DNA of 64,000 bases, taken from positions 12,498,965 through 12,562,964 of the forward strand of contig NC_035164.2 in the NCBI RefSeq assembly GCF_001659605.2, read 5' to 3'. The translations under genes and the position numbers were made by a program. A model generated the notes under the pieces. The model was not told the origin of the DNA. It made no database searches and worked only from the letters and a program-made list of their open reading frames with translations. Shown here piece by piece: positions 1-64,000 of this stretch. This DNA comes from Manihot esculenta. Taxonomy: Eukaryota > Streptophyta > Magnoliopsida > Malpighiales > Euphorbiaceae. Every line of letters starts with the position of its first letter. Positions within the stretch are counted from its first letter, which is position 1.

Positions 1-716
1 TCTCTGGCCTTCTTGCATTTAAGTGTAAACCCTGCCATCTCAATGGCTCTACTATCATCAGCTCCCAATTCACTAGTTATCATCCTAACTGATCTGAGGT
101 ATTCAAATGGATCATCTCCCGTGTTATATTTAGGAGCATCCAATTTCAAGTACTCTGTCATTTGCACTTTACCTCCAGATGAGCTAGGTTGATGTCTGTC
201 AACAACAGGGGCTACTGGTTCTGGTGGTGGTGGTACTGGGTCATTTTGCTCTAGGTGTGCTGCACTTGGATGGGTAGGGGAGGGTGGATACATCGGATAT
301 GGTGGGTAATAAGGAGGATATGGCATATATGGCATGTAAGGAGGATATGGGACAAAACTAGAGTACTCCGACATACCTCCCATCGGATACTCTGGGTCCT
401 GCGGAAAGGCTGAATAGCCAAAACCTGAGGCCTGAGCGCCTCCGTGCGACTCTCCCATACCTTCCTCAAATCTGCCTATACCCATGCTGTCATCTCTAGA
501 CTGGTCAATCTCCATAGCCTCCCTCCTTTCCTATGATCTTTCTCCTCTCGTTGTACCTCTTCTGCTCTCGTCTACAGACCTTCTAGGGTCTATTGACGTA
601 CCTTCCCTGCTAGATCTCTGAGACCTTGCCCTTGGCAATGCAGGAGGACGAGCAGCTGGTCTCTCACTATCTGGTGGTACTCCAGTCAATCGAGCTGATC
701 GACGAGTTCCTCTCAT
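1..716 (-). pseudogene. Element A gag, N-terminal part, runs off the window
   Basis: This is the 5' part of the gag gene of a Ty3/gypsy LTR retrotransposon; gag forms the virus-like particle. The start codon is at 714-716 and the protein begins MRGTRRSARLTGVPP. It continues through a basic, Arg/Ser-rich stretch, then a Pro/Tyr-rich linker, then the start of a capsid-like domain (YLKLDAPKY, DDPFEYLR, ELGADDSRAIEMAGF) that is cut by the window edge. The frame is open except for one TAG at 531-533, which is why I call it a pseudogene. The gene lies between the window edge and its own PBS/LTR, in the same order as element B. The protein resembles gag-B closely in layout but differs in sequence. 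The rest of gag and all of pol must lie left of the window. Confidence 0.8.
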
Positions 717-925
717 CTTTACTCTCTGAAAAACAACACAGAAGATAGCACTTTAGCACATACACACATATCACTAATGCACATGCAAAACTCATGGCAT
801 TCCATAGCAGTAAACAGATAGGACTCAACACCCTATCCTAGTGGACATGATTTCCTATTGTGCTTGACCACATCTAGCCTCTATGAGCCCGACACTCTCT
901 CTATAGGTCCGACCATGTGAACCGG
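717..925 (-). other. Element A untranslated leader
   Basis: This is noncoding sequence between the primer binding site and the gag start codon of element A. It is recognisably similar to the leader of element B: both share the block around 'aggactcaacacc/atcctatcc' and 'tagtggacatga'. That conservation fits packaging or leader function, but no specific element can be named. Confidence 0.6.
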
Positions 926-937
926 GCTTTGATACCA
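926..937 (-). promoter_or_regulatory. Element A primer binding site (tRNA-iMet type)
   Basis: On the minus strand this reads TGGTATCAAAGC. It matches the 3' end complement of initiator Met tRNA (TGGTATCAGAGC) with one mismatch. It lies 3 bp inside the LTR edge at 941, which sets the direction of the element (minus) and the LTR boundary. Confidence 0.8.
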
Positions 938-1619
938 ATCTGTAACGACCCCAAAATGGACCGTCACCGGCGCTAGGATTCAGGTCGGCTTAAGGCCGCC
1001 AGAACCCGTAGCAAGCCTGCTATACTCTCTGTACCTGTACCACTCATACATGATCATACATTTTTTGTGAAAATAAAAACTCTTTTCTGAACCAAGGCTT
1101 AACCTGTGCATGCACTATCTCTGTACTCTGTACTCTGTACCCCTGACTAGAGCTTGCTCTAGATGGGTTAACTCATACTTGTTAAGCCTGGTTTTTCACA
1201 TACAGTAAAACATATATACATATACAGATCATGTTCATAACAAACATCACTAAGTCAAGCACATTTCTATCTTTATACACAACTATTACATCTCTTTCAA
1301 ATTACATGTCCACTCTAAGCTATTACAAATCTCTTTACTCTTTCTGTACTCTGTGAATCTCCTCTGTATACTGTACACTGAACCTGCAAAACTGGGGTTA
1401 AGGGAGTGGGATGAGCTCTATAGCCCAGTGAGTAGAACAGTAAAACATCTCATTAAAATATGATCTCATGGAATGCACCATATCACAGACAATCCACATC
1501 AAGGGTAAACCTGTCACCACATAGTCCCGGTAACTCTGCCGTGCCAGGGCGTAGAATCGAGCACCTGGTCTTCCTGTCATATATATATATATGTATATAA
1601 CACCTCTGTACTTACCATT

Positions 1620-1735
1620 GCCAGGGCGTAGTCAAAGGCTCCTGGACTTTACTATATACCTGCCAGGGCGTAGTCAAAGGCTCCTGGACTTCTCTATACC
1701 TACCAGGGCATAGTCAAAGGCTCCTGGACTTCTCT
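1620..1735 (-). repeat. Three short tandem repeats in LTR-A
   Basis: Three copies of about 41 bp start near 1620, 1662 and 1702. Each holds 'ccagggcgtagtcaaagg' (third copy 'ccagggcatag') followed by 'ctcctggactt'. Within a copy, CCAGG and CCTGG are inverted and could pair. A related single block lies just before at about 1541-1576. LTR-B has a diverged counterpart at 4804-4935. Confidence 0.75.
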
Positions 1736-2119
1736 CAGAGACTATTGGATCATTCAGCATTCACCCACATCAACAAATAACTATGCAATGCAGCATATTC
1801 GTGGATTCTAATGCAAACAACCTACTGTATACTCATGATGCATGAACTATGCTAAAAACATTGTAGTTCTCAATTAAAAGCATTAAGTTTAGTTCCACTC
1901 ACCTCTGGCTATCTGGACTAACTCTGCAGGCTCTGAAAACTCTGGAGCAGTACTCACTGCTGCTCTCTCTGGTTCCTCTGGTCTGTGTAAGCACAGATAA
2001 ACTCAAATGAGGGACCAAACTAGCTTATGCACAACTTTATGAAACTCCCCAAGAATCCCCTTAAACTCACTCTAACATCCATGCAAAGGAAAGCTGGACA
2101 GAACACTTTCGACGGCAGG

Positions 2120-2382
2120 TTCGGCGGCCGAAAGTCCTCTCCAGAGACGAAACTCATGCACCTTCGGCGGCCGAATCTCTACTTTCGACAGCCGAACCCT
2201 TTCGGGGGCAAGTTTCGGAGGCTGAAAGGCACTCTAGAGACGAAAGTCTCTAACCTTATGCGGCACCTTCGGCGGCCGAACTCCCCTCCAGAGCCGAAAG
2301 TCCAAAAGCTCGGGGGCAAGCTTGGGCAGCCGAAGCCACCTCCTCATGGGTTCGGCGGCCGAATGTACCTTCGGCGGCCGAA
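2120..2382 (-). repeat. Dyad cluster 1 in LTR-A (TTCGGC-N-GCCGAA)
   Basis: Perfect 13-bp dyads TTCGGCGGCCGAA occur at 2120-2132, 2163-2175, 2268-2280, 2351-2363 and 2370-2382, with decayed copies between them. On the minus strand these lie downstream of the TATA box, so they are probably transcribed. Confidence 0.85.
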
Positions 2383-2905
2383 CCTGAGTTCATCCGCAAG
2401 GCAGAAACTTGCTCTGCCTCTCGCCAAAAGCACCAAAACCCTCTCAATCTCAACCACCTCAATTCCTCAACTTGCATATACCCAAGTATATGCTCAAAGG
2501 GGTCAGAAACTACCTTAAAACCCCAAACACACAACAAAAACAACACAGAAACAAGCTTTACTCACAAAATCATCAAAACCTCATAAAGAACCCTATTCAT
2601 GCAACTCTCCCCCAAAACCACATAAAACCTTCAGAAAACATAAAAACAAGCTCAGGATCTTCACTTACCTCTTGAAACCAAGAAGATGAACGATCCTAAC
2701 GTGGAGTTTTGGAGCAACTCTCCTTCAAACTCTCCAAACTTCACAACTTTGAGTTTTTAGCTTAAAACCTTCAAAATAACATAAAAACTAATCAAACCTT
2801 TGCAAGATTTGATGAAAACATGAAAGAATACTCACAAAGGACAGGGTCTCACCTCAGAACGTGAAAGAAACGGCGAAGCTTATCCTTTCAACCGACTGAG
2901 GGCCG

Positions 2906-2912
2906 TTTTATA
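2906..2912 (-). promoter_or_regulatory. LTR-A TATA box
   Basis: The minus strand reads TATAAAA inside the block 'ccacctataaaacgg'. The same block with TATAAAG occurs in LTR-B at 6106-6112. It lies in the U3-side half of the LTR as expected for the retrotransposon promoter. No transcript evidence is available. Confidence 0.55.
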
Positions 2913-2967
2913 GGTGGCTGGCCAGACCACCTTCGGCGGCCTATCGTGAAACCGAAAGCCATGAATG

Positions 2968-3000
2968 TTCGGCGGCCGAACCTCAACTTCGGCGGCCGAA
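2968..3000 (-). promoter_or_regulatory. Paired promoter-proximal dyads in LTR-A
   Basis: Two perfect TTCGGCGGCCGAA dyads (2968-2980 and 2988-3000) have starts 20 bp apart, about 55-90 bp upstream of the TATA box on the minus strand. The arrangement looks like a cooperative binding site for a dimeric factor. That is inference from symmetry, spacing and position. Confidence 0.5.
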
Positions 3001-3177
3001 CCTGGCTTTTCTGCCTTGGTTCATTTCACTCAAAAACTCATTTCCTTATGCTTTAAAACTATGAAACATATCAAAACATGTTAGAAAAACATCACTCTAA
3101 CCCTTCTAGAGACTTCCTACATTCGAAACTCCATCGGAAAGTAGAATTCCGATGCCGGACTCTAGCCGGGTATTACA

Positions 3178-3871
3178 CCTGCTGTCATCTGCCCCTAGTT
3201 CATCAGTTATCGTCTTCACTACCCTCAAGTACTCAAAGGGGTCATCCCCTGACTTGTATTTGGGAGCATCCAGCTTAAGGTAATCTGTGATCTTCACTTT
3301 GCTCCCACCGGCTGAGCTAGGTCTAGAAGGTTGAGTAACTGGGGCTGTTGGTTCTGTAGGTGGTGGAGGTGGGGGTGCAGCATTCCCCGAGGTGGGGTTT
3401 GCTGGGTTTGGATAGAAGGGTGAGGGTGGATAAGCTGGGGTACTGTGGGTAAGGTGGATAGAAAGGTGGATAAGGCATGTAGGTAGGGTAGGGGTTAAAG
3501 CTGGAGTAATCCGAGATGCCTCCCATCGGATACCCTGAACCCTGTGGAAAGGGTGGATAATGGGGTGAAAAACCATACCCCGAGGCCTGAGCGCCTCCTT
3601 GTGACTCCCTTGTCCCTTCTTCCGACATGCTGACATCCAGATTCCCATCCCTCCTCTGATCCTCTTCCATAACCTCCCTCACATCTGAAGAACTTCCTCC
3701 TCTATCTGTCCCCCTTCTGCTAGCATCAAAAGACCTTCTAGGGTCCCTTGACACTCTTTCTCTATTTGATCTACATGACATTGCCCTAGGCCATGCAGGA
3801 GGATGGGCGCTCGTGCCCTCATCCTCAGGTGGTACTCCGGTCAATCGTGCAGATCGACGAGTCCCTCTCAT
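3178..3871 (-). pseudogene. Element B gag, truncated by element A
   Basis: This is the gag N-terminal half of a second Ty3/gypsy element, on the minus strand. The start codon at 3869-3871 gives MRGTRRSARLTGVPPEDE, matching gag-A. An Arg/Ser-rich region, acidic patches, and a Pro/Tyr-rich linker (MPYPPFYPPYPQYP) follow. A single-base frameshift near 3450 moves the frame to one reading through PPPPPPTEPTAPV and YLKLDAPKYKSGDDPFEYLR. The gene stops abruptly at ELGADDSR, where LTR-A begins. Two defects (frameshift and truncation by insertion) make it a pseudogene. The remainder of element B should lie beyond element A, left of the window. Confidence 0.82.
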
Positions 3872-4126
3872 CCTGTTTTCTGAAAAACAGTACACATCAC
3901 ACAAACATTAGCATCATATGGTTCATGTGGGAACACATGAACCCGCATCACATACATAGCATACGTATCATAGCATTAATGCTCATGCATATAATCATGG
4001 CATTTCACATCATCATACAAGACAGGACTCAACATCCTATCCTAGTGGACATGATCTTCCTATTGTGCTTGACCTTCTATAACATCTATGAGCCCAACAC
4101 TCTAGGTCCGACCATATGAACCTAGG
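3872..4126 (-). other. Element B untranslated leader
   Basis: This is noncoding sequence between the PBS and gag-B start. It shares blocks with the element A leader ('caggactcaacatcctatcc', 'tagtggacatgat'). Nothing else is recognised. Confidence 0.6.
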
Positions 4127-4138
4127 GCTCTGATACCA
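4127..4138 (-). promoter_or_regulatory. Element B primer binding site (tRNA-iMet)
   Basis: The minus strand reads TGGTATCAGAGC, an exact match to the usual plant initiator-Met PBS, 3 bp from the LTR edge at 4142. Confidence 0.88.
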
Positions 4139-4803
4139 TTCTGTAACGACCCGAAAAGCGGATTGCTACCGGCGCTAGGATCCAGGTCGGCTTAAGGCCG
4201 CCGGGACCCGTAGCAAGCTTGACATACAACCTGTAAACCTGTTTAATCCCATACATGATCAACACTATACATAAAAATTTTAAAACTTTAGCTTTCATAC
4301 ATTCATCCTTTCATTCTTTTACCAAACTCAACCTGTACATGCACTATACATAGTCAAAATTATAAACATTGACCCCTCTGTGGGATCTCATCAGTGCCCC
4401 CAATGGGCGATATAACATATGTTGAGTTGGTTTACATGAACATCATAAAACATCTAAGATCATGTATTAAAAGGAATACCTTACACATAGGGTCAAGCAC
4501 AAATCTCTAATCCTCAATATCATTACATACATTACCATTCATAACTTTTCAACATTTTACAATATATCATGTCCACACTCTATCTATTACATACACATGA
4601 CTTCAATACTCTTGCTGACCTCCTGGTCTACCCTGTACCTACAAACCTGGGGGATTAGGGAGAGGGGTGAGCTACTAGAGCCCAGTGAGCAGAATAATAA
4701 AACATTTAAAACATATGATAACATGGAATGCATCACATCACAGCTAATCACATCAAGGATGAAGTTGTCACCAATAGCCCTCTACATATCCAATAATGCC
4801 ATA

Positions 4804-4935
4804 ACGTAGAATGGGTCCTGGTCTTTCTCTTACATAGCATAACATAACATTTCCAATGTGCTAGAACGTAGAATGGGTCCTGGTCTTTCTCTTACATAGT
4901 GCCAGCGAACGTAGAATGGGTCCCACTGGTCTTAC
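4804..4935 (-). repeat. Tandem repeats in LTR-B
   Basis: Three copies of 'acgtagaatgggtcctggtc'-like sequence start near 4804, 4866 and 4910. The first two extend into 'tttctcttacatag' and are spaced 62 bp. They sit at the same relative place as the 41-bp repeats of LTR-A but have diverged in unit sequence and length. Confidence 0.7.
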
Positions 4936-5358
4936 ATTCCGTACCGTACATACCATATCGTCACATCATAGGTCGAGGGCTATGGATCATCCAACATTCA
5001 TCCACATCAACAACAATTTGTGCAATGCAACATATTCGTGGATTCTAATGCAACAACCTAGTATATCTCATGGCATTAATGATGCGTGAGTCATGCTAAA
5101 AATGTCCATTATTTGCTTTAAAACGTAATAAGTTATTCCACTCACTTCTGGTTAGCTCTGACCAGACACTGGAGCAGCTGACTCACTGCTGGGGTCCTCG
5201 GTTCCTCGGGTCCAAACCTACACAGGTGGACTCAAATGAGGGACCAAACATACATGAACATAACTCTAAACTACTCCCCAAAAACCCCCTAGAACATCAT
5301 GAAACAACCATAGAAAAACATACAAAGGAGGGCTGGACAGGGCACTTTCGGCGGCAGG

Positions 5359-5585
5359 TTCGGCGGCCGAAAGTCCCTCCAGAGCCGAAAGTCAGGCAGG
5401 TTCGGTGGCACCTTCGGCGGCCGAAACTCCCAAACAGAGAAGAAACTCATGCATGTTCGGCGGCACTTTCGGCGGCCGAAACTGCCTTCCAGAGATGAAA
5501 GTCCTCTTTTCGGGGGCAGGCTTCGGCAGCCGAAAGGCTGGCCTCCCAGGCAGGTTCGGCGGCCGAAAGTCCTTCGGCTGCCGAA
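5359..5585 (-). repeat. Dyad cluster 1 in LTR-B (centre base varies)
   Basis: Perfect dyads TTCGGCGGCCGAA occur at 5359-5371, 5413-5425, 5468-5480 and 5554-5566. Two more have intact arms but a different centre: TTCGGCAGCCGAA at about 5522-5534 and TTCGGCTGCCGAA at about 5573-5585. Arms are kept while the centre changes, as expected for selection on symmetry, though duplication and chance are not excluded. Confidence 0.82.
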
Positions 5586-6105
5586 CCTGGTTTCTGCCAA
5601 AGGGCAGAAACTTGGCTCCTCATGCACATTTGCCTCCCAAAACCATCCAAACATGCATTTTTCCTAATCTACAACATACATACTCAAGCATACAAGTTCC
5701 TAGGGGCTTCAAACTATCTTAAACCCCATCTACAACACATCAAACATCCACATTGTCCAAAAACATAACATAAACCTATAAAACTAACCATAAGCTAAAC
5801 ATGCATTCTACCCCATAGATCTACTTAAAACTTACTTAAAACATGCCATAAGCTCAAGATCGGCCCTTACCTCTTGAAGATCGAGAGGAGAACGACCCTA
5901 GCTCGGAAAATGGGAGAGAGAGAGTTCCTTGAACCTCCAAGCTCCAAAACTTGCTCAAAAGTTCAAAATCTTCAAAATAAGGGTAAAACTAATGAAAATA
6001 GAGAAAGATTTGAAGGAAGGAACTCAAAACCGGCAAGGGATGGCAGAGAGCTCACCTTGGCTGAAAATGGGGAGAAAAGCTCGCCCGTTTTCGGCTAAGG
6101 GACCC

Positions 6106-6112
6106 CTTTATA
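6106..6112 (-). promoter_or_regulatory. LTR-B TATA box
   Basis: The minus strand reads TATAAAG within 'ccacctataaagggg', conserved in place with LTR-A. Confidence 0.55.
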
Positions 6113-6167
6113 GGTGGCTGACCATGCCACGTTCGAGAGCCGAAAGTGCCTCCGCATGCATGCCATG

Positions 6168-6291
6168 TTCGGCGGCCGAACATAAGGTTCGGCGGCCGAA
6201 CCTGGTTTCCCTCACTTATAATTTCGGGGGCCTAAGGCACACCCGAAACACATGCATGTTCGGCGGCCGAACTTGAGGTTCGGCGGCCGAA
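6168..6291 (-). promoter_or_regulatory. Two promoter-proximal dyad pairs in LTR-B
   Basis: Perfect TTCGGCGGCCGAA dyads lie at 6168-6180 plus 6188-6200 and at 6259-6271 plus 6279-6291. Within each pair the starts are 20 bp apart. Both pairs lie upstream of the TATA box on the minus strand, about 55-180 bp away. LTR-A has one such pair at the same place. Confidence 0.5.
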
Positions 6292-6469
6292 CCTGAGTTT
6301 TCCTCCAAGGTTGTTTTCATGCATAAACTCATTTTCTTTCATGCTTAAAAACATAAAACACATTAAAACATTTTATGAAAACACACTTTTACCCTTCTAG
6401 AGGTCTCCGATACCCGAGATTCCACCGGACGGTAGGAATTTCGATACCGGAGTCTAGCCGGGTTTTACA

Positions 6470-7474
6470 GATTTGGCCGGGTGATTTGCCCAAATCACCT
6501 GCCTAAATCACCCACAGGCCAGGAAGTCCCTTTTCCTTTTCTTCTTAATTTATATATATATATATGTTTACACATTGAGGACAATGTTTGCAATAGGTGT
6601 GGGGGTACTGTTAGGTTATTTTTGCATTGATTACATTATCTTTTGCTTTCTTTTTGTTTCTTTTTGCATCTTTTTGCCCTATGACACACACCAAAATTTT
6701 TTTTCACTTTCTGCACACACACACAGAATTTTGTCTTAGCTTTTGCTCTACTCAGCATAGATAACAAGGTTAAAAGAGCTTCCTATCTCATGACCCCATT
6801 GATTTTCCACCCCTTTAAGCCTAAATTGAATCAATTACAGTGTGCTACCTTCACTTAGGAAGTTCTTTTCTTGAATTGAATCTCTAAATTTGCTGTGGTC
6901 AAGGGAAATAAAAATATAAACACATGCAAATAAAAAAGTTAGTGTAACTCCCTATGAGCTGATTTGCCCAAACTGTTAAGAAAAGAAAAAGAAAAAGAAA
7001 AAAACCAGCACAAAAGCACAAATCATAAACCTGTTCCTATGGCCAAATAAGCTATGAACAGAGCTAGTAGCCACTTGAACAAGTGACTAACTGAGTAACC
7101 GGGGGTGGGTATCACCAATATGCACCTTCGCGTAAAAAGGTTAGTGACTTTTTCAAGCAAGAATAAAAAAGTGCTGCTGAATAAAATAAAATAAAATGCT
7201 CAAAGAAGGGCAAGTCACTCTTAGAGATTGCATTGAGCTTATACAAAAAGAATAAGCATGATTGAATCAAAAACCTTTCCTTTGACCATGATAGGTGAGG
7301 GGAAACAAGGAAAAGAGAGAACAACATTGGTGCATGTACTCTACACTGTAATACTTCAATTTAGGAGTCTAGAGGGGCTGATTAAGTGGTACTTAGGCTC
7401 AAAAGAAAAAGGAGCTTGATTGACTAAGTTGTTTGTTGCTTGAGGACAAGCAAAACGCTAGGTGTGGGGGTATT
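6470..7474 (+). mobile_element. Element C, 3' untranslated internal region (Athila-like)
   Basis: This matches the region of element D from about 28159 to 29294, block by block: the GTGATTTGCCCAAATCAC dyad, 'attgaggacaatgtttg', 'aggtgtgggggta', 'gagtaaccgggggtg', and the terminal 'cttgaggacaagcaaa'. It is noncoding. It has one copy of a 130-bp segment that D has in tandem. The gag-pol part of C would lie left of the window, beyond elements A and B. Confidence 0.85.
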
Positions 7475-8905
7475 TGATCAAACATAAATTAGCCACATTT
7501 TTATTATCTTTATTATTGCTTATTTACACATTTTTTTAGCTTAATTTATGGTTTTTATCTTGTTTTTATAGAAAAGGAAGAAATTGAAAAATAGGAGAAA
7601 AAGTGCAGAAAAGGCTGGAAAAGTGATTGGGTTAAAGCGATTTGGCCAAATCACTCGCAGAGACTGGCCAAATCACTCGCAGAGACAGAAAGCTAAAAAC
7701 TAGACTGACTCACATAAAGCGATTGGAGCAAGTGATTTGCCCAAATCACCCGCCCCAATCACATTGACAGCAAAAACTGACAACAGAGCGGGAAAAAGGG
7801 AAAAATCATATTTAAAAAGAAAAGAAGCCCAAAACCACTTCAAACACTGCCAGCTCAAATCCAAAAGCCACAAGGATGTCCTTCTACCAAGAGAATTCCA
7901 TCTACAACAAAATTCAAAAACAAAAGAGGAATTAAAGACCATAAAGACCAAGTCAAAATAGGGATTCCAAACCCTAATTGAACTTGGACTCTCCAGCTAT
8001 AAGAAGGCAGCCTCCAAACCAGCAAAATCATCTTCTCTCACCTTCGGAAATCTACAGAATTCAGCAGGAAGCCTGCAGCAGCCCCTTCTTCTCTTCCTTT
8101 CTTCTTCCTTTTGTGTATTTTGCCCACCATGAGTGGCTAATTTCATTCTTTCTAGTTGAAGTTGAGGAAATTCATATTTGTGATGAATTGGGAGATTTAA
8201 AACTCCATTGTTAACTCTTGTTTGCTTTCAATATTTATGCAACTTGATCTTTTCTATAATTGTTACTTTGCTTTTAGAATCAATAAGGGCCCATTGCTTT
8301 TAAATTGCTTGAGTAATAAATTGTTTGAATGAATTAAGTCCGTAATTGCTTATATTATTTGAACACAAATATAATCAGTTGCATAATCTAGACTTGACCA
8401 CGCGGTTGGCAAGGCTAGAATTGAGTTTCTCTAAGTCTTAATGCAGTCAACAGTTGTTCGATGCTAAATGCCCCAAGGACGTTCCTTGGCAACTTGTTGA
8501 CTAGTGTTTGATTGGCGAACGTTTCCCAATCGAACTAGAACTAAGGAGGAATTTGGTTGTGAGAAGTGTCTTCCACAACCAAAACTAATTTATTGAAATA
8601 AAATAGGAGTCTCAGATAATCAATGATCAATTCTGAACAAGCTGAATTAAACTCATATTTCAACTAGAATATTTTTCCCATTGAAATTCTCATTTATTTA
8701 AATTATTACTTTCTCTTGCTTTCTAGATTTAATTCATCAAAACAAAACCCCCCTCTTTTATTTATTTGTCATTTGTTTGCCTTAGTCATTATTAGAAAAA
8801 TTTTTTGTGTCAATTCCCTGTGGTTCGACCCTATTGTCACTATCTGCAAGTTAATTGTTGATTGTTTAATAGGTTTATTTTTTACGGCTTCGACAACCGC
8901 TATCA
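7475..8905 (+). mobile_element. Element C 3' LTR (Athila-like), 1,431 bp
   Basis: It opens TGATCAAAC after a purine-rich tract 'aggtgtgggggtatt' and ends 'cgacaaccgctatca'. It aligns along its length with the LTRs of element D but with many differences and indels. A TATA-like TATAAGAAG is at 7998, the counterpart of TATAAAAGG in D. Perfect dyads occur at 7639-7652 (GATTTGGCCAAATC) and 7732-7749. After 8905 the satellite begins; ATTAC at 8906-8910 is the expected target-site duplication. Confidence 0.85.
7639..7749 (+). repeat. Dyad motifs in LTR-C
   Basis: GATTTGGCCAAATC (7639-7652) is a perfect palindrome and GTGATTTGCCCAAATCAC (7732-7749) has 8-bp arms around CC. A wider pair, GATTGGAGC and GCCCCAATC, flanks the second one. 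The same motif recurs in element D and in the 3' UTR of both. Confidence 0.8.
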
Positions 8906-11900
8906 ATTACTAATATATAACAATTTTGTTTATAATATATAAGTATAATATTTTAGGTTAAGGAGGGCACTGCCAATTTTTTTTGGCCTATTGTTTCTTT
9001 TTTAATGTTTCTGACTTCAAACACATTAAAGTGAACAATTAAAGTTTTATTTTAATTGAATATTTGAATAAATGATTACTAATAAATAACAATTTTATTT
9101 ATAGTGTATGAGTATAATATTTTGGGGTAAGAAAAGCGCTGTCGTTTATTTCGCGCCCTATCGTTTCTTTTTTAATGTTCTTGATTTTAAACTAAATAAA
9201 GTAAACAATTAATGTTTTATTTTAATTGAATATTTGAATAAATGATTACTAATGAATAACAATTTTGCTTATAACGTATGAGTAGAATATTTTTGGGTAA
9301 GTAAGGCACTGTCGTTTATTTTGGGCCCATTGTTTCTTTTTTAATGTTCCTGACTTCAAACCTATTAATGTGAACAATTAAAGTTTTATATTAATTGAAT
9401 ATTTGAATAGATAATTACTAATAAATAATAATTTTATTTATAGTGTATGAGTGTATTATTTTGGGGTAAGAAAAGCACTGTCGTTTATTGTGCGCCCTAT
9501 CATTTCTTTTTTAATGTTCTTGACTTTATACTAATTAAAGTAAACAATTTATGTTTTATTTTAATTGAATATTTGAATAAATAATTACTAATGAATAACA
9601 ATTTTGCTTATAATGTATGAGTATAATATTTTGGGGTAAGTAAGGCACTGTCGTTTATTTTGCACCCCATCGTTTCTTTTTTAATGTTCTTGACTTTAAA
9701 CTAATTAAACAAGTTTTATTTTAATTGAATATTTGAATAAAAAATTTCTAATAATTATTATATTTTGTTTAAAATGTATGAGTATAATATTTTGGGATAA
9801 GAAAGGCACGGTTGTTTATTTTGCAACCATCATTTCTTTTTTAATGTTCAGGCACTGTCATTTATTTTGCGCCCCATTGTTTCTTTTTTAATGTTCTTCG
9901 ACTTTAAACTACTATTTTAGGGTAAGAAAGACACCGTCGTATATTTTGCGCCACATTATTTCTTTTTTAATGTTCTTGACTTTAAACTAATTAAAGTTAA
10001 TAATTAAAATTTTATTTTAATTGAATATATGAATGAATGATTACTAATATATAACAATTTTATTTATAATATATAAGTATAATATTTTAGGTTAAGGAAG
10101 GCACTGTCATTTTTTTTTTGGGCCTATTGTTTCTTTTTTAATGTTTCTGACTTTAAACCTATTAAAGTGAACAATTAAAGTTTTATTTTAATTGAATATT
10201 TGAATAAATGATTACTAATAAATAACAATTTTGTTTATAATATATGAGTATAATATTTTGGCCTAAGAAAGGCACTGTCGTTTATTTTGCGCCCCATCAT
10301 TTTTTTTAATGTTCTTGACTTTAAACTAATTAATGTTAACAATTAAAATTTTATTTTAATTGAATATATGAATGAATGATTACTAATATATAACAATTTT
10401 GTTTATAATATATAAGTATAATATTTTAGGTGAAGCAGGGCACTGTCATTTTTTTTTTAGGCCTATTGTTTCTTTTTTAATGTTTCTGACATCAAACATA
10501 TTAAAGTGAACAATTAAAGTTTTATTTTTATTGAATATTTGAATAAATGATTACTAATAAATAACAATTTTATTTGTAGTGTGTGAGTATAATATTTTGG
10601 GGTAAGAAAGGCACTATCGTTTCTTTCGCGCCCTATCGTTTCTTTTTTAATGTTCTTGACTTTAAACTAAATAAAGTAAACAATTAATGTTTTATTTTAA
10701 TCGAATATTTGAATAAATATTTACTAATGAATAACAATTTTGCTTATAATGTATGAGTATAATATTTTGGGGTAAGAAAGGCATGGTTGTTTATTTTGCG
10801 ACCATCATTTCTTTTTTAATGTTCAGGCACTGTCGTTTGTTTTGCGCCCCATCGTTTCTTTTTTAATGTTCTTTGACTTTAAACTAATTAGAGTAAACAA
10901 TTAAAGTTTTATTTTAATTGAACATTTGAATAAATGGTTAATATTAAATAACAATTTTTTTTATAATATATAAGTATAATATTTTAGGGTAAAAAAGGCA
11001 CTATTGTTTATTTTGCACCCCATCATTTCTTTTTTAATGTTCTTGACTGTAAACTAATTAAAGTGAACAATTAAAATTTTATTTTAATTGAACATTTGAG
11101 TAAATGATTATTAATATATAGCAAGTTTATTTTTTAAAGTTAATGACTTTAATCTAATTAAAGTAAAAAATTAAAATTTTATTTTAATTGAACATTTGAA
11201 TAAATGATTACTAATAGACAACAAGTTTATTTATAATGCATAAGTATAATATTTTGGGTAACAAAGGCACTGTTATTTATGTTGCGCCCATCATTTCTTT
11301 TTTAATGTTTAGACACTGTCGTTTATTTTGCGCCCTATTGCTTTTTTTAAATGTTCCTGACTTTAAACTAATTAAAGTCAACAATTAAAATTTTGTTTCA
11401 ATTGAATATTAGAATAAATGATTACTAACGGATAATAATTTTGCTTATAATGTATGAGTATAATATTTTGAGGTAAGAAAGGAATTGTCGTTTATTTTGC
11501 GCCCTATCGTTTCTTTTTTAATGTTCTTGGCTTTAAACTAATTAAACAAGTTTTATTTTAATTTAATATTTGTATAAGTAATTAGTAATAATTATTATAT
11601 TTTGTTTAAAATGTATGAGTATAATATTTTTGGGTAAGAAAGGCAACGTCGTTTGTTTTGCGCCCATCATTTCTTTTTATTGTTCAGGCACTGTAATTTG
11701 TTTTGCTCCCCATCCTTTTTTTTAATGTTCTTGACTTTAAACTAATTAAAGTGAAAAATTAAATTTTTGTTTCAATTGAATATTAGAATAAATGATTACT
11801 AATGAATAACAATTTTGCGTATAATGTATGAGTATAATATTTTGGGATAAGTAAGACACTGTCGTTTATTTTGGGCCCATTGTTTCTTTTTTAATGTTTC

Positions 11901-14900
11901 TGACTTCAAACCTATTAAAGTGAACAATTAAAGATTTATTTTAATTGAATATTTGAATAAATGATTACTAATAAATAACCATTTTATTTATAGTGTATGA
12001 GTATAATATTTTGGGGTAAGAAAGACACTATCGTTTATTTTGCACCCTATCGTTTATTTCTTAATGTTCTTGACTTTAAACTAATTAAAGCAAACAATTA
12101 ATGTTTTATTTTAATTGAATATTTGAATAAATGATTACTAATGAATAACAATTTTGCTTATAATATATGAGTATAATATTTTAGGGTAAGTAAGGCACTG
12201 TCATTTATTTTGCGCCCCATCATTTCTTTTTTAATGTTCTTGACTTTAAACTAATTAAAGTAAACAATTAATATTTTATTTTAATAGAATATTTGAATAA
12301 ATCATTACTATTGAATAACAATTTTGCTTATAATGTATGAATATAATATTTTGGGGTAAGTAAGGCACTGTCGTTTATTTTGCGCCCCATCGTTTCTTTT
12401 TTAATGTTCTTGATTTTAAACCAATTAAACAACTTTTATTTTAATTGAATATTTGAATAAATAATTACTAATAAATATTATATTTTGTTTAAAATGTATG
12501 AGTATAATATTTTGGGACCATCATTTCGTTTTTAATGTTCAGGCGCTGTCGTTTATTTTGCACCCCATCGTTTCTTTTTTAATGTTCTTGATTTTAAACC
12601 AATTAAACAACTTTTATTTTAATTGAATATTTGAATAAATAATTACTAATAAATATTATATTTTGTTTAAAATGTATGAGAATAATATTTTGGGACCATC
12701 ATTTCTTTTTTAATGTTCAGGCGCTGTCGTTTATTTTGCACCCCATCGTTTCTTTTTTAATGTTCTTTGACTTTAAATTAATTAAAGTAAACAATTAAAC
12801 TTTTATTTTAATTGAACATTTGATTAAATGATTACTGATAAATAACAATTTTATTTATAATATATGAGTATAATATTTTGGGCTAAGAAAGGCACTGTCG
12901 TTTATTTTGCGCCCCATCATTTTTTTTAATGTTCTTGACTTTAAACTAATTAAAGTTAACAATTAAAATTTTATTTTAATTGAATATATGAATGAATGAT
13001 TACTAATATATAACAATTTTATTTATAATATATAAGTATAATATTTTAGGTTAAGGAAGGCACTATCATTTTTTTTAGGGCCTATTGTTTCTTTTTTAAT
13101 ATTTCTGACTTCAAACCTATTAAAGTGAACAATTAAAGTTTTATTTTAATTGAATATTTGAATAAATGATTACTAATAAATAACAATTTTATTTATAGTG
13201 TATGAGTATAATATTTTGGGGTAAGAAAAGCGCTGTCGTTTATTTCGCGCCCTATCATTTCTTTTTTAATGTTCTTGACTTTAAACTAAATAAAGTAAAC
13301 AATTAAAGTTTTATTTTAATTATATATTTGAATAAATGATTACTAATGAATAACAATTTTGCTTATAATGTTTGAGTATAATATTTTGGGGTAAGTAAGG
13401 AATTGTCGTTTATTTTAGGCCCATTGTTTCTTTTTTAATGTTCCTGACTTCAAACCTATTAATGTGAACAATTAAAGTTTTATATTAATTGAATATTTGA
13501 ATAGATGATTACTAATAAATAATACTTTTATTTATAGTGTATGAGTGTATTATTTTGGGTAAGAAAAGCACTGTCATTTATTTTGCGCCCTATCATTTCT
13601 TTTTTAATGTTCTTGACTTTAAACTAATTAAAGTAAACAATTTATGTTTTATTTCAATTGAATATTTGAATAAATAATTACTAATGAATAATAATTTTGC
13701 TTATAATGTATGAGTATAATATTTTGGGGTAAGTAAGGCACTGTCGTTTATTTTGTGCCCCGTCGTTTATTTTGTGCCCCATCGTTTCTTTTTTAATGTG
13801 CTTGACTTTAAACTAATTAAACAAGTTTTATTTTAAATGAATATTTAAATAAAAAATTTCTAATAATTATTATATTTTGTTTAAAATGTATGAGTATAAT
13901 ATTTTGGGGTAAGAAAGGTACGGTTGTTTATTTTGCGACCATCATTTCTTTTTTAATGTTCAGGCACTTTCGTTTATTTTGCGCCCCATTGTTTCTTTTT
14001 TAATGTTCTTTGACTTTAAACTAATTAAAGTAAACAATTAATGTTTTATTTTAATTGAACATTTGAATAAATGATTACTAATAAATAACAATTTTATTTA
14101 TAATATATGAGTATAATATTTTAGGGTAAGAAAGGCACTATCGTTTATTTTGCACCCCTAATTTTTTTTTAATGTTCTTGACTTTAAACTAATTAAAGTG
14201 AACAATTAAAGTTTTATTTTAATTGAGCATTTGAATAAATGATTACTAATATATAACAAGTTTGTTTATAATATATAAATATAACATTTTGGGGTACGAA
14301 AGGGATTGTCGTTTATTTTGCGCTCTATCGTTTCTTTTTTAATGTTCTTCACTTTAAACTAATTAAAGCAAAAAATTAATGTTTTATTTTAATTGAATAT
14401 TTGAATAAATGATTACTAATGAATAACAATTTTGCTTATAATGTATGAGTATAATATTTTGGGGTAAGTATGGCACTGTCGTTTATTTTGCGCCCCATCG
14501 TTTCTTTTTTAATGTTCTTGACTTTAAGCTAAATAAACAGGTTTTATTTTAATTGAATATTTGAATAAAAAATTAGTAATAATTATTATATTTTGTTTAA
14601 AATGTATGAGTATAATATTTTGGGGTTAAAATGGCACGGTTGTTTATTTTGTGACCATCATTTCCATTTTAATGTTCAGGCACTGCCATTTATTTTGTGC
14701 CCCATCGTTTCTTTTTAATATTCTTCGACTTTAGACTAATATTTTAGGGTAAGAAAGACACTGTCGTATATTTTGCGCCACATTATTTCTTTTTAATGTT
14801 CTTGACTTTAAACTGAATAAAATGAACAATTAACGTTTTATCTTAATTGAATATTTGAATAAATGATTACTAATATATAACAATTTTGTTTATAATGTAT

Positions 14901-17900
14901 AAGTATAATATTTTAGGGTAAGCAGGGCACTGTCATTTATTTTGGGCCCATTGTTCCTTTTTTAATGTTCCTGACTTCAAACCTATTAGAGTGAACAATT
15001 AAAGTTTTATTTTAATTGAATATTTGAATAAATGATTACTAATAAATAACAATTTTATTTATAGTGTATGAGTATAATATAGTGGGGTAAGAAAGACACT
15101 ATCGTTTATTTTGCGCCCTATCGTTTCTTTTTTCATGTTCTTGACTTTAAACTAATTAAAGCAAACCATTAATATTTTATTTTAATTGAACATTTGATTA
15201 AATGATTACTAATAAATAATAATTTTGTTTATAATATATGAGTATAATATTTTGTTCTAAGAAAGGCACTGTCGTTTATTTTGCGCCCCATCATTTTTTT
15301 TTAATGTTCTTGGATTTAAACTAATTAAAGTTAACAATTAAAATTTCATTTTAATTGAATATATGAATGAATTATTACTAATATATAACAATTTTGTTTA
15401 TAATATATAAGTATAATATTTTTGGTTAAGCAGGGCACTGTCATTTTTTTTTAGGCCTACTGTTTCTTTTTTAATGTTTCTGACTTCAAACCTATTAAAG
15501 TGAACAATTAAAGTTTTATTTTAATTGAATATTTGAATAAATGATTACTAATAAATAACAATTTTATTTATAGTGTATGAGTATAATATTTTGGGGTAAG
15601 AAAGGCACTGTGGATTCTTTCGCGCCCTATCGTTTCTTTTTTAATGTTCTTGACTTTAAACTAAATAAAGTAAACAATTAATGTTTTATTTTAATTGAAT
15701 ATTTGAATAAATGATTACTAATGAATAACAATTTTGCTTATAATATATGAGTATAATATTTTGGGGTAAGAAAGGCACGGTTGTTTATTTTGCGACCATT
15801 ATTTTTTTTTAATGTTCAGGCACTGTCGTTTATTTTGCGCCCCATCGTTTCTTTTTTAATATTCTTTGACTTTAAACTAATTAAAGTAAACAATTAAAGT
15901 TTTATTTTAATTGAACATTTGAATAAATGATTACTATTAAATAACAATTTTATTTATAATATATGAGTATAATATTTTAGGGTAAGAAAGGCACTATCGT
16001 TTATTTTGCACCCTTCATTTCTTTTTTAATGTTCTTGACTGTAAACTAATTAAAGTGAACAATTAAAGTTTTATTTTAATTGAACATTTGAATAAATGAT
16101 TGCTAATATATGGCAAGTTTGTTTATAACATATAAGCATAATATTTTGGGGGAAGAAAGACACTGTCGTTTATTTTGCGCCACATTATTTCTTTTGTAAT
16201 GTTCTTGACTTTAAACTAAATGAAATAAACAATTAAAATTTTATTTTAATTGAATATTTGAATAAATAATTACAAATGAATAACAATTTTGTTTATAATA
16301 TATGAGTATAATATTTTGAGGTAAGAAAGACACTGTCGTTTATTTCGCGCCCTATCATTTCTTTTTTAATGTTCTTGACTTTAAACTAATTAAAGTAAAC
16401 AATTAATGTTTTATTTTAATTGAATATATGAATAAATGATTACTAATGAATAACAATTTTTTGTATGAGTATAATATTTTGGGATAAATAAGGGACTGTC
16501 GTTTATTTTGGATCCATTGTTTCTTTTTTAATGTTCCTGACTTCAAACCTATTAAAGTAAACAATTAAAGTTTTATTTTAATTGAATATTTGAATAAATG
16601 ATTACTAATAAATAACAACTTTATTTATAGTGTATGAGTATAACATTTTGGGGTAAGAAAGGGATTGTCGTTTATTTTGCGCCCTATAATTTCATTTTTA
16701 ATGTTCTTGACTTTAAACTAATTAAATCAAACAATTAAAGTTTTATTTTAATTGAACATTTGAATAAATGATAACTAATATATAGCAAGTTTGTTTGTAA
16801 TATATAAGTATAATATTTTGGGGTGAGAAAAACACTGTTGTTTATTTTGTGCCACATTATTTCTTTTTTAATGTTCTTGACTTTAAGCTAAATGAAATAA
16901 ACAATTAAAGTTTTATTTTAATTAAATATTTAAATACATAATTACAAATGAATAACAATTTTGTTTATAATTTATGAGTATAATATTTTGGGATAAGAAA
17001 GACACTGTCGTTTATTTCGCGCCCTATCATTTCTTTTTTAATGTTCTTGACTTTAAACTAATTAAAGCAAAAAATAAATGTTTTATTTTAATTACATATT
17101 TGAATAAATGATTACTAATGTATAACAATTTTGCTTATAATGTATGAGTATAATATTTTGGGGTAAGTAAGGCACTGTCGTTTATTTTACGCCCCATCGT
17201 TTCTTTTTTAATGTTCTTGACTTTAAACTAATTAAACATGTTTTATTTTAATTGAATATTTGAATAAAAAATTAGTAATAATTATTATATTTTGTTTAAA
17301 ATGTATGAGTATAATATTTTGGGGTAAGAATGGCACGGTTGTTTATTTTGCGACCATCATTTCCTTTTTAATGTTCAGGCACTGCCGTCTATTTTGCGCC
17401 CCATCGTTTGTTTTTTAATGTTCTTTGACTTTAAAATAATATTTTGGGGTAAGAAAGACACCGTCATATATTTTGCGCCACATTATTTCTTTTTCAATGT
17501 TCTTGACTTTAAACTAAATAAAATGAACAATTAACGTTTTATTTTAATTAATTATTTGAACAAATGATTACTAATATATAAATATTTTGTTTATAATGTA
17601 TAAGTATAATATTTTAGGTTATGCAGGGCACTGTCATTTATTTTGGGCCCATTGTTTCTTTTTTAATGTTCCTGACTTCAAAGCTATTAAAGTGAACAAT
17701 TAAATTTTTATTTTAATTCAATATTTGAATAAATGATTAATAATAAATAACAATTTTATTTATAGTGTATAAGTATCATATTTTGGGATAAGAAAGACAC
17801 TATCGTTTATTTTGCGCCCTACGTTCATGACTTCAAACTAATTAAAGTAAACAATTAATGTTTTATTTTAATTGTATATTTGAATAAATGATTACTAATG

Positions 17901-20900
17901 AATAACAATTTTGGTTATAATCTATGACGATAATATTTTGGGGTAAGTAAGGCACTGTTGTTTATTTTGCGCCCTATCGTTTCTTTTTTAATGTTCTTGA
18001 CTTTAAACTAATTAAACATGTTTTATTTTAATTGAATATTTGAATAAATAATTGCTAATAATTATTATATTTTGTTTAAAATGTATGAGTATAATATTTT
18101 GGGGTGAGAAAGGCATAGTTGTTTACTTTGCGACCATCATTTCCTTTCTAATGTTTAGGCACTGTCGTTTATTTTGCGCCCCATCCTTTCTTTTTTAATG
18201 TTCATGACTTCAAACTAATTAAAGTAAACAATTAAAATTTTATTTTCATTGAACATTTAAATAAAAGATTACCAATAGATAACAATTTTGCTTATAATGT
18301 ATGAGTATAATATTTTGGGATAAGAAAGACACTGTCGTTTATTTTGCGCCACATTATTTATTTTTTAATGTTCTCGACTTTAAATTAAATAAAATGAACA
18401 ATTAAAGTTTTTTTTTAATTGAATATTTGAATAAATAATTACTAATATATAACAATTTTGTTTATAATATATAAGCATAATATTTTAGGGTAAGCAGGGT
18501 ACTGTCATTTATTTTGGGCCCATTGTTTCTTTTGTAATGTTTCTGACTTCGTAGTAAAGTGAACAATTAAAGTTTTGTTTTAATTGAATATTTTAATTAT
18601 TGATTACTAATAAATAACATTTTTATTTATAGTGTATGAGTATAATATTCTGGGGTAAGAAAGGCACTATCGTTTATTTCGCGCCCTATCGTTTCTTTTT
18701 TAATGTTCTTCACTTTAAACTAATTAAAGTAAACAATTAATGTTTTATTTTAATTGTATATTTGAATAACTGATTACTAATTAATAACAATTTTCCTTAT
18801 AATATATGACTAATATTTTGGGGTAAGTAAGACACTGATGTTTATTTTGCGCACTATCGTTTTTTTTTTTTTTAATGTTTTTGACTTTAAACTAATTAAA
18901 CAAGTTTTATTTTAATTGAATATTTGAATAAATAATTGCTAATAATTATTATATTTTGTTTAAAATGTATGAGTATAATATTTTGGGTAACAAAGGCGCT
19001 GTTATTTATTTTGTACCCATCATTTCTTTTTTAATGTTCAGACACTATCGTTTATTTTGCGCCCTATTGTTTTTTTTTTAAATGTTCTTGACTTTAAACT
19101 AATTAATGTGAACAATTAAATTTTTGTTTTAATTGAATATTAGAATAAATGATTACTAATGAATAACAATTTTGCTTATAATATATGAGTATAATATTTT
19201 GGGGTAAGAATGACACTGTTGTTTATTTTGCGCCCTATCGTTTCTTTTTTAATGTTTTTGACTTTTAACTAATTAAACAAGTTTTATTTTAATTGAATAT
19301 TTATATAAATAATTAGTAATAATTATTATATTTTGTTTATAATGTATGAGTATAATATTTTGGGTAAAAAAAGGCACCGTCATTTATGTAGTGTCCATCA
19401 TTTATTTTTTAATATTCAGGTCGTATATTTTGCACCCCATCATTTTTTTTAATGTTCTTGACTTTAAACTAATTACAGTAAACAATTAAAATTTTGTTTT
19501 AATTAAACATTTGAATAAATAATTACTAATAGATAATAAGTTTGTTTATAATGTATAAGTTTATTATTTTGGGGATAAGAAAGGCACTGTTATTTATTTT
19601 GGATCCATCATTTCTTTTTTAATATTCTTGACTTTAAACTAATTAAAGTGAACAATTAAAGTTTTATTTTAATTAAATATTTGAATTAATGATTACTAAT
19701 AAATAACAATTTTGTTTATAATATATGATTATAATATTTTGGGATAAGAAAGGCACCATCGTTTATTTTGCGTTCATCATTTCTTTTTTAATGTTCAGAC
19801 ACTGTCGTTTATTTTGTACGCCATCGTTTCTTTTTAAAGATCATGTCTTCAAACTAATTAAAGTAAACAATTAAAGTTTTAATTTAATTGAACATTTGAA
19901 TAAATGATTACGAATAAATAATAAGTTTGTTTATAATGTATAAGTATAATATTTTAGGGTAAGAAACGCATTATCATTTATTTTGCGTCCATCATTTCTT
20001 TTTTAATTTTCAAGCACTGTCGTATATTTTGCACCCATCGTTTGTTTTTTAATGTTCTTTGACTTGAAACTAATTAAAGTAAACAATTAAAACTTTATTT
20101 TAATTGAAAATTTGAATAAATGATTACTAATGAATAACAATTTTGTTTATACTATATGAGTATAATATTTTGGGCTAAGAAAGGCACTGTCGTTTATTTT
20201 GTGCCCCATCATTTCTTTTTTAATGTTCTTGACTTTAAACTAATTAAAGTGAACAATTAAAGTTTTATTTTAATTGAATATTTGAATGAATGATTAGTAA
20301 TATATAACAATTTTGTTTATAATGTATAAGTATAATATTTTAGGGTAAGCAGGGCACTGTCATTTATTTTGGGCCTATTGTTTCTTTTCTAATGTTCCTG
20401 ACTTCAAACCTATTAAAGTCAACAATTAAAGTTTTATTTTAGTTGAATATTTGAATAAATGATTAATAATAAATAACAATTTTGTTTATAGTGTATAAGT
20501 ATAATATTTTGGGGTAAGAAAGGTATTGTCATTTATTTCGTGCCATATCATTTCTTTTTTAATGTTCGTGACTTTAAACTAATTAAAGTAAACAATTAAT
20601 GTTTTATTTTAATTGAATACTTGAATAAATTATTACTAATAAATAACAATTTTGCTTATAATGTATGAGTATAATATTTTAGGGTAAGCAGGGCATTGTC
20701 ATTTATTTTGGGCCCGTTGTTTCTTTTTTAATGTTCCTGACTTCAAACCTATTAAAGTGAACAATTATAGTTTTATTTTAATTGAATATTTGAATAAATT
20801 ATTACTAATAAATAACAATTTTATTTATATTGTATGAGTATAATATTTTGGGGTAAGAAAGGCACTGTCGTTTATTTCGCGCCCTATCGTTTCTTTTTTA

Positions 20901-22826
20901 ATGTTGTTGACTTTAAACTAATTAAAGAAAAAAATTAATGTTTTATTTTAATTGAATATTTGAATAAATGATTACTAATGAATAACAATTTTGCTTATAA
21001 TATATGAGTACAATATTTTGGGATAATTAAGGCACTGTCGTTTATTTTGCGCCCCATCGTTTCTTTTTTAATGTTCTTCACTTTAAACTAATTAAAGAGG
21101 TTTTATTTTAATTGAATATTTGAATAAAAAATTAGTAATAATTATTATATTTTGTTTAAAATGTATGAGTATAATATTTTGGGGTAAGAATAGCATTGTC
21201 GTTTATTTCGCGCCCTATCGTTTGTTTTGTAATGTTCTTGACTTTAAACTAATTAAAGTAAATAACTAATGTTTTATTTTAATTGTATATTTGAATAACT
21301 GATTACTAATGAATAATAATTTTGCTTATAATATATGACTAATATTTTGGGGTAAGTAAGGCACTGACGTTTATTTTGCGCACTATCGTTTCTTTTTTAA
21401 TGTTCTTAACTTTAAACTAATTAAACAAGTTTTATTTTAATTGAATATTTGAATCAATAATTATTATATTTTGTTTAATATGTATGAGTGTAATATTTTG
21501 GGTAACAATGGTGCTGTTATTTATTTTGTAGCCATCATTTCTTTTTTAAAGTTCAGACACTGTGATTTATTTTGCGCCTTATTGTTTTTTTTAATGTTCT
21601 TGACTTTAAACTAATTAAAGTGAACAATTAAAGTTTTATTTTAATTGAATATTTGAATGAATGATTACTAATATATAACAATTTTGTTTATAATGTATAA
21701 GTATAAAATTTTAGGGTAAGCAGGACACTGTCATTTATTTTGGGCCTATTGTTTCTTTTTTAATGTTCTTGACTTCAAACCTATTAAAGTCAACAATTAA
21801 AGATTTATTTTAATTGAAAATTTGAATAAATGATTACTAATAAATAACAATTTTATTTATAGTGTATGAATATAATATTTTGGGATAAGAAAGGCACTAT
21901 CGTTTATTTCGCGCCCTATCGTTTCTTTTTTAATGTTCATGACTTTAAACTAATTAAAGTAAACAATTAATGTTTTATTTTAATTGTATATTTGAATAAA
22001 TGAGTACTAATGAATAACAATTTTGCTTATACTCTATGACGATAATATTTTAGGGTACGTAAGGCACTGTTGTTTATTTTGCGCCCTATCGTTTCTTTTT
22101 TAATGTTCTTGACTTTAAACTAATTAAACATGTTTTATTTTAATTTAATATTTGAATAAATAATTGCTAATAATTATTATATTTTGTTTAAAATGTATGA
22201 GTACAATATTTTGGGGTAAGAAAGGCACAATTGTTTATTTTGCGACCATCATTTCCTTTCTAATGTTTAGTCAATGTCGTTTATTTTGCGCCCCATCCTT
22301 TCTTTTTTAATGTTCATGACTTCAAACTAATTAAAGTGAACAATTAAAGTTTTATTTTAATTGAACATTTAAATAAATGATTACTAATACATAACAATTT
22401 TCCTTATAATGTATGAGTATAATATTTTAGGGTAAGCAGGGCACTGTCATTTATTTTGGGCCCATTGTTTCTTTTTTAATGTTCCTGACTTTAAACCTAT
22501 TAATATGAACAATTATAGTTTTATTTTAATTGAATATTTGAATAAATGATTACTAATAAATAACAATTTTATTTATATTGTATGAGTATAATATTTTGGG
22601 GTAAGAATGGCACTGTCGTTTATTTCGCGCCCTATCATTTCTTTTGTAATGTTCTTGACTTTAAACTAATTAAAGTAAATAACTAATGTTTTATTTTAAT
22701 TGTATATTTGAATAACTGATTACTAATGAATAACAATTTTGCTTATAATATATGACTAATATTTTGGGGTAAGTAAGGCACTGACGTTTGTTTTGCTCAT
22801 TATCGTTTCTTTTTTAATGTTCTTGA
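8906..22826. repeat. Satellite array, segment 1 (about 170-bp monomers)
   Basis: About 13.9 kb of head-to-tail, very AT-rich monomers. Landmarks in each unit are 'tatgagtataatattttggg', 'ggcactgtcgtttattttg', 'tttcttttttaatgttc' and 'attttaattgaatatttg'. The distance between successive 'taatattttg' landmarks is 170 bp (16981 to 17151). A shorter class (about 161 bp, 9624 to 9785) carries 'attaaacaagtttta' and 'taattattatattttg'. Other units carry an extra 45-bp block or have lost most of the middle. I see no gene here: the few small open frames are satellite in-frame runs. The last five bases, CTTGA at 22822-22826, are the Copia target-site duplication. Confidence 0.95.
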
Positions 22827-23129
22827 AGACAACAAAGTGAAAAAAAGATGTTTTTTAAGAATATAATCTTCGTTATATTTTTCTTCACAGTACACACATG
22901 ATTTAAATAAGAGAATTGATAACTAAAGTTGCCTATTGAATAAGGGAGAATAATGGAAAAAATATCACCAGTAAGTGAACAAATCACCCTAAGAATCCTA
23001 ATCACAAGACTCATTCAATTGTTCAATATTTACAAAATTAACCTTTATCACTCCAATACTCAAGCCTTAGCACAGCAGCCTTATTACTCCTGAGAGGTAG
23101 AACCATCCTTATGACTCCCTGAACTAATA
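22827..23129 (-). repeat. Copia 3' LTR
   Basis: It is 303 bp, the same length as the 5' LTR at 34703-35005. Its inner edge follows a polypurine tract: the minus strand reads GAGGGGGGA and then TATTAG. Its outer edge abuts the CTTGA duplication. Differences from the other LTR are almost all substitutions. Confidence 0.9.
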
Positions 23130-23746
23130 TCCCCCCTCAAACTGTGTCCAGGATGGAGACAGAGTTTGCGTCGAAATTGTGCTAGACGAGTTTTTGTCAT
23201 TGACTTTGTAAATATATCAGCAACTTGATATGCTAAGGGAATGTATCTCGTGATTAGAACTCCTTGAGCAACGCGTTCTCTGACATAGTGATAATCAAGG
23301 GCAACATGTTTACTTCGTGTGTGTAAAACTGGATTGACTGTCAAGTGTAACGCACTTAGATTATCGCCATATAAAATTGGCGACTTGGTAGGATAAACTC
23401 ACAAGTCATCTAAGAGATAACCAAGCCAAGTGAGCTCTACTGCTGTGTGAGCCATGGAACGATACTCTACCTCGGTGCTAGAGCGAGCAACAGTGTTGTT
23501 TCTTGGCACACCAGGAGATGATATTAGCGCCGAGAAACATACAATAGCCGGTAGTGGACCGCCGTGTGGTTGGACAACCCGCCCAATCTGCATCTGAAAA
23601 AGCACTAAGAGCAAGTGATGTATCTACCGTAAATGAAAGACCATAATGTATTATTCCTTTTAAATATCGTAAAATACGACGAACATATTTCAAGTGAGAC
23701 ATTGTTGGATTGTGCATGAATTGTGAAACATAGTTGACACTATATG
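23084..23746 (-). pseudogene. Copia pol: end of reverse transcriptase and RNase H
   Basis: This is the C-terminal part of pol, beginning where element D interrupts it. The first part (SVNYVSQFMHNPTMSHLK, then FSDADWAGCPTTRRSTTG) is the RT connection followed by the RNase H core; the DADWAG motif carries an RNase H acidic residue. A frameshift near 23492 changes frame at SWCAKKQ, and the new frame continues VARSSTEVEYRSMA, another RNase H motif. A TGA at 23399-23401 follows LLDDL, where Copia proteins usually have Arg. The final frame (VNPVLHTRSKHV, QVADIFTKSM) is the typical Copia RNase H tail and runs through the polypurine tract into the LTR, ending at 23084. Confidence 0.9.
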
Positions 23747-23906
23747 TGATCAAGCATAATTTAGCCACATTTTTATTATATTTTCTACTGTTTATTTACA
23801 CATTTTTCTAGCTTAATTTGTGTTTTTGATATGTTTTTACAGAAAAGGAAGAAATTGGAAAGTTAGAGAAAAAGTGAAGAAAAAGCTGGAAAAGTGATTG
23901 GGTCAA

Positions 23907-24031
23907 AGTGACTTGCCCAAGTCACTCGCAGGAACTGGCCAAGTCGCTCGCAGAAACAAAGACAGAAACTGGACTAAACCCCAGGAAGCGATTGGGGCAA
24001 AATGAGCAAGTGATTTGCCCAAATCACTTGC
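23907..24031 (+). promoter_or_regulatory. Dyad pair in the D 5' LTR upstream of the TATA box
   Basis: At 23907-23926 the arms are AGTGACTTG and CAAGTCACT around CC. At 24006-24031 the arms are GCAAGTGATTTG and CAAATCACTTGC (12 bp each) around CC. Compared with each other, the first has C where the second has T on the left arm, and G where the second has A on the right arm, so both keep full symmetry. They lie about 260-380 bp upstream of the TATA box. The 3' LTR has the same pair, the second at 29554-29579. Confidence 0.7.
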
Positions 24032-24286
24032 AGAATCTGCCCAAATCACTTTAATAACAGAAAATACAGCAGAGGCGGGAAAAGAGCAGAAAATCCAAAT
24101 TCAAAGGAAAGAAGTCCAAGTCCACTTCAAACACCACAAGATCAGTCCCAAGAGCCACGCCCCTCATTTAGAGAGTTCCATTCTCAATCAAACACAAAAT
24201 TCAAAGAGGAATCAAAGACTACAAAGAAGACCAAATCAAATTAAGATTACAAAACCCTAATCAAATTGGACTTGGGACTCTCCAGC

Positions 24287-24294
24287 TATAAAAG
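24287..24294 (+). promoter_or_regulatory. Element D 5' LTR TATA box
   Basis: TATAAAAG in 'ccagctataaaagggcag', a strong plant TATA context, at the expected U3/R position. The copy in the 3' LTR is at 29835. Confidence 0.65.
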
Positions 24295-25197
24295 GGCAGC
24301 ATCAAAGGCATCTGATCATCTCTTTCAGCATCTGCCATCCTCGGAAATTCTCCAGCAACACAGCAGAAATTATCCTTCTTTTCTTTCTTCTTCCTTTTGT
24401 GATTTTGTCCACCATGAGTGGCTAAATCCAACCTTTTCTAGTTGAAGTTGGTGAATTTCAGATTTGTGATGAATTGGGAGATTTAAATCTCCATTATTAA
24501 ACTTCTATTTATTTTCAATATTTATGCAATTTGATCTTTCTATAATTGTTGCTTTGCTTTTAGAATCAATTTAGGCCTATTGCTTTTAATTGCTTAAGTA
24601 ACAATTGTTTGAATAATTTAGGTCCGTAATTGCTTAGATTATTTAAACACACATTTAATCAAGTTGCATAATCTAAACTTGACCACGCGGTTGGCAAGGT
24701 TAGAATTAGGTTTCTCTAAGTCTTAATGCAGTTGACAGTTGTTCGATGCTACAATGCCCCAAGGACGTTCCTTGGCAACTTGTTGATTAGTGTTTGATTA
24801 GCGAACGTTTCCTAATCAAACTAGAACTAAGGAGGAATTTGGATTGTGAGAAGCGTCTTCCACATCCTAAACTAATTTATTGAAATAAATAGGAGTATCG
24901 AAAAGATCAATGATCAATTCTAAACAAACTGAAATAGATCCATTCTTCAACTAGAATTCTTCTCCTATTGAAATTCTCATCTATTTAAATTATCGCTTTC
25001 TCTTGCTATTTAGTTTTAATCATCAAAACAAAACCCCCCTCTTTTAATTTCTTATTATTCACTTGTCCAAGTCATTAGTAGGAAAATCCGTAGTGTCAAA
25101 TCCCTGTGGTTCGACCCTATTGCCACTATCTACAAGTTAATTGTTGATTGTTTAATAGGTTTATTTTTGACGGCTTCGACAACCGCTTATCAAAAAT

Positions 25198-25215
25198 TGG
25201 CGTCGTTGCCGGGGA
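25198..25215 (+). promoter_or_regulatory. Element D primer binding site (tRNA-Asp type)
   Basis: TGGCGTCGTTGCCGGGGA lies 5 bp after the LTR end. It matches the tRNA-Asp-type PBS that I recall for Athila/Tat elements (TGGCGCCGTTGCCGGGGA), with one T for C. Confidence 0.75.
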
Positions 25216-25243
25216 TTTGATCTAACTAACGTATTTTCATTTT

Positions 25244-25330
25244 ATGACCAGGGCTGATCGTAAAGAAGCTCTTCTTTACGATCCTGAAATTGAACGCACT
25301 ACCAAGACCTTACAAGCATGGCTACAGTAA
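25244..25330 (+). pseudogene. Element D gag N-terminal stub
   Basis: A 28-codon frame from ATG 25244 encodes a start like Athila-type gag (LLYDPEIERTTKTLQAW) and stops at TAA 25328-25330. The next recognisable gag sequence, in another frame, is already close to the zinc knuckle, so the capsid core that should follow is deleted. The bases at the join, 'acagtaagtac', resemble a 5' splice site, but no matching acceptor is evident, so I treat the join as a deletion scar. Confidence 0.65.
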
Positions 25331-26394
25331 GTACGTCTTTTCTCTCTTCTCAAATTTCTGAACTAACCTCTCTTGTGGATAGTTATGTCAAAGGTCGAGC
25401 TCAACACTTTCAGCCACCAAGATCATGTAGGATCTGTGGATATGTGGGACACCCAACTGATCAATGTCCCACACTTTATCAATATGACCAACCAGTGCAT
25501 ACATTTAGAGGATTCAATAGCCAGTCTGGACATGCATATGGAGGATTCTATGAACAGCCAAGACATGATCCGTACATTGACACATACAATCCATATTGGG
25601 GAGATCAGCCGAACTATGGCTACACTGAGGCTAACAACTACCAGGACCACCAAAACTATCAAGCCCAAGCAACACCTCGAAACTCCAATATGGAACTTGA
25701 AGAGTTGGTAAGGAAGTTGGAAATTTCTGGGAAAATTCTACAATAGCAAGTAGATCAAGCGGTCAACTCAATGAACGCGCACATATTAAGAAGAGAGGAA
25801 GAGCTTCAAGATCTATGGGACGATGACGAAGGTTCCCCAAAAATAGACCAAGCTGCTGGATCTACTGCCACACCTGCCACTGCTGAAATTACACCAAAAA
25901 CCAAGTTCCAGATTACTGCAGAAAATTCAGCAATGGCAGAACCCCCTGTTGCACGTGAAGAAGCTGAAATTCAAGCTGAAAATCTGCCTGTCCAAACTAC
26001 TGCAAATAGAGACAGCAGTTGCTGTTCATCTGCTGAAAATTCCACAATTACATCAGCAATTGCTGAACCTGCTGTCCAAAAATCAGCAAGTGCTGAATCT
26101 GCCACCATTACATCCCTTGTTGCTGTCCAAACACCAGCAACCTCAGAAATTGACACCACTGAACCAGAAGTTGTTGCACTCGCTGAACCAGCAACATATA
26201 CCACTCAAACAGCTCCTAAACAGCTAGCAAAGAAGCAACAAGTGGGACAAATGGCTTCATCCTTGAGTAAGCTTGAATCACAAGGAAAGCTACCTTCCCA
26301 AACTGAGATAAATCCAAGGCAAAATGTTAGTGCCATCACATTGAGGAGTGGAAAAGAGTTGCAAGACAGTGGGTCTGAAAACTTGCAAAAATAG
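25318..26394 (+). pseudogene. Element D gag C-terminal part with zinc knuckle
   Basis: A frame starting MATVSTSFLSS holds a CCHC zinc knuckle, CRICGYVGHPTDQC, with C37, C40, H45 and C50 (CX2CX4HX4C), which in gag binds RNA. A Tyr/Gln/Asn-rich stretch follows. An in-frame TAG at 25744-25746 interrupts it; the same frame then resumes with an Ala/Thr/Glu-rich low-complexity linker, ending with the motif LPSQTEINPRQNVSAITLRS that I recall as typical of Athila-like gag. Another in-frame TAG at 26392-26394 separates it from the protease frame. The ATG at 25318 may be fortuitous, since the true gag start is at 25244. No capsid domain is present. Confidence 0.8.
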
Positions 26395-26397
26395 GCT

Positions 26398-28173
26398 ATG
26401 AAGGAAAATCTGCCAGAAAGTGATCAGGGCAATTTCTGTGATCGATCTGCCCAAGTCACCTGCGGTAATCTGCCCCAATCGCCAGAGAAGACAAACTTGA
26501 CAGAAAGTGATTTGCCCAAATCACCAAACGATTTGCCCAAATCACCAGATCAGGCAGAACCCAGTCAAGGGCAGAAACAGCAACCAGCAGATAAATTCAA
26601 GGTACCTCCTCCTTTCCCCAAAAGATTTGCAAGGTCTCAAAAAGAAAAAGAGGAGAAAGAAATACTTGAGACCTTTCGCAAGGTGGAAATCAACATTCCC
26701 CTACTTGATGCTGTAAAGCAAATTCCAAGGTATGCTAAGTTCCTCAAAGAGCCATGCACCAACCGAAGGAAACTTGCTGAACATGAAAAGGTGAGTGTGG
26801 GGGAGTGTGTCTCAGCTGTTATTCAAAGAAAAATTCCAGTCAAATGCAAGAATAGAGGGATGTTCGCTGTTTCATGCAAGATAGGCAACGTGGGGATAAA
26901 GAAAGCCATGTGTGACCTTGGAGCTTCAATCAATGTCATGCCTCTCTCTATTTTTAATTTATTGAATGCAGGTTCACTAAAAAGCACCAGCATTGTAATT
27001 CAATTGGCTAACCGATCGATTGTCTATCCCAAGGGAGTGCTTGAAGATGTGTTGGTGCAAGTGGACCAACTAGTCTTCCCAGCTGATTTTTACATCATTG
27101 ACATGGAGGAAGACAAGAGCAATACCACCTCTGACATCCTACTTGGAAGGCCATTCTTGAGCACAGCAAGAACCAAAATTGATGTGCATGATGGCACATT
27201 AACCATGGAGTTTGAAGGGGAGATTATCAAATTCAATGTTTATGAAGCTATGAAATTCCCTAAAGATGTTTCTCCTGTTTATGGCCTTGATGTCATTGAT
27301 GACTTGAGCCAAGAAGTCTTTGATTTTGATCTAGAGGAAACACTCCATGCTGATTTGTGCAGATATGAAGAGATGGACAAAAACTGCTCAGAGACAGACC
27401 AGATAGTGATGTGGGCAGATTCTGCGAGTGATTTGCCCAAATCACCCAGGCAATCTGCCCAAATCAACCAGCAGACAGAAATGACAGAAGGTGATTTGCC
27501 CAAATCACCCAGACAATCTGCCCAAATCAGTGAGCAGATAGACATGACAGAGGGTGATCTGCCCAAATCAACAGATGATCTACCCAAATCACCTAAGCAA
27601 ACAGACCCTGTCTTGCCCAAATCACTAGAGCAGACAGACTTGGTAGAGAGTGATCTGCCCAAATCACCTAGACAATTTGCCCAAATCAGTGAGCAGACAA
27701 ACATGACAGAAGGCGATCTGCCCAAATCATCAGTGCAAGCAGAATTCAATTTGCCCAAATCACCAATGCAGACAGACACGATAGGCAGTCGATCTGCCCA
27801 AATCATCAGCGATGATCTGCCCAAATCAATCAGCAGACAGCAGGCAAAGTCCCAGATAGCAGCTGCACCAGATCTGAAGCCCTTGCCCAGCCACCTCAAA
27901 TATGCCTACTTGGAAGTTGAAAATACACTTCCAGTAATTATTTCCAACCAACTCAGCAAGGAGGAAGAAGAAAAGCTCCTTGATATGTTAAGGAAACACA
28001 AGAAAGCAATTGGGTGGACCTTGGAGGACGTAAAAGGCACCTCAAGACCCTTTGGTGGAGGCTCATCTCACCAGAATCAAGGACAGAATGCAGCATATGG
28101 GGCACTTGTTGCAGCTGCTGGTGGACCATTTTTCTGCCCACAGACCAGCCACGACAGTGATTTGGCCGAGTGA
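26398..28173 (+). CDS. Element D protease region with DLPKSP repeats, truncated before RT
   Basis: A 591-residue frame in phase with the gag frame before it. An early basic/acidic region (PPPFPKRFARSQKEKEEKEI) leads to an aspartic protease-like domain: CDLGASINVMPLSIF with the catalytic Asp at about 26914, and ILLGRPFLSTARTKID at about 27136. A repeat region follows (about 27425-27840) with units such as EGDLPKSPRQSAQI, about 21 residues long. It ends with a segment found just before RT in Athila-like pol (LPVIISNQLSKEEEEKLLDM, then WTLEDVKG), and at about 28040 the similarity stops. The last 45 codons read out of frame through what looks like the tail of another gag/pol frame. RT, RNase H and integrase are absent, so this is a deletion-derived polyprotein, probably not functional beyond the protease. 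Confidence 0.82.
   Translation: MKENLPESDQGNFCDRSAQVTCGNLPQSPEKTNLTESDLPKSPNDLPKSPDQAEPSQGQKQQPADKFKVPPPFPKRFARSQKEKEEKEILETFRKVEINIPLLDAVKQIPRYAKFLKEPCTNRRKLAEHEKVSVGECVSAVIQRKIPVKCKNRGMFAVSCKIGNVGIKKAMCDLGASINVMPLSIFNLLNAGSLKSTSIVIQLANRSIVYPKGVLEDVLVQVDQLVFPADFYIIDMEEDKSNTTSDILLGRPFLSTARTKIDVHDGTLTMEFEGEIIKFNVYEAMKFPKDVSPVYGLDVIDDLSQEVFDFDLEETLHADLCRYEEMDKNCSETDQIVMWADSASDLPKSPRQSAQINQQTEMTEGDLPKSPRQSAQISEQIDMTEGDLPKSTDDLPKSPKQTDPVLPKSLEQTDLVESDLPKSPRQFAQISEQTNMTEGDLPKSSVQAEFNLPKSPMQTDTIGSRSAQIISDDLPKSISRQQAKSQIAAAPDLKPLPSHLKYAYLEVENTLPVIISNQLSKEEEEKLLDMLRKHKKAIGWTLEDVKGTSRPFGGGSSHQNQGQNAAYGALVAAAGGPFFCPQTSHDSDLAE
26512..27840 (+). repeat. Dyad motif embedded in coding sequence (about 15 copies)
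   Basis: About fifteen copies of 'tgcccaaatca'-type sequence lie within the protease frame, two at about 26512-26550 and the rest between 27425 and 27840. Several keep the complete GTGATTTG-CC-CAAATCAC dyad (for example near 27429 and 27491); others have lost the outer arms. Read in frame the motif encodes DLPKSP. Confidence 0.85.
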
Positions 28174-29294
28174 TTTGCCCAAATCACTTGGCCTAATCAC
28201 CCACATCTCAGGCAGTCCCTTTCCTTCTCCTTATTAATTTTTTCATATTTATGTTTAAACATTGAGGACAATGTTTGGGATAGGTGTGGGGGTATTTACT
28301 GCTAGGTTATATTTTTGCATTGATTACATTATATTTTTGCTTTCTTTTTTGTTTCATTTTGCATCTTTTTGCCCCATAAACACACACCAAAATTTTTCAC
28401 ACATTTTTTCACTTTTTGCACACACACACACAGAATTTTGACTTAGCTTTTGCTCTACTCAGCATAGATAACAAGGTAAAAAGAGCTTCCTATCTCATGA
28501 CCCCATTGATTATCCAACCCTTTAAACCTAAATTGAACCATGCACAGTGTGTAGCCTTTACTTAGGAAGTTTTTCTTCTTGAATTGAGTTCTTGAAACTG
28601 CTGTGGCCAATAGGAAAGGAAAATAAAATACATGAAATAAAAGTTAGTGTAATTCTCTTTGAGTTGATTTGCCCAAATTGATATAAAAAGGAAAAAGAAA
28701 AAGAGAAACTCAGCAAATCAAAAAGCACAACCTGTTCCTATGATCTAAGACTATGAACTGTGCCTAAAAGCCACTTGGAGAAGTGACTGACTGAGTAACC
28801 GGGGGTGTATCACCCATGTACACAATCGCGTAAAAAGGTCAGTGATTTTTTCAAGCAAATAAAGTTTCGATGGTCTAAGATTATGAACAGAGCTAGTAGC
28901 CACTTGGACAAGTGACCAACTGAGTAACCGGGGGTGTATCACCCATATGCACCATCGCGTAAAAAGGTTGGTGACTTTTTCAGGCAAGGATAAAAAGTGC
29001 TGGTAATTAAAAATGCTGAAAATAGGGCAAGTCACTCTTAAGGGATTGCATTAAACCTAATATAAATTAATAAGCATGATCAAATAAAAAAAACTTTCCC
29101 TTGGCCATGGTGAGCGATAGGAAACAAGGAAAGAAGGGGACAACCTTAGTACATGCATCCTACACTGTAGTGTTTCAATTTAGGAGTCTAGGGGGGGCTG
29201 ATTAAGTGGTACTTAGGCTCAAAAGAAAAAGGAGCTTGATTGACTAAGTTGTTTGTTGCTTGAGGACAAGCAAAAAGCTAGGTGTGGGGGTATT
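28174..29294 (+). other. Element D 3' untranslated region and polypurine tract
   Basis: Noncoding region between the truncated protein and the 3' LTR, homologous to 6470-7474 in element C. It starts with more dyad motifs, then 'attgaggacaatgtttggg' and 'gtgtgggggta'. A 130-bp tandem duplication lies at 28741-29000. The region ends with the purine-rich 'aggtgtgggggtatt' immediately before the LTR, the likely plus-strand primer. Confidence 0.8.
28741..29000 (+). repeat. 130-bp tandem duplication in the D 3' UTR
   Basis: Two copies, 28741-28870 and 28871-29000, each hold 'ctatgaac/ttatgaac', 'gagtaaccgggggtgtatca' and 'atcgcgtaaaaaggt'. Element C has a single copy (about 7038-7160). The second D copy is closer to the C copy ('agagctagtagccacttg'). 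Confidence 0.85.
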
Positions 29295-30740
29295 TGATCA
29301 AGCATAATTTAGCCACATTTTTATTATATTTTCTACTGTTTATTTACACATTTTTCTAGCTTAATTTGTGTTTTTGATATGTTTTTACAGAAAAGGAAGA
29401 AATTGGAAAGTTAGAGAAAAAGTGAAGAAAAAGCTGGAAAAGTGATTGGGTCAAAGTGACTTGCCCAAGTCACTCGCAGGAACTGGCCAAGTCGCTCGCA
29501 GAAACAAAGACAGAAACTGGACTAAACCCCAGGAAGCGATTGGGGCAAAATGAGCAAGTGATTTGCCCAAATCACTTGCAGAATCTGCCCAAATCACTTT
29601 AATAACAGAAAATACAGTAGAGGCGGGAAAAGAGCAGAAAATCCAAATTCAAAGGAAAGAAGTCCAAGTCCACTTCAAACACCACAAGATCAGTCCCAAG
29701 AGCCACGCCCCTCATTTAGAGAGTTCCATTCTCAATCAAACACAAAATTCAAAGAGGAATCAAAGACTACAAAGAAGACCAAATCAAATTAAGATTACAA
29801 AACCCTAATCAAATTGGACTTGGGACTCTCCAGCTATAAAAGGGCAGCATCAAAGGCATCTGATCATCTCTTTCAGCATCTGCCATCCTCGGAAATTCTC
29901 CAGCAACACAGCAGAAATTATCCTTCTTTTCTTTCTTCTTCCTTTTGTGATTTTGTCCACCATGAGTGGCTAAATCCAACCTTTTCTAGTTGAAGTTGGT
30001 GAATTTCAGATTTGTGATGAATTGGGAGATTTAAATCTCCATTATTAAACTTCTATTTATTTTCAATATTTATGCAATTTGATCTTTCTATAATTGTTGC
30101 TTTGCTTTTAGAATCAATTTAGGCCTATTGCTTTTAATTGCTTAAGTAACAATTGTTTGAATAATTTAGGTCCGTAATTGCTTAGATTATTTAAACACAC
30201 ATTTAATCAAGTTGCATAATCTAAACTTGACCACGCGGTTGGCAAGGTTAGAATTAGGTTTCTCTAAGTCTTAATGCAGTTGACAGTTGTTCGATGCTAC
30301 AATGCCCCAAGGACGTTCCTTGGCAACTTGTTGATTAGTGTTTGATTAGCGAACGTTTCCTAATCAAACTAGAACTAAGGAGGAATTTGGATTGTGAGAA
30401 GCGTCTTCCACATCCTAAACTAATTTATTGAAATAAATAGGAGTATCGAAAAGATCAATGATCAATTCTAAACAAACTGAAATAGATCCATTCTTCAACT
30501 AGAATTCTTCTCCTATTGAAATTCTCATCTATTTAAATTATCGCTTTCTCTTGCTATTTAGTTTTAATCATCAAAACAAAACCCCCCTCTTTTAATTTCT
30601 TATTATTCACTTGTCCAAGTCATTAGTAGGAAAATCCGTAGTGTCAAATCCCTGTGGTTCGACCCTATTGCCACTATCTACAAGTTAATTGTTGATTGTT
30701 TAATAGGTTTATTTTTGACGGCTTCGACAACCGCTTATCA
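29295..30740 (+). repeat. Element D 3' LTR
   Basis: It is 1,446 bp, offset 5,548 from the 5' LTR along its whole length with no indels seen. One difference was noticed, T at 29618 against C at 24070. It is followed by the ATATG duplication. Confidence 0.93.
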
Positions 30741-30745
30741 ATATG

Positions 30746-31660
30746 ATAAATCGGGTCGAGTAAGTGTTAAATATTGTAACAAGCCTACAAGGCCACGAAA
30801 GTGTGTGGGATCACCAAGGGGTGTTGTATCAGAAGTAACATCCATTCGTTGTACAAGAGGAGTTGGCATTGGCTGGCAATCCACCATTTGAGCTCATTCC
30901 AAGATAGAGTGAGCATATCGCGTCTGATTTAAATGTAAACTAGAATCCGTTATCTGCACTTGGATCCCTAAAAAGTGATGCAGCGGACCTAGATCTTTCA
31001 TGGAAAACTCTGAACTCAAAACCTGCAAGAAATTCTGAACTAGAGCCATAAAAGACCCTGTTAACAACATATCGTCCACATAGATTAGTAGAACCAAGAT
31101 ACCTGTCGATGTATGCATGACAAACAAGGAAGGATCAACTAAACTACAAAAAAAACCATAATCTAGTAAGAAAGTACTCAACCGATTAAACCATGCTCTT
31201 GGAGCCTGTTTCAAACCATATAAAGCACGCTGGAGTTTGCAAACATGATTGGGGTAATTGGGATCTTTCATTCTGGGTGGCTGCTCCATATAAATGTCTT
31301 TAGTAATAAAACCATGGAGAAAAGCATTTTTTACATCCAATTGCCTTATTGGCCATTGTTTTACTAAAGCAACAGATATAACTAATCTAATGGTTCCTGG
31401 TTTTATTACAGGGGAAAAAGTTTCGGTGTAGTCAACACCATCTTTTTGGTGGAACTCCTTGGCCACTAACCTAGCTTTTAATTTATCTAATTTCCCATCA
31501 GAGTTGAGTTTAGCTTTGTACACTCATTTACATCCTATTATATTTACATTTGCTGGTCTTGGAACTAATTTCCATGTGTGAGTAGATTGTAAAGCTTGAT
31601 ATTCTTCAAACATTGCCTAGTTCCAACCTATGTGTGCAAGAGCACTTTTAACAGTCTTGG
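30746..31660 (-). pseudogene. Copia pol: reverse transcriptase
   Basis: This is most of the RT domain on the minus strand; the rest is at 23484-23746 beyond element D. Motifs seen are KARLVAKEFHQKDGVDYTETF, RQLDVKNAFLHG (first catalytic Asp), KQAPRAWF, and YVDDMLLTG (catalytic DD, about 31071-31082). Stops in order on the minus strand are TAG at about 31618-31620 in WN*AMF, TGA at 31524-31526 where VYK is normally preceded by Trp, and TGA at 30894-30896 after SILE, usually Arg. Element D inserted at the PDLSYH/SVNYVSQ junction. Confidence 0.9.
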
Positions 31661-31964
31661 GTTCGGGTGGAACATCAGAAGATATTGACACATGCAAAGC
31701 ATAACGGGGATTTGGTTTTACAATACCTGATTGTGACCTGGTGATCATCGAATGTTAAGGGTGCGGTGCCGCAACCGGATTCTGATCGTTTGAATTCTCT
31801 GCGGGAGATGTGATAGCTGAAGTAGACAAATTCGGATTGGAGGTTCCAACAGCTGAGGTCAACTTTCCTTGGTCAGTATGAACTGCTGACGGACTGATCG
31901 CCGAATCAACGGCAGTTGAAATTACTGGTGAGGAGTCACTGAAATCGGGAGTTGAAGATGGTGA
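31661..31964 (-). pseudogene. Copia pol: linker between integrase and RT
   Basis: This is a low-complexity Ser/Thr/Pro-rich linker typical of Copia pol, with HSMITRSQSGIVKPNPRY near its end, the conserved lead-in to RT. It contains at least two stops (a TAA just before HSMITRS and one at about 31965). Nothing catalytic is expected here. Confidence 0.75.
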
Positions 31965-33362
31965 TTAGGAGTTCGCAATTTGATCAGTAAGAGAGGCTGC
32001 ATCTGTTGGTGTATTGGCATCAGTATATGCTGCTGAATTTGATGGAATAGAAGTTGAAGATGTTGCAGGTTCTTGATCTGTCGTCATGGGTAGTGGCAAC
32101 AACAAGTCTGCGTAAAAATCATCCTGTTGTGGAGTGTTATTTGCTGGTGGAATAGCAGGTGCGGAATCTGTTGTTGTGGCTTGAACAGGTTCATGTGGCA
32201 GTTCAGGTACGAGGATAACATCCTGCTGTTCTGTTGATGTACTAGAGGCACTTCTCAGAACCATACTCTCATGCTCTGCTGTAATATTTTCTGGTAATGT
32301 AGAAGTACCTGCACCAATAACAGAACTTATAGAAAAATTGTTATTCTTAGATGGGGGTAACCATGAATCTATAAGCTGGACAGCAAACAGTTTATTAGAG
32401 GATGCAGACTTGTAAGGAAAACTTATTTCATCAAAACTCACGTGCCTAGATATTATTATCTTCTTAGTTTTAGGATTGTAACATTTGTACCCTTTGTGTT
32501 TTTCACTATATCCTATAAAGACACATAAGCACGATTTAGGGTCAAACTTATGATTTCTTGTGTCCCATATATACGGAAAACACTTAGATCCAAAAACTCG
32601 CAAAGAACTATAGTCAAAATGAGACCCATGCAATTTATAATATGGTGTGTCATGTCCTAACATAGAAGTGGGCAATCTATTTATTAAAAAAACTGCAGTT
32701 TGAAAAGTCTCAACCCACATTGACAACGGCACATGACTATGGTGCATCATAGTTAAGCCTAATTCACAGATGACACGGTGTCATCGTTCAACAACACTGG
32801 TTTGCTCAGGTGTATAAGGACAAGACACTTGATGTTTAATTCCCTGTGCAAGAAAATGCGAAGATAAAGCAGTGTTTAAAAACTCACCTCCATCATCGGA
32901 GTGGAAAATTTTGATGTGCTTACCAAATTGGCGGAGCACATATTGTTCAAAAGCTTTATATGCAGCAAAAAACTCAGATTTTTTCCTCAGGGGTATTAGC
33001 CATGAATATTTAGAATAGTCATCAACCAAACAAGCATAATATTTAAATTTTGCAAAAGACAGAACAGGGGCTGATCCCCATAAATCAGAATGAATTTTTT
33101 CAAACACAGAGGAACTATTATTTGTGGACAAAGAAAATGGAAATTTACTCAACTTCCCTAACTGGCAACTATCACATAAAGATTTAGAATGCAAGGACCC
33201 TTTTACATCAATTAGGTTCTTATTAAATAAAACAAAAATTGCAGATGATTGAGGATGTCCTAATCGCTGGTGCCATATGGCCGCAGTACTAGTCTTAAAC
33301 CGATTGGAAAAATACGCTTTGGGTGCACCAGTCAAAATATAAAGATTATGTTTCCGTGGCCC
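31965..33362 (-). pseudogene. Copia pol: integrase
   Basis: On the minus strand this shows the zinc-binding N-terminal part (WHQRLGHPQ, then LCDSCQLGK), then the core: first Asp in HSDLWG, second in FHSDDGGEF, and the Glu in SVVER immediately before a TGA at 32781-32783. The frame then resumes with MMHHSHVPLSMWVETFQTAV and the C-terminal motif LRVFGSKCFPYIWDTRNHK. A TGA at 33363-33365 separates it from the protease upstream. The integrase would insert the cDNA into the genome. All parts are recognisable, but the frame is broken at both ends of the core. Confidence 0.9.
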
Positions 33363-33836
33363 TCATAGCAGTACCTGTCCCGTTTGTCGATCCTTAACAG
33401 AAATAGAAACATTAGAAAATTCACAATTGACAGGATAATCATCAGTTAATTGTCCAATAGACAACAAATTCTGTTTTAGAGCAGGAACTGATAAAACATT
33501 TGAAATAGATAATTTATTTTTATGTTCTATGGAAGCCTTCCCAACGCCATCGATAGATAGAAAAGTTCCATCTCCTATGGTTATGGAATCAAGTCCATAA
33601 TAATCATGAAGCTTATGTAATAGCTTTTTGTTACCTGTCATATGGTTCGACGCACCGGAGTCTGCAACCCAGTCAGTGTCAATAACATCATTATCCAGTG
33701 TGAGGGCAGTAAGAGCTGGAGCAGGGCTGTTCGATTTATCTTGTGGAATCCACCAGCAAATTTTGGCAATATGTCCATCCCTGTTGCAGTATTGACAAAC
33801 TTCGTTCTTGTACAATTCCCGTTCGGCTGGTGTCAT
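33363..33836 (-). pseudogene. Copia gag tail (zinc knuckle) and protease
   Basis: An open segment of 157 residues. Near its start CQYCNRDGHIAKIC is a CX2CX4HX4C zinc knuckle of gag, the RNA-binding motif. DTDWVADSGASNHMTG follows with the aspartic protease active site DSGAS (about 33647-33663). It ends at TGA 33363-33365 in QVLL*GPRKHN, normally Arg. It is separated from the main gag frame by 33837-33905, where further stops are seen. Confidence 0.88.
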
Positions 33837-34673
33837 TCTTCTACGCCTTGCGGAAAGAGGTCACCGCTGAGGGAGGCTTGGTTCCTTGTTCTGTCTTTGT
33901 CCCTATGTCTGCTGAGCTTGGAAGCCACGCCCTTGAGAGTTGAATCGAGGACGTCGATTCGAAGAAGAATTTGAAGAAGTCTGTTGATTTCCATAGAAAG
34001 CCACGTGAGAAGCAATTTGGTCAAGACCTGTTTCAGTTTGTGTGGAAAACCACATACGTCGCTGATCGAGATTCTTAAGTTGGGAGACTAGCTCATTATA
34101 CATTGGTCGCGGTGGCTTGAGCATCGTTGTGGTGAACGTGTCGTATTGGGGTCCCAGACTGGTAAGAAGACAAAATATTTTCTCTTCATCGGGTACTATT
34201 TTTCCAATTGCTGCTAAATTGTCACAGATCTCTTTAAACAATCTTAGGTGTTCTGTGATGGACCGACTTTCTTCTTTGCGAAAGTAGGTCAATTGCTGTC
34301 GGAGGATAAATACCCTTTCTTGTGAATCTTGGGCAAACGCATCTTTTAAAGCGCTCCAAACAGTATGAACAGTTTCTAATCCGATGACAAGGCCGAGTGA
34401 TTCCTCGCTTAATGTTCCATAGATCCATCCACGAAGTAATCGGTCGGACTTTTGCCATGCTTTGAATGTGTCTGATTGTTGAGGTTGATAATTTTCGGGA
34501 ATTGGGTTGGGAGGGTTATTGAATTTCTGATCCTCAGGAAAGCCACTAACAAGGTGATCTGACAGCTCCTGACTTTCAGCTAAACTCAAAACTTGTTCTC
34601 TCCACAGAGGATAGTTTGTTTGTTTGAGTTTCAAAGTGACGAAATTGGCGACATTCAGATTTGACGAAGCCAT
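33837..34673 (-). pseudogene. Copia gag
   Basis: The start codon at 34671-34673 gives MASSNLNVANFVTLKLKQTN and the frame runs 256 residues to TAG 33903-33905. The N-terminal stretch (LKQTNYPLWREQVLSLAES) and the middle (RVFILRQQLTYFRKEESRS, EKIFCLLTSLGPQYD) are the usual plant Copia gag capsid region. The tail is Ser/Asn/Arg-rich. The start lies 17 bp from the PBS. The region after the stop up to the zinc knuckle is out of frame. Confidence 0.88.
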
Positions 34674-34690
34674 GGTGAGAGATCGTCAAA

Positions 34691-34702
34691 GCTCTGATAC
34701 CA
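34691..34702 (-). promoter_or_regulatory. Copia primer binding site (tRNA-iMet)
   Basis: The minus strand reads TGGTATCAGAGC, directly next to the LTR end at 34703 with no spacer. This supports the TA...CT LTR boundary. Confidence 0.88.
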
Positions 34703-35005
34703 AGACAACAAAGTGAAAAAAAGATGTTTTTTAAGAATATAATCTTCGTTATATTTTTCTTCACAGTACACACATGATTTAAATAAGAGAATTGATAACT
34801 AAAGTTGCCTATTGAATAGGAGAGAATAATGAAAAAAATATCACCAGTATGTGAATGAATCACCCTAATAATCCTAATCACAAGACTCATTCAATTGTTC
34901 AATATTTACAAAATTAACCCTTATCACTCTAATACTCAAGCCTTAGCACAACAGCCTTATTACTCCTGAGCGGTGGAACCATCCTTATGACTCCCTGAAC
35001 TAATA
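34703..35005 (-). repeat. Copia 5' LTR
   Basis: It is 303 bp, matching 22827-23129 with about 12 substitutions. Its outer edge abuts CTTGA (35006-35010), after which the satellite resumes in the phase left at 22826. Confidence 0.92.
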
Positions 35006-38000
35006 CTTGACTTTAAACTAATTAAACAAGTTTTATTTTAATTGAATATTTGAATAAATGATTGCTAATAATTATTATATTTTGTTTAAAATGTATGAGT
35101 ATAATATTTTGGGTAACAATGGCACTGTTATTTATTTTGTACCCATCATTTCTTCTTTAATGTTTAGACACTGTCATTTATTTTGCGCCTTATTATTTTT
35201 TTTTAAAATTTTCTTGACTTTAAACTAATTAAAGTGAACAATTAAAGTTTTGTTTTAATTGAATATTGGAATAAATGATTACTAATGAATAACAATTTTG
35301 TTTATAATGTATGAGTATAATATTTTGGGGTAAGAAAGGCACTGTCATTTATTTTGCGCCCTATCATTTCTTTTTTAATGTTTTTGACTTTCAACTAATT
35401 AAACATGTTGTATTTTAATTGAATATTTGTATAAATAATTAGTAATAATTATTATATTTTGTTTATAATGTATGAGTATAATATTTTGGGGTTAGAATGG
35501 TACGGTTGTTTATTTTGCGACCATCATTTCCTTTTTAATGTTCAGGCACTGCCGTTTATTTTGCGCCCCATCATTTCTTTTTTAATATTCTTCGACTTTA
35601 AACTAATTAAAATGAACAATTAAAGTTTTATTTTAATTGAATATTTGAATGAATGATTACTAATATATAACAATTTTGTTTATAATGTATAAGTATAAAA
35701 TTTTAGGGTAAGCAAGACACTGTCATTTATTTTGGGCCTATTGTTTCTTTTTTAATGTTCTTGACTTCAAACCTAGTAAAGTCAACAATTAAAGTTTTAT
35801 TGTTTATTTCGCGCCCTATTGTTTCTTTTTTAATGTTCATGACTTTAAACTAATTAAAGTAAACAATTAATGTTTTATTTTAATTGTATATTTGAATAAA
35901 TGCGTACTAATGAATAACAATTTTGCTTATACTCTATGACGATAATATTTTAGGGTACGTAAGGCACTGTTGTTTATTTTGTGCCCTATCGTTTCTTTTT
36001 TAATGTTCTTGACTTTAGACTAATTAAACATATTTTATTTTAATTAAATATTTAAATAAATATTTGCTAATAATTATTATATTTTGTTTAAAATGTATGA
36101 GTACAATATTTTGGGTAAGAAAGGCACAATTGTTTATTTTGCGACCATCATTTCCTTTCTAATGTTTAGGCACTGTCGTTTATTTTGCGCCCCATCCTTT
36201 CTTTTTTAATGTTCATGACTTCAAACTAATTAAAGTGAACAGTTAAAGTTTTATTTTAATTGAACATTTAAATAAATGATTACTAATAGATAACAATTTT
36301 GCTTATAATGTATGAGTATAATATTTTGGGGGTAAGAAATGCACTGTCGTTTATTTTGCGCCCTATCGTTTCTTTTTTAATATTCTTGACTTTCAACTAA
36401 TTAAACAAGTTTTAGTTTAATTGAATATTTGAATAAATAATTACTAATAATTATTATATTTTGTTTAAAATGTATGAGTATAATATTTTGGGGCAAGAAA
36501 GGCACGGTTGTTTATTTTGCGACCATCATTTCCTTTTTAATGTTTAGGCACTGTCGTTTATTTTGCGCCCAGTCGTTTCTTTTTTAATGTTCTTTCACTT
36601 TAAACTAATTAAAGTAAACAATTAAAGTTTTATTTTAATTGAACATTTGAATAAATAATTACGAATAAATAACAATTTTATTCATAATATATGAGTATAA
36701 TATTTTGGGCTAAGGAAGGCACTCTCGTTTATTTTGCACCCCATTATATCTTTTTTAATATTCTTGACTTTAAACTAATTAAAGTGAATAATTAAAATTT
36801 TATTTTAATTGAACATTTGAATAAATGATTACTAATATATAACAAGTATGTTTATAATGTATAAGCATAATATTTTGAGGTTAGAAAGACACTGTCATTT
36901 ATTTTGCGCCACATTATTTCTTTTTTAATGTTCTCGACTTTAAACTAAATAAAATGAACAATTAAAGTTTTATTTTAATTGAATATTTGAATAAATGATT
37001 ACTAATATATAACAATTTTGTTTATAATGTATAAGCATAATATTTTAGGGTAAGCAGGGCACTGTAATTTATTTTGGGCCTATTGTTTCTTTTTTAATGT
37101 TCCTAACTTCAAACCTATTAAATTCAACAATTAAAGTTTTATTTTAATTGAATATTTGAATAAATGATTAGTAATAAATAACAATTTTGTTTATAGTGTA
37201 TGAGTATAACATTTTGGGGTAAGAAAAGCACTGTCATTTATTTCGCTCCATATCATTTCTTTTTTAATGTTCGTGACTTTAAACTAATTAAAGTAAACAA
37301 TTAATGTTTTATTTTAATTGAATATTTGAATAAATTATTACTAATAAATAACAATTTTGCTTATAATGTATGAGTATAATATTTTAAGGTAAGCAGGGCA
37401 CTGTTTTTTATTTTGGACCCATTGTTTCTTTTTTAATGTTCCTGACTTGAAACCTATTAAAGTGAACAATTATAGTTTTATTTTAATTGAATATTTGAAT
37501 AAATGATTGCTAATAAATAACAATTTTATTTATATTGTATGAGTATAATATTTTGGGATAAGAAAGGCACTGTCGTTTATTTCGCGCCCTATCGTTTCTT
37601 TTTTAATGTTCTTGACTTTAAACTAATTAAAGCAAAAAATTAATGTTTTTTTTAATTGAATATTTGAATAAAATGATTACTAATGAATAACAATTTTGCT
37701 TATAATGTATGAGTATAATATTTAGGGTAATTAAGGCACTATCGTTTATTTTGCACCCATCGTTTCTTTTTTAATGTTCTTGACTTTAAACTAATTAAAG
37801 AGATTTTATTTTAATTGAATATTTGAATAAAAAATTAGTAATAATTATTATATTTTGTTTAAAATATATGAGTATAATATTTTGGGGTAAAAATGGCAAT
37901 GTCATTTATTTCACGCCCAATCGTTTGTTTTGTAATGTTATTGACTTTAAACTAATTAAAGTAAATAACTAAAGTTTTATTTTAATTGTATATTTGAATA

Positions 38001-41000
38001 ACTGATTCCTAATGAATAACAATTTTGCTTATAATATATGACTAATATTTTGGGGTAAGGCACTGACGATTATTTTGCGCACTATCGTTTATTTTTTAAT
38101 GTTCTTGACTTTAAACTAATTAAACAAGTTTTATTTTAATTGAATATTTGAATAAATAATTGTTAATAATTATTATATTTTGTTTAATATGTATGAGTAT
38201 AATATTTTGGGTAACAATGGCGCTATGATTTATTTTGTACCCATCATTTCTTTTTTAATGTTCAGACACTGTCATTTAATTTGCGCCTTATTGCTTTTTT
38301 TTTAAATGTTCTTGACTTTAAACTAATTAAAGTGAACAATTAAAGTTTTTTTTTAATTGAATATTAGAATAAATGATTACTAATAAATAACAATTTTGTT
38401 TATAATGTATGAGTATAATATTTTGGGGTAAGAAAGGCAGTGTGGTTTATTTTGCGCCCTATCGTTTCTTTTTTAATGTTTTTGACTTTCAACTAATTAA
38501 ACAAGTTTTATTTTAATTGAATATTTGTATAAATAATTAGTAATAATTATTATATTTTGTTTATAATGTATGAGTATAATATTTTGGGTAAGAAAGGCAC
38601 CGTCGTTTATGTAGCGCCCATCATTTATTTTTTAATGTTCCGGCACTGTCGTTTATTTTGTGCCCCATCATTTTTTTTAATGTTCTTGACTTTAAACTAA
38701 TTAAAGTGAACAATTAAAGTTTTATTTTAATTGAATATTTCAATGAATGATTACTAATATATAACAATTTTGTTTATAACGTATAAGTATAATATTTTAG
38801 GGTAAGCAGAACACTGTCATTTATTTTGGGCCTATTGTTTCTTTTTTAATGTTCCAGACTTCAAACCTATTAAATTCATCAATTATTTTAATTGAATATT
38901 TGAATAAATGATTACTAATAAATAACAATTTTATTTATAGTGTATGAGTATAATATTTTGGGGTAAGAAAGGCACTGTCGTTTATTTCACGCCATATCGT
39001 TCCTTTTTTAATGTTCAGGCACTATCGTTTATTTTGCATCCCATCGTTTCTCTTTTAATGTTCATGTCTTCAAACTAATTAAAGTAAACAATTAAAGTTT
39101 TAACTTAATTGGACATTTGAATAAATGATTACTAATAAATAACAAGTTTATTTATAATGTATAAATATAATATTTTAGGGTAAGAAAGGTACTATCATTT
39201 ATTTTGCGTCCATCATTTCTTTTTTAAATATTCATACACTGTCGTTTATTTTGCACCCCATCGTTTCTTTTTAATGATCATGTCTTCAAACTAAGTAAAG
39301 TAAATAATTAAAGTTTTAATTTAGTTGAACATTTGAATAAATGATTACTAATAAATAACAAGTTCGTTTATAATGTATAAATATAATATTTTAGGGTAAG
39401 AAAGGCACTATCATTTATTTTGCGTCCATCATTTCTTTTTTAATGTTCAGGCACTGTCGTTTATTTTGCACCCCATCGTTTCTTTTTTAATGTTCTTTGA
39501 CTTTAAACTAATTAAAGTAAACAATTAAAGTTTTATTTTAATTGAAAATTTGAATAAATGATTACTAATGAATAATAATTTTGTTTATAATATATGAGTA
39601 TAATATTTTGGGCTAAGAAAGGCACTGTCGTATATTTTGTGCCCCATCATTTCTTTTTTAATGTTCTTGACTTTAAACTAATTAAAGTGAACAATTAAAG
39701 TTTTATTTTAATTGAATATTTGAATGAATGATTACTAATTTATAACAATTTTGTTTATAATGTATAAGTATAATATTTTAGGGTAAATAGAGCACTGTCA
39801 TTTATTTTGGGCCTATTGTTTCTTTTTTAATGTTCCTGACTTCAAACCTATTAAGGTCAACAATTAAAGTTTTATTTTAATTGAATATTTGAATAAATGA
39901 TTACTAATAAATAACAATTTTATTTATAGTGTATGAGTATAATATTTTGGGCTAAGAAAGGCACTGTCGTTTATTTTGCCCCCCATCATTTTTTTTAATG
40001 TTCTTGACTTTAAACTAATTAAAGTTAACAATTAAAATTTTATTTTAATTGAATATTTCAATAAATGATTACTAATAAATAACAATTTTGCTTATAATGT
40101 ATGAGTATAATATTTTAGGGTAAGTAAGGCACTGTCGTTTATTTTGGGCCTATTGTTTCTTTTTTAATGTTCCTAACTTTAATTCTATTAAAGTCAACAA
40201 TTAAAGTTTTATATTAATTGAATATTTGAATAAATGATTACTAATAAATAACAATTTTATGTATAGTGTATGAGTATAATATTTTGGGGTAAGAAAGGCA
40301 CTGTCGTTTATTTCGCGCCCAATCGTTTCTTTTTTAATGTTCTTGATTTTAAACTAATTAAAGCAAAAAATTAGTATTTTATTTTAATTGAATATTTGAA
40401 TAAATGATTACTAATGAATAACAATTTTGCTTATAATGTATGAGTATAATATTTTGGGGTAATTAAGGCACTGTCGTTTATTTTGCGCCCCATCGTTTCT
40501 TTTTTAATGTTCTTGACTTTAAACTGATTAAAGAGGTTTTGTTTTAATTGAATATTTGAATAAAAAATTAGTAATAATTATTATATTTTGTTTAAAATGT
40601 ATGAGTATAATATTTTGGGGTAAGAATGGCACCGGTTTTTTATTTTGCGACCATCATTTCCTTTTTAATGTTCAGGCACTGCTGTTTATTTTGCGCCCCA
40701 TCATTTCTTTTTTAATATTTTTTGACTTTAAACTAATATGTTGGGGTAAGGAAGACACCGTCGTATATTTTGCGCCACATTATTTCTTTTTTAATGTTCT
40801 TGACTTTAAACTAAATAAAATGAGCAATTAACGTTTTGTTTTAATTAATTATTTAAATAAATGATTACTAATATACAAATATTTTGTTTATAATATATAA
40901 GTATAATATTTTAGGGTAAGCAGGGCACTGTCATTTATTTTGGGCCCATTGTTTCTTTTTTAATGTTCCTGACTTCAAACCTATTAAAGTGAACAATTAA

Positions 41001-42937
41001 ATTTTTATTTTAATTGAATATTTGAATAAATGATTACTAATAAATAACAATTTTATTTATAGTGTATGAGTATAATATTTTGGGATAAGAAAGGCACTAT
41101 CGTTTATTTCATGCCCTATCGTTTCTTTTTTAATGTTTATGACTTTAAACTAATTAAAGTAAACAATTAATGTTTTATTTTAATTGTATATTTGAATAAA
41201 TGAGTACTAATGAATAACAATTTTGCTTAGACTCTATGACGATAATATTTTAGGGTACGTAAGGCACTGTTATTTATTTTGCGCCCTATCGTTTCTTTTT
41301 TAATGTTCTTGACTTTAAACTAATTAAACGTGTTTTATTTTAATTGAATATTTGAATAAATAATTGCTAATAATTATTATATGTTGTTTAAAATGTATGA
41401 GTATAATATTTTGGGGTAAGAAAGGCACAATTGTTTATTTTGCGACCATCATTTCCTTTCTAATGTTTAGGCATCGTCGTTTATTTTGCGCCCCATCCTT
41501 TCTTTTTTAATGTTCATGACTTCAAACTAATTAAAGTGAACAATTAAAGTTTTATTTTAATTGAACATTTAAATAAATGATTACTAATAGATAACAATTT
41601 TGCTTATAATGTATGAGTATAATATTTTGGGGGTAAGATATGCACTGTCGTTTATTTTGCGCCCTATCGTTTCTTTTTTAATATTCTTGACTTTCAACTA
41701 ATTAAACAAGTTTTACTTTAATTGAATATTTGAATAAATAATTACTAATAATTATTATATTTTGTTTAAAATGTATGAATATAATATTTTGGGGCAAGAA
41801 AGGCACGGTTGTTTATTTTGCGACCATCATTTCCTTTTTAATGTGTAGGCACTGTCGTTTATTTGGCGCCTAGTCGTTTCTTTTTTAATGTTCTTTTACT
41901 TTAAACTAATTAAAGTAAACAATTAAAGTTATATTTTAATTGAACATTTGAATAAATAATTACGAATAAATAACAATTTTATTTATAATATATGGGTATT
42001 ATATTTTGGGCTAAGGAAGGCACTCTCGTTTATTTAGCATCCCATTATTTTTTTTTAATATTCTTGACTTTAAACTAATTCAAGTGAATAATTAAAGTTT
42101 TATTTTAATTGAACATTTGAATAAATGGTAACTAATATATAACAAGTATGTTTATAATGTACGAGTGTAATATTTTAGGGTAAGCAGGGCACTGTCATTT
42201 ATTTTGAGCCCATTGTTTCTTTTTTAATGTTCCTGACTTCAAACCTATTAAAGTGAACAATTATAGTTTTATTTTAATTGAATATTTGAATAAATGATTA
42301 CTAATAAATAACAAATTTATTTATATTGTATGAGTATAATATTTTGGGGTAAGAAAGGCACTGTCGTTTATTTCGCGCCCTATCGTTTCTTTTGTAATGT
42401 TCTTGACTTTAAACTAATTAAAGTAAATAATTAATGTTTTATTTTAATTGTATATTTGAATAACTGATTACTAATAAATAACAATTTTGCTTATAATATA
42501 TGACTAATATTTTGGGGTAAGTAAGGCATTGTCGTTTGTTTTGCGCACTATCGTTTCTTTTTTAATGTTCTTGACTTTAAACTAATTAAACAAGTTTTAT
42601 TTTAATTGAATATTTGAATAAATAATTGCTAATAATTATTATATTTTGTTTAAAATGTATGAGTATAATATTTTGGGTAACAATGGCGCTCTTATTTATT
42701 TTGTACCCATCATTTCTTTTTTAATGTTCAGACACTGTTATTTATTTTGCGCCTTATTGTTTTTTTTAAATGTTCTTGACTTTAAACTAATTAAAGTGAA
42801 TAATTAAAGTTTTGTTTTAATTGAATATTAGAATAAATGATTACTAATGAATAACAATTTTGTTTATAATGTATGAGTATAATATTTTGGGGTAAGAAAG
42901 GCACTATCGTCTATTTTGCGCCTTATCGTTTCTTTTT
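35006..42937. repeat. Satellite array, segment 2
   Basis: This is the same satellite as segment 1, continuing in phase across the Copia insertion. It holds both the 170-bp and about 160-bp monomer classes and shortened units. Blocks of it recur in segment 3: for example, the unit with 'gggggtaagaaatgcactg' at about 36330 recurs at 41632, 45796 and, altered, at 52919. No gene is seen. The last nine bases, TTTCTTTTT at 42929-42937, are the target-site duplication of the Mutator-like element. Confidence 0.95.
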
Positions 42938-43120
42938 GGGTAAACTGTAATTTAGTCCCTCTGGTTTAGTAAAATGCAACCTTTTGTCCCTCTGTTTTAA
43001 AAAATCTTCAATTTAGTCACTTTAATTTTTAAAAACTATGACATTAGTCCCGCCCATTAGATTTTCAGTTAAATCACCGTTAATTTTAGTTAAAAAGACT
43101 AAAATACCCATTCTCTCTCC
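42938..43120 (+). repeat. Left terminal inverted repeat of the Mutator-like element
   Basis: 183 bp; it pairs with 44560-44742 with about 11 mismatches or shifts. It starts GGGTAAACTG and ends CATTCTCTCTCC. Confidence 0.92.
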
Positions 43121-43220
43121 TTCCTCTTCCTCTTCTTCTTCTTCTTCTTCTTCTTCTTCTCTTTTCCGATCTCCTTATTCTTCCTCTTCTTCTTCTTCTT
43201 CTTCTTCTCCTTCCCGATCT
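43121..43220 (+). repeat. CTT/TCC-rich simple repeat
   Basis: Two runs of TTC repeats (about 43134-43160 and 43184-43207), separated by 'cttttccgatctccttattc'. The sequence next to the right repeat also has 'tccgatctccttcttcttctc' on the other strand, so the simple repeat probably grew from the original subterminal sequence of the transposon. Confidence 0.8.
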
Positions 43221-43287
43221 CCTATACATTCAACCTATACAACCTATACATTCTTTTAACTCCTTAATTTTACAAGCACAAAATTCA

Positions 43288-44528
43288 TCAATTCTGGGCT
43301 CTCCCATCACCTTCAGTAATAGCATCCTTAAAAGAAAGACCACTTGGGATCATTGGCAGGACATGTTCCTGATGTGGGATAATCACATCAAGCAAATAAG
43401 GTCCTGGAGTCTCCAACATTTTCTTCATAGCCTCTCTAAGCTCACTTCTCTTTGTCACTCTCGCAGCTGGAATATCGCATGCCTCAGCAAACTTCAACAT
43501 GTCTGGGAAAATCTCTTCTTCTTTTGATGGGTTCCCTAAATATGTATGTGCTCTGTTGGAATGATAGAATATGTCCTCCCATTGAACAACCATACCCAGA
43601 TGTTGATTGTTCAGTAACAAGATCTTCACAGGCAAGTTCTCTGTTCTTATCGTCGCCAATTCTTGGACATTCATGATGAAGCTTCCATCGCCGTCGATGT
43701 CTACCACTAGAGCATTTGGTCTTGCAATTGCAGCCCCCATAGTAGCAGGCAAGCCAAAACCCATAGCTCCTAGACCACCAGATGTTAGCCACTGATGAGG
43801 CTTTTTGTACTTGTAAAATTGTGCAGACCACATTTGGTGTTGCCCAACACCTGTGCTTATAACAGCATTACCATCAGTTAATTCATCCAGAACTTGAATT
43901 GCATATTGTGGAGGAATTGCTTCTCCTAAATTTTTATAGCTTAATGGGTATTTTGCTTTCTGTTCATTGATTTTGTCTCTCCAAGCAGAGAAATCGAGCA
44001 GGGACTTAGCTCCCTTCTTCTCCAGTAACCTGTTCAAACCTTTCAGAGCAATCTTCAGATCAGCACAGAGTGCAACGTGTGGCTGCTTGTTCTTCCCCAG
44101 TTCAGCTGGATCAATGTCAATGTGAACTATACTTACTCTGTTGGCAAAAGCCTCGACTTTACCCGTCACACGATCATCAAATCTAACTCCAAAAGCCAGC
44201 AGCAAATTTGATTGATCTATTGCATAGTTTGCATATATAGTCCCATGCATTCCCAGCATGTGAAGTGACAGCTCGTCGCCTAAAGGGAAACTTCCAAGGC
44301 CATTAGAGTACTCGCCACTGGTATCTTGGTAAGCTCAACAAATCACCTTAGGTCCTCACTACAGTTCAGAGACCCACCACCAACATACAGTACCGGTTCA
44401 TATCTTGGAAGAATATTACAGATTACACTGGAGCGGATGAGGGCTTGATGAATCTCCATGGAAGCCCCTCCTGGGTATCCAAATACGTGAGTGACTCCCT
44501 CACGCTCCAAGGCTTCAATAAGGACATC
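43288..44528 (-). pseudogene. ALS: Captured acetolactate synthase (AHAS) fragment
   Basis: Plant acetolactate synthase makes the first common intermediate of branched-chain amino acids in plastids, using thiamine diphosphate and FAD. The minus strand starts with the N-terminal part ([27 protein letters not shown], up to LPRYE, whose Glu is the catalytic one), then jumps at about 44396 to [11 protein letters not shown]. About 170 residues of a usual plant enzyme are missing there. A TGA at 44343-44345 replaces an Arg before FVELT, and one G is lost at about 44300 (after VASTLM). From 44259 an intact 323-residue frame covers the middle and thiamine-binding domains ([29 protein letters not shown]) to the natural C-terminus ([19 protein letters not shown]). 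The transit peptide is absent. It is not functional as an enzyme. Confidence 0.95.
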
Positions 44529-44642
44529 AAAGAGAAGAAGAAGGAGATCGGAGGGGAAAGGAGAGAGAATGGGTATTTTAGTCATTTTAACTAAAATTAA
44601 CGGTGATTTAACTAAAAATCTAATGGGAGGGACTAATGTCAT
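44343..44642 (-). CDS. Possible 99-residue TIR-ALS fusion frame
   Basis: A frame starting in the right inverted repeat ([19 protein letters not shown]) runs in phase into the captured acetolactate synthase N-terminus and ends at the TGA at 44343. The left repeat encodes a similar 30-residue start (43038 onward, plus strand), so the ATG belongs to the transposon ends. There is no evidence of expression; the peptide holds only the first part of the pyrimidine-binding domain and would be inactive. Confidence 0.3.
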
Positions 44643-44742
44643 AGTTTTTAAAAATCACAGTGACTAAATTAAAGAATTTTTTAAACAGAGGGACAAAAGG
44701 TTACATTTCACTAAACCAGAGGGACTAAATTACAGTTTACCC
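44560..44742 (-). repeat. Right terminal inverted repeat of the Mutator-like element
   Basis: 183 bp, the inverse of 42938-43120. The outer end CAGTTTACCC is followed by the TTTCTTTTT duplication (44743-44751). Confidence 0.92.
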
Positions 44743-46859
44743 TTTCTTTTTTAATGTTTTTGACTTTCAACTAATTAAACAAGTTTTATTTTAATTGAAT
44801 ATTTGTATAAATAATTTGTAATAATTATTATATTTTGTTTATAATGTATGAGTATAATATTTTGGGGTTAGAATGGTACGGTTGTTTATTTTGCGACCAT
44901 CATTTCCTTTTTAATGTTCAGGCAGTGCCGTTTATTTTGCGCCCCATCGTTTCTTTTTTAATATTCTTCAACTTTAAACTAATTAAAGTGAACAATTAAA
45001 GTTTTATTTTAATTGAATATTTGAATGAATGATTACTAATATATAACAATTTTGTTTCTAATGTATAAGTATAAAATTTTAGGGTAAGCAGGACACTGTC
45101 ATTTATTTTGGGCCTATTGTTTTTTTTTAATGTTCTTGACTTCAAACCTATTAAAGTCAACAATTAAAGTTTTATTTTAATTGAATATTTGAATAAATGA
45201 TTACTAATAAATAAGAATTTTATTTATAGTGTATGAGTATAATATTTTGAGATAGAAAAGGCACTATCGTTTATTTCGCACCCTATCGTTTCTTTTTTAA
45301 TGTTCATGACTTTAAACTAATTAAAGTAAACAATTAATGTTTTATTTTAATTGTATATTTGAATAAATGAGTAGTAATTAATAACAATTTTGCTTATACT
45401 CTATGATGATAATATTTTAGGGTACGTAAGGCACTGTTGTTTATTTTGCGCCCAATCGTTTCTTTTTTAATATTCTTGACTTTAAACTAATTAAACATGT
45501 TTTATTTTAATTGAATATTTGAAAAAATAATTGCTAATAATTATTATATTTTGTTTAAAATGTATGAGTACAATATTTTGGGTAAGAAATGCAGAATTGT
45601 TTATTTTGCGACCATCATTTCCTTTCTAATGCTTAGGCACTGTCGTTTATTTTGCGCCCCATCCTTTCTTTTTTAATGTTCATGACTTCAAACTAATTAA
45701 AGTGAACAATTAAACTTTTATTTTAATTGAACATTTAAATAAATGATTACTAATAGATAACAATTTTGCTTATAATGTATGAGTATAATATTTTGGGGGT
45801 AAGAAATGCACTGTCGTTTATATTGCGCCCTATCGTTTCTTTTTTAATATTCTTAACTTTCAACTAATTAAACAAGTTTTACTTTAATTGAATATTTAAA
45901 TAAATAATTACTAATAATTATTATATTTTGTTTAAAATGTATGAGTATAATATTTTGGGGCAAGAAAGGCACGGTTGTTTATTTTGCGACCATCATTTCC
46001 TTTTTAATGTTTAGGCACTGTCGTTTATTTTGCGCTCAGTCGTTTCTTTTTTAATGTTCTTTCACTTTAAACTAATTAAAGTAAACAATTAAAGTTTTAT
46101 TTTAATTGAACATTTGAATAAATAATTACGAATAAATAACAATTTTATTTATAATATATAAGTATAATATTTTGGGCTAAGGAAGGCACTCTCGTTTATT
46201 TTGCACCCCATTATATCTTTTTTAATATTCTTGACTTTAATCTAATTAAGGTGAATAATTAAAGTTTTATTTTAATTGAACATTTGAATAAATGATTACT
46301 AATATATAACAAGTATGTTTATAATGTATAAGCATAATATTTTGAGGTTAGAAAGACACTTTCGTTTATTTTGCGCCACATTATTTCTTTTTTAATGTTC
46401 TCGACTTTAAACTAAATAAAATGAACAATTAAAGTTTTATTTTAATTGAATATTTGAATAAATTATTACTAATATATAACAATTTTGTTTATAATGTATA
46501 AGCATAATATTTTAGGGTAAGCAGAGCACTGTCATTTATTTTGGGCCCATTGTTTCTTTTTTAATGTTTCTGACTTCAAACGTATTAAAGTGAACAATTA
46601 AAGTTTTGTTTTAATTGAATATTTTAATTAATGATTACTAATAAATAAAAATTTTATTTATAGTGTATGAGTATAATATTTTGGGGTAAGAAAGGCACTA
46701 TCGTTTATTTCGCGCCTTATCGTTTCTTTTTTAATGTTCTTGACTTTAAACTAATTAAAGTAAACAATTAATGTTTTATTTTAATTGTATATTTGAATAA
46801 CTGATTACTAATGAATAACAATTTTGCTTATAATATATGACTAATATTTTGGGGTAAGT

Positions 46860-49800
46860 AAGGCACTGACGTTTATTTTGCGCACTATCGTTTCTTTTTT
46901 AATGTTCTTGACTTTAAACTAATTAAACAAGTTTTATTTTAATTGAATATTTGAATAAATAATTGCTAATAATTATTATATTTTGTTTAAAATGTATGAG
47001 TATAATATTTTGGGTAACAAAGGCGCAGTTATTTATTTTGTACCCATCATTTCTTTTTTAATGTTCAGACAATGTCGTTTATTTTGCGCCCTATTGTTTT
47101 TTTTTAAATGCTCTTAACTTTAAACTAATTAAAGTGAACAATTAAATTTTTGTTTTAACTGAATATTAGAATAAATGATTACTAATGAATAACAATTTTG
47201 CCTATAATGTATGAGTATAATATTTTGGGATAAGAAAGACATTGTCGTTTATTTTGCGCCCTATCATTTTTTTTAATGTTTTTGACTTTCAACTAATTAA
47301 ACAAGTTTTATTTTAATTGAATATTTGTATAAATAATTAGTAATAATTATTATATTTTGTTTATAATGTATGAGTATAATGTTTTGGGTAAGAAAGGCAC
47401 CATCATTTATATAGCGCCCATCATTTATTTTTTAATGTTCCGGCACTGTCGTATATTTTGCGTCCCATCATTTTTTTTAATGTTCTTGACTTTAAACTAA
47501 TTACAATAAAAAATTAAAATTTTATTTTCATTGAACATTTGAATAAATGATTACTAATAGATAACAAGTTTGTTTATAATGTATAAGTATATTATTTTTG
47601 GGTAAGAAAGGCACTGTTATTTATTTTGGATCCATTATTTCTTTTTTAATGTTCTTGACTTTAAACTAATTAAAGCGAACAATTAAAGTTTTATTTTAAT
47701 TAAATATTTGAATTAATGATTACTAATAAATTACAATTTTGTTTATAATGTATGATTATAATATTTTGGGATAAAAAAGGCACCGTCGTTTATTTTACGT
47801 CCATCATTTCTTTTTTAATGTTCAGACACTGTCGTTTATTTTGCACCCCATCATTTCTTTTTAATGATCATGTCTTCAAACTAATTAATGTAAACAATTA
47901 AAGTTTTAATTTAATTGAACATTTGAATAAATGATTACTAATAAATCACAAGTTTGTTTATAATGTATAAGCATAATATTTTAGGGTAAGAAAGGTACTA
48001 TCGTTTATTTTGCGTCAATCATTTCTTTTTTAATGTTTAGGCATTGTCGCTTATTTTGCGCCCATCATTTCTTTTTTAATGTTCTTTGACTTTAAACTAA
48101 TTAAAGTAAACAATTAAAGCTTTATTTTAATTGAAAATTTGAATAAATGATTACTAATGGATAACAATTTTGTTTATAATATATGAGTATAATATTTTGG
48201 GCTAAGAAAGGCACTGTCGTTTATTTTGTACCCCATCATTTGTTTTTAATGTTCTTGACTTTAAACTAATTAAAGTGAACAATTAAAGTTTTATTTTAAT
48301 TGAATATTTGAATGAATGATTACTAATATATAACAATTTTGTTTATAATGTATAAGTATAATATTTTAGGGTAAGCAGGGCACTGTCATTTATTTTGGGC
48401 CTATTGTTTCTTTTTTAATGTTCCTGACTTCAAACCTATTAAAGTCAACAATTAAAATTTTATTTTAATTGAATATTTGAATAAATGATTACTAATAAAT
48501 AACAATTTTATTTATAGTGTATGAATATAATATTTTGGGGCAAGAAAAGTACTGTCGTTTATTTCGCGCCATATCGTTTCTTTTTTAATGTTCGTGACTT
48601 TAAACTAATTAAAGTAAACAATTAATGTTTTATTTTAATTGAATATTTGAATAAATGATTACTAATGAATAACAATTTTGCTTATAATGTATGAGTATAA
48701 TATTTTGGGGTAATTAAGGCACTGTCGTTTATTTTGCGCCGATCGTTTCTTTTTTAATGTTCTTGACTTTAAACTAATTAAAGAGGTTTTATTTTAATTG
48801 AATATTTGAATAAAAAATTAGTAATAATTATTATTATTTTTTTAAAATGTATGAGTATAATATTTTGGGGTAAGAATGGCACGGTTGTTTATTTTGCGAC
48901 CATCATTTCCTTTTTAATGTTCAGGCACTGCTATTTATTTTGCGCCCCATCGTTTCTTTTTTAATGTTTTTTTACTTTAAACTAATATTTTGGGTAAGAA
49001 AGACACCGTCGTATATTTTGCGCCACATTATTTCTTTTTTAATATTCTTGACTTTAAACTAAATAAAATGAACAATTAACGTTTTGTTTTAATTAATTAT
49101 TTGAATGAATGATTACTAATATATAAATATTTTGTTTATAATATATAAGTATAATATTTTAGGGTAAGCAGGGCACTGTCATTTATTTTGGGCCCATTGT
49201 TTCTTTTTTAATGTTTCTGACTTCAAAGCTATTAAAGTGAACAATTATAGTTTTATTTTAATTCAATATTTGAATAAATGATTACTAATAAATAATAATT
49301 TTATTTATATTGTATGAGTATAATATTTTGGGGTAAGTAAGGCACTGACGTTTATTTTGCGCACTATCGTTTCTTTTTTAATGTTCTTGATTTTAAACTA
49401 ATTAAACAAGTTTTATTTTAATTGAATATTTGAATAAATAATTGTTAATAATTATTATATTTTGTTTAATATGTATGAGTATAATATTTTGGGTAACAAT
49501 GACGCTATTATTTATTTTGTACCCATCATTTCTTTTTTAATGTTCAGACACTGTCATTTAATTTGCGCCTTATTGTTTTTTTTTAAAATGTTCTTGACTT
49601 TAAACTAACGAAAGTGAACAATTAAAGTTTTATTTTAATTGAATATTAGAATAAATGATTACTGATAAATAACAATTTTGTTTATAATGTATGAGTATAA
49701 TATTTTGGGGTAAGAAAGGCAGTATGTTTTATTTTGCGCCCTATCGTTTATTTTTTAATGTTTTTGACTTTCAACTAAATAAACAAGTTTTATTTTAATT

Positions 49801-52800
49801 GAATATTTATATAAATAATTAGTAATAATTATTATATTTTATTTATAATGTATGAGTATAATATTTTGGGTAAGAAAGGCACCATCGTTTATGTAGCACC
49901 CATTATTGATTTTTTAATGTTCCGGCACTGTCGTTTATTTTGCGCCCCATCATTTTTTTTAATGTTCTTGACTTTAAACTAATTAAAGTGAACAATTAAA
50001 GTTTTATTTTAATTGAATATTTGAATGAATGATTACTAATATATAACCATTTTGTTTATAACGTATAAGTATAATATTTTAGGGTAAGCAGGACACTGTC
50101 ATTTATTTTGGGCCTATTGTTTCTTTTTTAATGTTCCTGACTTCAAACCTATTAAATTCATCAATTAAAGTTTTATTTTAATTGAATATTTGAATAAATG
50201 ATTACTAATAAATAACAATTTTATTTATAGTGTATAAGTATAATATTTTGGGGTAAGAAAGGCACTGTCGTTTATTTCACGCCATATCGTTTCTTTTATA
50301 ATGTTCAGGCTCTGTCGTTTATTTTGCATCCCATCGTTTCTCTTTTAATGTTCATGCCTTCAAACTAATTAAAGTAAACTATTAAAGTTTTAACTTAATT
50401 GGACATTTGAATAAATGATTACTAATAAATAACAAGTTTATTTATAATGTATAAGTATAATATTTTAGGGTAAGAAAGGTACTATCATTTATTTTGCATC
50501 CATCATTTCTTTTTTAATATTCATACACTGTCGTTTATTTTGCACCCCATCGTTTCTTTTTAATGATCATGTCTTCAAACTAATTAAAGTAAATAATTAA
50601 AGTTTTAATTTAGTTGAACATTTGAATAAATGATTACTAATAAATAACAAGTTCATTTATAATGTATAAATATAATATTTTAGGGTAAGAAAGGAACTAT
50701 TATTTATTTTGCGTCCATCATTTCTTTTTTAATGTTCAGGCACTGTCGTTTATTTTGCACCCCATCGTTTCTTTTTTAATGTTCTTTGACTTTAAACTAA
50801 TTAAAGTAAACAATTAAAGTTTTATTATAATTGAAAATTTGAATAAATGATTACTAATGAATAACAATTTTGTTTATAATGTATGAGTATAATATTTTGG
50901 GCTAAGAAAGGCACTATCGTATATTTTGTGCCCTATCATTTCTTTTTTAATGTTCTTGACTTTAAACTAATTAAAGTTAACAATTAAAGTTTTATTTTAA
51001 TTGAATATTTGAATGAATGATTACTAATTTATAACAATTTTGTTTATAATATATAAGTATAATATTTTAGGGTAAGCAGAGCACTGTCATTTATTTTGGG
51101 CCTATTGTTTCTTTTTTAATGTTCCTGACTTCAAACCTATTAAGGTCAACAATTAAAGTTTTATTTTAATTGAATATTTGAATAAATGATTACTAATAAA
51201 TAACAATTTTATTTATAGTGCATGAGTATAATATTTTGGGCTAAGAAAGGCACTGTCGTTTATTTTGCGCCTCATCATTTTTTTTTAATGTTCTTGACTT
51301 TAAACTAATTAAAGTTAACAATTAAAATTTTATTTTAATTGAATATTTGAATAAATGATTACTAATAGATAACAATTTTGCTTATAATGTATGAGTATAA
51401 TATTTTAGGGTAAGTAAGGCACTGTCGTTTATTTTGGGCCTATTGTTTCTTTTTTAATGTTCCTGATTTTAATCCTATTAAAGTGAACAATTAAAGTTTT
51501 ATATTAATTGAATATTTGAATAAATGATTACTAATAAATAACAATTTTATGTATAGTGTATGAGTATAATATTTTGGGGTAAGAAAGGCACTGTCGTTTA
51601 TTTCGCGCCCAATCGTTTCTTTTTTAATGTTCTTGACTTTAAACTAATTAAAGCAAAAAATTAATATTTTATTTTAATTGAATGTTTGAATAAATGATTA
51701 CTAATGAATAACAATTTTGCTTATAATGTATGAGTATAATATTTTGGGGTTATTAAGACACTGTCGTTTATTTTGCGCCCCATCGTTTCTTTTTTAATGT
51801 TCTTGACTTTAAACTAATTAAAGAGGTTTTATTTTAATTGAATATTTGAATAAAAAATTAGTAATAATTATTATATTTTGTTTAAAATGTATGAGTATAA
51901 TATTTTGGGGTAAGAATGGCACGGTTGTTTATTTTGCGACCATCATTTCCTTTTTAATGTTCAGGCACTGCTGTTTATTTTGCGCCTCATCGTTTCTTTT
52001 TTAATGTTTTTTGACTTTAAACTAATATTTTGGGGTAAGAAAGACACCGTCATATATTTTGCGCCACATTATTTCTTTTTTAATGTTCTTGACTTTAAAA
52101 TAAATAAAATGAACAATTAACGTTTTCTTTTAATTAATTATTTGAATAAATGATTACTAATATATAAATATTTTGTTTAAAATATATAAGTATAATATTT
52201 TAGGGTAAGCCAAGCACTGTCATTTATTTTGGGCCCATTGTTACTTTTTAATGTTCTTGACTTCAAACTTATTAAAGTGAACAATTAAGTTTTTATTTTA
52301 ATTGAATATTTGAATAAATGATTACTAATAAATAATAATTTTATTTATAGTGTATGAGTATAATATTTTGGGATAAGAAAGGCACCATCGTTTATTTCGC
52401 GCCCTATCGTTTCTTTTTTAATGTTTATGACTTTAAACTAATTAAAGTAAACAATTAATGTTTTATTTTAATTGTATATTTGAATAAATGAGTACTAATG
52501 AATAACAATTTTGCTTAGACTCTATGACGATAATATTTTAGGGTACGTAAGGCACTGTTATTTATTTTGCGCCCTATCGTTTCTTTTTTAATATTCTTGA
52601 CTTTAAACTAATTAAACATGTTTTATTTTAATTGAATATTTGAATAAATAATTGCTAATAACTATTATATGTTGTTTAAAATGTATGAGTATAATATTTT
52701 GGGGTAAGAAAGGCACAATTGTTTATTTTGCGACCATCATTTCCTTTCTAATGTTTAGGCATTGTCGTTTATTTTGCGCCCCATCCTTTCTTTTTTAATG

Positions 52801-55800
52801 TTCATGACTTCAAACTAATTAAAGTGAACAATTAAAGTTTTATTTTAATTGAACATTTAAATAAATGATTACTAATAGATAACAATTTTGCTTATAATGT
52901 ATGAGTATAATATTTTGGGGGTAAGAAATATACTGTCGTTTATTTTGCGCCCTATCGTTTCTTTTTTAATATTCTTGACTTTCAACTAATTAAACAAGTT
53001 TTACTTTAATTGAATATTTGAATAAATAATTACTAATAATTATTATATTTTATTTAAAATGTATGAGTATAATATTTTGGGGCAAGAAAGGCACGGTTGT
53101 TTATTTTGCGACCATCATTTCCTTTTTAATATTTAGGCACTGTCGTTTATTTGGCGCCTAGTCGTTTCTTTTTTAATGTTATTTCACTTTAAACTAATTA
53201 AAGTAAACAATTAAAGTTATATTTTAATTGAACATTTGAATAAATAATTATGAATAAATAACAATTTTATTTATAATATATGGGTTTTATATTTTGGGCT
53301 AAGGAAGGCACTCTCGTTTATTTAGCACCCCATTAATTTTTTTTTAATATTCTTGACTTTAAACTAATTAAAGTGAATAATTAAAGTTTTATTTTAATTA
53401 AACATTTGAATAAATGATTACTAATATATAACAAGAATGTTTATAATGTATGAGTGTAATATTTTAGGGTAAGCAGGGCCCTGTCATTTATTTTGGGCCC
53501 ATTGTTTCTTTTTTAATGTTCCTGACTTCAAACCAATTAAAGTGAACAATTATAGTTTTATTTTAATTGAATATTTGAATAAATGATTACTAATAAATAA
53601 CAATTTTATTTATATTGTATGAGTATAATATTTTGGGGTAAGAAAGGCACTGACGTTTATTTTGCGCACTATCGTTTCTTTTTTAATGTTCTTGACTTTA
53701 AACTAATTAAAGTTAACAATTAAAGTTTTATTTTAATTGAATATTTGAATGAATGATTACTAATAAAGGCACTGACGTTTATTTTGCGCACTATCGTTTC
53801 TTTTTTAATGTTCTTGACTTTAAACTAATTAAACAAGTTTTATTTTAATTGAATATTTGAATAAATAATTGCTAATAATTATTATATTTTGTTTAAAATG
53901 TATGAGTATAATATTTTGGGTAACAAAGGCGCAGTTATTTATTTTGTACCCATCATTTCTTTTTTAATGTTCAGACAATGTCGTTTATTTTGCGCCCTAT
54001 TGTTTTTTTTAAATGTTCTTAACTTTAAACTAATTAAAGTGAACAATTAAATTTTTATTTTAATTGAATATTAGAATAAATGATTACTAATGAATAACAA
54101 TTTTGCCTATAATGTATGAGTATAATATTTTGGGATAAGAAAGACATTGTCGTTTACTTGCGCCCTATCGTTTTTTTTAATGTTTTTGACTTTCAACTAA
54201 TTGAACAAGTTTTATTTTAATTGAATATTTGTATAAATAATTAGTAATAATTATTATATTTTGTTTATAATGTATGAGTATAATGTTTTGGGTAAGAAAG
54301 GCACCATCGTTTATATAGCGCCCATCATTTATTTTTTAATGTTCCGGCACTGTCGTATATTTTGCGTCCCATCATTTTTTTTAATGTTCTTGACTTTAAA
54401 CTAATTACAATAAAAAATTAAAATTTTATTTTCATTGAACATTTGAATAAATGATTACTAATAGATAACAAGTTTGTTTATAATGTATAAGTATATTATT
54501 TTTGGGTAAGAAAGGCACTGTTATTTATTTTGGATCCATTATTTCTTTTTAAATGTTCTTGACTTTAAACTAATTAAAGCGAACAATTAAAGTTTTATTT
54601 TAATTAAATATTTGAATTAATGATTACTAATAAATTACAATTTTGTTTATAATGTATGATTATAATATTTTTGGATAAGAAAGGCACCGTCGTTTATTTT
54701 ACGTCCATCATTTCTTTTTTAATGTTCAGACACTGTCGTTTATTTTGCACCCCATCATTTCTTTTTAATGATCATGTCTTCAAACTAATTAATGTAAACA
54801 ATTAAAGTTTTAATTTAATTGAACATTTGAATAAATGATTACTAATAAATCACAAGTTTGTTTATAATGTATAAGCATAATATTTTAGGGTAAGAAAGGT
54901 ACTATCGTTTATTTTGCATCAATCATTTCTTTTTTAATGTTCAGGCATTGTCGTTTATTTTGCGCCCATCATTTCTTTTTTAATGTTCTTTGACTTTAAA
55001 CTAATTAAAGTAAACAATTAAAGTTTTATTTTAATTGAAAATTTGAATAAATGATTACTAATGGATAACAATTTTGTTTATAATATATGAGTATAATATT
55101 TTGGGCTAAGAAAGGCACTGTCGTTTATTTTGTACTCCATCATTTGTTTTTAATGTTCTTGACTTTAAACTAACTAAAGTGAACAATTAAAGTTTTATTT
55201 TAATTGAATATTTGAATGAATGATTACTAATATATAGCAATTTTGTTTATAATGTATAAGTATAATATTTTAGGGTAAGCAGGGCACTGTCATTTATTTT
55301 GGGCCTATTGTTTCTTTTTTAATGTTCCTGACTTCAAACCTATTAAAGTCAACAATTAAAATTTTATTTTAATTGAATATTTGAATAAATGATTACTAAT
55401 AAATAACAATTTTATTTATAGTGTATGAATATAATATTTTGGGGCAAGAAAAGTACTGTCGTTTATTTCGCGCCATATAGTTTCTTTTTTAATGTTCGTG
55501 ACTTTAAACTAATTAAAGAAAATAATTAATGTTTTATTTTAATTTAATATTTGAATAAATGATTACTAATGAATAACAATTTTGCTTATAATGTATGAGT
55601 ATAATATTTTGGGGTAATTAAGGCACTGTCGTTTATTTTGCGCCGATCGTTTCTTTTTTAATGTTCTTGACTTTAAACTAATTAAAGAGGTTTTATTTTA
55701 ATTGAATATTTGAATAAAAAATTAGTAATAATTATTATATTTTTTTTAAAATGTATGAGTATAATATTTTGGGGTACGAATGGCACGGTTGTTTATTTTG

Positions 55801-56222
55801 CTACCATCATTTCCTTTTTAATGTTCAGGCACTGCTGTTTATTTTGCGCCCCATCGTTTCTTTTTTAATGTTTTTTTACTTTAAACTAATATTTTGGGTA
55901 AGAAAGACACCGTCGTATATTTTGCGCCACATTATTTCTTTTTTAATATTCTTGACTTTAAACTAAATAAAATGAACAATTAACGTTTTGTTTTAATTAA
56001 TTATTTGAATGAATGATTACTAATATATAAATATTTTGTTTATAATATATAAGTATAATATTTTAGGGTAAGCAGGGCACTGTCATTTATTTTGGGCCCG
56101 TTGTTTCTTTTTTAATGTTTCTGACTTCAAACCTATTAAAGTGAACAATTATAGTTTTATTTTAATTGAATATTTGAATAAATGATTACTAATAAATAAT
56201 AATTTATTTATATTGTATGAGT
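46860..56222. repeat. Higher-order copy with period about 6.9 kb
   Basis: Sequence from about 46860 reappears from about 53766, with matching private variants: 'aaaggcgcagttattt' (about 47021 and 53926), 'tatatagcgcccatcattta' (about 47408 and 54312), and the rare unit 'taagtaaggcactgacg' plus 'gattttaaac' (49321 and 56223). Offsets are 6,898-6,904 bp, about 40 monomers. Confidence 0.8.
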
Positions 56223-59200
56223 ATAATATTTTGGGGTAAGTAAGGCACTGACGTTTATTTTGCGCACTATCATTTCTTTTTTAATGTTCTTGATTTTAAA
56301 CTAATTAAACAAGTTTTATTTTAATTGAATATTTGAATAAATAATTGTTAATAATTATTATATTTTGTTTAATATGTATGAGTATAATATTTTGGGTAAC
56401 AATGACGCTATTATTTATTTTGTACCCATCATTTCTTTTTTAATGTTCAGACACTGTCATTTAATTTGCGCCTTATTGTTTTTTTTTAAAATGTTCTTGA
56501 CTTTAAACTAACGAAAGTGAACAATTAAAGTTTTATTTTAATTGAATATTAGAATAAATGATTACTGATAAATAACAATTTTGTTTATAATGTATGAGTA
56601 TAATATTTTGGGGTAAGAAAGGCAGTATGTTTATTTTGCGCCCTATCGTTTATTTTTTAATGTTTTTGACTTTCAACTAAATAAACAAGTTTTATTTTAA
56701 TTGAATATTTATATAAATAATTAGTAATAATTATTATATTTTATTTATAATGTATGAGTATAATATTTTGGGTAAGAAAGGCACCATCGTTTATGTAGCG
56801 CCCATTATTGATTTTTTAATGTTCCGGCACTGTCGTTTATTTTGCGCCCCATCATTTTTTTTTTAATGTTCTTGACTTTAAACTAATTAAAGTGAACAAT
56901 TAAAGTTTTATTTTAATTTAATATTTGAATGAATGATTACTAATATATAACAATTTTGTTTATAACGTATAAGTATACTATTTTAGGGTAAGCAGGACAC
57001 TGTCATTTATTTTGGGCCTATTGTTTCTTTTTTAATGTTCCTGACTTCAAACCTATTAAATTCATCAATTAAAGTTTTATTTTAATTGAATATTTGAATA
57101 AATGATTACTAATAAATAACAATTTTATTTATAGTGTATGAGTATAATATTTTGGGGTAAGAAAGGCACTGTCGTTTATTTCACGCCATATCGTTTCTTT
57201 TATAATGTTCAGGCACTGTCGTTTATTTTGCATCCCATCGTTTCTCTTTTAATGTTCATGTCTTCAAACTAATTAAAGTAAACAATTAAAGTTTTAACTT
57301 AATTGGACATTTGAATAAATGATTACTAATAAATAACAAGTTTATTTATAATGTATAAGTATAATATTTTAGGGTAAGAAAGGTACTATCATTTATTTTG
57401 CATCCATCATTTCTTTTTTAATATTCATACACTGTCGTTTATTTTGCACCCCATCGTTTCTTTTTAATGATCATGTCTTCAAACTAATTAAAGTAAATAA
57501 TTAAAGTTTTAATTTAGTTGAACATTTGAATAAATGATTACTAATAAATAACAAGTTCATTTATAATGTATAAATATAATATTTTAGGGTAAGAAAGGAA
57601 CTATTATTTATTTTGCGTCCATCATTTCTTTTTTAATGTTCAGGCACTGTCGTTTATTTTGCACCCCATCGTTTCTTTTTTAATGTTCTTTGACTTTAAA
57701 CTAATTAAAGTAAACAATTAAAGTTTTATTATAATTGAAAATTTGAATAAATGATTACTAATGAATAACAATTTTGTTTATAATGTATGAGTATAATATT
57801 TTGGGCTAAGAAAGGCACTATCGTATATTTTGTGCCCTATCATTTCTTTTTTAATGTTCTTGACTTTAAACTAATTAAAGTGAACAATTAAAGTTTTATT
57901 TTAATTGAATATTTGAATGAATGATTACTAATTTATAACAATTTTGTTTATAATGTATAAGTATAATATTTTAGGGTAAGCAGAGCACTGTCATTTATTT
58001 TGGGCCTATTGTTTCTTTTTTAATGTTCCTGACTTCAAACCTATTAAGGTCAACAATTAAAGTTTTATTTTAATTGAATATTTGAATAAATGATTACTAA
58101 TAAATAACAATTTTATTTATAGCGCATGAGTATAATATTTTGGGCTAAGAAAGGCACTGTCGTTTATTTTGCGCCTCATCATTTTTTTTTAATGTTCTTG
58201 ACTTTAAACTAATTAAAGTTAACAATTAAAATTTTATTTTAATTGAATATTTGAATAAATGATTACTAATAAATAACAATTTTGCTTATAATGTATGAGT
58301 ATAATATTTTAGGGTAAGTAAGGCACTGTCATTTATTTTGGGCCTATTGTTTCTTTTTTAATGTTCCTGACTTCAAACCTATTAAGGTCAACAATTAAAG
58401 TTTTATTTTAATTGAATATTTGAATAAATGATTACTAATAAATAACAATTTTATTTATGGTGCATGAGTATAATATTTTGGGCTAAGAAAGGCACTGTCG
58501 TTTATTTTGCGCCTCATCATTTTTTTTTAATGTTCTTGACTTTAAACTAATTAAAGCTAACAATTAAAATTTTATTTTAATTGAATATTTGAATAAATGA
58601 TTACTAATAAATAACAATTTTGCTTATAATGTATGAGTATAATATTTTAGGGTAAGTAAGGCACTGTCGTTTATTTTGGGCCTATTGTATCTTTTTTAAT
58701 GTTCCTGACTTTAATTCTATTAAAGTGAACAATTAAAGATTTATATTAATTGAATATTTGAATAAATGATTACTAATAAATAACAATTTTATGTATAGTG
58801 TATGAGTATAATATTTTGGGGTAAGAAAGGCACTGTCGTTTATTTCGCGCCCAATCGTTTCTTTTTTAATGTTCTTGACTTTAAACTAATTAAAGCAAAA
58901 AATTAATATTTTATTTTAATTGAATGTTTGAATAAATGATTACTAATGAATAACAATTTTGCTTATAATGTATGAGTATAATATTTTGGGGTAATTAAGA
59001 CACTGTCGTTTATTTTGCGCCCCATCGTTTCTTTTTTAATGTTCTTGACTTTAAACTAATTAAAGAGGTTTTATTTTAATTGAATATTTGAATAAAAAAT
59101 TAGTAATAATTATTATATTTTGTTTAAAATGTATGAGTATAATATTTTGGGGTAAGAATGGCACGGTTGTTTATTTTGCGACCATCATTTCCTTTTTAAT

Positions 59201-60395
59201 GTTCAGGCACTGCTGTTTATTTTGCGCCTCATCGTTTCTTTTTTAATGTTTTTTGACTTTAAACTAATATTTTGGGGTAAGAAAGACACCATCATATATT
59301 TTGCGCCACATTATTTCTTTTTTAATGTTCTTGACTTTAAAATAAATAAAATGAACAATTAACGTTTTCTTTTAATTAATTATTTGAATAAATGATTACT
59401 AATATATAAATATTTTGTTTAAAATATATAAGTATAATATTTTAGGGTAAGCCGGGCACTGTCATTTATTTTGGGCCCATTGTTACTTTTTAATGTTCCT
59501 GACTTCAAACTTATTAAAGTGAACAATTAAGTTTTTATTTTAATTGAATATTTAAATAAATGATTACTAATAAATAATAATTTTATTTATAGTGTATGAG
59601 TATAATATTTTGGGATAAGAAAGGCACTATCGTTTATTTCGCGCCCTATCTTTTCTTTTTTCATATTTATGACTTTAAACTAATTAAAGTAAACAATTAA
59701 TGTTTTATTTTAATTGAATATTTGAATAAATGATTACTAATGAATAACAATTTTGCTTATAATGTATGAGTATAATATTTTGGGGTAATTAAGGCACTGT
59801 CGTTTATTTTGCGCCCATCGTTTCTTTTTTAATGTTCTTGACTTTAAACTAATTAAAGAGGTTTTATTTTAATTGAATATTTGAATAAAAAATTAGTAAT
59901 AATTATTATATTTTTTTTAAAATGTATGAGTATAATATTTTGGGGTAAGAATGGCACGCTTGTTTATTTTGCGACCATCATTTCCTTTTTAATGTTCAGG
60001 CACTGCTATTTATTTTGCGCCCCATCGTTTCTTTTTTAATGTTTTTTTACTTTAAACTAATATTTTGGGTAAGAAAGACACCGTCGTATATTTTGCGCCA
60101 CATTATTTCTTTTTTAATATTCTTGACTTTAAACTAAATAAAATGAACAATTAACGTTTTGTTTTAATTAATTATTTGAATGAATGATTACTAATATATA
60201 AATATTTTGTTTATAATATATAAGTATAATATTTTAGGGTAAGCAGGGCACTGTCATTTATTTTGGGCCCATTGTTTCTTTTTTAATGTTTCTGACTTCA
60301 AACCTATTAAAGTGAACAATTATAGTTTTATTTTAATTCAATATTTGAATAAATGATTACTAATAAATAACAATTTTATTTATATTGTATGAGTA
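56223..60395. repeat. Higher-order unit of 4,173 bp, copy 1
   Basis: This unit and the next start with the same monomer and share landmarks at a constant offset, for example 'tggtgcatgagtataat' at 58458 and 62631 (offset 4,173). Compared with the 6.9-kb unit it has lost about 3.1 kb (the equivalent of about 52440-55530) and gained a two-monomer duplication of about 340 bp (58125-58460). Confidence 0.8.
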
Positions 60396-63300
60396 TAATA
60401 TTTTGGGGTAAGTAAGGCACTGACGTTTATTTTGCGCACTATCGTTTCTTTTTTAATGTTCTTGATTTTAAACTAATTAAACAAGTTTTATTTTAATTGA
60501 ATATTTGAATAAATAATTGTTAATAATTATTATATTTTGTTTAATATGTATGAGTATAATATTTTGGGTAACAATGACGCTATTATTTATTTTGTACCCA
60601 TCATTTCTTTTTTAATGTTCAGACACTGTCATTTAATTTGCGCCTTATTGTTTTTTTTTTAAAATGTTCTTGACTTTAAACTAACGAAAGTGAACAATTA
60701 AAGTTTTATTTTAATTGAATATTAGAATAAATGATTACTGATAAATAACAATTTTGTTTATAATGTATGAGTATAATATTTTGGGGTAAGAAAGGCAGTA
60801 TGTTTTATTTTGCGCCCTATCGTTTATTTTTAATGTTTTTGACTTTCAACTAAATAAACAAGTTTTATTTTAATTGAATATTTATATAAATAATTAGTAA
60901 TAATTATTATATTTTATTTATAATGTATGAGTATAATATTTTGGGTAAGAAAGGCACCATCGTTTATGTAGCGCCCATTATTGATTTTTTAATGTTCCGG
61001 CACTGTCGTTTATTTTGCGCCCCATCATTTTTTTTTTAATGTTCTTGACTTTAAACTAATTAAAGTGAACAATTAAAGTTTTATTTTAATTTAATATTTG
61101 AATGAATGATTACTAATATATAACAATTTTGTTTATAACGTATAAGTATACTATTTTAGGGTAAGCAGGACACTGTCATTTATTTTGGGCCTATTGTTTC
61201 TTTTTTAATGTTCCTGACTTCAAACCTATTAAATTCATCAATTAAAGTTTTATTTTAATTGAATATTTGAATAAATGATTACTAATAAATAACAATTTTA
61301 TTTATAGTGTATGAGTATAATATTTTGGGGTAAGAAAGGCACTGTCGTTTATTTCACGCCATATCGTTTCTTTTATAATGTTCAGGCACTGTCGTTTATT
61401 TTGCATCCCATCGTTTCTCTTTTAATGTTCATGTCTTCAAACTAATTAAAGTAAACAATTAAAGTTTTAACTTAATTGGACATTTGAATAAATGATTACT
61501 AATAAATAACAAGTTTATTTATAATGTATAAGTATAATATTTTAGGGTAAGAAAGGTACTATCATTTATTTTGCATCCATCATTTCTTTTTTAATATTCA
61601 TACACTGTCGTTTATTTTGCACCCCATCGTTTCTTTTTAATGATCATGTCTTCAAACTAATTAAAGTAAATAATTAAAGTTTTAATTTAGTTGAACATTT
61701 GAATAAATGATTACTAATAAATAACAAGTTCATTTATAATGTATAAATATAATATTTTAGGGTAAGAAAGGAACTATTATTTATTTTGCGTCCATCATTT
61801 CTTTTTTAATGTTCAGGCACTGTCGTTTATTTTGCACCCCATCGTTTCTTTTTTAATGTTCTTTGACTTTAAACTAATTAAAGTAAACAATTAAAGTTTT
61901 ATTATAATTGAAAATTTGAATAAATGATTACTAATGAATAACAATTTTGTTTATAATGTATGAGTATAATATTTTGGGCTAAGAAAGGCACTATCGTATA
62001 TTTTGTGCCCTATCATTTCTTTTTTAATGTTCTTGACTTTAAACTAATTAAAGTGAACAATTAAAGTTTTATTTTAATTGAATATTTGAATGAATGATTA
62101 CTAATTTATAACAATTTTGTTTATAATGTATAAGTATAATATTTTAGGGTAAGCAGAGCACTGTCATTTATTTTGGGCCTATTGTTTCTTTTTTAATGTT
62201 CCTGACTTCAAACCTATTAAGGTCAACAATTAAAGTTTTATTTTAATTGAATATTTGAATAAATGATTACTAATAAATAACAATTTTATTTATAGCGCAT
62301 GAGTATAATATTTTGGGCTAAGAAAGGCACTGTCGTTTATTTTGCGCCTCATCATTTTTTTTTAATGTTCTTGACTTTAAACTAATTAAAGTTAACAATT
62401 AAAATTTTATTTTAATTGAATATTTGAATAAATGATTACTAATAAATAACAATTTTGCTTATAATGTATGAGTATAATATTTTAGGGTAAGTAAGGCACT
62501 GTCATTTATTTTGGGCCTATTGTTTCTTTTTTAATGTTCCTGACTTCAAACCTATTAAGGTCAACAATTAAAGTTTTATTTTAATTGAATATTTGAATAA
62601 ATGATTACTAATAAATAACAATTTTATTTATGGTGCATGAGTATAATATTTTGGGCTAAGAAAGGCACTGTCGTTTATTTTGCGCCTCAATCATTTTTTT
62701 TTTAATGTTCTTGACTTTAAACTAATTAAAGCTAACAATTAAAATATTTATTTTAATTGAATATTTGAAATATGATTACTAATAATAACAATTTTGCTTA
62801 TAATGTATGAGTNNNNNNNNNNNNNNNNNNNNNNNNNNNNNNNNNNNNNNNNNNNNNNNNNNNNNNNNNNNNNNNNNNNNNNNNNNNNNNNNNNNNNNNN
62901 NNNNNNNNNNNNNNNNNNNNNNNNNNNNNNNNNNNNNTAGTAATATTATTATTATTTTTTTTAAAATGTATGAGTATAATATTTTGGGGTAAGAATGGCA
63001 CGCTTGTTTATTTTGCGACCATCATTTCCTTTTTAATGTTCAGGCACTGCTATTTATTTTGCGCCCCATCGTTTCTTTTTTAATGTTTTTTTACTTTAAA
63101 CTAATATTTTGGGTAAGAAAGACACCGTCGTATATTTTGCGCCACATTATTTCTTTTTTAATATTCTTGACTTTAAACTAAATAAAATGAACAATTAACG
63201 TTTTGTTTTAATTAATTATTTGAATGAATGATTACTAATATATAAATATTTTGTTTATAATATATAAGTATAATATTTTAGGGTAAGCAGGGCACTGTCA

Positions 63301-63437
63301 TTTATTTTGGGCCCATTGTTTCTTTTTTAATGTTCTGACTTCAAACCTATTAAAGTGAACAATTATAGTTTTATTTTAATTCAATATTTGAATAAATGAT
63401 TACTAATAAATAACAATTTTATTTATATTGTATGAGT
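60396..63437. repeat. Higher-order unit, copy 2, interrupted by the gap
   Basis: It follows copy 1 almost base for base from 60396 to about 62690, then enters the N run. After the gap (62938) the match resumes at the equivalent of 59894. The next copy starts at about 63438 and runs off the window. Confidence 0.78.
62813..62937. other. Assembly gap (125 N)
   Basis: A run of 125 undetermined bases inside the satellite. Open frames across it are artefacts. Confidence 0.99.
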
Positions 63438-64000
63438 ATATATTTTTGGGGTAAGTAAGGCACTGACGTTTATTTTGCGCACTATCGTTTCTTTTTTAAT
63501 GTTCTTGATTTTAAACTAATTAACAAGTTTTATTTTAATTGAATATTTTGAATAAATAATTGTTAATAATTATTATATTTTGTTTAATATGTATGAGTAT
63601 AATATTTTGGGTAACAATGACGCTATTATTTATTTTGTACCCATCATTTCTTTTTTAATGTTCAGACACTGTCATTTAATTTGCGCCTTATTGTTTTTTT
63701 TTTAAAATGTTCTTGACTTTAAACTAACGAAAGTGAACAATTAAAGTTTTATTTTAATTGAATATTAGAATAAATGATTACTGATAAATAACAATTTTGT
63801 TTTATAATGTATGAGTATAATATTTTGGGTAAGAAAGGCAGTATGTTTTATTTTGCGCCCTATCGTTTTTTTTAATGTTTTTGACTTTCAACTAAATAAA
63901 CAAGTTTTTATTTTAATTGAATATTTATAATAAATAATTAGTAATAATTATTATATTTTATTTATAATGTATGAGTATAATATTTTGGGTAAGAAAGGCA

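Follow-up and report, generated by a model that had tools for sequence, protein, structure and literature searches.

A repeated inverted dyad in an Athila retrotransposon family of cassava is more suggestive of protein binding than of RNA folding

An 18-bp dyad built from 8-bp half-sites recurs in an Athila family

The short dyad scattered through an Athila family of retrotransposons looks, from its sequence, more like a landing site for a protein than a folded RNA, because its two halves mostly change independently. It is built up from a half-site of 8 bp, either GTGATTTG or the reverse complement CAAATCAC. In the window (the whole 64,000-nt stretch of cassava DNA that was analysed), the exact 18-mer GTGATTTG-CC-CAAATCAC was found eight times, starting at 6481, 7732, 24010, 26507, 27428, 27491, 28170, and 29558, and it was found 2,772 times in the 640-Mb genome; the reversed control gave 0 copies. 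The motif proposed in the initial annotation is therefore real. When up to three mismatches were allowed, 29 matches were recovered in the window (both strands counted), compared with 0.08 expected. A gapped pattern with a free base on either side of the CC gave no matches; the true site is 18 bp. The inverted arms extend past the 18-mer, both at the sites listed in Table 1 and, over 29 nt at 79%, at 27407-27466. The dyad is thus the centre of longer inverted repeats, and the motif is larger than first described. No Rfam family matched the window at gathering score. Viral contigs contained no exact motif match; 42 stretches in them matched the pattern, and none of the 42 encoded a relative of the protease (PR).

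As shown in Table 1, the dyads lie in two elements of the window, C and D. The two LTRs of element D differ at one position (24070), and the 5' LTR is followed by TTGGCGTCGTTGCCGGGGA, a putative primer binding site that may correspond to tRNA-Asp. Dyads A and B belong to U3: they precede the presumed TATA box by ~380 and ~280 bp. Element D lacks most of the reverse transcriptase (RT; its loss was judged by eye), the integrase, and the Athila-type ORF, and a Pfam search with three of its frames returned no match at E 0.001. The host family is Athila (Ty3/gypsy), and its nearest named proteins are from cassava. The relative L025 encodes, in the gene order of Athila, Retrotrans_gag, RVT_1, RT_RNaseH, rve, and then PF03078 (ATHILA ORF-1 family, E 4.7e-8). 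In Ty1/copia elements integrase precedes RT, an order that L025 does not have. A dyad cluster of L025 (5737-6003) lies between its integrase frame and the Pfam-ATHILA frame at 6455, which is presumably env-like.

Table 1. Coordinates of the dyads and of the surrounding features in elements C and D
Feature	Position	Strand	Remarks
Element C, inverted repeat at 3' UTR start	6470..6509	+	19-nt arms, 84%; dyad 6481-6498
Element C, U3 dyad A	7637..7654	+	GCGATTTG-GC-CAAATCAC
Element C, U3 dyad B	7732..7749	+	exact; 9-nt gaps on both sides relative to D
Element D, 5' LTR	23747..25192	+	TGATCA...TTATCA; TSD ATATG 23742-23746; boundaries read by eye
Element D, U3 dyad A	23908..23925	+	GTGACTTG-CC-CAAGTCAC; both arms changed at pair 4
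Element D, U3 dyad B	23986..24051	+	32-nt inverted repeat, 81% complementary, around GTGATTTG-CC-CAAATCAC (24010-24027); perfect 12-bp arms 24006-24031
Element D, presumed TATA box	24287..24294	+	TATAAAAG; read from sequence, putative promoter role
Element D, weaker related dyad, 3' part of LTR	25058..25075	+	TTCACTTG-TC-CAAGTCAT
Element D, open frame	26395..28173	+	protease region, dyad array, RT start, then join to 3' coding end
Element D, gag-PR junction	26442..26545	+	four dyad copies (26442, 26465, 26507, 26528); all 8 pairs symmetric at 26507 alone
Element D, array between PR and RT	27407..27829	+	13 dyad copies; CCCAAATCA kept, left half variable; two reading frames used
Element D, inverted repeat at 3' UTR start	28157..28200	+	21-nt arms, 90%; centre = dyad 28170-28187
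Element D, degenerate dyad in 3' UTR	28664..28681	+	TTGATTTG-CC-CAAATTGA
Element D, 3' LTR	29295..30740	+	TSD ATATG 30741-30745; boundaries read by eye
Element D, dyad A copy in 3' LTR	29456..29473	+	
Element D, dyad B copy in 3' LTR	29558..29575	+	

The family sample comprised 28 stretches (L009-L036), a non-random choice among the first 100 exact occurrences of the motif, every one of which lies on contig C1. In these relatives dyads occupied U3, the start of the 3' UTR, and the junctions gag-PR, PR-RT, and INT-'env'; the INT-'env' class was present in 14 of 30 sequences, many of them truncated elements. A second Athila-like LTR, present in L024 and L028, has its own U3 dyad, AATTTGAAATTCAAATT, and L017 contained no dyad with arms of 7; these cases are too few to generalise.

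Noncoding copies are conserved and keep one polarity

In noncoding DNA the half-sites face inward around a two-base spacer, and extra half-sites occur mostly 12-14 or 21-24 bp further out. Around 87 noncoding dyads, half-sites upstream were forward in 56 cases and reverse in 2, and those downstream were reverse in 62 and forward in 1. Both types of half-site were present in 27 of 28 U3s, with totals of 105 and 116 compared with 1.7 and 11.1 in shuffles. Dyads were detected in 21 of the 28 U3s, and 7 had no strong dyad. When the U3s were restricted to 22 whose locus has an exact dyad outside U3, a control that offsets the sample bias only in part, strong dyads numbered 0 to 3 per U3 and were absent from 7. 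Dyads scoring at least 14/16 were found at 1.50 per kb outside, versus 0-0.34 per kb inside, the stretches matched by query pieces, a contrast that arises partly by construction: the pieces were hand-picked, some were cut between the dyad clusters of D, and L025 was the source of the gag, RT, INT, and 'env' pieces.

Conservation was measured as the best match of each stretch, a footprint that is biased towards multi-copy motifs. In the 22 U3s the dyad-B 18-mer had a mean match of 16.05/18, placing it second among 403 beyond the anchor (first place going to the same stretch shifted by one; overall mean, 12.4), and in 20 sites at the 3' UTR start it reached 16.65, ranking 11 of 232 (mean, 13.9). 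The 18-mer is therefore an island of conservation at both places. In the comparison of individual sites with their flanks, the right arm of U3 site 1 was less conserved (0.679) than its upstream flank (0.857), that flank being the search anchor and the alignment being disturbed by duplicated modules; the corresponding UTR result, with just 6 of 24 sites ungapped, was set aside. Because the dyad forms a conservation island and the neighbouring half-sites keep one polarity, the suggestion that the motif is a selected site is supported for the noncoding copies.

The arms covary clearly at one pair only

The initial annotation had reported a paired T-A/C-G difference between the LTR sites at 23908 and 24010, 12-bp arms around the latter, and a perfect palindrome in the LTR of element C (GATTTGGCCAAATC, 7639-7652). 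All three are present, and the argument built on them, that symmetry is kept by covariation between the arms, was not generally supported. For the noncoding tests, sites scoring below 13/16 and duplicates sharing a 42-bp context were dropped before counting, and the classes 'other', 'in_RU5', 'in_ENV', and 'in_INT' were left aside. In the 134 unique sites that remained, 189 arm changes were one-sided and 6 were two-sided; complementary two-sided changes numbered 3 compared with 2.5 expected (p 0.45). This permutation respects the total-score cut, since ignoring the score-based choice of sites biases the test. Pairing was above expectation at the 3' UTR-start sites alone (p 0.006 to 0.007) and slightly so at the U3 sites alone (p 0.08). 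When all site classes were pooled, with 'other' and 'in_RU5' added, pairing again exceeded expectation (p<0.001), an excess that, in our view, comes from comparing different site classes. Permuting arms within the window gave 95 of 136 pairs versus 97.0 in the ORF (p 0.91), 47 of 48 versus 45.3 for six noncoding copies (p 0.17), and 165 of 232 versus 160.2 for all 29 copies (p 0.105).

Pair 4 is a strong genome-wide exception. There, 2,772 copies were T-A, 85 were C-G, and 63 were changed on one side (44 left-only, 19 right-only); by simple arithmetic, about 4.6 two-sided copies would be expected under independence. Because the C-G copies are clustered, few events may be involved. Two dyads 102 bp apart (C11:4736366 and 4736468) are both C-G and lie beside 158 bp of LTR identical to that of D, where the second site is T-A. 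Several one-sided copies lie at a distance of 63 bp from a variant of the array and so look like coding-array copies. A comparison of elements C and D showed paired changes at pair 4 of LTR dyad A and at pair 9 of the 3' UTR copy (G-C in C, A-T in D); one pair of LTR dyad A was changed on one side, and the weaker dyad at 25058-25075 was not conserved in C. Paired change is thus clear at pair 4 only, the arms elsewhere varying mostly independently.

Coding copies conserve one half of the dyad

Just 3 of 17 ORF copies (26507, 27428, and 27491) are symmetric at all 8 pairs, contrary to the earlier view that symmetry is kept in coding DNA. Across the array (27400-27850) exact copies number 12 for the right half GCCCAAATCA and two for the left half TGATTTGCCC. 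Tandem units of 22 bp and 63 bp support the spread through duplication that had been offered as the alternative to selection. The repeat region alone, used as a homology query, retrieved no homolog at E 0.001 among 3,338 candidates. The stop codon of the open frame (28171-28173) falls in the left arm of the 3' UTR-start inverted repeat.

Discussion

We tentatively favor, at somewhat less than even odds, the interpretation that the noncoding boxes correspond to the palindromic boxes known from Sireviruses and are candidate LTR sites for a dimeric protein, duplicated and tolerated in linkers. The U3 clusters would be cis-regulatory sites for a dimeric host DNA-binding protein, as with the Sirevirus motifs. 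Each arm would be maintained as a binding half-site, so that compensatory change would not be needed, and the lack of general arm covariation is what would be expected when half-sites are read by a protein. Copies in the gag-PR and PR-RT linkers may be duplicates of the same modules, tolerated because those stretches of protein are presumably unconstrained. The joint change of both arms from T-A to C-G most likely moved between neighboring LTR sites via recombination or conversion and was then multiplied by transposition. Counted against a protein site are the several strong RNA stems, the excess pairing at the 3' UTR start, the U3s that have no strong dyad, the lower conservation of the right arm at U3 site 1, and the bias of the footprint towards multi-copy motifs. 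Inward polarity, too, could have arisen if a single original dyad was tandemly duplicated to its left and right.

A possible but less probable explanation is that the dyad is a neutral, self-propagating module that multiplies via slippage, unequal recombination, or template switching by reverse transcriptase and survives where it is harmless. The concentration of dyads in linkers and U3, their variable number among the 22 U3s, and the tandem units are all consistent with this, as is a deletion of the protease core shared by L037, L038, and L039, whose right end coincides with the dyad at 27491; however, a second deletion (L040) has no dyad at its end. Neutral spread also fits poorly with an 18-mer that has stayed more constant than its flanks both in U3 and where the 3' UTR begins, and with three aligned 63-bp units in which 0 of 22 core columns vary versus 11 of 41 elsewhere (p 0.006). 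We consider it unlikely that a hairpin in RNA or DNA is selected as such, whether for packaging, for dimerisation, or as a trigger of host siRNAs as proposed for maize Sirevirus palindromes, which, according to the account of Bousios et al. (2016) in PMC10760457, attract small RNAs. When RNA folding was compared with shuffles, the 3' UTR-start stem stood out (-27.6 kcal/mol, z -7.5), and low values were also obtained for LTR dyad B (z -4.2 in D, -5.7 in C), the 3' UTR of element C (z -3.4), and ORF positions 26490-26560 (z -4.8) and 27410-27480 (z -3.9); the pairing at UTR-start sites, the change at pair 9 of the UTR copy, and the 9-nt gaps that flank dyad B in C relative to D point the same way. 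Against a hairpin, D LTR dyad A (z -1.0) and ORF 27535-27605 (z -0.7) fold no better than shuffles, complementary changes are not in excess among noncoding sites, and coding copies retain one half only. For the U3 copies, a 5'-leader hairpin serving packaging or dimerisation is disfavored because these copies lie upstream of the presumed TATA box and should therefore be missing from that part of the transcript.

That the arms are alike through mutation rather than selection, by quasipalindrome correction or hairpin-templated synthesis, appears improbable. Such arm-to-arm copying would account for the two-sided excess at pair 4 and for the equal gaps beside dyad B, but transfer of whole sites between A and B would explain pair 4 too, complementary changes are not in excess in the noncoding sample, and one-sided forms are common at pair 3 (467 left-only and 242 right-only genome-wide). 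Least credible is that coding copies are kept for a peptide of DLPKSP repeats. Twelve in-phase copies do encode 11 LPKS and one LPQS (26465), the 11 being spaced by multiples of 3; however, the other frame yields SAQI at 27450, 27513, and 27789, SAQV at 26442, and FAQI at 27672. Moreover, in the 11 LPKS copies (a column count without 26465), synonymous sites inside CCCAAATCA are invariant and neighboring Leu and Pro codons vary, and among the 120 homologs listed of 4,215 hits none had more than one LPKS- or SAQI-type match.

The candidate protein sites have their nearest parallel in the palindromic repeated motifs of Sireviruses (Ty1/copia), such as CACCGGACTGTCCGGTG of OPIE-2/PREM-2, as described by Bousios et al. 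(2010; PMC2829016). There, the boxes in the LTR and before env are described as Sirevirus-specific among the Ty1/copia elements compared. Both systems have palindromic dyads with a short spacer in many copies per element (at least eight in the Sirevirus definition; more than 20 in element D, symmetric and degenerate together), placed ahead of the TATA box within the LTR, as in the U3 of D, and again upstream of env, as in the cluster of L025. The present family differs in being Ty3/gypsy, with RT, RNase H, and then integrase in L025; in its AT-rich core GTGATTTG instead of CGG-CCG, most copies being GTGATTTG-CC-CAAATCAC or near it; and in extending the dyads to coding linkers and the start of the 3' UTR. 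CpG islands formed by the motif clusters are a further Sirevirus trait. The Sirevirus Tnd-1 also lacks the CGG-CCG core, according to the same paper.

AT-rich, differently built boxes at the same two places in Ty3/gypsy would point to convergence. It is conceivable, though rather doubtful, that Sireviruses and this Athila family, both with env-like genes, independently evolved inward-facing box arrays in U3 and before the env-like gene, and that a dimeric host factor binds them as one regulatory device serving the LTR promoter and an internal one. The Athila boxes offer a defined sequence with which promoter control in such plant retrotransposons can be tested. The half-site result also speaks against taking symmetry as a sign of hairpins: the arms would be alike mostly since both copy one half-site. 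Maize Sirevirus LTRs, as portrayed in PMC10760457, similarly contain palindrome clusters with strong predicted secondary structure, and these are small-RNA targets; in the Athila family base-pair covariation is not general. Family-specific short repeats outside the core genes also occur in Ty3/gypsy elements of the Retand type, where, according to PMC11963269, family-specific tandem repeats lie between pol and the 3' LTR.

Distribution and structure of the dyad

The dyad, an 18-mer of two 8-bp half-sites inverted around a CC spacer, occurs exactly eight times in the window, and allowing three or fewer mismatches gave 29 matches (both strands counted), against 0.08 expected. When the 640,357,471-base assembly was searched with the reversed motif as control, the exact 18-mer was found at 2,772 places and the control at none; with two or fewer mismatches, 7,710 and 7,836 matches per strand were obtained, many places being counted on both strands, compared with 1 and 2 for the control. 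Across 30 sequences (28 fetched loci together with elements C and D of the window), 413 dyad-like sites were assigned by adjoining homology to U3 (82), the gag-PR and PR-RT coding linkers (61 and 82), INT-ENV (46), the start of the 3' UTR (40), or elsewhere (102). The density of sites with a score of 14 of 16 or better was 1.50 per kb outside the query-matched stretches (220 in 146.8 kb, unrelated flanking DNA included) versus 0-0.34 per kb inside them, a contrast that arises partly by construction, as some query pieces were cut between the clusters of D. The long relative L025 has frames for gag, RT, RNase H, and integrase, which extend to 5423, and further on an Athila-type frame (6455-7522; Pfam PF03078, E 4.7e-8); between these, at 5737-6003, sits a cluster of dyads. 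The palindromic box system is real and family-wide. The window itself maps to C4:12498965-12562964 of the assembly, which the protein hits suggest is that of cassava or a close relative.

Longer inverted repeats are centred on the dyad, with arms of 32 nt in the LTR, 29 nt at the array start, and 21 nt at the 3' UTR start. Both the LTR dyad and several units of the array have a second half-copy 22 nt downstream, indicating that the copies descend from a common module. Among the fetched relatives, C, and D, extra half-sites near 87 strong noncoding dyads were forward upstream (56 of 58) and reverse downstream (62 of 63); near 60 coding dyads the polarity was mixed (20 forward and 27 reverse upstream, 13 forward and 43 reverse downstream). 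A second Athila-like LTR family (L024 2775-3500 and L028 946-1700) has a different U3 dyad, AATTTGAAATTCAAATT, a hint that the boxes are family-specific.

Features of the window
Feature	Position	Strand	Remarks
Element C	6470-8907		second 3' part; 83.3% identity to D
Large satellite arrays, 169/170-bp	about 8900-22800 and 35001-64000		upper end of the former by eye
Element D LTRs	23747-25192 and 29295-30740		1446 bp each; TSD ATATG flanks element D; boundaries read by eye
D frame	26395-28173		protease homology (protein homolog search)
Antisense frame	27279-27905	-	208 aa
Strongest stem	28157-28200		left arm holds the D frame stop codon, 28171-28173
Short dyad CATTGAGGACAATG	28259-28277		directly precedes extra purine-rich tract
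Copia-like element	30894-34685	-	Copia-like by eye
348-aa frame	43288-44334	-	TPP-enzyme middle and C-terminal domains (Pfam)

The two LTRs of D differ at one position. The top-scoring relative of its frame was a Manihot esculenta protein (90% identity across 41% of the query). Read by eye, the frame runs from protease through the repeat array to the RT start, which is joined to the 3' coding end, most of RT and integrase being absent. The antisense frame is open over the dyad array, as expected, since the array nearly equals its own reverse complement.

Covariation between the arms

The initial annotation held that dyad symmetry had been kept by paired arm changes, suggesting a selected site. 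This argument holds at one pair and fails as a general rule. The 134 unique noncoding sites with a score of 13 of 16 or higher showed 189 one-sided and six two-sided arm changes, three of the latter being complementary. By a permutation test designed to respect the site-score cut, 2.5 complementary changes were expected (p 0.45), and paired cells numbered 880 of 1072 against 877.9 expected (p 0.29). A looser cut (147 noncoding sites) gave 7 versus 4.9 expected (p 0.215; paired cells, p 0.08), and coding linkers gave 7 versus 6.5. Taken singly, the UTR-start class paired above expectation (p 0.006 for 27 sites, 0.007 for 35), U3 slightly above (p 0.08), and INT-ENV below. When all classes were pooled (282 sites), 28 were found versus 13.5 expected (p<0.001), an excess that we attribute to the comparison of different site classes.

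The surviving pair is pair 4, where the T-A to C-G change originally pointed out proved to be a real and strong association. With the remainder of the motif exact, the genome holds 2,772 T-A, 85 C-G, 44 left-only, and 19 right-only copies; were the sides independent, about 4.6 C-G copies would be expected by our arithmetic. One-sided forms are common at pair 3, with 467 copies changed on the left only and 242 on the right only. By hand count, the 85 C-G copies include 12 pairs 102 bp apart, the distance between dyads A and B in the U3 of D, and eight pairs 93 bp apart, so the copies are related. One such pair on contig C11 is C-G at both sites and adjoins a 158-bp LTR stretch that matches D exactly; in D itself the first site is C-G but the second T-A. 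Transfer of whole sites followed by amplification explains this without stepwise compensation, though an independent double change is possible.

Conservation and function

The best-match footprint, run on loci with an exact dyad elsewhere in the locus, placed the 18-mer second of 403 in 22 U3s (16.05 of 18; mean 12.4) and eleventh of 232 in 20 UTR-start sites (16.65; exact in 14); dyad A of D scored 14.5 (rank 22). Both half-site types were present in 27 of 28 LTR stretches, two of them D's own. Counter to conservation, the dyad at U3 site 1 scored 0.763 versus 0.857 for the upstream flank, itself the search anchor (27 elements), and a strong dyad was absent from 7 of the 22 U3s. Our best reading, to which we give slightly less than an even chance, is that the U3 dyads are putative dimeric protein-binding sites; neutral spread of the dyads comes close behind. 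The CATTGAGGACAATG dyad was the best-conserved 18-mer of 28091-28340 across 23 relatives.

In coding copies, nine contiguous columns, CCCAAATCA, were unchanging in 11 of 12 in-phase copies (the twelfth, 26465, was excluded from the count), and adjoining columns varied. Alignment of three 63-bp units showed variation in 0 of the 22 core columns and in 11 of the 41 others (p 0.006). Because these nucleotides are read in two frames, the peptide alone is an insufficient explanation; because coding copies keep the right half only, so is the dyad.

The repeated motifs of Sireviruses (PMC2829016) resemble the dyads of this Athila family in form and placement but differ in lineage and core; for maize Sireviruses, a small-RNA excess over palindromes is reported (PMC10760457). 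Among the matches listed, in a literature coverage mostly without subscription journals, no report described such motifs, palindromic or repeated, for the LTRs of Athila or gypsy elements. The box system is known in kind and, as far as the literature was searched, undescribed for this superfamily.

Turnover and surroundings

D-like LTR starts are young: of the 40 places scored (the best 40 of 2,360 candidates), 31, D's own two among them, matched the 158 bp at 100%. The derivatives L037, L038, and L039 share a deletion that removes the protease core and coincides at its right end with dyad 27491; in L040 there is a different deletion, its end not at a dyad. By our count, one deletion event of two thus ends at a dyad. 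On contig C8, three LTR starts on one strand (37065502, 37069969, and 37074442) lie 4467 and 4473 bp apart, which suggests a tandem of the form LTR-internal-LTR-internal-LTR. Element D and the Copia-like element lie between the two satellite arrays, and the 348-aa frame, acetolactate-synthase-like as judged by eye, lies within the 169/170-bp satellite.
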